Of a stretch of 64,000 bases of DNA, positions 1 through 64,000 are shown one piece after another (position 1 is the stretch's first letter; each line of letters opens with the position of its first letter). The position numbers and the translations under genes are program-made. Source of the stretch: Sinohyriopsis cumingii (taxonomy: Eukaryota > Mollusca > Bivalvia > Unionida > Unionidae); contig CM068842.1 in the NCBI GenBank assembly GCA_028554795.2, positions 25,330,590 through 25,394,589 of the forward strand, read 5' to 3'. Under the pieces are notes generated by a model, which was not told the origin of the DNA, did not search any database, and worked only from the letters and a program-made list of their open reading frames with translations.

Positions 1-2
1 GT

Positions 3-842
3 CACACTCCCGAAGACCAAATACAATTCAAAGAGAAATACTACGAACAAGAAGGCATCACTTTAGACCACATCGAGAAAAACGAAGGCAGGCGATCGTT
101 TGCCAAAGTGATGTTAAATTGCTTGTGGGGCAAAATGGCACAACGACCGTGTTTACCCAAGACGGAATATTTGACAGAACCTTCCCGCTACTTCCAGATG
201 ATTCACGACATAACCAAATACATGAAACACGTGGACGTCGTTCGAGAGAATTTGATCTTGGTCAATTACGAAGAAGATCTGGACTTTGTACAAGACGACC
301 CTTTTGGAAATGTCATCATTGCGGCTTACGTGACAGCCCATGCTCGCTTAAAATTGTACGAAGCTTTAGAACTGTTAGGGGAACGCGTCCTGTACTTTGA
401 CACGGACAGTTGCATTTACATCCATCACCCGATTCAACATCACCCTAACATCGAAGGAGACCGTTTAGGAGCCTGGACAGACGAACATCCTGACGACAAG
501 ATTCTAAGTTTCGTCAGTGGCGGTCCCAAAAATTACGGCTACGAATACCGGGACAAACAAGGAGAAGTGCACACGACGTGCAAAGTGAAAGGACTGACTC
601 TGAATTATCGTACCAGTCGAGTGGTCAACTTTGGGGTATTGAAAGAAGCCTTGCAATCGGGAGAGGATGGAAACTTTAAAGTGACCACTTACCAACCGAA
701 CAAGATTGTACGTTTACCCACTCACCACATCGTCAGTCGACCTTTGGAAAAAGTTTATCAAATTGTATACCAGAAGCGAGTGCGACTTCCAAATCATTTC
801 ACCTTACCGTATGGACACGTTGGTATAAAACATTGGTTGTAA
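3..842 (+). CDS. Protein-primed family B DNA polymerase, C-terminal part
   Basis: The frame is open from the window edge, so the gene starts upstream. It encodes the replicative polymerase that copies linear Polinton/adintovirus genomes from a protein primer. Motif B is visible near 92-140 (RSFAKVMLNCLWGK, the K-x3-N-x-L-x-G class). Motif C is VLYFDTDSCIYI near 391-426, with the catalytic DTD pair. The extreme C-terminus after about 690 looks like a linker. The first possible start inside the window (GTG at 108) lies within motif B and is not a true start. The BIR gene follows after 23 bp. Family assignment is firm; only the last ~280 residues are seen. Confidence 0.93.
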   Translation, partial: HTPEDQIQFKEKYYEQEGITLDHIEKNEGRRSFAKVMLNCLWGKMAQRPCLPKTEYLTEPSRYFQMIHDITKYMKHVDVVRENLILVNYEEDLDFVQDDPFGNVIIAAYVTAHARLKLYEALELLGERVLYFDTDSCIYIHHPIQHHPNIEGDRLGAWTDEHPDDKILSFVSGGPKNYGYEYRDKQGEVHTTCKVKGLTLNYRTSRVVNFGVLKEALQSGEDGNFKVTTYQPNKIVRLPTHHIVSRPLEKVYQIVYQKRVRLPNHFTLPYGHVGIKHWL

Positions 843-865
843 GAGGATAGCCACCCACCAGAAAG

Positions 866-1324
866 ATGACTTCGGCACAGCAAGAATCGAGTGAGAAACC
901 CGATGAGAACTCCAAGTTCAAACCCTACCATTTTCCAGTCTTCTTACCTGACTATTGTGATTGTGCCCGTCGATTGGACACGTTTCAGAAATGGCCTACA
1001 GATAGGGAAGGATTACCTTCTTCGCATGTTTTAGCTAGAACAGGATTTGTCTACTTGGGACCTGAGTCAGGATTGGGATACGAGGTACAGTGTTTCGCTT
1101 GCGGACTGAAGTTACGAATGGATCTATGTATCTATAAAGATTCAGCTATTCTGGAACATACTCGATGGTCTCCGCACTGCCCTTACCTTTCTATGGCCTT
1201 TCCACCCATCACACTACGGTACAATGTTGACGGTACCTTAGAGACGGTACCTTCCGAAACAAGACATAAAAAACGTAAAAAAGGAAAGATGTACAAGCTG
1301 GAGACTGCATTGCGACTAGTATAA
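866..1324 (+). CDS. Single-BIR (IAP-like) protein 1
   Basis: This 152-residue protein has one baculovirus IAP repeat at about residues 23-112. The zinc-binding framework is visible: CFAC supplies two Cys, and EHTRWSPHC supplies His and Cys, preceded by the typical RLDTFQKWP start and the ARTGFVYLG core. The usual tryptophan after the CxxC pair is not obvious and the stretch is divergent (LRMDLCIYKD). BIR proteins bind caspases or IAP antagonists in the cytosol, so the likely role is control of host apoptosis. There is no RING domain. The C-terminus is Lys-rich (KKRKKGK). The ATG at 866 follows the polymerase stop closely; the stop overlaps a TATA box for the next gene. Confidence 0.88.
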   Translation: MTSAQQESSEKPDENSKFKPYHFPVFLPDYCDCARRLDTFQKWPTDREGLPSSHVLARTGFVYLGPESGLGYEVQCFACGLKLRMDLCIYKDSAILEHTRWSPHCPYLSMAFPPITLRYNVDGTLETVPSETRHKKRKKGKMYKLETALRLV

Positions 1325-1327
1325 AAA
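1320..1327 (+). promoter_or_regulatory. TATA box overlapping the BIR-1 stop codon
   Basis: TATAAAAA contains the TAA stop of the preceding gene and lies 64 bp before the ATG of the second BIR gene. The same arrangement recurs at 3872 and 5677, which makes chance less likely. Confidence 0.55.
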
Positions 1328-1383
1328 GGGGCCTATGGTCAAGATCGATAGTTCATTGTGACTACCAAGACCGAGCGAACAAG

Positions 1384-2121
1384 ATGAATACTTTGAAAGA
1401 GACATCGTTCCAGTTTGGGGATTGTAAAAAAGCTGTATCTTTCTCTAGTGTGACTAATACTGGATGGATAAGACCCAGGCATTGCGACGGAAAATGTCCG
1501 GAAGGAAACTGCGATTGTCCATGTGGTTACCATTGTAATTGCGTAACGGAGTTTGCAGACGAGTGCGATTGTGAGCCTTGCGATGGGACCGATGCTGTAC
1601 GTTGTGACCTGAGCGATGCCGTAAAGCATCATGGGAACTTTAGTGTCCCTACCCCTATCATGGAAAGTGATGCTGTGCGTGTCAAACCTGAGGGATGCGA
1701 AAGCGATGCCGCTCGTCCTCTTAGACATTTTACCGGGTTTAAAGGGGAATGTCGACCTTCACGTTTACCTCCCTACGGATGTCATCCAGCCCTGAGCAAA
1801 CTCCTGTTCCTGTCACCCAACCCTCATCGAAACGAACCTGTGAAAGACGAATATTCGTTCCCTGTGCGTTTGTCGGAATACTGCGACTTTGAAAATCGTC
1901 TTCAATCGTTCAAAGGAAAATGGCCAAAGTATCTGGGAGGACCGACCCCCGAAGAATTAGCCAGAGCCGGATTTTTCTACTTGGGCGAAGGAGATAAAGT
2001 CAAGTGCTTCAGTTGCGGTGTGTCACTTCACCACTGGGAACCGCAAGATTCGGCCTACGTAGAACATGCTCGATGGTCACCGAATTGTCATTACTTACCC
2101 TTAGTGGGACCGAGACATTGA
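1384..2121 (+). CDS. Cys-rich N-terminus plus BIR domain (IAP-like) protein 2
   Basis: This 245-residue protein has two parts. Residues ~30-80 are very Cys-rich (many CxC and CxxxC spacings), followed by four short repeats of the form S/T-D-A-x-R/K around residues 77-115. The C-terminal ~85 residues form a BIR domain: FENRLQSFKGKWP, LARAGFFYLGEGDKVKCFSC, then WEPQDSAYVEHARWSPNC. All three Cys, the His and the Trp of the classical fold are present, so this copy is more canonical than the upstream BIR. It probably binds caspases or IAP antagonists; the Cys-rich part is unrecognised and may bind metal. No RING is present. Two adjacent BIR genes suggest selection for apoptosis control. Confidence 0.88.
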   Translation: MNTLKETSFQFGDCKKAVSFSSVTNTGWIRPRHCDGKCPEGNCDCPCGYHCNCVTEFADECDCEPCDGTDAVRCDLSDAVKHHGNFSVPTPIMESDAVRVKPEGCESDAARPLRHFTGFKGECRPSRLPPYGCHPALSKLLFLSPNPHRNEPVKDEYSFPVRLSEYCDFENRLQSFKGKWPKYLGGPTPEELARAGFFYLGEGDKVKCFSCGVSLHHWEPQDSAYVEHARWSPNCHYLPLVGPRH

Positions 2122-2149
2122 AGTAACTTCTTACCATAATAATCTGTTC

Positions 2150-2605
2150 ATGGATACTTTACAAGAGAACATTCGTGCTTTGCCTGTGGAGTTGAGAGAA
2201 CGCATTTATCGAGAACTGGTCAAAATACAAGTGAAACGTAAAGAACAATTGCATCCGTTACGTCACCGGTGTTTGAACCACTGGTACCTGAAAGCTATAC
2301 AAGGATTGATTCAATTGAAAGTGTTCCATCGGACAGACATTGATCGACGATCCTCTAGTTTTAAAAAGGATTGGTTTGGTATGGACGATTGTAGTTACAT
2401 CATTGTAAACGTACTGCATCGAATTCCAGAGGAAGAGTTAACGAATTACCAACATCTTGAACACAATGTCAACTTAGTGAAAGAGGAAACTTCTGAACGA
2501 ATTGTAATGTGTAGATTAGTGACTCAACGATTTAAATTCGACACTGAAGTGAAACCATGTTTGTGCAAACAGTACATTTCTTGTGTCAGACCAAAGAGGA
2601 TTTAG
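2150..2605 (+). CDS. F-box-like motif protein, tandem family copy 1
   Basis: 151 residues, function not recognised. The N-terminus contains ALPVELRERIYRELVKIQ, which resembles the first half of an F-box (LPxEL...I...L), the motif that ties substrates to SCF ubiquitin ligases. The remainder is helical and charged. The first ~38 residues and ~115 bases are almost identical to the next gene at 2618, while the rest diverges strongly. The C-terminal half (IPEEELTNYQHLE... to CKQY) can be aligned with the second and third copies. It sits with two BIR genes in what looks like a host-interaction block. The F-box call rests on one short motif. Confidence 0.6.
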   Translation: MDTLQENIRALPVELRERIYRELVKIQVKRKEQLHPLRHRCLNHWYLKAIQGLIQLKVFHRTDIDRRSSSFKKDWFGMDDCSYIIVNVLHRIPEEELTNYQHLEHNVNLVKEETSERIVMCRLVTQRFKFDTEVKPCLCKQYISCVRPKRI

Positions 2606-2617
2606 TATGACCTATTC

Positions 2618-3136
2618 ATGGATACTTTGCTAGAGAACATTCGTGCTTTGCCTGTGGAGTTGAGAGAACGCATTTACCGAGAGCTGGTGAAAATACAAGT
2701 GAAACGTAAAGAACAATTGCATCCGTTACGTCACCAGATCTTTAACCACTGGTACCTGAATGGTATAAGAGAACTGATTCGTCAGAAATTGTTTCAGTGG
2801 TCAGACCTTGTTCAACACTTTGAGTTAGTGAATGATCGAAATGTTCATTATTTTGGTTACTTCGAGATTCACCTACAGCAATACATTGAGGAAGACAAGT
2901 TAAAGGATTATCAACATATTTTACGTGGAATCTACTTAGAGGAAGAGGAAACTTCTAAACGAACTCTGAAGTTTCGGTTACAGTATGCAAGATTTAGATT
3001 CCCTACTGGAGAACGAAGATCTCTGGCTAGAAAGTACGTGTATTGTTTCCGAAACAAAGAGACTATAAAAACAGGCTGCCATGCCACGACTTATGTCACA
3101 TGTCATCCAACAGATTCCGTGGAAGGAACTCAATGA
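2618..3136 (+). CDS. F-box-like motif protein, tandem family copy 2
   Basis: 172 residues, paralogous to the gene at 2150. Both start MDTL-ENIRALPVELRERIYREL and stay nearly identical to about residue 38 (HPLRHQ/R). After that only scattered residues match, including a NHWYL block and a DYQH/NYQH block. It starts 12 bp after the stop of copy 1. The last ~18 codons overlap the start of the third copy in another frame, and the TATAAAAA at 3064-3071 is inside it. The last residues may therefore be non-homologous read-through after a small rearrangement. Function is inferred only from the F-box-like motif. Confidence 0.58.
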   Translation: MDTLLENIRALPVELRERIYRELVKIQVKRKEQLHPLRHQIFNHWYLNGIRELIRQKLFQWSDLVQHFELVNDRNVHYFGYFEIHLQQYIEEDKLKDYQHILRGIYLEEEETSKRTLKFRLQYARFRFPTGERRSLARKYVYCFRNKETIKTGCHATTYVTCHPTDSVEGTQ

Positions 3137-3305
3137 CCATATTCAAACCGTGGATCATTACCATCGATTATTACAAGAACTGTATCCATTCAATTTGGGA
3201 CGACAAGTGGTGTGTGTCTTAGTGACTTGTTTTTTGGGATTTCGTTTACCAGCCGATTCTTTGTGGACTCTTTACGATCAGTACTTACCACCTCCATGGC
3301 CTTAA
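3081..3305 (+). CDS. Truncated third copy of the F-box-like family (C-terminal half)
   Basis: A 74-residue ORF without the N-terminal F-box-like motif. Its sequence from VIQQIPWKELNDH onward lines up with VLHRIPEEELTNYQ of copy 1, followed by matching VCVLVT/VMCRLVT and DQYL/CKQY blocks. It therefore looks like the C-terminal half of a third paralogue whose 5' half was lost. The ATG at 3081 is only 10 bp after a TATA-like box, so it may not be a functional start. It overlaps copy 2 at its 5' end and the next ORF by 10 bp. Confidence 0.45.
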   Translation: MPRLMSHVIQQIPWKELNDHIQTVDHYHRLLQELYPFNLGRQVVCVLVTCFLGFRLPADSLWTLYDQYLPPPWP

Positions 3306-3878
3306 ATGGTCACGAAAAACTCCTTTTGCTCAAAGCCTTGCGGTTTCATCTGGATACTTCTCGACCTCAACAGGAAAAAAAGATTCGTCAACTTTTAGCT
3401 ACCCAAGACGTGTATGACGATGTGTGTGTAGCTTGTGACTTACACCCTCATTGGACAGATGTTCGTGACTGGAAAAAGGGTGGTTTTGAGGCTTGGACCC
3501 AAGAAGTGGCCCAGTATGCACAAGAGTTGTTCAAGGAAAAAAGTTACTTTTCAACCTGTGTTAGTGACGGTGCCAGAAGAACCCGTCACCGAGAACAACC
3601 ACTCGCTTCAGGACAGGACTGTCATGGACATTCCTGAAAGGTCATTCCGGGAGGACACTTGTGTGACAATACCTCATGTAGAGACTGTAAGAACATTACA
3701 CACTGTCCCTAGGACATCTTGGTTACCCAAAACATGTTGTACAGACACTTGTTTATATTCCACTTTGATCGCTTTGCTGTGTTTTATATTCCTGTACATC
3801 ACTATTTGGGTTGTATGTATTTTGTCTTTCGTGTTCATATTTGAAACATTCAATAAACGTGTTCTGAAAAGTATATAA
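3296..3878 (+). pseudogene. Putative C-terminal membrane-anchored protein, split by a frameshift
   Basis: Two overlapping frames appear to form one gene. The first runs from the ATG at 3296 (CTCCATGG) to 3637. The second is open to 3878 and holds a Cys-rich segment followed by a long hydrophobic stretch (about 3760-3840: LIALLCFIFLYITIWVV...), probably one or two membrane spans. The first frame loses coding character just after the A6 run at 3537-3542, and the second frame gains it there. This suggests a single-base indel or, less likely, programmed slippage. No known family is recognised. A polyadenylation-like AATAAA lies at 3852-3857 inside the 3' part. The TATA box for the ATPase gene overlaps the final stop. 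Confidence 0.42.
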
Positions 3879-3879
3879 A
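3872..3879 (+). promoter_or_regulatory. TATA box for packaging ATPase gene
   Basis: TATATAAA overlaps the stop codon of the preceding ORF. It lies 55 bp before the Kozak-like ACCATGG at 3927 and only 16 bp before the upstream ATG at 3888. That spacing argues for the internal start. Confidence 0.5.
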
Positions 3880-3926
3880 CTCTTGTCTTGTTTGTTTTTC
3901 GTGTCACAAGTGACATTTCTCATACC

Positions 3927-4670
3927 ATGGCTACCTCTGCTGTCTCTGCTCCCTCTTCCTCTACTGTCAAAGTCATCGACGAACACTTAGATCGTGCCAG
4001 TTCGGAGGCTTTGTATCTTCGCCATCCCTTTAACATGCTCATTGCTGGACCTAGCGGTTCAGGCAAAACCGAATTCGTCAAACGTTTCATCGAACATAAA
4101 CATCATTTGATCGATCGGCCCCCTCAACGAATCGTGTGGTGTTACAAAGAGTGGCAATCGGCGTACAGCCTCTTGCGAGAAAGTCAAGGCGATTCCATCG
4201 TGTTTGTGGAAGGCATTCCTAAAGAAGACGACGGCATCGTCTCTGACTCCCGTCTAACCCATTTGGTCATTTTCGACGACATGTTAGGAGAAGACGAAGA
4301 AGAAATTAAATTGTGGTTTACGCGCAAAGGGCATCACCGTAATGCCAGTGTCGTTTACATCACCCAAAATTTGTTTCAACAAAGTAAAGCCCATCGTACC
4401 ATCAGTCTCAATGCGCATTACGTGGTCTTGTTTAAAAGTCCTCGAGATAAATCGCAAGTGCAAGTCTTAGCCAAACAGTTAGGAACGCCTTGGCTGACTC
4501 AGGCGTACGACGATGCCACTCAAACGCCACACGCCTATTTACTCGTCGATTTGAAACCTACGACTCCCGAGGATTTGCGATTTCGTACCCACTTATTTCA
4601 CCACTGGTGCCAAGACGGAGGGCCTGTCCTGTACACGTCTCCGTCCTCGACTTCATTTCACTCCCCATGA
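3927..4670 (+). CDS. FtsK/HerA-type genome-packaging ATPase
   Basis: About 247 residues from the ATG at 3927 (perfect ACCATGG context). The frame is open to an earlier ATG at 3888, but that would sit too close to the TATA box. Walker A is GPSGSGKTE at residues 41-49. Walker B is LVIFDDML at about residues 113-120. The motif VVYITQN and a following Arg-rich stretch (HRTISLNAHYVVLFKSPRD) match the sensor and arginine-finger region of Polinton A32-like ATPases. The enzyme drives viral DNA into preformed capsids, so its presence implies virion formation. Length is typical. The gene is intact. Confidence 0.93.
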   Translation: MATSAVSAPSSSTVKVIDEHLDRASSEALYLRHPFNMLIAGPSGSGKTEFVKRFIEHKHHLIDRPPQRIVWCYKEWQSAYSLLRESQGDSIVFVEGIPKEDDGIVSDSRLTHLVIFDDMLGEDEEEIKLWFTRKGHHRNASVVYITQNLFQQSKAHRTISLNAHYVVLFKSPRDKSQVQVLAKQLGTPWLTQAYDDATQTPHAYLLVDLKPTTPEDLRFRTHLFHHWCQDGGPVLYTSPSSTSFHSP

Positions 4671-4678
4671 AAAAAATC

Positions 4679-4686
4679 TATAAAAA
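4679..4686 (+). promoter_or_regulatory. TATA box upstream of basic protein gene
   Basis: TATAAAAA lies 8 bp after the ATPase stop and 46 bp before the ATG at 4725. Confidence 0.5.
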
Positions 4687-4724
4687 CCTCAGACCCTTTT
4701 TCGTCTGTCTCGCACAGTGTGAAC

Positions 4725-5681
4725 ATGACGTCCCTTCAGTCGCATCTTCCCGTCAAATTGATTCGTGCCTTGTATGGCATCAGTCGAGAAAAAGATCCAC
4801 AAACACGAGCCCGTGTCTTAGAAGCTAGTCTCAAAGAAGTCTTACGATGGTTCACGGTGACGGCACGTCAATTGCTCCAAGGAATCATTCAGATTCCTCA
4901 TCAAACCCAACGCTTTTTCGATCGAAACAAAGTCGCTTTGGTCCAACTGGCCGATCCCCGTATCGACACTCAAACCAAAAAACAAATCATTTTGAAACCT
5001 GGAGGGAGCGGTACTCTAGGAGGGGTCATCATTCGCTCACTCTTAAGATGGGATCCTAATGCCCCCAAAGTTATCCCCAAGACAAAAGTCCAACGAAGCC
5101 CCAAGAAGAAAAAGAAAAAGACCAGGTCCCCAAGAAGAATAACTTCTCCAGTGGCAGGACCCTCCTCTTACCAGACACCACCACCATCACCCCGGAAAAA
5201 GAAAAGAAGCCCCCAGAAAAAGAAACAGAGAAAAAGTCCCCAGAAAAAGAAAAGTCCACAGAAGAAGAAAACTAGTCGCAAGAGAGGCACTTCGGCCAGG
5301 ACGCAACATTACACTCGCAAGCCACGACCTGCCACAGCGTCTCCGGCAGCCTCACGTTTGTCCACTTCTCCGTTGATGTCACCAGGAACTGAAGAGTACT
5401 TGGAGACGTTGATTACACCAAGAACTTCTCCGTTGATGACCCCCAAAAGAACTTCCCCAGTGGCAGGACCTTCCAATTTAGCGGCAGTGGCTGCTGCTCA
5501 CAAAGTACCTTCTCCCAAAATCAAAGTCCAAGAAAGATCGGGCATGTTACAAAGTTTACTGGATTTGTCCAAACAAGAACTGGCTCGATTTAGTCCGTTA
5601 CGTACCCCTGCACGACGTGTCATGCCTGTCCTCAAACTGATAAAACGTAAAGACAATCAGTGGCGACGCGTTCCAGTATAA
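4725..5681 (+). CDS. Lys/Ser/Pro-rich basic protein with GG-motif N-terminal region
   Basis: About 318 residues from the ATG at 4725; a GTG six bases earlier is not needed. Residues 1-105 are ordered-looking and include KKQIILKPGGSGTLGG followed by a hydrophobic stretch. The same KK-x-I/L-L...GG pattern occurs in the protein at 5973. Residues ~115-200 are a chain of SPKKKKK / SPQKKK repeats like histone tails or adenovirus core proteins. A second half carries TSPLMTP and TSPVAGPS repeats. The likely role is DNA condensation or a core component of the virion, inferred from composition and from its place between the ATPase and integrase genes. No family name is certain. Confidence 0.72.
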   Translation: MTSLQSHLPVKLIRALYGISREKDPQTRARVLEASLKEVLRWFTVTARQLLQGIIQIPHQTQRFFDRNKVALVQLADPRIDTQTKKQIILKPGGSGTLGGVIIRSLLRWDPNAPKVIPKTKVQRSPKKKKKKTRSPRRITSPVAGPSSYQTPPPSPRKKKRSPQKKKQRKSPQKKKSPQKKKTSRKRGTSARTQHYTRKPRPATASPAASRLSTSPLMSPGTEEYLETLITPRTSPLMTPKRTSPVAGPSNLAAVAAAHKVPSPKIKVQERSGMLQSLLDLSKQELARFSPLRTPARRVMPVLKLIKRKDNQWRRVPV

Positions 5682-5684
5682 AAA
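5677..5684 (+). promoter_or_regulatory. TATA box overlapping stop codon of the basic protein gene
   Basis: TATAAAAA includes the stop TAA and lies 49 bp before the ATG at 5726, the same layout as at 1320 and 3872. Confidence 0.5.
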
Positions 5685-5725
5685 GACCTGTGACCAAGTC
5701 GGGGGTATCAGTGAACTTGTAAAAG

Positions 5726-5914
5726 ATGTCACCTCCAAGAAGCCACAAAAGAAAGAGACAAAGGCAGACGCGTCATCCGACAAAGCGCTTAGCCAAGCAT
5801 CGACGTTACCCTAAAAAAAGACACAGTCGTTCCAAGAAAAAGAGGCGCCAACAAAGGGGAGGATTCCTTGGCGATTTTCGGAAAAACATTGTCACCTTTA
5901 TGACAAAGCGATAG
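5726..5914 (+). CDS. Small Arg/Lys-rich protein
   Basis: 62 residues, almost half Arg, Lys or His, ending in a less basic tail after QQRGGFLGDF. The composition recalls adenovirus core peptide X/mu and protamines, so a DNA-binding virion role is plausible. The RGGFLG element resembles the GG-hydrophobic motif in the two flanking genes. The ORF is short, but it has a TATA box 49 bp upstream and fills the gap between two genes, which supports it being real. Confidence 0.6.
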   Translation: MSPPRSHKRKRQRQTRHPTKRLAKHRRYPKKRHSRSKKKRRQQRGGFLGDFRKNIVTFMTKR

Positions 5915-5972
5915 TCCCAAAAAAGATAAAAGGGTGTGCGTTAAGTCATCGACGTTAGTGTCTGTTCGGTGA

Positions 5973-6380
5973 ATGTCCCGGAACCCACAAGCAAAAATGT
6001 CACCCTCCAGAAAACCCCAAGGAAAAAAAAGGAAAGGACTGCCACCACGTTTAGCCAAACATGGGGACATGTTATCTGTCCTGTCCAAAGCTTCTCCACC
6101 CCTACGAAAAAAACTCATTCAAACGGCCTCCAAAGAGGTCATCGATACCGTGTGCGAATGTTGTTTGAACGTTTTGAAAGGCACGATCCCTTTGTCCAAA
6201 CACCAGAAACAATGCTTAGGCAAACATCGTCACGTTCTTCGGAAAATGGTTCAAAAGAAAATTCCCATTCGTCAAAAAAAGATGTTGGTCCAACGTGGAG
6301 GCATTTTACCTCTCTTGTTAGGCCCCATACTGAAAGGAGTCTTGGGAACCATGTTGGGAGGACTGATGGGAGCAAGATAA
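5973..6380 (+). CDS. Basic Polinton late-protein family (QRGG-hydrophobic C-terminus)
   Basis: 135 residues. The N-terminal ~25 residues are Lys/Arg-rich. The middle has EVIDTVCECCLNVLKGTIPL, then LSKHQKQCLGKHRHVLRKM, then LVQRGG followed by a hydrophobic Gly/Leu-rich tail (ILPLLLGPILKG). This layout is a recurrent uncharacterised protein of animal Polintons and adintoviruses, recalled as a pattern rather than from a search. The amphipathic or hydrophobic C-terminus suggests a membrane-active or capsid-internal role like adenovirus pVI; this is inference. A second in-frame ATG 24 bp downstream is possible. The stop (TAA in GATAAAAAGG) again overlaps a weak TATA-like box for the next gene. Confidence 0.7.
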   Translation: MSRNPQAKMSPSRKPQGKKRKGLPPRLAKHGDMLSVLSKASPPLRKKLIQTASKEVIDTVCECCLNVLKGTIPLSKHQKQCLGKHRHVLRKMVQKKIPIRQKKMLVQRGGILPLLLGPILKGVLGTMLGGLMGAR

Positions 6381-6429
6381 AAAGGCCTTCGGAAGTCCCA
6401 AGATCTCAGAATTCACCCCTGACAACCCC

Positions 6430-7143
6430 ATGGAAGGACGAAAACTAGCTTTAGTGCCTTACAAACGATGGATGGAATACCATCGGTGGCAAGAACAACG
6501 CACCCCGCATTTACCTCCCAATCCCAATTTGAGCGAGATGTCCCAGTTACAACACGAATTGCAATCCTTGATGGATCGCCAAGATTTGTCCGAAACAGAA
6601 AAATCGCAAAAGTACGGTCAACTCTTGCAAAGACTGCAACTCTTTCACCAGAAAGCTTTAGACGAAACAGCTTTACCCACTCTAAAAGATTTTAAGACCT
6701 TGATGAAAAGTCCAGCACCATCATCATCATTACCACCACCACCACCACCATTACCATCCCCAAGGGTCACCAGAGATGCTACCCCACAAAGACCTGAGGA
6801 AGAAGAGACGCGCGAAGTGTTTCAAACACCGTCAGCAGCTCCCATTTCGAGTAAGATTGCAGCATCCTTGTTGACCCCGTCCCCCACACCCCAACGAGAA
6901 GAAATGAAAGCTTGGGTTAAAAAGATGATGTCCACGCCTCCTTCGACAGAAGTGAAAAAGAAAGAAGGGAAACCAGAAGCGAAAAAAGAAAAGAAAACCA
7001 AAGCCATTCCATTGCCACCTCCACCTCCACCACCACTACCTTCGACTTCTACTCCCGTAGCCCATCGGACACGTAAATCCGTTTCCAAACCACCCTTTCG
7101 ACCCACCCAAAGTAGCATCACCGAAGAGTGGGTGACTTATTAA
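6430..7143 (+). CDS. Coiled-coil/Pro-rich structural protein of unknown function
   Basis: 237 residues. It begins MEGRKLALVPYKRW, a start type seen in an uncharacterised Polinton gene usually found next to the integrase (family recalled, not searched). Residues ~35-90 are charged and helical (SLMDRQDLSETEKSQKYGQLLQRLQLF). Then follow two poly-Pro tracts (about residues 103-112 and 195-203), each flanked by Ser-rich linkers, and a Lys/Glu block (residues ~170-190). It ends EEWVTY. The role is probably structural or scaffolding. The gene is intact and 16 bp from the integrase ATG. Confidence 0.62.
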   Translation: MEGRKLALVPYKRWMEYHRWQEQRTPHLPPNPNLSEMSQLQHELQSLMDRQDLSETEKSQKYGQLLQRLQLFHQKALDETALPTLKDFKTLMKSPAPSSSLPPPPPPLPSPRVTRDATPQRPEEEETREVFQTPSAAPISSKIAASLLTPSPTPQREEMKAWVKKMMSTPPSTEVKKKEGKPEAKKEKKTKAIPLPPPPPPPLPSTSTPVAHRTRKSVSKPPFRPTQSSITEEWVTY

Positions 7144-7159
7144 CACACCAACACAAAAA

Positions 7160-8272
7160 ATGGAAAAAATCTTAGCCAGCATTTACTACGATCCCTCGCA
7201 TCCTGCAGGTTACGCAGGAGTTCAAAAATTGTATCGTGCTGCCAAAACGCGACTGAAAAGTCTCCGTTTACCTCAAGTGCAACGATGGTTACAAGAACAA
7301 GCTACCTACACTTTACACAAACCCATTCGACGCAAGTTTGCCAGAAGTCGCACCCGAGTGGAAGGCATCGATCATCAATGGCAAGCCGATTTAGCCGATG
7401 TCTCTCATTTGGCCAGCTACAATCGTGGTTACAAATATTTGTTTTGTGTCATCGACGTCTTTTCCAAATTTGCGTGGGTCGTGCCCTTGACTTCCAAATC
7501 GAGCAGCGAGTTAGTGCGAGCCCTGCAACGGGTGTTGAAACAAAGTGGTTGTCACCCTCTTCGATGGCAAACGGACAAAGGCACCGAATTTCTGAACCAA
7601 GCTTTCCAAAAAGAATTAAAGAAACGTGACATTCATTTTTTTACCACCGAGAATCCCGAAACCAAAGCCAGCATCGTGGAACGTTTTCAACGCACTTTGA
7701 AGGAACGCATGTGGAAATATTTTACGCATCACCACACTCTGAAGTACATCGACATCTTACCGCACCTGGTGCAAGCGTACAACCAATCTTACCATCGAAG
7801 CATCGGACGTGCCCCGCAAGACGTGACCCCCGAGAACGAAGTGTTGGTGTTTGAGCGCCTGTTTGGTACGTCCCCGACGAGGGCTGTCCCCAAGAAAAGT
7901 GGAGAGTTGACCGTAGGAGATTGGGTGCGCATTGGCAAAACCAAACGCACTTTCGACAAAGGTTACTTACCTAACTGGACGACCGAATTGTTTCGCGTCA
8001 CTGGACGAGTGCATGGCCGTCATCCTGCCGTCTATAAATTGGAAGACATGAACGGAGAAGTACTCAAAGGAACGTTTTATTTGCCCGAGTTACAACGTGT
8101 CACCAAAAAAGAAGACGACGTGTACGACATCGAAAGCATTCTCGAACGCAGAACCCGTAAAGTGGGCAAACGACGTGTCAAAGAAGTCAAAGTACGTTGG
8201 AAAGGATATCCACCCAGTTTCGATTCTTGGATCGACGCTTCGCAAGTCATCGACTATAAAAAGAAGAAGTGA
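7160..8272 (+). CDS. Retroviral-type integrase with C-terminal chromodomain
   Basis: 370 residues. The DDE catalytic core is complete: D77 in WQADL, D139 in QTDKGTEF and E174 in SIVERF, spaced D-x34-E. An SH3-like region follows (~250-300). A chromodomain at about residues 313-365 has YDIESILERR and VKVRWKGYPPSFDSWI, the aromatic-cage region. Integrase inserts the linear genome into host DNA and makes a 6-bp duplication; the chromodomain probably directs the complex to methylated histones. The N-terminal zinc-binding HHCC region is not clearly seen. The reading frame is intact. A second, truncated copy of the same gene is in E3 (45223-45382). Confidence 0.95.
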   Translation: MEKILASIYYDPSHPAGYAGVQKLYRAAKTRLKSLRLPQVQRWLQEQATYTLHKPIRRKFARSRTRVEGIDHQWQADLADVSHLASYNRGYKYLFCVIDVFSKFAWVVPLTSKSSSELVRALQRVLKQSGCHPLRWQTDKGTEFLNQAFQKELKKRDIHFFTTENPETKASIVERFQRTLKERMWKYFTHHHTLKYIDILPHLVQAYNQSYHRSIGRAPQDVTPENEVLVFERLFGTSPTRAVPKKSGELTVGDWVRIGKTKRTFDKGYLPNWTTELFRVTGRVHGRHPAVYKLEDMNGEVLKGTFYLPELQRVTKKEDDVYDIESILERRTRKVGKRRVKEVKVRWKGYPPSFDSWIDASQVIDYKKKK

Positions 8273-8277
8273 CCATC

Positions 8278-8565
8278 ATGCCCTTTCACACAGCAACAGA
8301 CGCAGCTACGTCGACCACTCCTTCTTCCCCTAGTTCTTCTGTGCAAGATTTACAAAAACAACCCTTGTGGGTGTGGTGTGGAGAACGTGTGCCTAAAACG
8401 CAAATCGTCTTTTTCTGCCAATTCTCCTCGAACGGGAACGTTGTGTCCAGTGCCAGTGCCAGTCACCACTCCAACAACCACAACCAGAACCCCATTTTGG
8501 GCGGAGAGACACCTCTGACATCCACTAATATTCCCTCAGACAGCCACAGAACTCTGGAATTATGA
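8278..8565 (+). CDS. Small Polinton protein that has lost its transmembrane region
   Basis: 95 residues from the ATG at 8278; an upstream in-frame GTG at 8269 is less likely. The homologue in E3 (44812-45216) has 43 extra residues after FFCQ, containing two hydrophobic spans (TFVVYCVIGAAIANL and LWTIVLSSYIGYLL). In E1 these are missing by a clean in-frame deletion at 8421/8422, so the E1 product should be soluble. The flanks (PLWVW.G.RVPKTQIVFF and a Ser/Asn-rich tail) are conserved between copies. It overlaps the penton start by ATGA. The family is a common small membrane protein of animal Polintons next to the penton gene; function unknown. Confidence 0.7.
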   Translation: MPFHTATDAATSTTPSSPSSSVQDLQKQPLWVWCGERVPKTQIVFFCQFSSNGNVVSSASASHHSNNHNQNPILGGETPLTSTNIPSDSHRTLEL

Positions 8566-9506
8566 GTCACCAAAACCAATTTTACTTAACCTTACCCAGT
8601 GACAGTTCCATGGAGGTGTTTCCCAACAACACGTTGTGCTGTTACACGGCCAAATTACCTCAAGCCATCCCCTTAGATCACGAAGCCCATTGGGAAGTGG
8701 CTTTAGTAGAAATGATTCACCCGACCCAAGTTCTCAATGTCGTTGCCAATCAAAATAAATTTGATGTGGAAGTTTATGACGAACAAATACAACAGTGGAT
8801 GGATACCCATAGCAAATATAAGCATAAAACCCCTAACACAAAAAATCGACATTACACCATCTATCACTTGTTCATTCCCCCAGGTTATTATTTTAGTGGT
8901 CAACATTTGGTCAACACCATAGCCACCAGGTTTAATGGCGTGTTTGGGGAAGCTTTTAAGAATGTCAAGAACAAAACTGTCACCCTGGAATACCACAAAA
9001 CAGCTCGTCGCTTCCTGATAAAATTTCCTGAGGATAAAATCATGGGTTTCTATTTTTGTGATGAATTGTTTGACATGTTGGGCGGTAACATGGAGATGAG
9101 GAAGAAAGTAGAACAACAAAAAAAACCCCCCGAATTATCAATCATTTACGACAACGAGTCTTTTGGCCAGTATTTTAATACCCCGGTAGAACTGAACCAA
9201 GGACTGAATTTGATGTTCGTGTATTTCGATGTGGTGGAATACAACGTGGTGGGACACACCTCCGTGCCGTTACTGCGTGTCATTCCTTTCAAAGTGGATT
9301 CTGCCGCAAACGCTGACGAGGAAGGTGGAAACACTTACCACGTCCACCGCGAATTTGTCCATCCTCACTATTTGCCGGTCAGCAAGTCGTATTTGGACAC
9401 GGTCAACATTACTATAAAAGGAGATTTGGGACAAAATATTCCATTCACCAAAGGAAAAGTCACGGTGAAACTCCATTTTCGAAAACGGTTCTCTCACGAC
9501 TCGTAA
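8562..9506 (+). CDS. Penton-like minor capsid protein (single jelly roll)
   Basis: 314 residues. It begins MSHQNQFYLTLPSDSSMEVFPNN, then has a WEVALVEMIHP block near residue 45, the hallmark N-terminus of Polinton/adintovirus pentons. A GYYFSGQHLVNTI segment near 108-120 and a conserved C-terminus (VTVKLHFRKRF) follow. The E3 copy at 43898-44815 is homologous over its whole length. The protein forms pentamers at capsid vertices. It is translationally linked by ATGA to the preceding ORF and 7 bp from the next gene, as in the late block of these elements. Intact. Confidence 0.92.
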   Translation: MSHQNQFYLTLPSDSSMEVFPNNTLCCYTAKLPQAIPLDHEAHWEVALVEMIHPTQVLNVVANQNKFDVEVYDEQIQQWMDTHSKYKHKTPNTKNRHYTIYHLFIPPGYYFSGQHLVNTIATRFNGVFGEAFKNVKNKTVTLEYHKTARRFLIKFPEDKIMGFYFCDELFDMLGGNMEMRKKVEQQKKPPELSIIYDNESFGQYFNTPVELNQGLNLMFVYFDVVEYNVVGHTSVPLLRVIPFKVDSAANADEEGGNTYHVHREFVHPHYLPVSKSYLDTVNITIKGDLGQNIPFTKGKVTVKLHFRKRFSHDS

Positions 9507-9513
9507 GTAAGTC

Positions 9514-9930
9514 ATGTATCCAGTGTACCGAGGGGTTGCACGACAGCGAGGACACGGTTTAGGAGACATGTTAAAATCGGCCTTTCGTTCAGTGGCTCCG
9601 GTGTTGAAACCGATGGTGACACGCGGATTGCACGCCTTGAAAGATGCGGCACTGACGCAAGGCAAAGAATTTCTCCAAAATGTCATCATCGACAAACAAA
9701 ACCCTAAAGAAGCCTTCATGAGGGCTGGCAAAAATGTCTTGCTGCAAACGGGAAAAGACATTTTAGGCCGACGAGACACACCTATAAATGCCCTGCACGC
9801 TACCGAGTCAGGCATTCAGCAAGGACAAGGCAGAAAGAGACGACGAAGAAAACACCCTTTCACCAGACTTCAAGCTAGAAAGGCCAAGAAAAGAAGAACC
9901 GTTCGAGACTTAGACGTTTTCGATTATTGA
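9514..9930 (+). CDS. Basic core/pVI- or pX-like virion protein
   Basis: 138 residues. The N-terminus is Arg/Gly-rich, then HGLGDMLKSAFRSVAPVLKP forms an amphipathic segment (residues ~13-33) similar to small core or membrane-active proteins that recur between penton and MCP genes in Polintons. Residues 105-128 are strongly basic (GRKRRRRKHPF...KAKKRR), suggesting DNA binding or nuclear import. The final residues are acidic/aromatic (DLDVFDY). The likely role is packaging or endosomal escape; assignment is by position and composition. The gene is absent from E3, where the whole region is deleted. Confidence 0.7.
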   Translation: MYPVYRGVARQRGHGLGDMLKSAFRSVAPVLKPMVTRGLHALKDAALTQGKEFLQNVIIDKQNPKEAFMRAGKNVLLQTGKDILGRRDTPINALHATESGIQQGQGRKRRRRKHPFTRLQARKAKKRRTVRDLDVFDY

Positions 9931-9943
9931 GAAAGAGAAAAAA

Positions 9944-11275
9944 ATGATGCACCGAGAGTCTTGCGCTTGTTCCAAGACGGAACTGGATCTGTTTGCCATG
10001 CCCCCCACGATGATGACCATGCAAGAATCCCAGTGGGTGGAATTTAATCCCATCTCCACATTGACCGATTCTGCTCCCATCGAATTTGAAATCAAAGGAC
10101 AGCCCGAAGATTACATCGATCTGAATAGCAGTTACCTGTACTTGAAAGTCAAAGTAACCGAAGCGAACAACGTTGCCATAGACAATGATGATGTAGTAGC
10201 TCCCGTCAACAATTTCATGCATTCCTTGTTTAGCGAAGTGGACTTGTACTTGAATAACAAACTGGTCAGCAGCAGCATGGATACTTACCCTTATCGAGCG
10301 TACCTGGAAAATCTCTTGACGTACGGAAAAGAAGCCAAGAACACTCATCTGGATGCTTGCGTGGTATGGAAACCTGACCAAGCGGATAGGTTCAACAAAG
10401 TTACAATTGTTGATGGGGAGAATCCAAATACAACGGGATTTGTAGAACGAAGAAAGAAAATTCATCTAAGTCGTAGTTTAGAACTGATGGATCGCTTGCA
10501 TTTGGACATGTGGTTACAAGAAAAGTATTTGCTGAACGGGGTGGATGTCCGCCTGAGACTGAATCGTAGCAGTGCCGCTTTCCATTTGATGGCTGGTGCT
10601 GATGCCACTTACAAAACCAGCATCGAAGAAGCCAAACTTTACGTGCGTCGTGTGGAAGTGTTACCTAAAGTAGGTAACGACATCAGTCAGACATTGAGCA
10701 GAACAACCGCCAAGTATCCCATACGACGCGTGGAAGTGAAAACGTTCACCATTGCCTCTGGACTCCGATCCAAGATCGAAGATCATCTGTTCCAAGGACA
10801 GTTACCCAAACGTTTGATTGTTGGTATCGTCAAGAATTCAGCTTTCAATGGTGTCTATAACGAAAATCCTTTTCAGTTTCAACATTACAGAGTGTCCAAG
10901 ATCGAAGTCAGTCGCGACGGCAAGACCTTGTGTACCCGACCTTTCGAACCTGTCTTTCATGCCGCCGATAGGACTAAGTCGAATTACTTGAGATCGTACT
11001 TGTCCCTGTACGAAGCCACCGGACAGTTAGGAACTAACACCAGTCACGGCATTACGTACGACGAATATGACGGAGGCTATGCTTTGTGGGCTTTCGATTT
11101 CACTCCTGACCAAGGCAGCGACGAGGGACATTTCCACCCTATAAAATCTGGCCAGATTCGTGTGGAACTTCAGTTTGCGAGTGCTCTACCAGAGACGGTG
11201 AACGTCCTCCTGTATGCAGAATTCGATAATACCATAGAAATCAACAGTTTGAGAGAAGTCATTCTAGATTATTAG
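9944..11275 (+). CDS. Double-jelly-roll major capsid protein (hexon-like)
   Basis: 443 residues, the usual size for Polinton MCPs. Typical features are the N-terminal block WVEFNPISTLTDSAPIEFEI, the YIDLNSSYLYLKVKV strand, an FMHSLFSEVDLYLNN block, and a C-terminal IRVELQFASALPETVNVLLYAEF strand pair. It forms trimeric capsomers of the icosahedral shell. The start at 9944 follows the preceding stop by 13 bp with an A-rich leader. Intact and next to penton and protease genes, so the element can be expected to encode a virion. The C-terminal 50 residues are conserved in a fragment in E3. Confidence 0.95.
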   Translation: MMHRESCACSKTELDLFAMPPTMMTMQESQWVEFNPISTLTDSAPIEFEIKGQPEDYIDLNSSYLYLKVKVTEANNVAIDNDDVVAPVNNFMHSLFSEVDLYLNNKLVSSSMDTYPYRAYLENLLTYGKEAKNTHLDACVVWKPDQADRFNKVTIVDGENPNTTGFVERRKKIHLSRSLELMDRLHLDMWLQEKYLLNGVDVRLRLNRSSAAFHLMAGADATYKTSIEEAKLYVRRVEVLPKVGNDISQTLSRTTAKYPIRRVEVKTFTIASGLRSKIEDHLFQGQLPKRLIVGIVKNSAFNGVYNENPFQFQHYRVSKIEVSRDGKTLCTRPFEPVFHAADRTKSNYLRSYLSLYEATGQLGTNTSHGITYDEYDGGYALWAFDFTPDQGSDEGHFHPIKSGQIRVELQFASALPETVNVLLYAEFDNTIEINSLREVILDY

Positions 11276-11281
11276 AAAGCC

Positions 11282-11788
11282 ATGGAAGACTGTTATCCCT
11301 CTTTACAAAGTGGAGAAACTTTGGACATGGAATGTGAGGAGACCGTGGAAGGAGAAGAATCTCAAGACAAAGACGAAGAAGATATCATAATGAAGTCGAG
11401 ATGGCCAGAACAAGAAGCCCATTTAGTCTCCTGTTTTGCCAAACACTTGGTCGACAAAATAACGGAATTGATCAAGAAAAATTGCTATGGATGTCAAAAC
11501 GATCATCCCAGTCAAATTCAACACGATAAATGCCTGATGTTAAGTCAAGAAGAAAAATTGGACGAGTATCTGGACGAAGCTTGGAGTCTCATCTCGAACA
11601 AAGACGTGTTGCACCAGTGGTATAAAGACTTGCGTGAACATTCTTGTCCACCATTAACCACTCAAGAGATCCATCGTATCGAAGCTCTCCTGAATCAGAG
11701 TGAGGAAACAGAACGAATAACCGTTTATTCGTCAGACATTTTCAAGCAAAAAGTCAGGATCGAATTGACGACGTATTATTACCTGTGA
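11282..11788 (+). CDS. Acidic/helical protein of unknown function between MCP and protease
   Basis: 168 residues, no recognised family. Residues 1-40 are highly acidic. The rest is predicted helical and has a CYGCQNDHPSQIQHDKC cluster (Cys/His, possibly metal binding), a YLDEAWSL block, and the C-terminal IFKQKVRIELTTYYYL. It starts 6 bp after the MCP stop and ends 27 bp before the protease, so it is probably in the same late transcript. The E3 homologue (43214-43719) keeps the Cys/His cluster and C-terminus closely, which argues for a constrained function. Possible roles include MCP chaperone or protease cofactor (inference). Confidence 0.6.
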   Translation: MEDCYPSLQSGETLDMECEETVEGEESQDKDEEDIIMKSRWPEQEAHLVSCFAKHLVDKITELIKKNCYGCQNDHPSQIQHDKCLMLSQEEKLDEYLDEAWSLISNKDVLHQWYKDLREHSCPPLTTQEIHRIEALLNQSEETERITVYSSDIFKQKVRIELTTYYYL

Positions 11789-11815
11789 AGAAGAAGAAGA
11801 AAAAAACACAAAACA

Positions 11816-12376
11816 ATGGATACCTGGGAACTTTATTACCTTTTGAACCACAGTTCGTATACGTCTTCTTGGAATCCTGTCGTCTGTGCTAAAGATGAAC
11901 TCCCTCATCGCAAACCTAAAGACCATCAAGCTTACGTGATCAACACGGACGACAGTCATCTCCCAGGAACCCACTGGGTAGCCGTCTACTTTCCTCAAGA
12001 AGGATGTGTGGAATATTTCGATTCGTACGGATTGCCCCCTTTGGAAGACGATATCATCGACTTTATGAGAAGAAATGCTCAAACCACCCGATTCAATAAC
12101 GTGAAATTACAAGGCACAGATTCCTTGGTGTGTGGACAATACTGTGTGTATTTTCTGCATCATCGCAGCCTGGGCTATTCCTTAGAACATTTAGTGACTC
12201 ATTTCGATCCTCGTTCTTCTGCTAGAAACGATGTGAAAGTAGATCGATGGTTTTGTGACCATTATGCTTATCTTTTGTCTCAAGCTAGGAAACGTAGTGT
12301 CCATCAATGGCCTAATGATTTCCAACAGTGGAAATCACAATTTCATTCACAACGTTGTCAGCCCTGTTCAAAGTAG
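11816..12376 (+). CDS. Adenain-like (Ulp1 fold) capsid maturation cysteine protease
   Basis: 186 residues, close to the 200 of adenovirus protease. The catalytic triad can be placed: His53 in GTHWVAVYF, Asp69 in EYFDSYG (Glu in adenovirus), and Cys106 in VCGQYCVYFLHH. The Gln expected in the oxyanion hole is probably Gln99 just upstream. The enzyme cleaves core and capsid precursors during virion maturation. The start at 11816 is in an A-rich leader (ACACAAAACAATGG). It is the last gene of the structural block and is followed by a conventional AATAAA signal. The E3 copy has two nonsense codons; this copy is intact. Confidence 0.94.
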   Translation: MDTWELYYLLNHSSYTSSWNPVVCAKDELPHRKPKDHQAYVINTDDSHLPGTHWVAVYFPQEGCVEYFDSYGLPPLEDDIIDFMRRNAQTTRFNNVKLQGTDSLVCGQYCVYFLHHRSLGYSLEHLVTHFDPRSSARNDVKVDRWFCDHYAYLLSQARKRSVHQWPNDFQQWKSQFHSQRCQPCSK

Positions 12377-12607
12377 ATTGAGAATTGAGAAAAAAATGTT
12401 TGTGATTTGAAAAAAATTGTTTGATGTTATAGTGTTATATTATTGTTAAAAATGTTGTTGTTTAGTGTTAAGTGATTTTTGAATAAAAAATGTTGTGTTT
12501 AGAAAAAAAATGCCTTTGTCTTTTGTTTAGCTAGAAGAATGTTGGATTGATGCTCTTTCATTTCTTACTATCCCTCTCATGAACGTTGTGGCTCGAAAAC
12601 CGTGTGG
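12377..12607 (+). terminator. 3' region of structural gene block with polyadenylation signal
   Basis: An A/T-rich, G/T-rich stretch without ORFs. AATAAA at 12482-12487 is followed by GT-rich sequence (GTTGTGTTTAG, then TTTGTCTTTTGTTT), the arrangement of a normal metazoan poly(A) site. The E3 copy preserves the AATAAA on the minus strand at 42532-42537. No stem-loop of the type found after the next three genes is seen here. Confidence 0.55.
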
Positions 12608-12643
12608 GGATGTTTTCCTTCACGTCCGCGCTTTAACTTTAAG
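12608..12643 (+). promoter_or_regulatory. Shared promoter box, cassette 1
   Basis: GATGTTTTCCTTCACG followed by TCCGCGC, then TTTAAG as a weak TATA element 7-8 bp later, about 54 bp before the ATG at 12697. Nearly the same box occurs at 13479, 14257 and 14328 in E1 and five times in E3, always upstream of right-end genes or ORFs. Confidence 0.7.
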
Positions 12644-12696
12644 AACCGGGTTGTTCCCAGTCTAGCCATCCATTGTCAACTCATCCTCCTAAGAAG

Positions 12697-13065
12697 ATGT
12701 GCTCCAAACTAGCTAAGCTCAACGAAGCCTACGTGAATTTGCATAGGGTCAGACACAGTCTGATACCGAAGCCAGAAGAAATAGAGAATGTGAGAATGTT
12801 AAAAATCACTGAAGACCTGATAGAAGAGCTCTTCAGAGAAGAAATGAACAGGGAGAAAGAAGAATGGACAGAGAAGTACAGACTTCAGAGACAGCAGCAA
12901 CAGCAGCAACAGCAGCAACAACAGCAACAGCAACAGCAACCTGAAGCTGACAGAGGCTTTGTCGATTGTCGTATCGACACCAAAGAATTCTTCTTCTCTT
13001 TCCGAAGAAGCAGACCTATTGCCAGAAAGTCTATCCTCAGAGGACATCGCATTCTTAGAAACTAA
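12697..13065 (+). CDS. PolyQ charged helical protein, cassette 1
   Basis: 122 residues from the ATG at 12697; the in-frame TTG at 12673 is not a likely start. The N-terminal ~70 residues are helical with Leu heptads and charged stretches (IEELFREEMNREKEEW). A tract of about 16 Gln follows, encoded by mixed CAG/CAA, then a basic C-terminus (RRSRPIARKS). No known family. The E3 homologue (41872-42309) has a much shorter Gln tract. It has its own upstream promoter box and a histone-type stem-loop 29 bp after the stop, so it is an independent transcription unit. Confidence 0.68.
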   Translation: MCSKLAKLNEAYVNLHRVRHSLIPKPEEIENVRMLKITEDLIEELFREEMNREKEEWTEKYRLQRQQQQQQQQQQQQQQQQPEADRGFVDCRIDTKEFFFSFRRSRPIARKSILRGHRILRN

Positions 13066-13094
13066 AAAAGAATGCCATAGCAAAACAAAAAAAC

Positions 13095-13136
13095 AGCCCT
13101 TTTCAGGGCTACCCAATACTCTAGAAAAGAAATAAC
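13095..13136 (+). terminator. Histone-mRNA-type 3' stem-loop with downstream purine element, cassette 1
   Basis: Stem AGCCCT (13095-13100), loop TTTC, stem AGGGCT (13105-13110), then ACCCA (13111-13115). A purine-rich TAGAAAAGAAATAAC lies at 13122-13136. This reproduces the layout of replication-dependent histone mRNA 3' ends: 6-bp stem, UUUC-type loop, ACCCA flank, and an AAGAAAGA-like U7-pairing element about 12 nt further. The outer pair is A-T rather than the usual G-C. Confidence 0.7.
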
Positions 13137-13478
13137 TATTAATTTGCCAATGTGTAGGTAGAGTAGTGTGAAAATAAACACTAACTCTTTCTTAAAAAAT
13201 GTGAGGGTATGAGTTTGTGTGTTTGAAAGTGATAAAATAGGTTGGTGTGGATAGTAGATTAAAATGATGTTAGTTTTTTGGCTGTTAGAGGTATATATTT
13301 TCGGTTAGATTGGATTGGATTGCTTTGCGTATGTGGATAGTCAATTGAAGTGATTTATAAAAAAATTTTAAAATAGTAATGGGTAGCATAAAAAAGTGAG
13401 CGAGTGTTTCTTTTAGGTCCGCGCGTTGTTGTTGATTTTGGTCATGATCCAGGTAAGATCCATTTCATGTTATTAGGG
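13137..13478 (+). repeat. Inter-cassette spacer (copy 1)
   Basis: No ORF. The segments 13137-13215 and 13410-13478 are closely similar to 14065-14145 and 14275-14327 in the next spacer (shared AATTTGCCAATGTGTG, AAACACTAACTCTTTCTTAA and GGTCATGATC blocks). It also contains AAAAAAGTGAGCGAGTGTTTC at 13391-13411, which is found in E3 upstream of a broken gene (minus strand, 41680-41770). This suggests a gene was lost here in E1. The block CCAGGTAAGATC looks like a splice donor but no intron is evident. Confidence 0.6.
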
Positions 13479-13514
13479 GGATGTTTTCCATCACGTCCGC
13501 GCTTTCACTATAAA
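13479..13514 (+). promoter_or_regulatory. Shared promoter box, cassette 2
   Basis: GATGTTTTCCATCACG then TCCGCGC, with a proper TATAAA at 13509-13514, 54 bp before the ATG at 13568. Confidence 0.72.
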
Positions 13515-13567
13515 TTGAAACTCGCTGGGCAGTCTAGCTACCCTTGTTGATTGATCAACAGTAAAAA

Positions 13568-13996
13568 ATGAGCAACAGACTGACTAAATTGATGGAACTT
13601 CAGATGCATCTGGAGTATGCCAGATACCTACTGAACGAGCTGACTGCGGAGGCCCTTTTGGAAGAAGTGAGAATAGAACAGGAGGAGGAGGAGAGAAAAA
13701 TGAAAGAAGAGAATGAAAGAAAGAGAGAGATCAGGTGTCACCCTATGATGAACCCTGTGTGCAAGGTGATACCTGAGGCAAGGACATCTTGCCAGCCTGT
13801 AGCTGAACCACAATCACAACGAAGACAAAGACAAAGAAGACAGAGGGAAGAAGTGTTCACTATTCCGCAAACGGAGGAGTGGGATAGTGAAGCCACTCAC
13901 CCACCGTCTGCTCTTCAAACAAGTCATGTGAATTGGACTAATGATTGGAGTAGACGTTGTGTCTGTGGTGCCAGACCCGGAAGGTGCCACCATTAA
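13568..13996 (+). CDS. Charged helical protein, cassette 2
   Basis: 142 residues, not recognised. Residues 1-30 have Leu heptads (MSNRLTKLMELQMHLEYARYLL). Residues 35-60 are Glu/Lys/Arg-rich coiled coil. Then come a Gln/Arg-rich basic stretch (QSQRRQRQRRQREE) and a C-terminus ending with two Cys (RRCVCGARPG). The architecture (short leucine-zipper-like start, charged coil, Q/R-rich segment) is like the genes on either side, suggesting distant paralogy. Promoter box with TATA 54 bp upstream and histone-type stem-loop 26 bp after the stop. Confidence 0.62.
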   Translation: MSNRLTKLMELQMHLEYARYLLNELTAEALLEEVRIEQEEEERKMKEENERKREIRCHPMMNPVCKVIPEARTSCQPVAEPQSQRRQRQRRQREEVFTIPQTEEWDSEATHPPSALQTSHVNWTNDWSRRCVCGARPGRCHH

Positions 13997-14022
13997 CCAA
14001 GGCCTCTGAAGTTAAAAAAAAC

Positions 14023-14064
14023 AGCCCTTTTCAGGGCTACCCAATACTCAAGAAAAGAAATAAC
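14023..14064 (+). terminator. Histone-mRNA-type 3' stem-loop, cassette 2
   Basis: AGCCCT-TTTC-AGGGCT at 14023-14038, ACCCA at 14039-14043, purine element AAGAAAAGAAATAAC at 14050-14064. Identical in stem and loop to the cassette 1 element. It contains CAAGAAAAGA, close to the sea-urchin-type CAAGAAAGA. Confidence 0.72.
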
Positions 14065-14256
14065 CATCAATTTGCCAATGTGTGTAGGTAGAGTAGTGTG
14101 AATATAAACACTAACTCTTTCTTAAAAATGTGAGGGTATGTGTTTGTGTGATTGTGTTAGTAAGAGCTGAGGTATGTTTGTGTGAATAGTAGATTATGGG
14201 TTTCTTAGCGTATGTGAAGAGTATAGTTAGGGTTTTATTGTATGAAAAAAGTAGGG
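14065..14256 (+). repeat. Inter-cassette spacer (copy 2)
   Basis: No ORF on the + strand. It starts with the same AATTTGCCAATGTGTGTAGG block as copy 1, but is shorter and lacks the middle segment. Confidence 0.55.
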
Positions 14257-14280
14257 GGATGTTTTCCTTCACGTACGCGC
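14257..14280 (+). promoter_or_regulatory. Shared promoter box, extra upstream copy for cassette 3
   Basis: GATGTTTTCCTTCACG then TACGCGC, 48 bp before a second box at 14328. No TATA or ORF directly follows, so it may be a duplicated upstream element or the relic of a lost cassette. Confidence 0.6.
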
Positions 14281-14327
14281 GTTGTTGGGTCATGATCTAG
14301 GTAAGATCGATTTTATGTTTTTTAGGG

Positions 14328-14363
14328 GGATGTTTTCCTTCACGTTCGCGCTTTTCGTATAAG
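14328..14363 (+). promoter_or_regulatory. Shared promoter box, cassette 3
   Basis: GATGTTTTCCTTCACG then TTCGCGC, with TATAAG at 14358-14363, 50 bp before the ATG at 14413. Confidence 0.7.
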
Positions 14364-14412
14364 AACCCACAGTGTTGGTCGTTCAAACCATTCTGCAAAG
14401 AATAAAAAGAAG

Positions 14413-14793
14413 ATGGCGTCAAACCAAATGGACAAATTACAAACCTTGCAAGACGTTTTAGACAACTTAGGAATAATGGAACAGATGCTAATAAGACTCG
14501 TTGAAGACCATTATTCCTATAGTCCCCATCGTGTAAAGATGGAAATTAACAATTTAAGGAAAGCAAAGGACAAGATTAGTGGTGTCATGAAAGAGATCAA
14601 GGAGGAGAAGGAGGATGAAGAGGAAAAGATAAGAATAAGAACATGGAACGAAAAAATTGAAAAAGAAGAGGAAAATGAGAAGAGGAAGAAAGAAGAAGAG
14701 GAGGAAGAGAAGAAAGAAGAGAAGGAGAAAAAAAAGAAGAGAAAGAGTGTTGGAGATAAAATAAGAAGTTGGTGGAGGAAAAGAAGAAATTAG
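14413..14793 (+). CDS. Glu/Lys-rich coiled-coil protein, cassette 3
   Basis: 126 residues. Residues 1-60 are helical with a hydrophobic pattern (MDKLQTLQDVLDNLGIMEQML). Residues 65-126 are almost purely Glu, Lys and Arg, ending KIRSWWRKRRN. No family is recognised and low complexity makes database comparison uninformative. Support for being real comes from context: promoter box with TATA 50 bp upstream and a near-perfect histone-type stem-loop 23 bp after the stop. Confidence 0.6.
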   Translation: MASNQMDKLQTLQDVLDNLGIMEQMLIRLVEDHYSYSPHRVKMEINNLRKAKDKISGVMKEIKEEKEDEEEKIRIRTWNEKIEKEEENEKRKKEEEEEEKKEEKEKKKKRKSVGDKIRSWWRKRRN

Positions 14794-14815
14794 AAGAAGA
14801 AGAAGAAAACCCAAA

Positions 14816-14856
14816 GGCCCTTTTCAGGGCCAGCCATATTTCTCGAAAAGAGATAG
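14816..14856 (+). terminator. Histone-mRNA-type 3' stem-loop, cassette 3 (canonical stem)
   Basis: CCAAA precedes GGCCCT-TTTC-AGGGCC at 14816-14831, then AGCCA, then CGAAAAGAGATAG at 14844-14856. Stem, loop and 5' flank agree with the metazoan histone consensus, including the outer G-C pairs. The stem differs from the other two by two compensating changes (A-T to G-C outer pair), which supports selection on pairing. Confidence 0.75.
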
Positions 14857-14884
14857 CCTTTTGAATTGCCTACCCCTTTTTTAA

Positions 14885-15128
14885 AAAATTTAAAGAAAAA
14901 AAATCCCATGTTCAATTCTCCTTGTCCCTAAACAAGCCCAAACTCTATTCCCATGTTAAATTCCCCTTGTCGCTAAAGTGTCCCACGATTTTTCGCCATG
15001 TTAATTCCCCTTGTCGCTAAAGTGTCCCACGATTTTTCTCCATGTTAAATTTCCATTGTCGCTAAAGTGTCCCAAGGGTGTTTTTAATGCTAATTCCCAT
15101 TGTCGCTAAAGTGTCCCCCTTCACTACT
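14885..15128 (+). repeat. Subterminal ~46-bp tandem repeats and right terminus of E1
   Basis: Five imperfect units of the form CATGTTAAATTCCCCTTGTC + GCTAAAGTGTCCCACGATTTTT, ending in TTCACTACT. E3 carries homologous repeats at both ends (35768-36110 and 49590-49907) with the same last bases, so this is the TIR end and probably the integrase or terminal-protein recognition region. Confidence 0.8.
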
Positions 15129-15480
15129 GATAAACGGACAACAAGAACCAACAGAAAATATACAACTAAATTATGAACAGAATCGTATAGGACGTGCATA
15201 TCATCGTTTAATGTCATTCATGGGACGTGATAAAAATGTTGATACTGGATTGCAAATATCACAATATGATTTCAGAACTTTGTATCCGATTTATTATTTT
15301 TCACTGGAACATCTTGATCTATCAAAACAATCTGTCGTTGATGTACATCTTAAAGCAACATTGAATACAGGTGGTGCTAATTATAGAGCAATCGCGGTCA
15401 TACTCAGCGATGAAGCCATGTTAATTGAAGGTGGTAGTGGTCGAATGAGAGTCGTTGATGCACCAGTGGAAAATCTCTAA
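15129..15480 (+). pseudogene. Major capsid protein, C-terminal fragment cut by E1 insertion
   Basis: About 117 codons in frame from the junction. The first ~10 codons of the longer ORF beginning at 15100 come from the E1 terminus and are not part of the gene. The segment has the MCP C-terminal pattern: YDFRTLYPIYYFSLEHLDLS, then SVVDVHLKATLNTGG and YRAIAVILSDEAM, comparable to the last ~110 residues of the E1 MCP but of a different lineage. The 5' part should lie on the far side of E1. The remainder is open to the stop. Confidence 0.75.
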
Positions 15481-15509
15481 TTATTCAGAAAAATATTATT
15501 TATATAAAA

Positions 15510-15899
15510 ATGTCGTATAGTCATGTTAATGTTACTCTGACTCCCGGTCAGGTCAAACAGCTTTAATCAAAAACCACCAGCAAATGCGGAACTAAAATAT
15601 CACTAAAACGAGATCAGAGGGGTGGTGGTCCAAACAAATTATCGTTGACAAATAATCAGATTAAACATTTCAATAAAGCCCTAGAATCAAAAACCGGAGT
15701 TCAAATACATCTTTCTCCGAGCGCTATAAAAGATATGATTAAAATAGGTGGATTTTTCACACTATTAGCTGCAATACCAGCACTACTTGCAGCAAAAGCT
15801 GCTGCGTTACCTGCGATAGCCGCAGCTGCTGCACCGGCGTTAGCAAAAGCTGCTGCGTTAGGTGTTGCTGGAGCGGCGGGTAAAAAAGTTTTTTTATAA
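15510..15899 (+). pseudogene. pVI-like minor capsid protein with one in-frame stop
   Basis: The frame from ATG 15510 begins MSYSHVNVTLTPGQVKQL, then has a TAA at 15564-15566, and continues in the same frame to 15899. The second part has LSLTNNQIKHFNKA, then IHLSPSAIKDMIKIGGFF, then an Ala/Leu-rich hydrophobic tail. This matches an abundant Polinton protein (VTLTxGQ start, LSxxQ/IxxM repeats, GGF hydrophobic end) considered pVI-like, probably membrane-active and cut by the protease. The hydrophobic tail runs on in another frame past 15900, where Gly-rich linker sequence to the protease is seen, so a frameshift near 15895 is likely. Confidence 0.65.
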
Positions 15900-15920
15900 A
15901 ATTACTGGTGGACGATATAG

Positions 15921-16343
15921 CAAAAAATAGGGACGCGGTCTAAGATTACCGGGATCTCGCTGGGGAAAAGGTCCAAGGCTCCCACGTTAGATGTTCCAGC
16001 ATCAAATTTTGATTTACTTGATGCTGCTAAGCGATTAAAAATAAAAGCCTTTAGAGGTGTTTTTACGCGGAATCAATTACCAAAACAACCAAACAAACTC
16101 GAAACAGGTATTATTAATCTCGACGAACGTTCCGGACCTGGTACTCATTGGGTATCATACGCGGTTGATCCACGTGGAATCGTTTATTTTGATTCATACG
16201 GGTTAGCCCCACCTGCTGAATTTATCAAATATATCGCACCACTTCACGCAAGAACCAGAGGTTCCAAAGTTTGGTATTCAACGCTACCCACACAAACAAC
16301 GACAGATCCGCCAATATGCGGCCGTGAATTAATGTATATAATG
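15921..16343 (+). pseudogene. Adenain-like cysteine protease, 5' end lost
   Basis: The frame with codons from 15921 is open and includes NFDLLDAAKRL, FRGVFTRNQLP, the His block GTHWVSYAV, the Asp block IVYFDSYG, and the Cys block PPICGREL. These are the three catalytic motifs in correct order and spacing for a Polinton protease. No ATG is available upstream in this frame; the normal 5' part sits in another frame with stops. The residues after the catalytic Cys (RELMYIM) are atypical, as GHLC or GQYC is usual. The frame then runs into the next gene without a stop. Confidence 0.7.
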
Positions 16344-17342
16344 GTTGATATTTACGGAAGAAGATCTTCCCGCGTTAAGAGAAAATCCGGCGATGTTGAT
16401 CTATCGAAGTATGCGACTAAAGATGAACTCGCTGATATCATGAATCTTGCTGGAGTTGATCCAGATGAGGTCGTTATTTTTCAAGATCGATATGGTAAAC
16501 TAAAAACGAGCAATATCAGATGGAATGATATAGTTCGACGAGTACTTGGTGCAGTTACGGATAATATTCCCGTGTTTACTGACGGTGGTAGAATCAGAGA
16601 TTCAAGTGTATCATTTGCAACAATTAGAAATGAAATTGCAAGAAGCGTTGCTAATCGCGTGAAAAATACCGGTGACACAATGACGGGTGAACTCAGCATG
16701 AACGGAAATAAAATAGTGGTTTTAAGAGATCCAACATCCGACGAAGATGCAGCAACAAAAAAATATGTCGACACCGTAGATGGTAAATTATCCACACTGC
16801 GGGCCGAGTATGACGTTCACGTGGGCGCTTTTGCAAGATTTCGCAGAAACCATCAAAGAACCGCAGAAGAATTCTTCGGCACTCCGCACTCCATTCACAT
16901 AAATCTCGTTGATATCAATACGAACATCGACACGATCAAACGAACACAGCAAGACATCGTAGCAGAGATTCCTGAGATCGTTAATAAAACCAATTTGATT
17001 AAAATTCCAGCCGGAATAACTCCCGGACATATCACAAACATCGTATGCACAGTATCATCGGGATTCACAACATGGTCGCAGCAAAATAAAACCATCAACT
17101 ATACCGCAACAATCACTGGCGTGTACAGGCTGTCTGTGTTCAGTGGTGCAAAATTTAAAATATTTACAACGTATCTATGGCGTCATTCAACGGATAGGTT
17201 TTCCGGGGTTGTATCTGTTATATTAAAAAGCGTAACCGAAGAAATATTTATTCTGGAAGCAGATGATGAAACGTTAGACTCAACATCTTACTGGTGGTGT
17301 TTGGAATTTGTAGCTGAAACACCTCAATTGTTTTCTGCATAA
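16344..17342 (+). CDS. Fibre-like protein with phage tail-fibre motif
   Basis: The start is taken at the ATG at 16344 (MVDIYGRR), a start type typical of the gene downstream of the protease in Polintons; the frame also continues upstream into the protease. About 332 residues. Residues 5-110 include KYATKDELADIM. At 16671-16772 there is GDTMTGELSMNGNKI followed by DAATKKYVD, the motif repeated in bacteriophage tail fibres (trimeric shaft). A coiled stretch follows, and the last ~120 residues are beta-rich with a YWWCLEFVAETPQ end, like a receptor-binding head. Probable role: vertex fibre or host attachment (inference from family logic). Confidence 0.6.
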   Translation, partial: VDIYGRRSSRVKRKSGDVDLSKYATKDELADIMNLAGVDPDEVVIFQDRYGKLKTSNIRWNDIVRRVLGAVTDNIPVFTDGGRIRDSSVSFATIRNEIARSVANRVKNTGDTMTGELSMNGNKIVVLRDPTSDEDAATKKYVDTVDGKLSTLRAEYDVHVGAFARFRRNHQRTAEEFFGTPHSIHINLVDINTNIDTIKRTQQDIVAEIPEIVNKTNLIKIPAGITPGHITNIVCTVSSGFTTWSQQNKTINYTATITGVYRLSVFSGAKFKIFTTYLWRHSTDRFSGVVSVILKSVTEEIFILEADDETLDSTSYWWCLEFVAETPQLFSA

Positions 17343-17348
17343 AAATAT

Positions 17349-17627
17349 ATGGACGGTGCACAATACAGATACAATCAAGCGCGTGAATGGCAGGCGGCGC
17401 TAAAAGATCGAGTCGAACAATATACAGTAAAAGTACAAAAATATCGACGACGATTAGTTATCGTTGATGTGATTGTTTATTCGGTATCCGCTGTTGTTGC
17501 TGGAACCGGTGTTATAACATCAGCGGTGACAATGATGGCACCAGCAGCTGTAACTATTTGTATTTCATCAGCAACAACGATTGCAGGTGTGCTTAATATC
17601 ATCACAAAAAAATATGCACCTGCATGA
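17349..17627 (+). CDS. Small protein with central hydrophobic spans
   Basis: 92 residues, beginning MDGAQYRYNQAREWQAALKD: an amphipathic charged first third, then two adjacent hydrophobic segments (VIVDVIVYSVSAVVAG and APAAVTICISSATTIAG), then a short basic tail. It starts 6 bp after the fibre-like gene and its stop overlaps the next ATG. It could be one gene with the following ORF split by a frameshift, because the next ORF has the DGIISDVEF pattern seen downstream of such membrane domains in Polinton proteins. No function known. Confidence 0.5.
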   Translation: MDGAQYRYNQAREWQAALKDRVEQYTVKVQKYRRRLVIVDVIVYSVSAVVAGTGVITSAVTMMAPAAVTICISSATTIAGVLNIITKKYAPA

Positions 17628-17833
17628 ATGAAAAATTATCCGATTACATGATAAGATTTCATTCAGCGACGGTCGCATACTCGAAGTTATCTTCGTTGTT
17701 ATCAGCGAATCTCAGTGATGGAATTATATCTGATGTCGAGTTTTCAATGATGACTAAAATATACGACGAAGGTATCTGTATTAAAGACATAAATACTAAT
17801 AATGACAGAATTACTCCAGCAGATCGTGACTAA
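17624..17833 (+). CDS. Small helical protein, possibly the 3' part of the preceding gene
   Basis: 69 residues, with KLSSLLSANLSDGIISDVEFSMM resembling a helix-DGxISDEEF motif common in Polinton ORFs. It overlaps the ORF before by ATGA and the penton start (17802) at its end. Because the family motif normally follows a hydrophobic N-terminus in one protein, this may be a frameshifted continuation of 17349-17627. Confidence 0.42.
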   Translation: MNEKLSDYMIRFHSATVAYSKLSSLLSANLSDGIISDVEFSMMTKIYDEGICIKDINTNNDRITPADRD

Positions 17834-19181
17834 CACAACTCCGCCAAAGATAACGATGATCTCGGTAAGTTCAACTAATCCTGAATTTAGTATTAACTTT
17901 CCTACTGCAATTCCAGTAAAAGAAATTGCACTGGCTCAATTACGGGTATATTACAGCTGGCCAAATATCAGATCAAAATCATTTAATGGTACACCAGCAA
18001 ATAATTTGCTTGTATTTGCTAACAAGAACAAACCAGATGGTACTCCTGACTGGATAGATGTTGGAATACCCACTGGTAGTTATGAGATCGAACAAATCAA
18101 TGAGGAATTTCAACGTAGAATAAAATCAATAACCGGAAAAGAAGCAAAAATATCAATTAACGTTTATGAACCGACGCTGTCCTCGACGGTTGAGATACAT
18201 TCTCCTGATTATGCCGTAGATATTTATCAATCCACGATAAGATCCGTACTTGGTTGGCCTGAAATTCCCCCGGTGTATGAAGGACCACCAGAACCAAAAC
18301 GAGCTGATTTTATGTCAACAAGTAGCTCTCGTCACGATATTGAAATGAATTCAAATTGGTTAGATTATATAGAATTAAAACCAGAGGTGATAGGTGGAGA
18401 ACTTTATTATGATCCTGTACTTATTTCTTATAATCTTAATGGAAGTATTATTGCTTCGAATATTGATTCTATATTTTCTTCAATAAACTCAGACCATGCA
18501 ATACAGTTAAATAGTTTACGTGATAGTTTTCGGGAGTATTTATCTGATTTGACATCTGCGCGCGATAATATCATCAGGTACATGGAAGTTTTAAATTTTA
18601 TAGTTAATTCTTCTGAAAATATTTATAATAGAATTAGAGATGTAGTTCTTAAGTCATCAAGCGATTATAAAAAAATCCTTCACAGCCAAATACAAAATAT
18701 CCGAAGCTGATATTGCAACATTTAAGTTCCCTGATTATAATCCAGATAAATTAAGAAAATCTGTCAATGATGTCATTGCTGAATATTTTCCTAAAATACT
18801 CGATGCATGGAGAAAAGTAACATCACCTCCAACTGTTCTTAGACATAATAATGATCCACATGGCGGCGGCAGACACGTTCTCCGGGAATCGTTAACATAA
18901 CCAGCACGATCGTGGTCAATCTGGTTTGTGACGTAGTCGATGGCAGCTATCAAATACATCTCGGAAAATCAAATCAGGCTCAACAAGGATATATTTTATA
19001 TACATTTACACCACAAGTTCCCCCTGGAAGTTTAATCGTGCAAGAACCAACTAATCCTGTGTATCTGCGGTGTCACAATAATATGTTAACACGAATAAAT
19101 TTTAAGCTCACAGACCACCTTAATCGCTTAATTGACATGCGTGGAGAAGAGCTTGTGATAAATCTGTATGTGAAATCTTAA
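17802..19181 (+). pseudogene. Penton-like protein with inserted helical domain, frameshifted
   Basis: The ATG at 17802 opens MTELLQQIV, then FSINFPTAIPVKEIALAQLRVYYSWPNI, the penton N-terminal pattern, and DVGIPTGSYEIEQINEEF. The C-terminus is at 18912-19181, with LVCDVVDGSYQ, YTFTPQVPPGSLIVQEP and RINFKLTDHLNRLIDMRGEEL, the typical Polinton penton end. Between them (about 18300-18880) is a ~190-residue helical insertion not found in the E1/E3 pentons. The frame breaks near 18660-18710 and there is a TAA at 18898-18900, so the copy is dead. Strand and order agree with a late gene block. Confidence 0.7.
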
Positions 19182-19344
19182 TTAATCCAGTAAATGTTTT
19201 ATAATGTACTAGCACGTGATTGTTTTTTATACACTTAAAAAACGCCATCAGAACAGTGTTTTCAAAACACAGAGCAATTTAGTTATTGATGAATACGGAA
19301 GCGAGAACAGTTAGATGAGCTCCGCCGAGAACATATTATTGAGA
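19182..19344. other. AT-rich spacer after penton
   Basis: No ORF or repeat of note; AT-rich sequence leading into the tandem repeats. Confidence 0.4.
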
Positions 19345-19720
19345 TCAATTGGTACTTAAAATTATACAAATCAATCAGTTTGCTAATTCTGATGGGGTAA
19401 TTGGTACTTAAAAGTATACAAATTAATCAGTTTTCCAAAAAATACTACAAAAAAATATTGTATTATTATTCTGAAATATTTTTATTATTATTCTGAAATA
19501 TTTTATCCTTTGTGAATCAATCTGATGGGGTAATTGGTACTGAAAATTATACAAATCAATCAGTGCGCTAATTCTGATGGGGTAATTGCCACTTAAAAGT
19601 ATACAAATCAATCAGTGTGCTAATTTTGATGGGGGTGGTTGCTACTCAAAAGTATACAAATTAATCAGTTTTCCAAAAAATATTTTATTATTATTCTGAA
19701 ATATTTTATTTTTTATGTAA
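19345..19720. repeat. Degenerate ~50-bp tandem repeats
   Basis: The unit AATTGGTACTTAAAAGTATAC + AAATCAATCAGT + GCTAATTCTGATGGGG recurs near 19349, 19399, 19532, 19584 and 19637, with an AT-rich spacer holding TTATTATTCTGAAATATTTT between some units. Confidence 0.75.
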
Positions 19721-19929
19721 ATTAATTCTGATGTGATATACAGTGAGGGAAATTATATTACTACTCAGTCGTTACCCGCTGACATAATTTTTCTTAAGTA
19801 TCTTATGCGGGTACTGATTGTTTTTTTTTTTTTTTTTTTTTGTTTCGTATTCGCTGGATAATTCCGACCTGATCTTTTCTATTGCAACAGAAAGAGGAAT
19901 AAATTAATTTACTTGATCATCATTCACCA

Positions 19930-20105
19930 TAGCCAAACATATATTATGAAATGAACTTCTATTCGAGTTTTTTTAGCAAGTTCATTAAGTATCAATGAAA
20001 TGGGTATGTACAATGAATGAATGACGGCACAAACATATATTATGAAATGAACTTCTATTCGAGTTTTTTAGCAAGTTCATTAAGTATGAAATTAAATATA
20101 TACAA
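19930..20105. repeat. Direct duplication of ~60-95 bp
   Basis: AACATATATTATGAAATGAAC + TTCTATTCGAG, a T-run and AGCAAGTTCATTAAGTAT are present twice, near 19936-19991 and 20032-20085, with GACGGCACAAACATAT also repeated. A (T)18 run lies at about 19823-19841. Confidence 0.7.
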
Positions 20106-20129
20106 TGAATAATTGAATAAAGGACGGCA

Positions 20130-20378
20130 CAAACATATACGCTCAGCAAAAACCCACCCACAATAATCAAGCCCGTGGGTTATACGAAAATATGTATCAA
20201 CCACCGGTTGATACGTGGTTGAGTTTTGCTGAGCGGAGGGGCTTTTTGCTGCCGCCCCCCAATTATTATAAAAATCGCAATTATGCACAAATCACCGACA
20301 TGTTGTCAGCCATGGGGATTCGATCCTGGACCGCGAGCGTCACAGTCCAATACCATACCGACTGAGCTATCAAATCTT
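20130..20378 (-). repeat. tRNA-derived SINE-like sequence with hairpins
   Basis: On the minus strand TAGCTCAGTCGGTA (A box) and GGATCGAATCC (B box) lie in tRNA-like spacing near 20372-20315, followed by a body to about 20130. The body has perfect inverted repeats: GTATCAACC/GGTTGATAC (20194-20214) and CTCAGCAAAA pairs near 20131 and 20224. The acceptor stem is not paired, so it is not a functional tRNA gene. A direct repeat flanking it was not identified. Confidence 0.45.
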
Positions 20379-21054
20379 GTTACAAACATATGCTTCGGAA
20401 GTTAATATATAGCTAAGGAACTAATTTCGAATAATACAATTCTGAATTCAAGAAATACGTTTATGTTATATATTTTCACCAAACAAAGCTAAATTAAGGA
20501 ATTTCCTATTTACTATACCACGCCATGTATGATAGAACATCCGGTCTTATATCATCTAATTGCCAGATTTTTCCATCCTCTCTATTACTCGATAAATAAA
20601 TAATCACACATACATACACAATCTCGCATTATATTTCTGCACTGAACAAAGAAAATGCAACTGATTTTTAATTCCAAATACTATCATGGACCTACGAGTC
20701 TGTACATTGTACATTGGATCTAAAATTAACCCGCCACGATCGATACAGACTAGACGCTGGATTCTGCACTCAGTAGGACGGAATATACGTGTCGGTTTTC
20801 TGGAGGTTAGATGAAATATACATGTATTCTATATGTTGCGCTGTTCTAATAGGGCAGAAAATACACGAACTGTATATTTTTATAAGTTAGAAATCATAAA
20901 TCAATTCTGTGATGCATACTGTTCAACTGACCTTGGATGTTATAGCCATAAATTACTTCCCTTTTATGAGTAAAAAAATAAGTAGTATAATAATGACAAT
21001 TTCTGACCCCCCCCCAAAAATAAATATAATTCGAGATGGTGATGATAGTTAACA
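20379..21054. other. Non-coding AT-rich interval
   Basis: No ORF of note on either strand and no clear repeat. A C-run (CCCCCCCCC) occurs at about 21007. Confidence 0.4.
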
Positions 21055-21546
21055 CTACTGAAAGGTGATTTTCTGCTTATATTTTTTTGAGAAAGCAGAT
21101 CTGGTTATATTTTCTGCTACTTTTTGCACTGAAGACGGATTAATATCAAAGTATTTCGCAGCAGAACGTATCGAACGAAATATAATTACTTCGCCAGTTT
21201 CTGTGTTTGTGGAATTTACCGCCCTCTTTCCGATTGTTTTACATCTTCCAGTATTACCAGGTGCAGAGTTCACGCTTTGTGTGACAACACGAAGGTTGGA
21301 TAAGGAGTTGTTCTGAGGATCCCCGTCAACATGATCAATAACAAGATCATCTTTGATCACTCCGAAGAAACACTCATACGTGAATCGATGACACAGATAT
21401 CTTTTCTTCCCAACTGTAAATCTAAGATAGCCAGTATTAGAAACAACGCCAACCGGTCTCTTCAACCTGCAGTGTCTGATCATGCCATTACGATCTGATT
21501 CATAGTTTGTTATTGTGGGATGTGGGACAAATATATTTTGCTCCAT
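21055..21546 (-). CDS. HNH endonuclease with NUMOD-like DNA-binding tail
   Basis: 163 residues. The core reads KKRYLCHRFTYECFFGV, then VIDHVDGDPQNNSLSNLRVVT, the HNH_3 type with catalytic His in IDHVDG and Asn in NNSLSNL. The C-terminal part (GEVIIFRSIRSAAKYFDINPSSV) is a NUMOD1-like helix-turn-helix. Such enzymes are homing or free-standing nucleases in large DNA viruses and phages. The gene is intact although the neighbours are decayed. It is opposite in direction to the polymerase gene and 89 bp from the next minus-strand gene. Confidence 0.8.
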   Translation of the reverse strand: MEQNIFVPHPTITNYESDRNGMIRHCRLKRPVGVVSNTGYLRFTVGKKRYLCHRFTYECFFGVIKDDLVIDHVDGDPQNNSLSNLRVVTQSVNSAPGNTGRCKTIGKRAVNSTNTETGEVIIFRSIRSAAKYFDINPSSVQKVAENITRSAFSKKYKQKITFQ

Positions 21547-21635
21547 ATATGCAATAATATTATTTGTTCAAATCATTGTTTGTCTGAAATCTTGATATAT
21601 AATCCTCCACGGATTTTACAGCGTTTTCACTATTA

Positions 21636-21860
21636 TTAATTTTTTTTGTCATAATATCTTTTAAGTTCTCTGAACCGTTTTCCACCGCACTTTCCACATA
21701 ATCCTGTTTTTCCTCGCACTCCAATACCACATCGCAGACACGGTATTGGTCCTAGACTTCCTCGTCGTATACTTTGTAAGTGCATCCAACAAAATTCCTT
21801 TTTGCAGGATTTGTTGCATCGATTTACTGAGCCGACCATCAACCATTTGCATTGAGACAT
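21636..21860 (-). CDS. Cys-rich zinc-binding small protein
   Basis: 74 residues with Cys pairs: C4, C16, C20, C25, then CLRC and CGKCGG. Two treble-clef-like clusters are likely. The homologue at the right end of E2 (27544-27913) shows the same order (CNKxC, PxxCxxCxxGVRG, CxxCGGxRxRxLxxYY). It starts 44 bp from the polymerase ATG on the other strand, so both may share a bidirectional AT-rich promoter (21861-21904). Function unknown. Confidence 0.6.
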   Translation of the reverse strand: MSQCKWLMVGSVNRCNKSCKKEFCWMHLQSIRRGSLGPIPCLRCGIGVRGKTGLCGKCGGKRFRELKRYYDKKN

Positions 21861-21904
21861 TGTATATATATAATTTTCTTTATTTAAATATTTGTTTTAA
21901 TTAT

Positions 21905-24900
21905 ATGAATGAGTTTGAGAGATTATCCCAAACTAGGCCTGTTAAATATAAATTCAACCTCGACAGACTATCTTCTGATTTACCAGTACGAGAATTCGTT
22001 GATCCGAAAAATAAAAGTTTGATCAATAAAATTCACGACGCCAAGAAAGAATTTTACACGGATGGTGCATCTCATACATGGTCAACGTTCAAGATTATAC
22101 GCAATACTGTCAAGGACGCCACAATGAATGACAAGCGAGCGGCAACTATCATTAACTACATCGCTGAATACGACGGCAATCAAAAATATTTCTTCAGAGT
22201 AAAATTTATTATATTAACAGAAACTGGTAGTTGGATTAATCGTGACAAATATGATCCTGTCCTTGGTAATAATAAAATCGCCATATTAAGTAAAAATTCC
22301 AGACCGGGTCTATTGACGGGTATTGACAAACCGTATTATGAGCGAGCGTATCCTGTAACAGCGGTTATTTATGGAATCTATGAGATAAATAAAAAACCCA
22401 ACGTTGATAAACTGACACCCATGAAATTTTCAAGGTTAAATTGTGTAGCCGAGCGAGTAATAGAACACTTTACAAACGCGATGCGTGGAAATGGATTAAC
22501 TGATTTAAGACGTAAAAAAATAAACTCGTGGGCTGATTCAGTTAAGGATACCGGTGCTACAATAAAAGATGTTGCTGAGTTAGGAAAAATATTAAAATTT
22601 CCAATAACCGTAGCGACAATAAAGGGAGAAGTACTGTACGAATCAAAATATAAATCGAAAGGAGCTCCAATAAATATTATTGATCATAACGCGCACGCAT
22701 GGACCAGCGCAGTAATAATATTTCCACGTGATCGAACTATTAGATTTTACCCCTCAGATATGTTTGATTTTTCAACGAAATAAGTAAAAACGATCCTGTA
22801 TCGGTATAGTTATTTAAAAGTAATGAGGAAGATGAATTTGATCAGTTTGTTAGACCAAACGGTGAAATATATCGAACAGAATCTCTCCATGACGAGATGA
22901 AAAATCTCGCGGAGAAGTTTTCAGAGTGCAAGCACTCCACGGAAAATACTGACAAATTACTAACTAATTGCTTTACCGTTCCATCTGTTGCGGCTGATTT
23001 CGCTAGAGAAAGAAATTCATGGAAACCAACATGATTTGATTTACTTGAAGATGTACGCGCAAGTTGCGTCGAATACGGACATGGCGGATTGTGGAATACC
23101 AAGTATAATTACAACGATGTCATTTCGGTTGATATGGTTGCATGTTATCCGGGAAGTTTTCTAGGATACGGAGATTGTTCTGTATACTTTAAAAGATTCG
23201 GTCACCCTACAAACGAGATGACGCGAGTGGCAATTAATGGACCATTATCTGATTTTGATCTGACTGGATTCGCTTGTGTTGAATCATTTGAGCTTAATGA
23301 AAATCTTCACAAGATTTGTTATGTTTCGTTTGGCAGACATTTTTGTGAAAAACGTTGGGCGCCTATAGTTTTATTACGATATATGCTAGATTGTGCTGTA
23401 CTGACATCGTTGGTGGTTAGTGAGGCAATGATATCATATCATGCACAGACCGAAGTTTGGTTGCCCATGTCAGATTCTATCAGTGCTGATGAAGTTATTA
23501 GCGAGTTTAAGGAAAAATATCCTGGTGTTTCCGAAGATGATATTATCAAAGAAGCTCCTAAAATTCTCGAGATTAAACTTAAAACCGCAAAAGATCTCGG
23601 TAGAAAAATTATAGGTAAATTTACTCAAGGTGGAGCATATGATCATAAAAGACATCACACGCGATTAATTTTAGATGATGCCGAGTACGATTTTATAATT
23701 GCTGATACAACAGCGAGAAATATATTTGTAAATCGAGAAAGTGTTTATTTATCCGACGGAACAAAATTGGGTACGATCGTTAGTTATATAAATGATATCT
23801 CCACTCAGTATACTCATCTAAGATCTTCCATGTAGGCTTATGTTTCCATAAATTTATTATCGATGATTAATAGATTTCCTGAGACCGCAGTCAGAGTCGC
23901 AACAGATTCGTTTTATATTTCGAGTAAATATTTAGAGTCTGTTATGAAATTTACAAGTAATGACGAACGATGGATTTCGTGAAGAATAAAAAAGGAAATA
24001 TTACACAATTATACAGAATCAGCAGATGTTCCAATGAAACATTTTTATCGCAAGTGTAATAAAATATCAGAAATGTCGAAAGCGCCATCGTTGAGTGATC
24101 CAATAACTAGATATAAGACAGTATATCTCAATGGACCTGGTGGATGCGGCAAGACGACTCGAGCGATTAATGTTTTTAGAAATTCAGATATGATCGTGCT
24201 GACACCCACACATAGACTTGCACGGGAGATGAAACAACGGCAAGTACAATCGTGCACGTATCATAGTTTCTTTCGGTGGCGCGGGGATACATGGACTCCT
24301 GAGCGAATGGGAGAAAAATATATACCTAAAATAATTATTTGGGACGAGATATGTACGGTGTCATTGGATACATTAAAAATGTTTCTTGATTGGTTGCTGA
24401 CGAAAAATACCGCTGTGGTGGTGTGTGGCGATCATGGTCAACCTCCGCCTTTTGTTGGACCATCTCCACATGATTGGTTAAAAAAATTTCATCGATTATT
24501 ACGAATAAATAGATGATGATCATAGAGCTCTCGATGCAAATTTAAAGGAATTTAAAAAATTAATCAGATTACAATCAAACAAAATTCAGTGAAAAATAAT
24601 ACGCGGAGTAATCTCAGAGACCTCAATGAGTGATTTTTTAAATTTATGGAGACCCAACGATTTGATCGTAGCAAGCAGAAAAATAATCAGAGACGATTTA
24701 CAACAGCAGTTATTTCAGCTGCATAAAGAAAAATATTCAGAATTACCCGTACCGTTGTGTTATAGACCATCAGATACACGAAAACAAAATATTAATGTTG
24801 ATATTCCAGGGCAGACTGAGAAACAAAATCTCGTATTAAATGATATTGTCGCTGTTGATATCAGTGTGGTCGAAGATGCATTACGCGCTGACAAATCTCC

Positions 24901-25366
24901 ATGGGTGTTGGGATACGCTATGACGATCCACTCGTCTCAGGGACTAACTATTTCTGACACACGAGTCTGGATTGTAGACGATCACATCGAGTGGTCAAAT
25001 TTAGTCTATTTAGCGGTATCGAGGGTGAGAAAAATATCTCAATTACGGAGAATTATAATTCCTGAAATCGTTAATAAATTCAACGTCATCGATGATGATA
25101 TAATAAGAAAAAAATTAATCGGATACAAACAATCTGATAAAAAAAAACATAAACGCGACTTTGATCTTCATGTTGAATTTATTATTGAGTTAAAACAGCA
25201 GCAGAATAATCATTGCGCCAGTTGTAATTGCATAATGCTGTGGAGGTATTCGAGTAATGATTCAAGACAATTTACCGTAGACAGAAAAGATAATGGTCGC
25301 GGTCATACACGAGAAAATACCATGTTGACCTGTCTTGAGTGTAATCGACGTAGAGGCGCTAGTTAA
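21905..25366 (+). pseudogene. PolB-SF1 helicase-HNH fusion, decayed
   Basis: The start is the ATG at 21905 (an upstream GTG at 21746 is unlikely). The N-terminal domain at 21905-22783 includes a LNCVAERVIEHF block and an INIIDHNAHAW motif, as in protein-primed polymerases of mobile elements. Polymerase motif A is DVISVDMVACYPGSF near 23120; motif C is ATDSFYI at 23899-23919. A superfamily 1 helicase follows: Walker A GPGGCGKTT near 24133, IIWDEICT, then YAMTIHSSQGLT and VYLAVSRVR. The tail is an HNH zinc finger (HCASCN...DRKDNGRGHTRENTMLTC). Breaks: frameshift between 22783 and 22830, stop 23032, frameshift near 23835, stop 23980, frameshift near 24485, stop 24590. It could not produce a working polymerase. 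Confidence 0.8.
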
Positions 25367-25370
25367 GTGA

Positions 25371-26325
25371 TCACGGTGGTAGTTGTGTATCCGTGGGAAT
25401 TATTTGTAGTTGTTCACGTACAAATCCACGTTGAGGAGCAGCCGAATCTAGTCTGTAGATTGCAGGTCTACCTGGCGATCTTGTCACGGTGGATATTTTG
25501 TGTGTGGTAACACTCCAAATAGGATCAGTCGCTCTCGCGCTACCACCTTCAAGTTCACCCGGTTCATATAAATATCTAACTGTAACATCACCCAATATTT
25601 TTTGTTTTCCAATATCCTTTCGTTGTATTGGTATATTTTTTTGTGACTGCGCTAATGGGTTTCATGTTGGTTGTTCGTGTGATCTCGCTATTTAATGCAG
25701 CTATCACGCTTGGTAATCTTGCAACCCATTCACGAGATCTCGTATCCTGAATAAATTCCCTCGCGTATTGATATCCAAATAGCCGCTCAGCAAGTGTTCG
25801 ATTAAATCGCTCAACAATTGCCTGATCACGGTAAATTGCAGTATGACCTCGTCGTATTTTGGTATTATGTTGTTTCATCAACGATGATACTGGACCAAGA
25901 AATTCCTTACCAGGATCAACCTGTAGTAGCTGTGGCCATCGCAGACCACCTTGTGGTCCGAGTCCTCGTTGATAAATTCGTTCAAACGCATCGGCTACTT
26001 CAGATGATGTTTTAGTTGATAGCGGTTCTGCCTCTTTATATCTACTTGCAACATCAACTACAGTTAACGCGTACTTGTACGTTTTTCTGCGTACAGTATC
26101 ATGTGGTAAAAACAGAATATCTGCTTGATGAACTTCATTAGGAACACTAACATCGAAATACGCGTACTGAATTCGTTTCGGTGGTGGTAGATAAATTTGC
26201 CATATTGCCTGTTTGGATAACCACGCTTTAGCAGTAGAATGTTTAACCGCTGCTGCATCAGCAAGTTTACTAATTGCTGCTTTGCCTCTCCAATATCCTC
26301 TTGGTGAATAATAAATTAATTCCAT
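25371..26325 (-). pseudogene. Retroviral-type integrase, frameshifted
   Basis: Minus strand, start at 26325 (MELIYYSPRGYWRGK). The catalytic residues are visible: Asp in HQADILF, Asp in LQVDPGKEF, Glu in AIVERFNRTL. The C-terminal SH3-like part lies in another frame from about 25595 to 25371 (VRYLYEPGELEGGSARATDP...). The frameshift is near 25590. There is no chromodomain, unlike E1. It sits tail-to-tail with the polymerase gene and head-to-tail 2 bp after the PLA2 gene. Without the C-terminal domain it is probably inactive. Confidence 0.8.
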
Positions 26326-26327
26326 TA

Positions 26328-26828
26328 TTAATTACCAGCCCCAAAGGCTAATTTACCTTTCATCGCAGATCTTACTAACCAATTAGATAATGATTCTCTG
26401 ATATTTTTATTTTTTATAGAATTTAATGCATGAATTAATTTCACATCTGCAATATGTCTGTCTTGTAGATTTTTACTCTTATAAGCTACATCATGAATAT
26501 GACAAGCTCGATCAATAGCGTTTACTTGTTCCTCGCCTGGTTTTGGTTGATCCTGATTATCGAGCCTGATGTCGAGTCGAGTACCAGGACCGCAATAATT
26601 ATATCCTGGTAGATGTTTTTCTCCTGGGTATTTAGCCCATGGAGTACCCGGAAACTTTGATATCAAATTAGCAACATCACCACCGCGCTTATTAGGTAAA
26701 AACAAAAATTTCTTTCTACCGCATACAGAATATTTTCCACCATACGCTATTTTTTTATTTTTTGTTATAACTGTAGCTAAATCAGTAGTCGGAGTTTTAA
26801 CTCTACAGCGTAAACAATATAAATTCAT
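26328..26828 (-). CDS. Zinc ribbon plus phospholipase A2-like (parvovirus VP1-type) protein
   Basis: 166 residues. The N-terminus has YCLRC and a later VCGRKK, a DUF5679-like zinc ribbon common in Polinton proteins. The PLA2 core is PGYNYCGPGTRLD (calcium loop) followed by NAIDRACHIHDVAY with the catalytic HD pair. This is the arrangement of the parvovirus VP1 unique region, where the enzyme opens the endosome. It is adjacent to the integrase on the same strand, and intact. The likely function is membrane penetration during entry, inferred from the family. Confidence 0.78.
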   Translation of the reverse strand: MNLYCLRCRVKTPTTDLATVITKNKKIAYGGKYSVCGRKKFLFLPNKRGGDVANLISKFPGTPWAKYPGEKHLPGYNYCGPGTRLDIRLDNQDQPKPGEEQVNAIDRACHIHDVAYKSKNLQDRHIADVKLIHALNSIKNKNIRESLSNWLVRSAMKGKLAFGAGN

Positions 26829-26840
26829 GTTATAATATAT

Positions 26841-27506
26841 ATGGATATAATTGATTTCTCAGCGACAAGAAAACGAGAACCTGTTAAGCATCATCCTGCG
26901 CTACCGAATTCCATCAGAATGATTATCATAGGACCATCTGGATCGGGTAAGACGCAATTATTACTTAATCTAATAATGAGATGGTTGAAATGGGATAAGT
27001 TGTATTTGGTAGCACCATCCGCTGATGATCAACGATGTTATGAAGTATTAAAAGATTTTAACGAAAACGCGCGATTACTGGACGAAGATAATGATGTTAT
27101 AGAGTTTATAACAGATATTGATGAAGCACCGTCCGTTGATGTTTTAGACGGATTTATTAATAATTTAGTTGTGTATGATGATGTGATGCTAGATAAACAA
27201 TCAAATCCAGCCAGGATATTTTCTCGCGGCAGACATAAAAATACAGATGTTATCTATGTTACTTAACGATATACACAAATACCAAAAGTAATCAGGGACA
27301 ATTGTAATATTTTAGTTGTGTTTAATGGCGTAGACACACACACGCTGCGAAATATTCATCAAACTTGGTGCAGCGGTGACATGGATATAATTAAATTCAG
27401 AAATTTCTTTTCACGAGCGCAAGCTACTCCGCATGGATTTATAACAATGGATTTACATGATCCTAGAACAAGATATCGTGTGGGTCTTGATAAAATATTT
27501 GGATGA
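26841..27506 (+). pseudogene. FtsK/HerA packaging ATPase with premature stop
   Basis: Starts MDIIDFSATRKREP. Walker A is IIIGPSGSGKTQ; Walker B region is NLVVYDDVML; then GRHKNTDVIYVT directly followed by TAA at 27264-27266. The frame continues after the stop with RYTQIPKVIRDNCNILVVF and a C-terminus to 27506, so a single C-to-T change (CAA to TAA) explains the break. It is divergently arranged with the PLA2 gene, 12 bp apart. The C-terminal part includes the sensor and arginine-finger segment, so loss should abolish packaging. Confidence 0.82.
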
Positions 27507-27543
27507 TAAAATTAAATTTAATTAAACAGACATCATTAATATA

Positions 27544-27913
27544 ATGAACAACTGTGCGTGGTTAATTCAAGGAACCACTAACAAATGCAACAAAAGGTGC
27601 CGTGGAGAATATTGCAAAAAACCATAATTATATTTTAAAGAAAAATCCTCATGCTGGTCCACGAAGTTGTGTTGGATGTAACAACGGCGTTAGAGGATTA
27701 TATCAGATTTGTAAAAATTGCGGTGGAGATCGATACAGAAGTTTGATGAACTATTACAGAAAAATAAAGAACATAAATCCAAAAATAGAAAAACCACCAT
27801 CAGAACTTGAATATTACTTGAAGAACAAAACAAAAGATTCCCAAGATTCAGATGAAGATTCCCAAGATTCAGATGAAGATTCCCTTGATTCAGATGAAGA
27901 TTCCCAGGACTGA
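27544..27913 (+). pseudogene. Cys-rich protein, paralogue of 21636-21860, frameshifted
   Basis: ATG 27544 opens a short frame (to 27627) with MNNCAWLI and CNKRC...YC. After a frameshift at the A-run near 27618 the other frame has PRSCVGCNNGVRG and CKNCGGDRYRSL. Together these match the intact E2 gene at 21636-21860. The C-terminus has four near-identical 21-bp repeats (27835-27912) encoding DSQDSDE-like units, unlike the paralogue. No function known. Confidence 0.55.
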
Positions 27914-27916
27914 TAG

Positions 27917-28064
27917 CAGCAGAGAGGGTTCGTCTACAATTCTGTTTGGGACAAACAATAATCGTAGACGTGGTATTGACCTCTATGAAGGGTCACTATT
28001 TTTTTTGGGTTTAAACACAAGGGTGACCCTTCCCTTAAGTGGTCTGTTCACCCTCTCTACTGCT
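27917..28064. repeat. Hairpin-rich block with imperfect inverted repeats, candidate E2 right end
   Basis: Outer arms CAGCAGAGAGGGT (27917-27929) and ACCCTCTCTACTGCTG (28050-28064 plus one base) are inverted. Inside are CGTCTAC/GTAGACG (27931-27937/27964-27970) and GAAGGGTCAC/GTGACCCTTC (27987-27996/28023-28032). The sequence CTCTACT at 28055-28061 resembles the CACTACT terminus of E1 and E3. This may be the end of E2 or a small independent MITE. Confidence 0.45.
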
Positions 28065-28080
28065 GAAATGTACGAATAAC

Positions 28081-31000
28081 AAAATATAAGAGCTGAAAAT
28101 GAACTTCTAATATGTTTGCGACAGCAGTTATAACTACTAAAATAAATCAAGTATGTGACTTCCAATTATATTTCACACCGTACGAATCAACCGGAAAGTT
28201 GGTACGAACCAGCATGTAAATTGGTCTGAATCAGCTCTGGAACGAATTAGACTAATCTCCAAACCTACTGTGGTAAGAAGCAGCAGGTAGATGCAACGTT
28301 GAGGATGGCAACCAGGCTAAGTCTGAACGAGACTGGTCCAAATCAGCGATTATTCAATCAGCAGGATACTGTTTCGTAAATGTACCCCAGTCAAATTTCT
28401 TAGGCTATAGTGTGACTTTTTCAGCTATTACTATTTACTAGTTAAAGATATGGATATATTTGTGAACTAGGTATTTCGGGCTTGTGTTGTTCTTGAAATT
28501 GATGTCAGGCATGTACACCTTCCATAGTAACTCAGCAGTTATGTTGATAGTGAAATGGTTGACAACTATTTTCAATCGCATCAGCCAGCTTAGTACATTC
28601 TGTTTTGCAGAATTGTCATCGAGGAAAAGGACTTGTATTTGTACTGTGAGCATCTCATGGTGTCAAAAATGACCTTAGGACATGACAATTGTAGGTCTAA
28701 ATTTGGGATTGGGGTGCATAAACTTCTTCTGCTATGAACTGCCATTGACTTCTCTAGTGAAATGGATAATATTGTTATGCTTTGTTTTAATACAGATATC
28801 TCAAAATACGGACCATTTTGGTCTCACTTGTGTATTTGAATTTCTATATTAGCTAGCTGATTGCGGCATTAAATTTGTTCATAAAAACTGGCCCCTGCCC
28901 CACTTTTGGAATGTTAATCTTAAACATTAACAATAATTTTTGTATATCAGGAAGCAGACACAGAATATATACTCTGTTTTGTAAAAGGAATATCAACTAG
29001 ATTTAACTGTATGAACATTAAGCTATGTTAGCAATTTCAAACTGGGATCTAGTCCTACAATGTAAGACATAGCACATAGTTTTTGTTTTAGTGCTATGTC
29101 TTACTATCCAAATAACAGGCTTGTATAGCCTATATCGACACTCTTCCACTAATTTATGTGTAATTCATATACTTATTGTGCTGTGGAAGTGTTAAGTAAA
29201 GAAGACTTTATAATGTTTACATCTTGATTAGATTTTAGAGATGGTGCAATATTATTTCTCCTTTCAATACATTCCTCAATCACACTAACATGTAAAATCT
29301 AACTTCCAAATCCAGCTCTACTAAAAATATGAAAATTCGTATTTTCTGTTGATATAAGAGATTTGAAGGGCAATAACTCCTGCACATTACCTACCCTTGC
29401 TACCACTGGGTGTTGATCTTTGCTCCTGTATAGTCAACTTTGTACGAGATACCTGTAAATATATGCCAATATTGATGTGAAATTTATCCATCCAGGTATT
29501 TGGATTTGTTTTGGGCATTAATTAGCCATCTACATGTGGAATAATTTTTTAAAAAATAATTTTTCCAATTTTTTGGGGGTGGTGGTTTGTAACAGTTTCA
29601 GACTTCATCTGCTTAGACCACACGGTACAACACGTTATTGCTGATGCATGTTGTAGTTCATGTTTTAGCGTGCTGTGCCTATTGTTTGCTTAATTGTTAA
29701 TGCATGCTGTTTCACCAACTTACTAATCTGCAAATTTTGTTATTTATCCATTTTTTTTTCCATTATTTTGTTATTTTAGTGAAAGATGTTATTGAAGTAC
29801 ATTAAATACAAGAAGTTCCAGGGAAGATATACATGAATTGTATTTGGTGTGTACAAACTGTACTTCAGCCTCACCTTGCAGAATGTGTGACTTATGGTCC
29901 TCCATCTTGCACAAGCTGGCCAAAGGCAATAAAAAAAGAAGAAATTTCATAAGGGTAGTACAGGTATTTTATATATTCATCTGAAGATGGAATTTCTTGT
30001 GAGTATTTTAGGGGACATTGCAGTTCTCCACTGCCCCTCAACTTTGACATATCCAACCATGGTGTGTCATTGCGCGAATAGTGTAAAATGTATAATTTGC
30101 TCGCTTGGAGAACTGTGAAGTGCGAAAACTCCCGCAAATTCGTTGAAAGTCCCACATATGAAAATGGGCTCGGCGAAGTATACAATTGTTATTTAACCGT
30201 TCTTGTCGAGATATCTGTTTTTAAGGTAGCAATTGTTCCACATCTGTGTTCTTTAAGCACGCCATGAATGGTTGTGAAACTAAATTTGATTATAACAATG
30301 TTTGAACCAATCTTGAATAAAGTATTACAAATGCATGTTGAAAATACGGGCTACATAGAAAACCAAAAATGTCTGATTCTCGATGTGATTCATTATGATT
30401 TTGTTCGGCAAATACTTGCCGATGATAGTATATCAGATTATTGGATCTGGGAAAGTGTTAATGGAGACGACAGTGAGTGATTTTGAGCCGAAAATGGTGA
30501 TAAATACAAGTCACATGTACATGAAAGATGGACAAAAAAATAGACGGCATGACCCTTTCAGTGATATTTCGAAATTAAATGTACAAAGGGCAGAATACTG
30601 AGCCTAATCAAAATACAGACAAGTTAAAAGTATAATGCAATTTTCATATTTTTAATTAATCAAATTCGCCTTGCGGATAATATGGTACAAAACCATATAC
30701 ACGTATCCATCTCAAGCTTAAGATAAATTTAATAAAATAAGGGTTAACATTGCAATTAAGAAGTCAAGATATTTATTTTAATACCTCTGTCTGCACAAGC
30801 ATTGATGGACTAAATACCTTTATACATAATTATAAAACAGATAAGAAATTTGGCATAGTAGTCAGTAAATTACTGATTTAACAAAGGAAGTTTATGTTAG
30901 TGAAAAATCCTAATTTGGAACAGATGTATCCTATAGATAATATCTGTGATCTCTGGAAAATTGTACATAACAGTCACAAAGATCAGTTTCCCAACATATT

Positions 31001-32859
31001 CAAGCTGACAAAACTAGCCAAGTATGTATATAGCCCTGTATCAGAACAATATTGATACAAAGAAAAGGAACAGAGTATGCTCAAAATTAATTAACAGATT
31101 AATGCTTATACTAGAGGTGACATCTGTCAAAGATGTTGATTTCAGAAGGGATATAAGAAAGTGGAGCAGGAAGAAAGAGACACAGATATTGAAGTTTAGA
31201 TAAATATTGACCTATGACCATTTCTTCCTCACCTCCTTTTTCTTTGGTAAAGGGGGAGGTCTCTCTTAAGATAAATTCCTGTCATCATCTCTCCTTAAAT
31301 TGTACGTGGGAAACAAATTTGGAATTGCACTTTTTGATGCAGAGATATTTAACCAGTGAATGAAGCTGCTGATGGAATAAATGAATTTAGCGTAGAATAA
31401 GAGATGGGGCAGATTTCATTCTGCTAGTTTATCACCTTATGTAAGTTTTAAAAAAAAATTGTAGAATGGGTCTGGGTGTAGTCAGTAGTTTTCCTTCTTC
31501 ACAAACAAATACAAGTACTTGTGGCTGCAGCAGTCTTTTGCATCTGCAGGAAATAAAATGTGATAGATTTTGCTGGTATTCAACCATATTCCCAATGCCC
31601 GGATTTGTTCAAGATGAGATTTTATTTGCACGAGGAAATTGCATTATTTCCTCTATTTTGAAGACAACATCGCAATATCTTCCGAGTGTAACTGAGACAC
31701 GAAATTGGCATTAATATGTTTTCAAATCATTCATGTTGAAGAAAACAAAGGGAGTTAAATGGCTCCACTATTAGATGGCCTGAAACGTTGGATAAAACTC
31801 ACTGCAACCAACAGGTAGTCTGTTTGAAAGTATGGTTGATATCTTCTAATCAATGAGAATTGCATATAAATATATCATAACAATATGTCTGTCTGTAGTA
31901 TGCATACTGGAAATACAACCACGAATGTCAACATACATGAAAGCACACCACCCACCTTCCAAAGATGGAAACACCATCAAATTCATGTGTGTATCGATAT
32001 GTATCGTATCGCAGGCTGCGTATCGTGAATTGTATCGATACATGGCATAGGTGTATCGCTTCACTCAAAATCACTAGAATTGCTTGTGGATATAAGAGGT
32101 ATTTAATCAGAGCAAATGATAAAGAATGATATTTATTGAATTAACACTATTTTCCAATTCACTATATGCTTTATATAATTTCATTGTCAAAATAATTTAA
32201 TTTCAATTTGAAAGTTACCTTGCTGAATGTTTCCACAAAAAAATTAATTTAAATAGTTCTTCGAAGCTAATAAAAATGTTACTCATTTCCAATTTCATTT
32301 TCTACAACCAGAACGCAAACTCTAAAATTTTTCTCGATACAAGTATTAACAAATCTTCCATTCTTTACCGTCAGTTAGCTGACATTGTCTCTTATTTTAC
32401 GATGAAACGTACTTCATATTGAAGAATGCAATGAAGTAAGCATAAATTTTAAAATATTGTAATACTTGCAAGAAATAGTAAATGACACGAAATTCATTTT
32501 CTTTCCATTTGATTTATATTTTCTTCCTTTATGACGTAAGAAACACATTACCATCTCTGAATCAAGAAAGTTAGAAACACTTGCACTGACTAAATAAGAA
32601 GGACATTTCTTGGTACAAAATTACCACAAAAGTATTACCAACTATGTAATTTGTTTTAAAATTTGTAAATACCACGTGATGTAACTCAATACTTCACACA
32701 CAAGTTCTATATGTCAGATTCCTTTTGTGTCAGCTAACTAAAATAAACTGTTATAACTTGTTTGTATTCCTTAAGGATCTCAATCTACTTCTAATTTTGT
32801 TTTTTTTTTATTCAGTAGGATGGATATTGGTGCAGAATCATTGTTGGAAATACTTATAG
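28081..32859. other. Host AT-rich DNA without a convincing gene
   Basis: Only short ORFs occur. On the minus strand at 29892-30185 there is a 97-codon ORF without known motifs, and a good Kozak ATG followed by a GTGAG donor-like sequence near 29905-29870; this could be a first exon but is unsupported. The ORFs at 30268-30480 and 31466-31714 have no family features. Confidence 0.4.
28438..28650 (-). pseudogene. Possible degenerate FERM-like exon
   Basis: The minus-strand ORF LTVQIQVLFLDDN...VVNHFTINITAEL...VYMPD resembles the start of a FERM F1 lobe (xVxIQLLDD...VCNHLN...FPD) in general spacing only. No splice sites or other exons were found. Reported as tentative; chance resemblance is quite possible. 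Confidence 0.15.
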
Positions 32860-32983
32860 GTTACTGCATTTGTATGGAAAAACATGAACGAGTTATTTCG
32901 GATAGATATACTGCACGACCTTGGGAGTGCAGTATATCCATCCAACAAAACGAGTTCATATTTTCCCATACAAATGCAGTAAC
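32860..32983. repeat. 124-bp palindromic repeat (MITE-like hairpin)
   Basis: The arms GTTACTGCATTTGTATGG and its exact complement CCATACAAATGCAGTAAC flank an inner near-palindrome containing GGATAGATATACTGCAC and GTGCAGTATATCCATCC around a CGACCTTGG centre. The whole segment can fold into one long imperfect hairpin. It overlaps a spurious 68-codon ORF. Confidence 0.75.
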
Positions 32984-35761
32984 ATTGTTATTATATGCTC
33001 ATTTTCTTATTCTACCTCGGGCTTAATTATATCAACAAAAATACATTACAAGAAACAAAGTAACTGAAGTTATGCTGTATTCCAAACTAAATACACAAGC
33101 GCAGATTCATCAGTACACATCAACAATATTAATGCGCACGTAACTCCGCCCAGCGAAATCTGAACTTAATCGCGCGGTCGACATCACTTTCGAAAGAAAT
33201 TGTAGTTTTAGTCTACTATAAATTTAAATTTAGAGGCATATTGTGAATGAATGCGCATTGTAACAACTTTTCCATTTGGTCCGGAATGAAAAGATTTCTC
33301 GATTCTACTAATTTTTGTGATTATGGACTGGATTTATCTGTGTCAATTCTAAATGAAGTAACATCTGATTTGTGCAGCGAGGGAGCAGTGTCTTTACTCA
33401 TCTGCGTGTGTGTTTCTGTTCCATCATTGAATGTTTGGAATCATAATGTGGGAAATTTACGACCTCTTTCAATTGTAATTATCAAAAAGACGCCATGGAA
33501 TATAGTATTCATTTCATTTTGAGTGCAATAGGGAGGATGTTATTGCACTTGTAATGTAGATGTGTAATCAAGCTTTAGAACCCATGATATAGCTCATGTA
33601 ATTCGGATTTGCATGAACAAAGAAAGTACATTTGGGGGAAATTCATGATGTAAAACTAAGTGTATTTTTGTCATTCTTATTACCAGCTAAAGAAGACGAG
33701 TTTTCGCCTGGTCACTTGCATGTTATTTGTACGGACCCCTGCAATTGTATGACCTGTCTGACGTCTATCGCTACCTTAATTCCGAAACATGGTATCAAAA
33801 AAGTTAACGCGGAATATTGCAAAGCAGCTTGTATGTGGCAGTCCACGAAACAACCGCTTTTGTTCATTAAGAAACAAATGTAATGAACCACATTACTACT
33901 ACATGACTGCACATGATTTGTTTACAAAGTAGTTCCTAATACACTATGCTACTAGTGGGCACAATTGTCGTGAACGCTTGCGCAATATGAATGTGTTCAA
34001 TATCGTAAAATATTGCACGGCTCTGACAATGTAAAGTTAACGGAGACAAAAATGAGCATACAATAATTTGATTTATTCATTTTTATTTCAAGACTTTAGT
34101 TGCATATTTGTTTAAAATCTGCATCTGATTAATTATAATTAGTATTTAGTAAATATTAATTTAATATGTTGCTCTTCTACTACTGTTCCTCTCTACAATA
34201 TATATGAATAGCAATTTCAGCACAGCAAAACGCACCAAATTCATGCTTGTAAACATTTTAACGGTATCCTTTAGTTTCGTATACACGGCGCTAATTGTAT
34301 TATATTCATTATGTATTGATATATTTAATACTTCTAAAAAACTACATTCATTGAAAGAGAGAGAGAGAGGTTTGTCTTGCCATCGTTTCTCCTATAGTCG
34401 AGATTTTTATTGACACGTGTCAATGCTTCTGAAATACTAATGTATTTTAAATGTTGATAGTGTATTGACCAATTATATAAAATTATAAACCATAGTCATG
34501 CATTAATCGCTTGAGAGTAATATACGTATTTCATGTGTGATATGTTTTATATGTGTAAGTTGACTTGTACTGGTGAATATGTTGTGTATTGTGTAAACAA
34601 GAGGGTTATTTTTAACAATTTAAATATTTTGTTATACTTTTGTTAGAACTTTTTGGTTTCTTTGAACCTGTCAATACTTTTAACGCCGATTGATAGTCAA
34701 AATAACCGTTTTATGACATTATCCGCTGCTGTAAAACGTTCACCACGCCATACTTCTGCAGATATAGGTGTGTAACTTAAAATAGATAAATGACAAAAAT
34801 GTAGAATCATCAGAGATGGTGAGTGAGGCGGATCCAGAAATATCATTTAGCATTGTTTATTAGGAGCTTGAACAAGTATGGGAGGGGTATTTAAGAAGGA
34901 GCCCACGCTAAAAACACCTTTTGCATTTTAAACGTTTCTAGCACATAGTTTCAAGCATCTGACTGTAATGAAAACGTACTCTTCCTTCCAGTTGTTTCAT
35001 GCTCAGTTTCCTTTTGAGAGAGAGGGCTCCGCCCCAACCCCCAACTTGGATCCAGCATCAGGTTGGTAAATTTTTTCCTTGTGGATCTTCCAAAACCATT
35101 TGTTTTCCAAAGGAGAAATTTTCTCTGGAGCAACTTTTCTCCCCTCTCAGATATTTTTATTTTCTCCTGGAGAATTTCTACCTCCCAAAGCCGTTATTTG
35201 TTTTCCAGTGGAGAAACAATACCTTCCCAGTTGGAATAATTACCCAGTTGGAATAATTACTCAGTTGGAATAATTACTCCATAATTTCGGAGTTCAAAAA
35301 TCCCTTTCGTGGAAACACAACTTCTCTTAATCATTATGCATTATTTAGTAAGTAAGGTAGGAGAAAATTATATTATCAGCTTAACTTATTCTATTTATAT
35401 CATGTCACAGTGTGACAAAACTATGTCTGGGAAACAATCACAATTTGAAACGTTAATAAGTTTTCAAGTGTACATGGAAAAATAGGACAGCAGGGAACAA
35501 TTTTGTTATATTATCGGGGCACCTTCTTCCAATGACACGTTCTCCACAGCACAAACTCCGTATTTTTCTAAGTGTTAGTTAATTTAAAAAAGATAAGATA
35601 TTTGTTGACAAGGAGTAAAATGCCAAAGTACAAATTGCAACCAATCTTTATAATAAATCCACCCAGATCCAATTTCTGCTTCAAATCTGAAAAGAAAATA
35701 AAACAATATAAGTGTAGTCGGTTGCAAGAAAGATCTGACGATGTGGTTACTCTTTTGTCGA
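32984..35761. other. Host DNA, no clear gene
   Basis: An ORF at 33632-33883 follows a splice-acceptor-like TTCTTATTACCAG (33676-33688) and encodes a Cys-containing segment (CTDPCNCMTCLTS); it could be a terminal exon, but nothing else supports this. Three tandem 17-bp units CAGTTGGAATAATTAC(C/T) occur at 35228-35278. The remainder is AT-rich. Confidence 0.35.
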
Positions 35762-35767
35762 GTTCTG
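35762..35767. repeat. Left target-site duplication of E3 (GTTCTG)
   Basis: GTTCTG directly precedes the TIR start AGTAGTG and is repeated at 49908-49913 right after the other TIR. Six bases is the length made by Polinton integrases. Confidence 0.93.
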
Positions 35768-36110
35768 AGTAGTGAATAGGGCTACTATAGCCTCAGTGGG
35801 AATTAGCATTACAGACCCCCCTTGGGTCATTTTAGCCTCAAGGGAAATTTAACATGGAGAAAAATCGTGGGTCACTTTAGCCTCAAGGGAATTGAACATG
35901 GGAAATAGTCTTGGGCTACTCTAGCCTCAAGGGGAATTGAACATGGGAAAAAGTCTTGGACCACTCTAGCCTCAAGGGGAATTGAACATGGGGGAATAAA
36001 GTGTGAGTCTATCTAGGGACAAGGGGAATTGAACATATGGAAATTGAACATGGTGGGTCTGTATAGCGTCAAGGGGAATTGAACATGGTGGGATTGTCTA
36101 GGGACAATGA
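35768..36110. repeat. Subterminal tandem repeats, left end of E3
   Basis: About seven imperfect 30-50 bp units containing CTCAAGGGGAATTGAACATG. They are homologous to the E1 terminal repeats at 14885-15128 in inverted orientation. Confidence 0.8.
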
Positions 36111-36808
36111 TGGTAGAGGGTCAAACACAACAGAGACAGAGACATACATACAGTAGTACAAGCGTGAGATTTATATATAAAGCATTACCAAGACCTGAAA
36201 TCTTGATGGGGTGTTCAAAAATTTGCATAATTGTAATGATGCTATAAATAGCTATAATCAAGGAAATGCTCAACGACAAAATGGATGTGACTAAAAGTAA
36301 CGCTAAAATGACGAAATTGTCCCGGAATTTAAAGGAAAATAAACATATCCCCGAAAATTAAGTTACAACGGTTTAGAATAAAATGGATAAAATTAGTAAC
36401 TACTTACAAAATCAACTTGTGTGACGATCGTCGATAAACACCCATGTATCTATTTATAGCTATAATCAGCTAAAATTCCTATGAAATTCCACTATTTATT
36501 TATAGCTCCAACTTGTGGGCTATTCCTTTGGAAAATCCCATTATCTTTTTATAGCCTCAGCTTGAGTGACGTTCCTGTTTATGAACTCTAGTACATATGT
36601 ATAGCTACAACCTGTGGAAATCCCCAAGTCCATATTTATAGTCTCGAAATTTCCAGCGTCAGTGACGTCACTGTACTGAATACTAGGGGATAAGTGTCAA
36701 CAGTGTTGCAAGTGGCTGACCTGAATACGCGCTACTGTAGGTAGGTAGGTAGAATGTATTTGATAGGGATAAAGGGAGTTTTATACAGACAAACAGAGAC
36801 CAATAGAC

Positions 36809-36883
36809 ACACACACACACATACACAAAACGTACGCGCGCAGACATACGCACACACACACACACACACACATACACACACAG
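36809..36883. repeat. (CA)n microsatellite in left TIR
   Basis: CA repeats interrupted by ACGTACGCGCGC; mirrored as (GT)n at 48798-48869 in the right TIR. The ORFs across them are spurious. Confidence 0.8.
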
Positions 36884-37220
36884 AGGGAAGAGGAAAAAAC
36901 AAACCCCAAATATACTATCAACACAGATGGGAGATAATACAAACCCCAAATAAACTATCCACACAAACTACGCGAACGCATACAAACCCCAAATATACTA
37001 TCAACACAGAGTGAAGAAGAAAAAGTTTTTTGAAAGCACCTAAGCCCTCACCTGCAATGACCAACTCTGCCAAACACCTACACCCCACTCCCCACTCCCA
37101 ACACTACAAAACCCATTTAACCCGTTATTTTATGGCATCAGTGTGTGATTTAGGAAACATCAAGACACAAAATGATGGATGAATAGACTGACTATTGTTT
37201 ACGGACTTGCATTCCTAAAG

Positions 37221-37243
37221 AGCGTGCGTGAAGGAAAACATCC
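37221..37243 (-). promoter_or_regulatory. Shared promoter box copy in left TIR
   Basis: On the minus strand GATGTTTTCCTTCACG then CACGCT. Mirrored at 48436-48458. Confidence 0.6.
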
Positions 37244-37451
37244 TTCCATTTCAATTCTAACTAAAACGTGATCCAGAGGGATAGAGAGAGGTGAAAGAGC
37301 ACAATTTCATAAAGTGTGAGTAAAAACAAAACACGCCATCCTTATTATACAATGTCAAGACCAAGAGACACTTACGTTTTCTTTCTGGTCTATTCTCTTT
37401 TAGAAGGTAGTATGAAATTTCACATCAGGGCCAACGCATCGGCTCACATTG

Positions 37452-37844
37452 TCAATTTTTCCATTTCCATGTCTTTACTGGCACGAGTTCTTCATCATCT
37501 TCAATTTCTTCTTCTTCTGAATCCCTTTTCTCTGTTTCGTCTTGTTTCTGTTTCTTCTCTTTTCTCGTAGGGCACTCTGAATTCCAGTGTCCTTTCTCCT
37601 GACAACGATATTAGGTATCTTGACTTTTGTCTCTCTTTCTTAGACGAAGCAGGTATTCTGGAGACAAATACCCATTTACCTTTGTAGATATAGCAAACTT
37701 CATTAGCACACACTTTCGTATGACTCTCATCAAATCAACGACCAAAAGAGTAAGTTTTGTTGCCACTTTCGCCTGTGAATTATGCTTTCGTATGACTTTT
37801 AGCAAATATTTGACCAGCAGGTCGATCTGTGCTGACTCTTCCAT
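37452..37844 (-). pseudogene. Broken zinc-knuckle protein, left TIR copy
   Basis: Mirror copy of the gene described at 47835-48227, with the same in-frame stop. It differs by at least two substitutions (Asp for Glu and Thr for Ala in the translated product). Confidence 0.55.
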
Positions 37845-39028
37845 CTTCTTGATCGTTTGAGAGTGGAATGAATACTCTGACGCTAAGACACTCTCCTTAT
37901 ATACAGGGACCTGCTGCGTATGAAACCTAGTCAAATGTAATTTTGCAACAAGATGAAACGATTTCATTGAGGAAGTAAAAGGCAATGATGTACCGTATCG
38001 CCTCACACAAAACCTGAAGTGTTAGCTCAGATCCGTGTCAGCGATTTCGAAGACGACATAACTGAGCTTTCATCAATGCTCTCCATTTATACCACAAAAC
38101 CACGAGTCCTGATTCACGCCAAAAGAAATTTCGTTCGGTCCATAAAAAATAGTATCACATCTGAGAAACGCAAAAACGAACTTCCAGAAAACTGAGAACG
38201 ACGGCTTACACCTACAACGTGAAATGTATGAGTTCAAGTAGTGCGTAAAACTTAGTCAAATTAAATTTTTATAGTCAAGACGAAACGATCTCTTTTCGAA
38301 GAAGAAAGCAGACACCAAGCGACAATGGCGATCCGTGTCACACAACACTTTTCAAAATGTATATGATCAGAGGTTTGTTCTAGCGATCTGCACGGTTAAA
38401 TTAAATGTTGATGTATTTTGCAATAAGACGGACACAATTTCCATGGGATCGCCCATGGAACCATTGTTCGTGCATTAGTTTAAATTTTTAAAATATTTTT
38501 TTTATATAAATCGCCTATAGGATAGACCCAGTAAAGCATGGCCATTCTCGTCACTGTGTGAATAGCTACCCAAGTCAATTCGAAGTGAACGCGGTAAGAA
38601 AATAAGTATAGCCAATGAAATGGCTTACAACGGGTGATGCATTGTTTTGTTCTAGGACTGTGTGGCATAATAATCCCTATGTTCTTGCGTTGTTACCATT
38701 ACAGTGCAGACAGACTGAAATGTGAACTTACAAGCCCTCTTTGTGTGTGTGTTGTACCATTTCTTCTTACCACATCAAAATACTGAGCGTCACAGTATTG
38801 GTTCGCGTTTTCAAGCTGACCATTTTTTTTATATCTCACTTAAACATTTTAACGTAAACACTCACACTCACATCGGTAGAGTCAGAACAGACGTGTTACA
38901 GTACTGAGGGGCATGTTATCTTTTTTTTTTCAAACTAATAAATTTGGGGTTTGTATGAAGTAAAGAACCGAAAGTACAGTGAAACTCAAGGATGATGACC
39001 CAATCTGTCTGTCTATTGATGCGTGTAT

Positions 39029-39304
39029 TTACTTAAGAAGACATATGACCTCTAAAACACAAAGAGATACGGCAAGCATGATTAGAATGAACATAACGAT
39101 GTTTTCCTTCACGCCCGTGTAATTTAGAGTTTCAATCATCTTTGAAAACAAACTTGGTCTCCTTTTGTAGGACTTGAAATAAAAAAAAACCTGAAAAAAT
39201 CTTAAGCACTTTGCTATAGATAATTTCATCAACAGACTAAACAACATAAATGCCGTTACAACACTAGAAAGCCTTAAATCTTCTATCAAAAAGAAATGCA
39301 TCAA
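39029..39304 (-). CDS. Short ORF with two hydrophobic segments, left TIR copy
   Basis: A 90-codon ORF (ATG at 39301) with SSVVTAFMLFSLLMKL and ENIVMFILIMLAVSLCVLE as possible membrane spans. The mirror copy is at 46377-46649. A promoter-box copy (39098-39117) lies inside it on the opposite strand, so the ORF may be fortuitous. Confidence 0.25.
   Translation of the reverse strand: MMHFFLIEDLRLSSVVTAFMLFSLLMKLSIAKCLRFFQVFFYFKSYKRRPSLFSKMIETLNYTGVKENIVMFILIMLAVSLCVLEVICLLK
39098..39117 (+). promoter_or_regulatory. Shared promoter box copy in left TIR, inner
   Basis: GATGTTTTCCTTCACG then CCCG on the + strand. Mirrored at 46561-46580. No clear gene follows it. Confidence 0.5.
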
Positions 39305-40296
39305 AAAATTAAAGATTAACGATAACTAACCAATGAAACCGAATTTAACAAAGGCAGTGACATGTGAAGAAATGTCTCTCACTTTGGAAAGGTAGGCGAA
39401 TGTACTCTGTCATGCACCATCAACTTGAAAAAAAATTATAAACAGAGAGAAACCTGAATTCAAAATTCAGTTGTTTTTTTCTTCAAAATTGTTTCGTTTC
39501 TTTTTTCTTTTTTTGGAACAAATCTAAGCACTGATATAGAGTGGAAAAGGGAAAATGCACATACAAGCTTTGATATTTCTGAAAAAATGAGGGGATATTC
39601 CTAACGTTCATAACCAAATATGGACTTGGACTTGTCTGTGACTTATCCACAAAACAAGATGTACATATTTCTGGTCAAGCTGCAAGTGTGTGCGTGTTTT
39701 TGAAAATGGTAAAAATGGGATATACAATTTTCTCGTGACACTTATAAAGTGAAGAGTCTGTGCAAGTGTCAAAAGCCAAAGTCATATAAGTTTTGCATTT
39801 TGTACGGCTTGTAAAGATTTCCACTTTAGAAAATGTGAAGTATCACAAGTTATTATCGCAAACAGAAGTGGAACATAGGGGCTTGCAAGAAAGAAAATAA
39901 CCCAGACAGTTGGTGTCATCGAGAGTGCTAGAGACGGTACCCGAACTTGCTTGCTTGCTTACTTGAATTAAAGTGATTTTCGCTCTAATGGAGCATATAT
40001 CACTGGTTTAATAACGCACCGCGTGATTTTTAATTACTCCTAGGGAAGGAAAGAGAGCCTCATCTCCCAGGCTTTTATGTACTCACAGACTACTTTTAAA
40101 TTTAGCCACTCAGGTGTAGGACTAACTAGTCCTTAACAACCTGACTGAAAGGCTTTAAACATGAGTGGGAATAGTCTCACCACACACTCATTTTTCTGTC
40201 CGAGCGCGGTAAAGGAGGAAAAAGGTGCTCAAAAAGACAGCCATGGGTGTTAAGTACTCAACAAAACGCTAGCCCGTACTTATTTCAAATCAAGTC

Positions 40297-41135
40297 CCGT
40301 TTTTGCTAATGGACAGTAAAAAGTACCAATAATGTGTTAACCACTTGTGCAATTAGTTCAAATCTAACGAGTCTGTTAAATTTCCTACTTCCTAACATAT
40401 CTATCTAATATTAGTACTTAGTGTACATAAAAATAGCCATAGTGAGCTTATTTAAATTATTATGTCTAAGAGACATATACCAGTTTGGTCACTGTTAGGT
40501 TTAAAAAGTTAAATTTGTTGCGGTGTTCCAAAGGGTCAAGTTTGTTTCGAGAATAATTTAGTCAAGGAGGGATACCAAGCCAAATATGGTTCCCTATTTA
40601 ATAAAAAGCAATCTTTTGGAGCCCTAAAAAAGGTTGTTTTTTCTATTAGAAGGTAACACGTCTCTCTTTTGCTTTCACGTTCTTTCCTGCACTCCTAGTC
40701 TCATGATTCTTGGTATCAGGAAATGCATAGCCATGATGGGCGGCAATGTAAGCAGCGGCTTCTACCAGTTGACTGAGGGGCTATCCAGTGTAGGTTTGTC
40801 TGTAGAATTGGGGAAGAACTCTGACCCTAATCCCCATTGAGAAGGTCTTGGTTTAAAGGTGTCTAGAGATTTGTAGGCAACGAATTGTATGGCTCTAATA
40901 AACTGCCCTGCTTTGTTGACGTCATACAATGCTTGATCTAGTCCCATTTCGGTGTACTTCTCAACGAGGGTCAGCGTCCCCCTCTTCCTCCTCAACCGCC
41001 TCAATTTCCTCTTCTAGTTCTGATACTAATTCTTTAGTTGAGGTAGATAGTTTCAAGTCCGCTGCTATGGTGTCTGTCGCTGTTATTGTTGTTGTGGTTG
41101 TTCTTTCAGCTGAGATTGCCTGTAGTATCGGAGTA
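40297..41135 (-). pseudogene. E3 accessory gene, 3' part, interrupted by a SINE
   Basis: The minus-strand sequence from 41135 to about 40650 keeps long open stretches: an acidic segment (VSELEEEIEAVEEEEGD), then VEKYTEMGLDQALYDVNKAGQFIRA and FKPRPSQWGLGSEFFP to 40762. The part at 41408-41690 is probably its 5' half, displaced by the SINE. At least one frameshift or stop lies near 40960. No family recognised; it vaguely resembles Gag-like helical proteins. The segment 40297-40640 has no ORF. The upstream region matches the E1 spacer at 13391-13411, where this gene is absent. Confidence 0.4.
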
Positions 41136-41147
41136 AGAAAAGAACGT

Positions 41148-41395
41148 TGTTGTTGTTGTAGGGTTTAACGCCATTTTTCAGCACGCGATAGGCTATACAT
41201 GGCGGCCAGTATTAATGGTGGAGGACGAACCTGGGAAAAACCCGGAAAGAACCACCGACCCACGAGAAGCTACTGGCAAGCTTTCTCACATACCCACATT
41301 AGCCGAATCCGAGACTCGAACCCACGCAGACAAAGGTGGGATGACAGTGATCCGTAACGGAGAGCGCTTTAGACCACTCGGCCACTCGGGGCCCC
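41148..41395 (-). mobile_element. tRNA-derived SINE with 12-bp target duplication
   Basis: On the minus strand the head is CCCCGAGTGGCCGAGTGGTC (A-box region), with the B-box GGGTTCGAGTCTC about 60 nt later and a (CAA)n tail. Direct repeats AGAAAAGAACGT at 41136-41147 and 41396-41407 are perfect. It interrupts an E3 gene, so it arrived after E3. Confidence 0.88.
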
Positions 41396-41407
41396 AGAAA
41401 AGAACGT

Positions 41408-41690
41408 AGTGCCTCCGATAATTACATTTGAGTTTGCCATACCGTTTGTCTAACATAATTGGCCCTTTGTTTTGCCACCACTCTTTCCGGGGCAGGTTGT
41501 TTGTTAGGTATAGTCGGCTGTTGACTAGATGTTATTTGTGTTCTCGAGGTGGGTGGAGTGCTAACTGGCTAGGTCTGCATTTCTTGCTCCCGCTACTGTT
41601 GCGTATATTTCTTCCCTCCACACCGAGTTCTGGGCCTAATTCTTTTAATTTCGTTGTACCCGAACTTACATTATCCATATTATCACCAAC
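41408..41690 (-). pseudogene. E3 accessory gene, 5' part
   Basis: Minus-strand ATG near 41679 (MDNVSSGTTKLKELGPE), open with a GCRPSQLALHPPREHK-type stretch to about 41532. Another frame then continues (QQPTIPNKQPAPERVV) to 41410. Frames are shifted. The upstream leader contains AAAAAAGTGAGTGAGTGTTTC, shared with E1. Confidence 0.35.
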
Positions 41691-41871
41691 AAAAAAAAAC
41701 CGCACAAACCTAAAAGAAACACTCACTCACTTTTTTACAGAACATCACTATTTTTAAAATTTTGATAAGCGACGGAAACGAAGGACTTAGAGTCGCACTT
41801 TCTAACCAAGATAAAGAAATCATGTGCTGATAGACTCACTTCTGTATTTTTTCTTCTAACTGACTAACATA

Positions 41872-42309
41872 TCATAGACAATGGAATGTTATTTCTTTTC
41901 GAGAGTATGGGGTAGCCCTGAAATTTTTTTTTTGGAACTTGAAGCTATGGCGATCGCTTATGTTATAAGATGGCGGCCTCCTCTGACGACAGGCTTTCTC
42001 ACAGGATAAGGTCTGCTTCTTCGGAAAAGAGAAGAAGAACTCTTTGGTGTCGATACAACTGTTGACAAAGCCTCTGTCAGGTTCATGCTGCTGCTGTTGC
42101 TGCTCTCTCTGCTGTTTATGAAGTCTGTACTTCTCCATCCATTCTTCTTTCTCCTTCTTGAATTCCTCCTTGAAGAGCTCTTCTTTCAGGTCTTCAGTGA
42201 CTTTTAGCATTCTCACATTTTCTATCTCTTCTGGCTTCGGTATCAGACTGTGTCTGACCCTATGCAAATTCACGTAGGCTTCGTTTAGCTTAGCTAGTTT
42301 GGAGCGCAT
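41872..42309 (-). CDS. Charged helical/polyQ protein, E3 copy
   Basis: Minus strand from the ATG at 42309 (MRSKLAKLNEAYVNLHRV). The first ~110 residues are homologous to the E1 gene at 12697, but the Gln tract is short and interrupted (QQREQQQQQ). The C-terminus diverges by a frameshift after FFFSFPKK, and the ORF reads through the place of the 3' stem-loop. The loop's 5' arm is replaced by an A-run, so both protein end and RNA signal are damaged. The promoter box lies at 42375-42397. Confidence 0.55.
   Translation of the reverse strand: MRSKLAKLNEAYVNLHRVRHSLIPKPEEIENVRMLKVTEDLKEELFKEEFKKEKEEWMEKYRLHKQQREQQQQQHEPDRGFVNSCIDTKEFFFSFPKKQTLSCEKACRQRRPPSYNISDRHSFKFQKKNFRATPYSRKEITFHCL
41897..41930 (-). 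terminator. Degenerate histone-type 3' stem-loop of E3
   Basis: On the minus strand TTTCAGGGCTACCCCATACT + CTCGAAAAGAAATAAC retains the loop, 3' arm, ACCC flank and purine element. The 5' arm is replaced by A residues, so no stem can form. Confidence 0.55.
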
Positions 42310-42374
42310 CTTCGTAGGAGGATGAGTTAACAATGGATGGGCAGACTGGAAACTTCCCCGGTTCTTAAAGTCAA

Positions 42375-42397
42375 AGCGCGGACGTGAAGGAAAACAT
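42375..42397 (-). promoter_or_regulatory. Shared promoter box, E3 polyQ gene
   Basis: Minus strand: AATGTTTTCCTTCACG then TCCGCGC, followed by TTTAAG, as in E1 cassette 1. Confidence 0.68.
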
Positions 42398-42638
42398 TAC
42401 TACACGGTTTTCTAGCCGGAACGTTCAAATAGTGTTATGGGAGGGATAGAGAGAAGTTAAAGAGCATGAATCAAGATTCCTATAGCCAAATAAACCACGA
42501 AGGCATTTTTTTCTTCAAAACACAACATTTTTTTATTCATACTAACAAACAACTCTAACATTTTTTTTAACAATAATCCAACACTATAACATCAAACATT
42601 TTTTTTCAAATACCAAACATTTTTTTTCAATTCACACT
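42398..42638 (-). terminator. 3' region of E3 structural block
   Basis: AT-rich; minus-strand AATAAA at 42532-42537, homologous to E1 12377-12607. Confidence 0.5.
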
Positions 42639-43199
42639 CTACTTTAAACAGGGCTGACAATGCTGTGAATGAAATTGTGATTTCCACTGTCGGAAGTCAT
42701 TAGGCCATTGATGGACACTACGTTTCCTAGTTAGAGACAAAAGATAAGCATACTGGTCACAAAACCATCGATGTACTTTCACATCGTTTCTAGAAGAATG
42801 ACGAGCATCAAAATGAGTCACTAAATGTTCTAAAGAATAGCCCAGGCTGCAATGATGCAGAAAATACACACAGTACTGTCCACACACCAAGGAATATGTG
42901 CCTTGTTATTTCACATTATTGAATCGTGCGGTCTGAGCATTTCTTCTCATAAAGTCAATGATATCGTCTTCCAAAGGGGGCAGTCCATAGGAATCAAAAT
43001 ATTCCACACATCCTTCTTGAGGAAAGTAGACGGCTACCCAGTGGGTTCCTGGGAGATGACTGTCGTCCGTGTTGATCACATAAGCTTGATGGTTTTGAGG
43101 TGTGCAATGAGGGAGTTCATCTTTAGCACAGACGACAGGATTCCAAGAAGCAGTGTACAAACTGTGGTTCAAAAGGTAATAAAGTTCTCAGGTATCCAT
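42639..43199 (-). pseudogene. Adenain-like protease, E3 copy with two stops
   Basis: Homologous over its length to the E1 protease. Starting at 43199, the fourth codon is TGA (43188-43190; TGG in E1). A TAA lies at about 42903-42905 where E1 has TTA. The His block GTHWVAVYF, Asp block EYFDSYG and Cys block VCGQYC are still present. No frameshift was noticed, so the decay is recent. Confidence 0.85.
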
Positions 43200-43213
43200 T
43201 TTTTTTTTCTTCT

Positions 43214-43719
43214 TCACAGGTAATGATAAGTGGTCAATTCGATCCTGACTTTTTGCTTGAAAATATCTGACAAGTAACCGTTTCTTCGCCTTGTCTCCCA
43301 ACTCTGATCCAACAGAGCTTCGATGCGATGGATCTCTTGAGTTGTTAATGGAGGACAATAATGTTCAAGCAAGCCTTTATACCACTGTTGTAACACGTCT
43401 TCTTCCGAGACGAGACTCCAAGCTTGGTCCAGATATTCGTCCAATTTTTCTTCTTGACTCAGCATCAGGCATTTATCGTGTTGAATTTGACTGGGATGAT
43501 CGTTATGACATCCATAGCAATCTTTCTTGATCAATTCCTTAATTTTTTTCTGTCAAGACTATAGCATAACAGGAAACTAAATGTGATTCTTGTTCTGGCC
43601 ATCTAGACTTCATCATGATGACTTCTTCGTCTTTGTCTTGGGATTCTCCTTCCTCGGGGATCTTCACATTCCATGTCCAAAGAATCCCTACTATACAAAC
43701 ATTGATAAAAATCTTCCAT
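43214..43719 (-). pseudogene. Helper ORF between MCP and protease, E3 copy
   Basis: Homologue of the E1 gene at 11282. The last 106 codons (43534-43214) are open and conserved, including CYGCHNDHPSQIQHDKC and IFKQKVRIELTTYHYL. The 5' part (43719-43540) is broken by an early frameshift and others near the LTEKN segment. Confidence 0.65.
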
Positions 43720-43724
43720 GACTT

Positions 43725-43894
43725 CTAATAGTCTAGAATGACTTCTCTCAAACTGTTGGTTTATATCGTATTGTCCAATTCAGCATACAGGAGGACGTTC
43801 ACTGTATTATCTGCGCGTAGATTTTCTGCAAACTGAAATTCCACACGCATCTGGCCGGATTTTATAGGGTGAAAATGTCCCTCCTCGCTGTCTT
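43725..43894 (-). pseudogene. Major capsid protein, C-terminal remnant in E3
   Basis: Minus strand, about 55 codons matching the end of the E1 MCP (GHFHPIKSGQMRVEFQFA, VNVLLYAELDNTI, NSLREVILDY) with one TAA (Glu in E1). It abuts the penton stop, so about 1.25 kb of MCP and the whole core-protein gene were deleted between them. Confidence 0.8.
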
Positions 43895-43897
43895 GAC

Positions 43898-44815
43898 TTA
43901 CAATTCGTTAGAGAACCGTTTTGGAAAATGGAGTTTCACTGTAACTTTCCCTTTGGAGAATGGAATATTTTGTCCCAGATCTCCTTTTATAGCAATGTTG
44001 ACAGTGTCTAAATACGACTTACTGACGGGCAAATAGTGAGGATGTACAAATTCACGGTGTACGTGATAGGTGTTTGCACCTTCCTGGTCACTGTTTGTGG
44101 TACTATCCACTTTGAAAGGAATGACACGCAGTAACGGAACAGAGGTGTGTCCCACCACGTTGTACTCCACCACATCGGAATACACAAAGATCAAATTAAG
44201 TCCTTGGTTCAGTTCTACCGGGTTTCCAAAAGCTCTGTAAAAATCCATATTACTTTTGATCTTGGGGCTCATATTGTTTGCGACCATTTCTGCATGTCCA
44301 CCCAAAATTTCAAACAAACTACCATTGAACCAGAGTGACAATGTGTCCGTATCTTGAAATTTGATCACGAGACGATGAGCCACTTTATGGTACTCAATCT
44401 TCACACTTTTTTTGGCTCTGTTCAGTGCTTTGCCAAAGGCTAAGTTGAACCTGTCCGCAATAGTGTCCACCAAATGTTCACCACTAAAATAATAACCTGA
44501 AGGAATTTTCAAGGTGTAGATAATGAAGGCTGGATTGCTGGCTGGTCTTGTGTCCCCTAAAAACCCTATTTTGTTGATTTCTTCCTCCAATTGGGCATTC
44601 AGGATTTCCACCTCGAAAGTGTTTTGCTTTTCGGTGATGTTTTTGATTTGTGTTGGGTGAATGATTTCCACTAAAGCCACTTCCCAATGGGCTTCGTGAT
44701 CTAACTGGATGGTCTGAGGTAATTTGACCGTGTAACAGCATAACGTGTTCTTGGGAAACACCTCCATGGAACTGTCACTGGGTAAGGTTAAGTAAAATTG
44801 GTTGTTATTGCTCAT
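43898..44815 (-). CDS. Penton-like minor capsid protein, E3 copy
   Basis: 305 residues, intact. It shares the MSNNNQFYLTLPSDSSMEVF start, the WEVALVEIIHPTQ block, GYYFSGEHLVDTIADRF and the VKLHFPKRF end with the E1 penton. The central part (residues ~75-190) is more divergent, as expected for the exposed vertex region. It is linked by ATGA to the upstream membrane-protein gene. It is one of the few intact genes in E3. Confidence 0.88.
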   Translation of the reverse strand: MSNNNQFYLTLPSDSSMEVFPKNTLCCYTVKLPQTIQLDHEAHWEVALVEIIHPTQIKNITEKQNTFEVEILNAQLEEEINKIGFLGDTRPASNPAFIIYTLKIPSGYYFSGEHLVDTIADRFNLAFGKALNRAKKSVKIEYHKVAHRLVIKFQDTDTLSLWFNGSLFEILGGHAEMVANNMSPKIKSNMDFYRAFGNPVELNQGLNLIFVYSDVVEYNVVGHTSVPLLRVIPFKVDSTTNSDQEGANTYHVHREFVHPHYLPVSKSYLDTVNIAIKGDLGQNIPFSKGKVTVKLHFPKRFSNEL

Positions 44816-45216
44816 AATTCCAGAGTTTTGTGGCTCTCCGAGGCGATACTGGAAGTTAGAGGAGTGTCTCCGCCCAAAATGGGGTTGTTGTTGGAGTGGT
44901 GACTGGCACTGACACTGGACACAAGGTTCCCGTTGTTCCCGTTCGAGGAGAATTTCAGGGAGGGATTAGGAAGCAGGTAACCGATGTAACTGCTCAATAC
45001 AATGGTCCACAAGTGTTCGTCTCCTTGTTGCAAACTCAAATTGGCAATGGCCGCACCGATGACACAATACACCACGAAGGTTTGGCAGAAAAAGACGATT
45101 TGCGTTTTAGGCACACGTTTTCCATACCACACCCACAGGGGTTGTGTTTGTAAATCTTGCAGAGAAGAATTGGGTGAAGGAGTGATCGCAGTAGCTGAAT
45201 CTGTATGAAAGGGCAT
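44812..45216 (-). CDS. Two-span membrane protein of Polinton late block
   Basis: 134 residues from the ATG at 45216. After PLWVWYGKRVPKTQIVFFCQ come a hydrophobic span (TFVVYCVIGAAIANLSL), a short loop, a second span (LWTIVLSSYIGYLLPNP), and a Ser/Asn/Gly-rich tail. This is the full-length version of the protein whose spans are missing in E1. It is probably an inner-virion or host-membrane protein; function unknown. Confidence 0.72.
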   Translation of the reverse strand: MPFHTDSATAITPSPNSSLQDLQTQPLWVWYGKRVPKTQIVFFCQTFVVYCVIGAAIANLSLQQGDEHLWTIVLSSYIGYLLPNPSLKFSSNGNNGNLVSSVSASHHSNNNPILGGDTPLTSSIASESHKTLEL

Positions 45217-45222
45217 GATGGT

Positions 45223-45382
45223 CACTTCTTTTTATAGTGCGAAGCGTCGATGCAAGAATGAAAACTGGGTGGATATCCTTTCCAACGTACTTTGACTTCT
45301 TTGACACGTCGTTTGCCCACTTTACGGTTTCTGCGTTTGACAATGCCTTTGATGTCGTACACGTCGTCTTTTTTGGTGACAC
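45223..45382 (-). pseudogene. Integrase chromodomain remnant at TIR boundary
   Basis: Minus strand: VTKKDDVYDIKGIV, then VKVRWKGYPPSFHSCI, matching the last ~53 residues of the E1 integrase. The match begins exactly at the inner TIR boundary (45382/45383), so the junction created by TIR expansion or deletion removed the rest of the integrase. Confidence 0.85.
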
Positions 45383-46376
45383 GACTTGATTTGAAATAAG
45401 TACGGGCTAGCGTTTAGTTGAGTACTTAACACCCATGGCTGTCTTTTTGAGCACCTTTTTCCTCCTTTACCGCGCTCGGACAGAAAAATGAGTGTGTGGT
45501 GAGACTATTCCCACTCATGTTTAAAGCCTTTCAGTCAGGATGTTAAGGACTAGTTAGTCCTACACCTGAGTGGCTAAATTTAAAAGTAGTCTGTGAGTAC
45601 ATAAAAGCCTGGGAGATGAGGCTCTCTTTCCTTCCCTAGGAGTAATTAAAAATCACGCGGTGCGTTATTAAACCAGTGATATATGCTCCATTAGAGCGAA
45701 AATCACTTTAATTCAAGTAAGCAAGCAAGCAAGTTCGGGTACCGTCTCTAGCACTCTCGATGACACCAACTGTCTGGGTTATTTTCTTTCTTGCAAGCCC
45801 CTATGTTCCACTTCTGTTTGCGATAATAACTTGTGATACTTCACATTTTCTAAAGTGGAAATCTTTACAAGCCGTACAAAATGCAAAACTTATATGACTT
45901 TGGCTTTTGACACTTGCACAGACTCTTCACTTTATAAGTGTCACGAGAAAATTGTATATCCCATTTTTACCATTTTCAAAAACACGCACACACTTGCAGC
46001 TTGACCAGAAATATGTACATCTTGTTTTGTGGATAAGTCACAGACAAGTCCAAGTCCATATTTGGTTATGAACGTTAGGAATATCCCCTCATTTTTTCAG
46101 AAATATCAAAGCTTGTATGTGCATTTTCCCTTTTCCACTCTATATCAGTGCTTAGATTTGTTCCAAAAAAAGAAAAAAGAAACGAAACAATTTTGAAGAA
46201 AAAACAACTGAATTTTGAATTCAGGTTTCTCTCTGTTTATAATTTTTTTTCAAGTTGATGGTGCATGACAGAGTACATTCGCCTACCTTTCCAAAGTGAG
46301 AGACATTTCTTCACATGTCACTGCCTTTGTTAAATTCGGTTTCATTGGTTAGTTATCGTTAATCTTTAATTTTTTG

Positions 46377-46649
46377 ATGCATTTCTTTTTGATAGAAGAT
46401 TTAAGGCTTTCCAGTGTTGTAACGGCATTTATGTTGTTTAGTCTGTTGATGAAATTATCTATAGCAAAGTGCTTAAGATTTTTTCAGGTTTTTTTTTATT
46501 TCAAGTCCTACAAAAGGAGACCAAGTTTGTTTTCAAAGATGATTGAAACTCTAAATTACACGGGCGTGAAGGAAAACATCGTTATGTTCATTCTAATCAT
46601 GCTTGCCGTATCTCTTTGTGTTTTAGAGGTCATATGCCTTCTTAAGTAA
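46377..46649 (+). CDS. Short ORF with two hydrophobic segments, right TIR copy
   Basis: Mirror of 39029-39304. The ATG is at 46377, as the TTG before it is not a start. Same reservations apply. Confidence 0.25.
   Translation: MHFFLIEDLRLSSVVTAFMLFSLLMKLSIAKCLRFFQVFFYFKSYKRRPSLFSKMIETLNYTGVKENIVMFILIMLAVSLCVLEVICLLK
46561..46580 (-). promoter_or_regulatory. Shared promoter box copy in right TIR, inner
   Basis: Mirror of 39098-39117. Confidence 0.5.
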
Positions 46650-47834
46650 ATACACGCATCAATAGACAGACAGATTGGGTCATCATCCTTGAGTTTCACT
46701 GTACTTTCGGTTCTTTACTTCATACAAACCCCAAATTTATTAGTTTGAAAAAAAAAAAGATAACATGCCCCTCAGTACTGTAACACGTCTGTTCTGACTC
46801 TACCGATGTGAGTGTGAGTGTTTACGTTAAAATGTTTAAGTGAGATATAAAAAAAATGGTCAGCTTGAAAACGCGAACCAATACTGTGACGCTCAGTATT
46901 TTGATGTGGTAAGAAGAAATGGTACAACACACACACAAAGAGGGCTTGTAAGTTCACATTTCAGTCTGTCTGCACTGTAATGGTAACAACGCAAGAACAT
47001 AGGGATTATTATGCCACACAGTCCTAGAACAAAACAATGCATCACCCGTTGTAAGCCATTTCATTGGCTATACTTATTTTCTTACCGCGTTCACTTCGAA
47101 TTGACTTGGGTAGCTATTCACACAGTGACGAGAATGGCCATGCTTTACTGGGTCTATCCTATAGGCGATTTATATAAAAAAAATATTTTAAAAATTTAAA
47201 CTAATGCACGAACAATGGTTCCATGGGCGATCCCATGGAAATTGTGTCCGTCTTATTGCAAAATACATCAACATTTAATTTAACCGTGCAGATCGCTAGA
47301 ACAAACCTCTGATCATATACATTTTGAAAAGTGTTGTGTGACACGGATCGCCATTGTCGCTTGGTGTCTGCTTTCTTCTTCGAAAAGAGATCGTTTCGTC
47401 TTGACTATAAAAATTTAATTTGACTAAGTTTTACGCACTACTTGAACTCATACATTTCACGTTGTAGGTGTAAGCCGTCGTTCTCAGTTTTCTGGAAGTT
47501 CGTTTTTGCGTTTCTCAGATGTGATACTATTTTTTATGGACCGAACGAAATTTCTTTTGGCGTGAATCAGGACTCGTGGTTTTGTGGTATAAATGGAGAG
47601 CATTGATGAAAGCTCAGTTATGTCGTCTTCGAAATCGCTGACACGGATCTGAGCTAACACTTCAGGTTTTGTGTGAGGCGATACGGTACATCATTGCCTT
47701 TTACTTCCTCAATGAAATCGTTTCATCTTGTTGCAAAATTACATTTGACTAGGTTTCATACGCAGCAGGTCCCTGTATATAAGGAGAGTGTCTTAGCGTC
47801 AGAGTATTCATTCCACTCTCAAACGATCAAGAAG

Positions 47835-48227
47835 ATGGAAGAGTCAGCACAGATCGACCTGCTGGTCAAATATTTGCTAAAAGTCATACGAAAGCATAAT
47901 TCACAGGCGAAAGTGGCAACAAAACTTACTCTTTTGGTCGTTGAATTGATGAGAGTCATACGAAAGTGTGTGCTAATGAAGTTTGCTATATCTGCAAAGG
48001 TAAATGGGTATTTGTCTCCAGAATACCTGCTTCGTCTAAGAAAGAGAGACAAAAGTCAAGATACCTAATATCGTTGTCAGGAGAAAGGACACTGGAATTC
48101 AGAGTGCCCTACGAGAAAAGAGAAGAAACAGAAACAAGACGAAACAGAGAAAAGGGATTCAGAAGAAGAAGAAATTGAAGATGATGAAGAACTCGTGCCA
48201 GTAAAGACATGGAAATGGAAAAATTGA
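47835..48227 (+). pseudogene. Two-zinc-knuckle (CCHC) charged protein, right TIR copy, broken
   Basis: TATATAAGG at 47776 lies 59 bp before the ATG at 47835 (AAGAAGATGG). The first 77 codons are helical (MEESAQIDLLVKYLLKVIRK). A TAA at 48066-48068 interrupts the frame, after which the same frame continues 52 codons: CQEKGHWNSEC, then a Lys/Glu-rich tail to TGA 48225-48227. The stop sits where the first Cys of the knuckle would be. A second, upstream knuckle (CYIC plus a Gly/Pro/Glu part) seems split between two frames near 47980-48010. It was probably a Gag/CNBP-like nucleic-acid-binding protein. Confidence 0.55.
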
Positions 48228-48435
48228 CAATGTGAGCCGATGCGTTGGCCCTGATGTGAAATTTCATACTACCTTCTAAAAGAGAATAGACCAGAAAGAA
48301 AACGTAAGTGTCTCTTGGTCTTGACATTGTATAATAAGGATGGCGTGTTTTGTTTTTACTCACACTTTATGAAATTGTGCTCTTTCACCTCTCTCTATCC
48401 CTCTGGATCACGTTTTAGTTAGAATTGAAATGGAA

Positions 48436-48458
48436 GGATGTTTTCCTTCACGCACGCT
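48436..48458 (+). promoter_or_regulatory. Shared promoter box copy in right TIR, outer
   Basis: GATGTTTTCCTTCACG then CACGCT; mirror of 37221-37243. It points toward the (GT)n region, where no convincing gene is seen. Confidence 0.55.
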
Positions 48459-48797
48459 CTTTAGGAATGCAAGTCCGTAAACAATAGTCAGTCTATTCAT
48501 CCATCATTTTGTGTCTTGATGTTTCCTAAATCACACACTGATGCCATAAAATAACGGGTTAAATGGGTTTTGTAGTGTTGGGAGTGGGGGGTGGGGTGTA
48601 GGTGTTTGGCAGAGTTGGTCATTGCAGGTGAGGGCTTAGGTGCTTTCAAAAAACTTTTTCTTCTTCACTCTGTGTTGATAGTATATTTGGGGTTTGTATG
48701 CGTTCGCGTAGTTTGTGTGGATAGTTTATTTGGGGTTTGTATTATCTCCCATCTGTGTTGATAGTATATTTGGGGTTTGTTTTTTCCTCTTCCCTCT

Positions 48798-48869
48798 GTG
48801 TGTGTATGTGTGTGTGTGTGTGTGCGTATGTCTGCGCGCGTACGTTTTGTGTATGTGTGTGTGTGTGTC
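48798..48869. repeat. (GT)n microsatellite in right TIR
   Basis: Mirror of 36809-36883. Confidence 0.8.
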
Positions 48870-49589
48870 TATTGGTCTCTGTTTGTCTGTATAAAACTCC
48901 CTTTATCCCTATCAAATACATTCTACCTACCTACCTACAGTAGCGCGTATTCAGGTCAGCCACTTGCAACATTGTTGACACTTATCCCCTAGTATTCAGT
49001 ACAGTGACGTCACTGACGCTGGAAATTTCGAGACTATAAATATGGACTTGGGGATTTCCACAGGTTGTAGATATACACATGTACTAGAGTTCATAAACAG
49101 GAACGTCACTCAAGCTGAGGCTATAAAAAGATAATGGGATTTTCCAAAGGAATAGCCCACAAGTTGGAGCTATAAATAGATAGTGGAATTTCATAGGAAT
49201 TTTAGCTGATTATAGCTATAAATAGATACATGGGTGTTTATCGACGATCGTCACACAAGTTGATTTTGTAAGTAGTTACTAATTTTATCCATTTTATTCT
49301 AAACCGTTGTAACTTAATTTTCGGGGATATGTTTATTTTCCTTTAAATTCTGGGACAATTTCGTCATTTTAGCGTTACTTTTAGTCACATCCATTTTGTC
49401 GTTGAGCATTTCCTTGATTATAGCTATTTATAGCATCATTACAATTATGCAAATTTTTGAACACCCCATCAAGATTTCAGGTCTTGGTAATGCTTTATAT
49501 ATAAATCTCACGCTTGTACTACTGTATGTATGTCTCTGTCTCTGTTGTGTTTGACCCTCTACCATCATTGTCCCTAGACAATCCCACCA

Positions 49590-49907
49590 TGTTCAATTCC
49601 CCTTGACGCTATACAGACCCACCATGTTCAATTTCCATATGTTCAATTCCCCTTGTCCCTAGATAGACTCACACTTTATTCCCCCATGTTCAATTCCCCT
49701 TGAGGCTAGAGTGGCCCAAGACTTTTTCCCATGTTCAATTCCCCTTGAGGCTAGAGTAGCCCAAGACTATTTCCCATGTTCAATTCCCTTGAGGCTAAAG
49801 TGACCCACGATTTTTCTCCATGTTAAATTTCCCTTGAGGCTAAAATGACCCAAGGGGGGTCTGTAATGCTAATTCCCATTGAGGCTATAGTAGCCCTATT
49901 CACTACT
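49590..49907. repeat. Subterminal tandem repeats, right end of E3
   Basis: CATGTTCAATTCCCCTTGAG + GCTAGAGTAGCCCAAGACT-type units, ending GGCTATAGTAGCCCTATTCACTACT. Confidence 0.8.
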
Positions 49908-49913
49908 GTTCTG
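49908..49913. repeat. Right target-site duplication of E3 (GTTCTG)
   Basis: Matches 35762-35767. Confidence 0.93.
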
Positions 49914-50993
49914 CTATATTTCGGCTATGTAACAGTACCGTTGAGAATGATCCGTCAATCATCCACAATAAAAAGTAACCAAGACAGTTAGTACTAGGCT
50001 GAACTTAGTACTCATTTACTGTCATTAATGGTCATTATACAACTTGCTGGTGTGGTTATCAAAATTGGAACATCGAGTTCAATGTCCATGGACTTTAGAT
50101 GGCTCACAATCTGAATGGTCAATACTTTATCTTGAAGCACCCGAAGAGTAAATGATGTACAAACATCAATAAGTCAATTTATCCAATCGCAGTGCAAAAA
50201 AATACCGTTGGAGCAATAACTTCCGTTGCCGTGTGATTAGGGATAATGCCCAAACAAATATGTCAGCTTACAACATATTTGTTTTCTTAGTCCGATAAAT
50301 ATAGTTTTATCAGGCTGACATAATGATATGTTTGGTGTTTGATTTAGTTAGTCCGATAAATATATTCTTATCAGGCTGACGTCATGATATGACAGTGTTT
50401 ACGTTGCTTAGTCCCATGCGTATATTCGTAATCCAGTCTAAAGCCTGTTCCGCATTTTATCCAAAATTAGGTCCATTAAAATTATCTTCCTTCTGTGATA
50501 TAAAGTGATATTTAGTGGTAATATCCGTCTATAATGACTCGTCTTGTTCACGATTATTTTATGACTTTGTATGTACAATGTAGAATCTTGAATACTTGAA
50601 TAAAGAACGATCCTAACTAAAAACCTTCTTGCCATATTGTTGTGTTTAAAATGTGTTTGAAAATCTACAAAGCCATGTTATGTCATTAGCTACAGACTTG
50701 ATTATTGTTAATTTCTCAGGGAAAAGCAACTTTAAATAAATTTTAAAAAATACAGAAACAGTTATTTTATGAAGTACTATCTGGAAATAAGAGACTGAAT
50801 TTCCCGTTTTACTGCTATTTTCATATAGTTTTAAAAAGTATAAAACTAAGCGTTTTTAAAAATGTTATTTAAGCTTACCGATCCCTAATGGCAAGTATGG
50901 CATGGGTCTCATACGTCGTGCGTCGTTAGTCCACGAATGTCATTTTCACTATGTTAAAAATAAAACAAAACACGCTGAATCAGTTTACAGCCT
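49914..50993. other. Host DNA, no gene; small tandem repeat
   Basis: Two ~60-bp copies containing TTAGTCCGATAAATATA and TTATCAGGCTGAC at 50288 and 50348, with a third partial copy near 50408. No convincing ORF. Confidence 0.5.
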
Positions 50994-51005
50994 TCCTGGC
51001 AAGGA

Positions 51006-51327
51006 ACCGCTCCGGTGGCCTAGTGGTTAGAGCGTCCGCCTCGGATGCGGGAGGTCGTGGGTTCGATCCCCGGCCGAGTCATACCAAAGACTTACAAAAA
51101 CGGTACTAACAGCTGCTTCGCTTGGCGCTCAGCATTAAGAGGTTAGTGTTAGGACTGGTCGGCCCGGTGTCAGGATAATGTGACTGGGTGGGACATCATG
51201 CTACATGTCTGCGGCATGATGCCCCAGTGCTAGACATCACTATAAACTGCCACATTGCAGACATCGTAGCGATATGACTGAAAAATTGTTAAAGCTACGT
51301 TAAAAATCCAAATCACATCACATCACA
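51006..51327 (+). mobile_element. Full-length tRNA-derived SINE
   Basis: A box TGGCCTAGTGG (51016-51026) and B box GGTTCGATCCC (about 51060-51070) in tRNA spacing, then a ~230-bp body and a tail of (ATCAC)n type. Perfect 12-bp direct repeats TCCTGGCAAGGA flank it at 50994-51005 and 51328-51339. Confidence 0.92.
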
Positions 51328-51404
51328 TCCTGGCAAGGACTATCAGAACTTATAATCTTTAACTTGTTCTCTTCATAACACTATTAAATTCCTTTTATAT
51401 TTCC

Positions 51405-51735
51405 CTTCGGAGACCGCTTAGGTGTTCTAAGTGTAAAGTGTCCGCCTCGGATGAATGAGGTCACAGGTTTGAATCCTGACCGGGTCATACCAAAGACTTA
51501 TAAAAATGGTACTAGCAGCTGCCTCGCCTGGCCTTCATCATTAAGAGTTCAGTGTTTGGACTGGTCAGCCTGGTGTCAGGATAATGTAACTGGGTGGGAC
51601 ATCATGTTACTTGTCTGTGTCATGATGTCCAGTGCTAGACACCACTATTAACTGCCACACTGCAGACATCATAGCGACATGACTCAACTTGTTAAAGCTA
51701 TATTAAAAATCTGAATCACACACACAAACACGCAC
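51405..51735 (+). mobile_element. Second, diverged copy of the same SINE
   Basis: Shares the GTCCGCCTCGGATG, GGGTCATACCAAAGACTTA, CTGGTGTCAGGATAATG and GTGGGACATCATG blocks with the copy at 51006. The A box is decayed. Ends in a (CA)n-like tail. Confidence 0.88.
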
Positions 51736-52463
51736 ATTTTCCTTTGGATATCTTAAAGATTTTCACTATTATTTTTTTAAGTCCTATTTTAATGGATTAT
51801 TATGTTAGTATTTGGTATAGCGCGTTTGCTTTAAATTACCGCGATTACTTCGTTTTTCTGTGATCTGTGTTCGGTTTTTGCTTGTTCACACGTATTCCGT
51901 GTCGTCGACATTGAAGTCTTTTTTATCAGACATGTTGTAAATGTTCGAAGTCAAGGCGTTTCGAAAGTGACAACATCGTTAAACTCTGCATTCGGCACAG
52001 CGTTTTCCCTACTAATGTCTTCCATTGTAAAATCCTACATCTTTACGATCTTGATGATTTGCATTCAGATATTCTGTGTACACGTCATCAATTTTAACAT
52101 TTTTAATTTGCTGTTTCCAGTTTGTCTCATTTGCAGGCTTAATATTGTCTTTTGACACCATCAAATTTTTGGGTGCCTGTTTTAATGTTTGCGTTGTTTG
52201 TTTGTTTTTTTTTTGTGCTAAAGATTTGGTTCTCTAACACACCAATTTTTAACGGTAGAAGAAATCACTTATCACTATCATTAGCCCACATTTAACTATT
52301 GGTTCAACGTATGTTTGAAGAAGCAAAAAAATTCGTCTTCAGTTGACCATCTTAAATATTGGAATGGAGTAAGTACTACGACATTACCCAATGAATCTCC
52401 TTGCTCGGATCATAATTCTCCAAATATTGGTTGCTGATCTTTGCATCTCTTATGCAACAAACC
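51736..52463. other. Host DNA, nothing recognised
   Basis: AT-rich; the short ORF at 51967 has no supported function. Confidence 0.35.
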
Positions 52464-52750
52464 CCAATACCTCCTCTTTCTCACTCAACCCACGCTAATA
52501 CCTACTCTTTCTCACGCAACCCACACTAAGATCTCCTCTTTCTCACTCAACCCACGCTAATACGTCCTCTTTCTGACGCAACCCACACTAACATCTCCTC
52601 TTTCTCACTCAACCCACGCTAATACGTCCTCTTTCTGACGCAACCCACACTAACATCTCCTCTTTCTCACTCAATCCAAGCTAATACCTCCTCTTTCTGA
52701 AGCAAACCACACTAATATTTTCTCTTTCTCACGCAACTCACGCTAATAAC
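52464..52750. repeat. ~30-bp minisatellite
   Basis: About nine units of CTCACTCAACCCACGCTAAT + ACCTCCTCTTT with alternating variants (ACGC/CACT), forming a ~60-bp higher-order unit. Confidence 0.85.
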
Positions 52751-54836
52751 TACTCTTATTCCTCTCTTATGTATCAAATACAAATCTCCATATTGAGCTT
52801 CTCCAACTTCATTTACTAGTTGTATCCTGGTACAACGCAATAATGACACAGATCGAACTCATAAAACTGTTAATTGCAGACGAACGAAACTTTTTCTTCA
52901 AATATATTGGACATCATTAAAGTATCCTTCAGCACTTCAACACACAGTGGTCAATAAGATCATCTGATTCTCTTAACTCGTAATCACCTGGAAATTCTTT
53001 TCATTTTGCAGTATTAATAGGAAACACATTTTTGTGTTTACTTCTGAATGCATCCAAATACATCTGCTTTCGTAAGATTTTCCTTTAGCTGGATGCCTAG
53101 TGTATAAAATACGTCGTTTTCGATTGGCTATTTCATTCGCGTATGTGCAAAGGGCCACAATCGGATATTTTTCCTTACTGGACCCGTAATTTTCGCATAC
53201 TGGCCACTTTTGACTCTGAATCTCAAACTTATCCTACTTCTCCTGTCAATGTGCGATTCGGGACTGGTCTGATTTATATCTCAGGCCAAAAAGTCTAAAA
53301 TCCGTACACAAACTCCGGTGCGAAATCGGTCATTATTTGGCCTAAAATATCGAATCTCAAAAATTAGGCTTTTGCGGATATATTTTGTAAAGCGAGAAAA
53401 AGTTTACATTATTGTTATTATTGTAGAACTACATCTGTATACCATTCTGTAATATCACCCATTTTGGTATATATTAAATGGTGTTGACGGTACAGAGCTC
53501 GAAATTAAGGTACAACCTCAAGACGAGTCTTTTTCTCTATTAAGTTGAATAAAACTTCTCAATAAGTTGTAAGCTAATTTGTTAAAACTTGTCTAAATTG
53601 CTAATGGAATCGTAATTATGTCGGTCCTTTCTAAAAACTTGTTCTTCGATTATTTAGAGATGTTGTAATGGTACAGCATGTCGTCTGGTGAGGTATTCCC
53701 TTGGGGGTTGGGGCACCAGACAGATCCCCCCAAATTTTCCCAAAAATATTTAAAAGTGTTGTTATATGTTTGTGTATCCCCTAAAGGTATGTATGTTTGT
53801 ATATTTTATTATAAAATTTCGATCAAAAAATTTCAAATTTAGAATTTTTGATGGGGTATTTATATCCCTAGTGTGATCTATAGGGTTGTTCATCAGATTT
53901 GAGTTTTAGTCCCCCAGTGTCGGAATTCCTTCCTTTGTTTGTTTGATGATCTTTGCCAGAGATCTCCTTAGTCTCGTGTATGTTATACGTGTTTGCTATA
54001 TTGTGTGTGTGCTATATATTTCTATGTTGAGACGACAGACACTATAAAATTATTCCCAAGTTGTCTTATCATATAATTGTAGTTTTAGTTATTTGGACAT
54101 TTTTTTCAAAATATTGAGGTTTACTTAGATTTTAAAAAGTTTGTTTTAAATAACAAAAAAAAAAGTTGGAATTTTGTCGAGAAAACGGAGTGATATATAG
54201 TTTTAAAAGAAACTTATTGTTTTAGATGAGTGGTAATTGTGTGTCGTTTTCTCGCTACATCTTAAGTACTTCAGACTGAGAGGCTATAATCTGAATACGG
54301 ATCCACATTTTTCTTTATTTGTTAATGTTTCTCCTTTTGCAGAATTTAGCCTTCTCCTTTATTTATGAAAGATTATAAGATTTCCAAAAGTATATTTATT
54401 TATTAATTTTTTGTTAAATAAAATGATGTTAGTCCTACAGGTAAGTATGGGTAGGTTCTTATTTATTTTAAGTTTTTACTCTTTTTTTTTTGTTCTGTTT
54501 GTCCATTTCCACCATATATGTTTTTCTGTTGCTCTTTCGCAGGCCTGTTCACTTCGCGTAGCGCCTTGTGACATAGCCCTGCGACGTCTGTGCAACTTTC
54601 TTCACCCATACGGTGGTTCCATGTTGCCCTTAATCTATGTTATATATTAGGGGAAAAATATGTTATACAGTTATGTATTTGAGTTTCATATTTTGATACT
54701 ATGAGGTGAGAGATGGTGGCTGAGATCCAGCTCGCTTTTGCGGTACTTGCCCCTAACGGGCGGTAATACCGAAAATCCGACTCCATCTCCCCCTCTGTAT
54801 CGAAGCTTCACCCTTTTTATAAATTTAAAAAGTCGT
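52751..54836. other. Host DNA, no gene seen
   Basis: AT-rich with short ORFs only. The part from about 54660 may be the 3' end of the LINE to the right. Confidence 0.35.
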
Positions 54837-56340
54837 TTAGACAAAAAAATTGTAATAGCATTCATTATTTGATAATTTTTTCACCTGACCACAGGAAAGC
54901 ATTGTTGTTATTGTATAATCAATTACTTTTAAAACCACTTTATTTTCATAATCCACATCTATATATAATATACTGTTTTCTATGGTATTTGTATTTTTTT
55001 TTTTTTTACATATTTCCATAATTAGTAATATCGCATTGGTTTTTGTTTTATCACATTGGGCAGTCGTATGTAGTTTGGTAAAATGTGCTGTTTTGCATAG
55101 AAGGCATTTCGGTATCATCCTAATCATACGACGTTTTGACAGTTTCTTCTCCTGTAAGCCAGGCGTTGTGTAGATATTTAAAAATAATACTTTGTGTTTT
55201 TACAGATCTTATTTTGCCCAGTTGATCCCCCATTTGTCTTGTTCTACTGTACATCTTATTCTTTTAGTTACATCTTCTCTAATCCAATCATAACTCTTTT
55301 TTATCTATCTGCCATAACTCTTTCATATCCCTATATTTTAAAAGTATTTCCCTTATATATCTAAATTTAGTAATTTTATTGTTTCTATATATATCCGGTC
55401 GGCTTCTCATAGTGAAGCCGAACCAGTAGATATACAGTGTCTCCCACGAAGTAACCGGCTTAGGTCGCACTTTTTTAACCTATTTATTATATTGGTTAAT
55501 TTTAGTAGCAGGGGGCTTGGCAGGTCCAATACCCTTCTACTTTTTGCTCTTTATAGTCTCGTTTTTGATGTAGTGCGTTTTATAGTTCCATATGTAACTT
55601 TTATTTACATTATCAAATTTGTTTAGAATTGTAATATCCATGTCGATAGATTTAATTATATAATTGATATTAGAATATAAATATGTTTTGGCCACTTGGG
55701 CCCGCTCCATGATGCATAGTGGAGTTAGGGCCCAGATTTTCGCATTTTCTCTTATTTTGTTGATTATATGTTTGCAGTTTTCTATAGTTTCTTTTTTTGC
55801 AAAATAAACCCCTAGGGATTTCACCGTGTCTCTCAGTAGGTGAGGAGGGAAACCCGGATGGTTGCCTCTCCAGTTGCCTATTTTAAGAATTTCAGTCTTG
55901 TCGTGGTTTATTTTTGAACCCGACGCTTTTCCAAATTTTTCAAATTTTTCTGCTACGTGTTAATAAGATTTTCCCTCTCTTATAAAGTTCGTACAATCGT
56001 CGGCATGTTGGAGCATTTTAAATTCTTTTAAATTTGGTATTTGTATGCCTTGTATTTCTGGGTTGTTTCTTGTCTTATGACTTAGAATTTCAATTGCCTT
56101 TACGTATAATAGCATTGATACTGGGCATCCTTGCCTCACTGATCGTTGTATATCGAATTCTTTCGTGCATTTTCCATTTACCTGAACACACGAGGTTATT
56201 CCTGTGTATAGGATTTCGGTCCATTTTCGGAAGTTCGGTCCGAAGCCAAATTTTGTTTAGTACATTCTGTATGTGGTTTTGTTCTAATCGATCGAAAGTT
56301 TTTTCCTGGTCAAAGAGTAACATAGCACCCTTCGAGCCTG
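54837..56340 (-). pseudogene. Decayed non-LTR retrotransposon (L1/Tx1-like) reverse transcriptase
   Basis: Minus-strand fragments in order: LLFDQEKTFDRLEQNHIQNVL (56323-56260, RT region with the FDxEKAFDR pattern); then KMLQHADDCTNF near 56040-56000, the YADD-box equivalent; then LGVYFAKKETIENC...WALTPLCIMERAQVAKTYLYSNINY (55824-55640), the thumb-side segment of L1-type RTs; then a C-terminal Cys-containing part (CLLCKTA...) at 55127-54837. Many stops and frameshifts separate the pieces. Confidence 0.75.

Positions 56341-58217
<1,877 letters not shown>

Positions 58218-58297
<80 letters not shown>
58218..58297. repeat. (TA)n microsatellite
   Basis: 80 bp of TA preceding a small transposon. 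Confidence 0.95.
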
Positions 58298-58642
<345 letters not shown>

Positions 58643-58957
58643 CGTAACTTCCTTGTATGTAATCTTTTACTTCTTTTTTAACTTATGAATTCTTGACACT
58701 ATCTATGTATCATACCAGGAACTATTTGGTTCCCACTTTTGATTGTCAGTAATATCGATGTGATCGATCGTTTGATCAAGGGAAGTCTATCAATATTCAA
58801 GAACGTAATAAATTTCGTTATCCAATGAGACATCGTGATTGAAAATACTAGTACAACAGAAGGGGCAATATGTTAGGTGCGCACGAAAGATGTTGATTTA
58901 ACTTTACAAGTGAATAATGAGTTTTTCCTTTGTAAGATTCATACATAAATATCAATG
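58643..58957. other. Host DNA, nothing recognised
   Basis: No ORF or repeat. Confidence 0.35.
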
Positions 58958-59015
58958 TTAAGTATATGTATATATGTATTGATCAAATCTAATTAATTGA
59001 TGTCAAGGTTAAATG

Positions 59016-59081
<66 letters not shown>

Positions 59082-59522
59082 TGATCAAATCTAATTAATT
59101 GATGTCAAGGTTAAATATTAAGTATATGTATATATGTATCGATCAAATCTAATTAATTGATGTCAAGGTTAAATATTAAGTATATGTATATATGTATTGA
59201 TCAAATCTAATTAATTGATGTCAAGGTTAAATATTAAGTATATGTATATATGTATTGATCAAATCTAATTAATTGATGTCAAGGTTAAATATTAAGTATA
59301 TGTATATATGTATTGATCAAATCTAATTAATTGATGTCAAGGTTAAATATTAAGTATATGTATATATGTATTGATCAAATCTAATTAATTGATGTCAAGG
59401 TTAAATATTAAGTATATGTATATATGTATCGATCAAATCTAATTAATTGATGTCAAGGTTAAATATTAAGTATATGTATATATGTATTGATCAAATCTAA
59501 TTAATTGATGTCAAGGTTAATT
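58958..59522. repeat. 58-bp minisatellite with embedded (TA)n
   Basis: The unit contains TGTATTGATCAAATCTAATT + AATTGATGTCAAGGTTAAAT + ATTAAGTATATG, about nine copies. Exact 58-bp spacing is seen between 59118, 59176 and following units. A (TA)n expansion at 59017-59072 splits the first copy from the rest. Units are nearly identical, with one T/C variant. Confidence 0.93.
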
Positions 59523-61329
59523 TTCATCTTTCTTTGGAATTTTCGGTCATTTTCATCTTTTGATTGTATGTCCATTTATTTTGGAGGGGATAAAGGTTCT
59601 AACATTTTTACATTCTTTGTTTAGAGTTCTAAGAATGGAGATATTGAATCTGAAAGGAATTTAGAAAATGGTTGTGATTCCCTGATATTTCCCCGGTGAG
59701 ATATTACTTTAATTAAAACATTCAAAAGAATTTATATTTAGATTTTATTCATCTTTTATCATACATGTCAGTCTATTGTTTCAAACACAGGAGCATTCGT
59801 CTATAAAGTTTAAAACGCATGATTATCCTAGTTTTTGGAAGTCATGAAACTCATGCATTTGCAATAACCACATCAGTTGACATGCGCTGCAAGAAAACCG
59901 ATAGGTACAAAACAAAAGTTGATTTTAACAGGTTGACTTTGGCCTCTGTTGCTGATGTACCATATTTGTGATAGTTAGGAAAGCCTTACGGAAATTCGGG
60001 AAGGAAATAATTTAGGATATAAAGAGCCAAAATCGTAAAAACCGAACACGCAGAATTATCAGTGCTAAAATTGGCAAAAATGTAACCATGCAGAAATGAC
60101 GTGGTAACAGAAGCAGGCATGCGGACAGAACACTCCCTATCAAACAAAAACTAAGTGTCAAAATTCATTGATATTAGAGTATTTAAGTAAATGACTCTAC
60201 CTTGTTTTCGCACTGGAAGAATATTTTAATCCGCGTCATATTTTAATCCGCGTCATATTTTAATCCGCATCATCTATTGAAGTTTTAAGGAGTACTACTA
60301 TCAATATTCGTAAAATTTACTTTGCTTTTTGTTATGTCTTCTCTCTTTCATGGTGAAAATTTTTAAAATGAAGCTTGTGTTGAATGCAAAAACGCTAAAA
60401 ATCGCCTTTAAAGAAGGTCAAGATTTGACATATGTAAGGGGCTCCTCGTCTCAAAATAAAGCGCGACTAATATAGTCACGTGACACATTACATTGTAATC
60501 TAAAGCGCAAATGACAGGTACAGAACATCATTCGACTTTTCATTCTTTGAAAATTATAAAGCATGCCAGACACGGTGGAAGATGGCATGAACATATGCAC
60601 ATGAATCTAGGCCATGAAGTACAAATCCATTTAAAATGGGTTTGAAATACAATACCCTTTTTTGTCTTGTTTTGTTGCTTTTTTTTCTCCTTATTTATTT
60701 GGTGTGGGTATTTGTTTTGTTTTTGTTGTTGTTGTTTTTTTTGGGGGGATGTTTGTTGTTGTTTCTTTGGTTGCTTTTTTTTTGCACATTCATGGCAAAT
60801 ATAATAGATCTGACGTCGTGTCTAAATCAATATACTGAATACATTTAAATTTGAAGGAAATTGTGTCAACATCGGACACAAAACGATTTATACTCATTTG
60901 TTGTGTAATCTAAAGGGAACTGTGCAACCAAAGTACCCCATACAGCTTAGACTTGTTAGTTGTGCCAGTTAGGTGTGTTGTCAACCATTTCATGATATTT
61001 TCAAAATTTTATTTAATAAATGTGTACAGTTACAATTGTTACACTTCCACATGTTATTTTCATGTCTTGCTATAAAAGCTAGAGTTGTTAGCCACAATTG
61101 TTGGTGAATAGGAGCACACAATATAACATCCATGTCTGTGATACCAGTCAGTTTGTTTGAGCGTGGACAACTAACCATAGATTGAAGGTCACAACCACCC
61201 AATTTTGGTTTGTGTCATAACTGATTCCCCTTGTGCATATGACATGCACATTTGATGGACATGCTTTGAACGACGCTATAATTTCGAGACAAAGACCATT
61301 TTTCTGACAACATTTATGTAGTGCTCAAA
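59523..61329. other. Host DNA, no gene; short tandem repeat
   Basis: Three tandem 17-bp units ATATTTTAATCCGC(G/A)TC at 60221-60271. T/G-rich stretch around 60660-60785. Confidence 0.45.
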
Positions 61330-62280
61330 TTAATGAAAAAGAGGTCATGGTGACCTAATTTTGATCTGAAGTATTTTCATTCTAAGATGAGTCTTAGTAT
61401 TATTCTTAGAGGCTGCAAGGTGTTATAATTTTAAGTAAAGACACCACCTTTAAATAGTGTTTAAAATCCTGGAAATTGGAGAAATGTTTCAATTTCCAGA
61501 TGTTACTTCAATTGGTGAGGAGGTCTTAAATGCTGAGCCATTGAGATATAATTGTCATATTTTTGTACCAAAGAGTAGTTCAGTGTGACCCAGTGTTGGT
61601 GTGCGCAACATGCACATCGCACCACAAGATATACAAAAGGGTAAGTTTATTGGCAATGGGTGTAATGGTCTGAAAATGCTGTTGCAACAGGGAGGATGAA
61701 GACATTTTTATAGGAACTTTTAAATAAATTTTGAAAAGTATGTTATAGTGGTTTGGTGTGAAATATGCCCATCCTGAGCTACACTCTGAAATGAAGTTTG
61801 ATTACAACATGGAATTGTTGTTATTATCAAAGCATGGATATAAATGTAAGCAATTATTAATAAATTCAAGAAAGTAGAGCACAGTGACTCAGTCTTTGCG
61901 TGCATGATTATCCCAATATGCACTTATAGTGCATGTTCTTTATAAATATGCTTAAATATATAGGAGTTACAGTTCAGACAGTAAGCATAGACACATTTTA
62001 AGCAATTTTAATTCATCCTGGATATAAGGTCACAACAATCTAACTATAGTAAGCAACATACGTCCATTTTAAGATGTACATTACGTCCAGGTTTTGTGAA
62101 TATATGTATTAAAAAATCTAGTGAAATTAGAGCCCAGACACAATTTTTTACCATTATTTGTTCTCATTAAATAGTGGAAAGTAGGTCACGGTGACCCAGA
62201 GTTATGGTTCACAACACGTGCTTACTTCAAGTTTTAAAAAGAGGCCTAAGCTGACATGAGATGGCTCACTAGGCTCACAT
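61330..62280. repeat. Degenerate interspersed/tandem repeat family
   Basis: Variants of GTAGGTCACGGTGACCCAG + GTTxxGTTCACAACACG recur near 61345, 61575, 61745, 61875 and 62185, with intervening AAATTTTGAAAAGT/GTGAAATTAGAGC-like blocks. The palindromic core GGTCACGGTGACC is notable. Confidence 0.5.
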
Positions 62281-62877
62281 TCATCTCAAAGTCAAGTGTA
62301 ATAGAAATGTTCTGGTTCATAGAGATTTTTACTTGGTTGCATTAAAAAAAAAAAAAAACCCAGCTTCATTGTCTCCAGCCACTGCAGACTGTGACTGTAA
62401 AATCATGTCAAATTTATACAGTTTTATTTAAAATGCCACAATAGTTTAAAAGAGTATGTGAAAATCTGGTTCTTATCAAGGTTGAATGCTTGCGCTATGG
62501 GAACCAAACAAAACTTTCCCTAAAATATCCATGGAAATTTTGATCAAATATGGCTGTTTTCTTTATATGCTCGCCACTTCGCTGAAAGAGTCCCATTCCT
62601 GTCCAAAGAATATTTTAATGGCTGTCAAATCGATCTTCCAACTCAAATGAAGCACAGCAATTATAATGTGTCAAAAAGAAAAGTTAGAAGTTTATCTGGA
62701 AGAGGCATGGATACTCATCTCACAAAAAGAAGATCTTCCTAGAGTGATTTAAAGACTAGAGTGTCCCTTTCCGTACCTTCGCCAAATTTTTCGGAGACGA
62801 AACGCTCTCTTAAAATAGAATACTGAAACTTCCTATTCAGTAACTACGTGTAGTGCTCGTGTCATTTTGTTATTTTA
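62281..62877. other. Host DNA, nothing recognised
   Basis: An A15 run near 62345; no ORF. Confidence 0.35.
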
Positions 62878-62878
62878 C

Positions 62879-62957
<79 letters not shown>
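62878..62957. repeat. (TA)n microsatellite
   Basis: About 80 bp. Confidence 0.95.
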
Positions 62958-62960
<3 letters not shown>

Positions 62961-63042
62961 GTGTGTGTGTTGCACTACTTGTTGTTTACATCTGTAAGAT
63001 TTTATCTTTATTAATTTTTGCAAAATCGCCATCAGGTCCCAT

Positions 63043-63043
63043 G

Positions 63044-63102
<59 letters not shown>
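63043..63102. repeat. (CATA)n microsatellite
   Basis: About 14 units followed by degenerate GCGTGCGTGCATACGTAC. Confidence 0.95.
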
Positions 63103-63103
<1 letters not shown>

Positions 63104-64000
63104 GCGTGCGTGCATACGTACACGCATGTGTGCGTGCGTACGCACGTACATACGCACATACTATAGAGCGTAAATTGCATGTTGTATTTGTTGCATAAAA
63201 TGTTGTACTGTATTGCAAATTTAAAATCTGTGATTTCTTGAAAGCTAGGCGATGCAACCAATATGTTATATCTTCAGTATAAACTGCCTACCCTACTATT
63301 CAACGCATGGCATAAATCGGACATTATGCAGACATACCCAACGACCTGAAAGCCAATTCTATATAAAGCCTACTCATCTAGCAAAATTTGACCTACAACT
63401 TTCGACGTACTGGAGATTATCTAGAATAAGGAAGCGAACATTGAAAAATGTGCTAAGTGTTGACTTTTCTTGGCTTGTGTGAATCATGACGAAATGAAAT
63501 TGCGGGAAAAATATTTTGACTTAAGAATTTTGTTACCCTACGTACCCACAAAAAAAATCTGCATCCGCGAGACATTCATGTTGCCTACCATCTTTTAAAA
63601 TATCCAAATTTGTTCGTAAAATAGAAATCACCACCAGACAAATATTGACATCCTGGTTCAAATTGTCGACAGAAGACATCGTCAGCATTTCTTACATTAT
63701 AAGACAGTAGATACGGTACGAAGTATATAAGATGTTCACAGGTTACCATTCACCCATTGGAGTTACCATACAAGAAGGAAATACAAGAGGTAGGTGGAAC
63801 GCACTGTCTTTAATTATGTCTTTAACAAGTGTTGCATATTGAGATTTCAGAATAATATCACAACCTAAATACCATCAAGGTCCATTGAATACCATACTAA
63901 ACCAATTTGATCAGAGTTTATAATAAATAAATATTAACTAAAACTTGTTAAGGTAAGTAGATAAGTTCTTAAATAGTTGGTTCCTTAAACTGTATGTTCG
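63103..64000. other. Host DNA to window end, no gene seen
   Basis: AT-rich with short ORFs only. Confidence 0.35.

Follow-up and report, generated by a model that had tools for sequence, protein, structure and literature searches.

The small accessory genes of a Polinton-type element in the bivalve Sinohyriopsis cumingii are very probably expressed via the replication-dependent histone programme of the host. As a rule, viruses and transposons would be expected to rely either on ordinary poly(A) signals or on their own. Three consecutive genes of this element end in histone-type stem-loops followed by a GAAAAGA downstream element, and carry promoter sequence in common with host histone genes; the signals agree with those of the host in identity, spacing and position, and are retained across copies of the element. 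Taken together, they suggest that the three genes would be transcribed from promoters with cores matching those of host H2B, H1 and H4, that host SLBP and the U7 snRNP would cut the transcripts just past the stem-loop, and that the resulting mRNAs would lack poly(A). A subset of the element's genes would come under both the transcription and the RNA-processing arms of the host histone programme, and their products would be made chiefly in S-phase cells. In this way, the sequence leads to the prediction that SLBP and U7 act on the transcripts, that these lack poly(A) and follow S phase, and that the element benefits.

A Polinton-type element with accessory genes at its 3′ end

The window, i.e., the whole 64,000-nucleotide stretch of DNA that was analysed, contains a Polinton-type element in which A32 ATPase, rve integrase and double-jelly-roll capsid are all present. 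Its forward strand encodes an A32-type packaging ATPase (3888..4670; PF04665 above cut-off), an rve integrase with a chromodomain (7160..8272; PF00665 and PF00385, both above cut-off), a double-jelly-roll major capsid protein (9944..11275) and an adenain-like protease (11816..12376; a weak match, under cut-off), a gene content in line with Polintons/Mavericks and adintoviruses. The capsid protein was assigned from a structure model (pLDDT 79.6, pTM 0.83) that matches known capsid proteins, namely the major capsid proteins of Sputnik and mavirus. The window holds only the end of the gene for the protein-primed DNA polymerase B, which scores 18.5 bits against PF03175 (cut-off 25.8 bits). The left end of the element lies beyond the window.

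The protease gene is the last one ahead of an AATAAA at 12482, located 105 nt past its stop codon, which agrees with the claim of an earlier note on this DNA that the upstream structural block uses an ordinary poly(A) signal. Behind it, at the 3′ end of the Polinton and on the same strand, follow accessory gene 1 (12697..13065, counted from its first ATG; MCSKLAKL..., in an open reading frame that starts from a TTG at 12673), accessory gene 2 (13568..13996) and accessory gene 3 (14413..14793), which encodes a highly charged protein. In a protein database, relatives were seen at 80% identity, and one accessory protein had 20 relatives.

Histone-type stem-loops and downstream elements

The earlier note had described a stem-loop behind each accessory gene, with a TTTC loop and an ACCCA or AGCCA flank, and its coordinates hold. 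All three stem-loops lie on the sense strand, 29, 26 and 22 nt past the stop codons of genes 1, 2 and 3 and flanked by ACCCA, ACCCA and AGCCA, respectively. Stem-loops 1 (13095..13110) and 2 (14023..14038) read AGCCCT-TTTC-AGGGCT, and stem-loop 3 (14816..14831) reads GGCCCT-TTTC-AGGGCC. The proposed assignment to the histone type was scored with the Rfam Histone3 covariance model (RF00032; gathering score 34 bits; E-values computed for 30 kb): one of the three, stem-loop 3, lies above the gathering score (35.6 bits, E 5.5e-7), and stem-loops 1 (31.0 bits, E 3e-5) and 2 (31.3 bits, E 2.2e-5) come close but fall under it. The GAAAAGA expected past each stem is also present, starting 13 nt on in every case (13124..13130, 14052..14058 and 14845..14851, forward strand); the first stands in the context CTAGAAAAGA, which is shared by host H3, H4, H2B and H1.

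Stem-loops 1 and 2 are not independent of each other, because the 3′ regions of genes 1 and 2 (13087-13198 and 14015-14128) are near-identical duplicates at 96-98% identity. A plain 14-nt pattern with at most three mismatches gave six matches in the window against 2.3 expected, which is weak by itself; the weight for the window stem-loops rests on three exact matches and the covariance scores. Accessory gene 1 additionally has an AATAAA at 13173, 107 nt past its stop codon. The 3′ end of gene 1 has a second, decayed copy (41850..41940, reverse strand), which retains the loop, the 3′ arm and GAAAAGA but has lost the 5′ arm of the stem. Chance inverted repeats were considered as a source of the stem-loops and are ruled out by the covariance scores, the fixed spacing, the retention in other copies and the identity with host histone signals.

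Promoter sequence shared with host histone genes

Upstream of accessory gene 2, two stretches of the forward strand are identical to host histone promoters: 21 nt of the H4 promoter (13407..13427, TTTCTTTTAGGTCCGCGCGTT) and 24 nt of the H2B promoter (13480..13503, GATGTTTTCCATCACGTCCGCGCT), the latter with a TATA box next to it. A histone-promoter-like element 5′ of gene 1 (12606..12631, forward strand), GGGGATGTTTTCCTTCACGTCCGCGC, has TCACGTCCGCGCT in common with the host H1 promoter. Gene 3 is preceded by two copies of this promoter-like element on the same strand (14255..14280 and 14326..14351), each with one mismatch and the second followed by TATAA. When window positions 1-15200 were compared with the host histone unit (15.2 kb against 8.4 kb), the longest exact matches were the 24 and 21 nt of promoter sequence and 17 nt of stem-loop, followed by 16 nt at 8268; as a control, window positions 15200-40000 gave at most 16 nt, in simple repeats only. 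The shared promoter sequence, on which the earlier note is silent, is independent support, at the level of sequence, for the predicted link to the histone programme.

The GGTCCGC or ACGTCCGC of the shared cores is presumably similar to the HiNF-P site. According to a review (PMC5706932), NPAT is recruited by HiNF-P bound to the H4 subtype-specific element, and at mammalian H2B Oct-1 acts in place of HiNF-P. Compared with this HiNF-P/NPAT control of H4 promoters, the likeness of the element's cores is one of the site only, and binding of HiNF-P here is putative.

Across the genome, the H2B-type core occurs 30,300 times (control 0). It is seen in four of nine gene 1 copies, some loci beginning too late to tell, and in none of 63 copies of a divergent gene pair that also ends in stem-loops (see below) was it found within 1200 nt. 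The core 5′ of gene 2 was present with at most one mismatch in 8/8 sampled copies. Promoter cores are barely more conserved than their surroundings (0.98-0.99 vs 0.89-0.94 in nine copies), which, like the lack of the core at the divergent gene pair, counts against expression via the histone programme.

The abundance of the H4-type core bears on a possible, though less likely, account in which the signals serve expression in the egg and early embryo, both rich in SLBP and histone mRNA; they would favour germline spread, and S-phase coupling in ordinary cells would be secondary. The same sequence evidence speaks for this account. The family is very numerous, its 19-nt H4-type core occurring 9,328 times exactly (control 0) and inside elements in all eight occurrences sampled, and such numbers require germline activity. 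Germline-directed expression would involve the same molecular steps as general S-phase expression through the histone programme, from which it differs in tissue and timing alone.

Conservation across element copies

The earlier note would count absence of the motif after orthologous genes in related elements as a refutation; in other copies within this genome, the motif does follow the same genes. Among nine copies picked by their capsid gene, i.e., blind to the stem-loop, eight carry all three stem-loops; each of these 24 has at most one mismatch, and Rfam detects 23 of them at E<=0.01, five of these above the gathering score. In fetched loci where the stem-loop was not the bait, it is present in 58 of 61 gene copies (three copies truncated by the locus end excluded; the decayed window copy is one more miss). 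A genome-wide search with RF00032 placed 75 of 75 scored matches above the gathering score, the best at 45.6 bits, and all 54 that were inspected sit 3′ of element genes. The downstream GAAAAGA or a one-base variant of it accompanies 104 of 109 element copies; its distance from the stem is 13 nt in 97 of these and 14 nt in the other seven. Use of the stem-loop extends beyond the three genes, as another part of the element contains a divergent gene pair that ends likewise. The protease of one locus (L032) seemed to be a late gene with a stem-loop; its frame runs on into accessory gene type 4, which owns the stem-loop.

A compensating change of the outer base pair had been read as a sign that pairing is selected. 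The change is real across copies: among 115 assigned stem-loops (112 bait or free ones and the three of the window), 18 are AGCCCT..AGGGCT and 76 GGCCCT..AGGGCC, with a few one-sided intermediates. The two types split by gene type, however, and may reflect a single inherited change, which makes this modest evidence of selection. Mean column identity reaches 0.97-0.99 within the 16-nt stem-loop but only 0.64-0.91 over the preceding 30 nt and 0.66-0.88 at +46 to +110.

No AATAAA/ATTAAA lies within 200 nt past it in 16 gene 2 copies, and in no gene type does the number of these poly(A) signals in this interval exceed the shuffle expectation. Ahead of the stem-loop, 6/30 MTET copies and 3/8 acc4 copies have such a signal within 60 nt, which counts against expression via the histone programme.

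It is improbable that the signals are functionless passengers left over from a past capture of histone gene pieces by the element, even though promoter and 3′ end are both histone-derived, as a single capture could yield. Histone coding sequence was not found between the signals, which flank several unrelated genes at fixed spacing and are intact amid diverging neighbours, with all of them kept in eight of nine unselected copies.

Comparison with host histone genes

The histone-type architecture suggested by the earlier note was found in the host itself, whose 2.9 Gb genome was searched: five histone genes (H3, H4, H2B, H2A and H1) end in a stem-loop of this kind, with an equally spaced downstream element. 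The stems are GGCCCT/AGGGCC in H3, H4, H2B and H2A and GGTCCT/AGGACC in H1, and GAAAAG follows at 13 nt in H3, H4 (counted by eye) and H2B and at 14 nt in H2A and H1. In stem-loop, flanks, downstream element and spacing the element resembles these replication-dependent metazoan histone genes, and its promoter cores are common to host H2B, H1 and H4. Unlike them, its genes are non-histone genes on a mobile virus-like element, and their processing is predicted. A search for host U7 snRNA with RF00066 gave no match, and control genomes gave none either; a pattern combining the complement of GAAAAGA with a U7-type Sm site matched 37 times in the host against 63 for the reversed pattern. The best-pairing candidate among the ten of these 37 that were inspected is a decayed reverse-strand copy of the element.

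Intergenic GC-rich inverted repeats can act as terminators, origins or recombination sites, and the hairpins might be such DNA elements with a superficial histone look. This is very improbable, since TTTC loop, flanks, GAAAAGA at 13 nt and strand all fit the histone pattern of the same host, and the stem-loop lies on the sense strand just past the stop codon. Similarly remote is the idea that the host's histone genes acquired their signals from the element or that the likeness is due to chance: the element's stem-loops score up to 45.6 bits compared with 35.0-39.4 bits for those of the host and are therefore not a poorer copy, but stem-loop and downstream element are ancient among animals (cf. 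the Rfam consensus), and chance falls far short of accounting for exact matches as long as 24 and 21 nt in a comparison of 15.2 kb with 8.4 kb.

Related elements and biological significance

A capsid search of viral contigs returned no related elements, and the exact stem-loop motif had no match in IMG/VR. The motif recurs in copies within the host genome and is absent from four of four distant Polintons of other hosts (L049-L052, on symbiont MAG contigs; L049 extends only ~1.3 kb past the capsid gene). Because all four lack the stem-loop, the histone-type ends appear to belong to the present lineage and not to Polintons generally. In the portions of the literature seen that join polinton or adintovirus with histone stem-loop, no description of histone-type 3′ ends or promoters was found.

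We consider it probable that a very abundant virus-like transposon captured the promoter and 3′ processing of the host histone system for its own small genes. The transcripts would arise at histone locus bodies, be processed by SLBP and U7 and be confined to S phase, tying the activity of the element to host replication. If the genes do yield non-polyadenylated S-phase mRNAs, this would be a link between a mobile element and the replication of its host for which no description was found in the literature as far as it was accessible. Poly(A)-selected RNA-seq would then miss these transcripts, and the elements would look silent. Thousands of non-histone genes with histone promoters and 3′ ends would also constitute a natural experiment, which may reveal which parts of the signals selection keeps.

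Results

Each of the three accessory genes at the 3' end of the Polinton (genes 1–3; 12697..13065, 13568..13996 and 14413..14793, forward strand) is followed, 22–29 nt after its stop codon, by a 6-bp stem with a TTTC loop (stem-loops 1–3; 13095–13110, 14023–14038 and 14816–14831) and, 13 nt after the stem, by GAAAAGA. This confirms the arrangement from which an earlier note had proposed SLBP/U7-type 3' ends that couple these genes to host S phase. The support expected from the Rfam Histone3 model (RF00032) came in part: within the window, only stem-loop 3 (35.6 bits) passes the gathering score of 34 bits, and stem-loops 1 and 2 score 31.0 and 31.3 bits, below it. Since the 3' regions of genes 1 and 2 are mutual duplicates, the window provides two independent observations. 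The loop core CTTTTCAG is absent within 300 nt after the stop of any other element gene in the window. A minisatellite (CCATGTTAAATTCCCCTTGTCGCTAAAGTGTCC-like; 14904–15129) directly follows the last stem-loop and recurs in both arms of a 4.5-kb inverted repeat (35751–36103 and 49572–49908); minisatellite-like sequence also follows stem-loops in other element copies.

Most of one Polinton-type element lies between position 1 and about 15 kb of the window. Profile matches identify an A32 ATPase, an integrase with a chromodomain and a capsid gene, whose protein has named bivalve relatives at 46–54% identity. An adenain-like protease, after which genes 1–3 lie, matches weakly, and a PolB-like gene, with only its 3' end in the window, gives a weak 18.5 bits, below the cut-off. 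Two BIR (inhibitor of apoptosis) genes (866–1324 and 1384–2121) precede a duplicated stretch (2139–2348 and 2607–2816, 85% identical). The accessory proteins gave no informative family match. In a fold search, the best viral match to the capsid (9944–11275) was the Cotesia sesamiae Mombasa bracovirus protein R9XLG5 (35% identity); this hints at the remains of a Polinton within a bracovirus record. A different element with helicase-like, HNH and rve integrase genes apparently follows at 16300–27300; its integrase region contains a weak mir-9460 match (26052–26119; 43.8 bits, cut-off 85).

The histone genes of the host served as reference. They form a tandem repeat with a unit of ~8.3 kb that contains H3, H4, H2B, H2A and H1 (loci L059 and L060), and all five genes end in an RF00032 stem-loop (35.0–39.4 bits) followed by GAAAAG at an offset of 13 nt (H3, H4, H2B) or 14 nt (H2A, H1). 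Of 109 element copies, 97 place GAAAAGA or a one-base variant at 13 nt and 7 at 14 nt; this shared spacing of the downstream element fits the host's own processing machinery. CTAGAAAAGA occurs in four of the five host genes and likewise in element gene 1. In the alignment, H2A also has a looser TTTGCCA-like stretch ~32 nt downstream of its stem, with related forms in H3, H4 and the element.

To sample copies independently of the stem-loop, we used a capsid search, in which 95 copies were scored of 28,681 candidates (89–100% identical; 88 of the 95 without stop codons). Every tenth copy was taken, and 2.1 kb at the expected site of genes 1–3 was inspected in the resulting nine. Eight carry all three stem-loops, 24/24 with at most one mismatch; Rfam detects 23 of these 24 at E ≤ 0.01, five above the gathering score. 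From the 2.1 kb of the ninth copy (L077), genes 1–3, stem-loops and promoters are all absent. The recurrence of the motif after the same genes thus holds in 8/9 capsid-chosen copies; it does not extend to four distant Polintons (26–45% capsid identity; on symbiont or MAG contigs, some of them carrying Escarpia and Bathymodiolus symbiont labels), so that the trait is lineage-specific on present evidence.

When RF00032 was searched across the genome, 75 of 589,472 first-look candidates were scored, and every one of the 75 exceeded the threshold. Genes of the element family precede the stem-loop in all 54 of the 75 that were inspected, and none of nine histone peptide tags occurs in any of the 48 longer loci. 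The best match reaches 45.6 bits, above the range of the host histone stem-loops. Stem-loops follow genes 1–3, acc4 (a gene 3 variant), and MTET and MWTD, two genes of unknown function named after their first residues. Because these loci were baited by the stem-loop, other stem-loops within them were counted apart: 58 of 61 non-bait gene copies with 700 nt downstream have one, a count that drops three copies cut by the locus end. Beyond these 61, the window itself adds one further case without an intact stem-loop, its decayed second copy, which has lost the 5' arm of the stem at 41.9 kb. This partial copy (40900–45400, reverse strand) is flanked by the two 4.5-kb inverted repeats (35768–40296 and 45383–49907), 99.6% identical to each other. 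In locus L032 (2672–3670, reverse strand), the protease and an acc4-type gene lie in one continuous open frame, as if joined by deletion.

MTET and MWTD are short genes that diverge from a ~220-bp gap (L039, 3087–3307; also L003, L010, L013, L016 and L037); both with histone-type stem-loop ends, they resemble a divergent histone gene pair. Locus L013 holds a tandem duplication of the MWTD/MTET module, with a separate stem-loop on each MWTD copy.

For copies of the same gene type, mean column identity is 0.97–0.99 over the 16-nt stem-loop and 0.89–0.94 over the following ~45 nt, compared with 0.64–0.91 in the 30 nt before the stem-loop and 0.66–0.88 beyond +46. As the copies are related and mostly young, this conservation is support rather than proof. 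Poly(A) signals 3' of the stem-loop are above shuffle expectation in no gene type (gene 1, 2/9 versus 1.9 expected; gene 2, 0/16 versus 2.9; gene 3, 4/13 versus 4.8; acc4, 2/8 versus 2.9; MWTD, 8/33 versus 13.0; MTET, 6/30 versus 16.6); within 60 nt before it, they occur in 6/30 MTET and 3/8 acc4 copies.

Exact-match comparison revealed that sequence upstream of gene 2 is identical to the host H2B promoter over 24 nt and to the H4 promoter over 21 nt. These two stretches and the 17-nt stem-loop are longer than any other exact match that the element shares with the complete histone unit; the fourth is 16 nt (at 8268), and the control stretch 15200–40000 of the window yields at most 16 nt, in simple repeats only. 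H1 carries the same core, and H2A carries it on the opposite strand. In 8/8 sampled copies, gene 2 is preceded by the H4-type core, with one mismatch allowed. Genome-wide, exact cores number 30,300 (H2B-type) and 9,328 (H4-type), totals that count host histone genes as well as elements, and reversed-pattern controls number 0. The H2B-type core occurs in 0/63 copies of the divergent MTET and MWTD genes, whose shared gap contains TATAAATA and ATTGG boxes that by eye look somewhat H2A-promoter-like. The core shared with the host promoters contains GGTCCGC or ACGTCCGC, which we take to be HiNF-P-like. According to a review (PMC5706932), HiNF-P brings NPAT to H4 promoters as cells pass from G1 into S phase.

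Discussion

In the simplest reading, SLBP would bind the element stem-loop, U7 would pair with the downstream element, and cleavage would yield a non-polyadenylated mRNA, as for histones. U7 was found in the host genome neither by an RF00066 search nor among the 10 of 37 pattern matches that were inspected. Searches of the literature on polintons and adintoviruses (histone and stem-loop), and on histone stem-loops in viruses or transposable elements, listed no such case, and histone-type ends go unmentioned in passages from papers on animal virus genes and on bivalve transposons. Judged from sequence, histone-type processing is a supported interpretation, and it now takes in the promoter as well as genes beyond the three originally noted. 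A histone-type promoter combined with a histone-type 3' end would restrict genes 1–3 to S phase; as a guess, their products might serve as early regulators, or as basic packaging proteins whose synthesis accompanies that of DNA.
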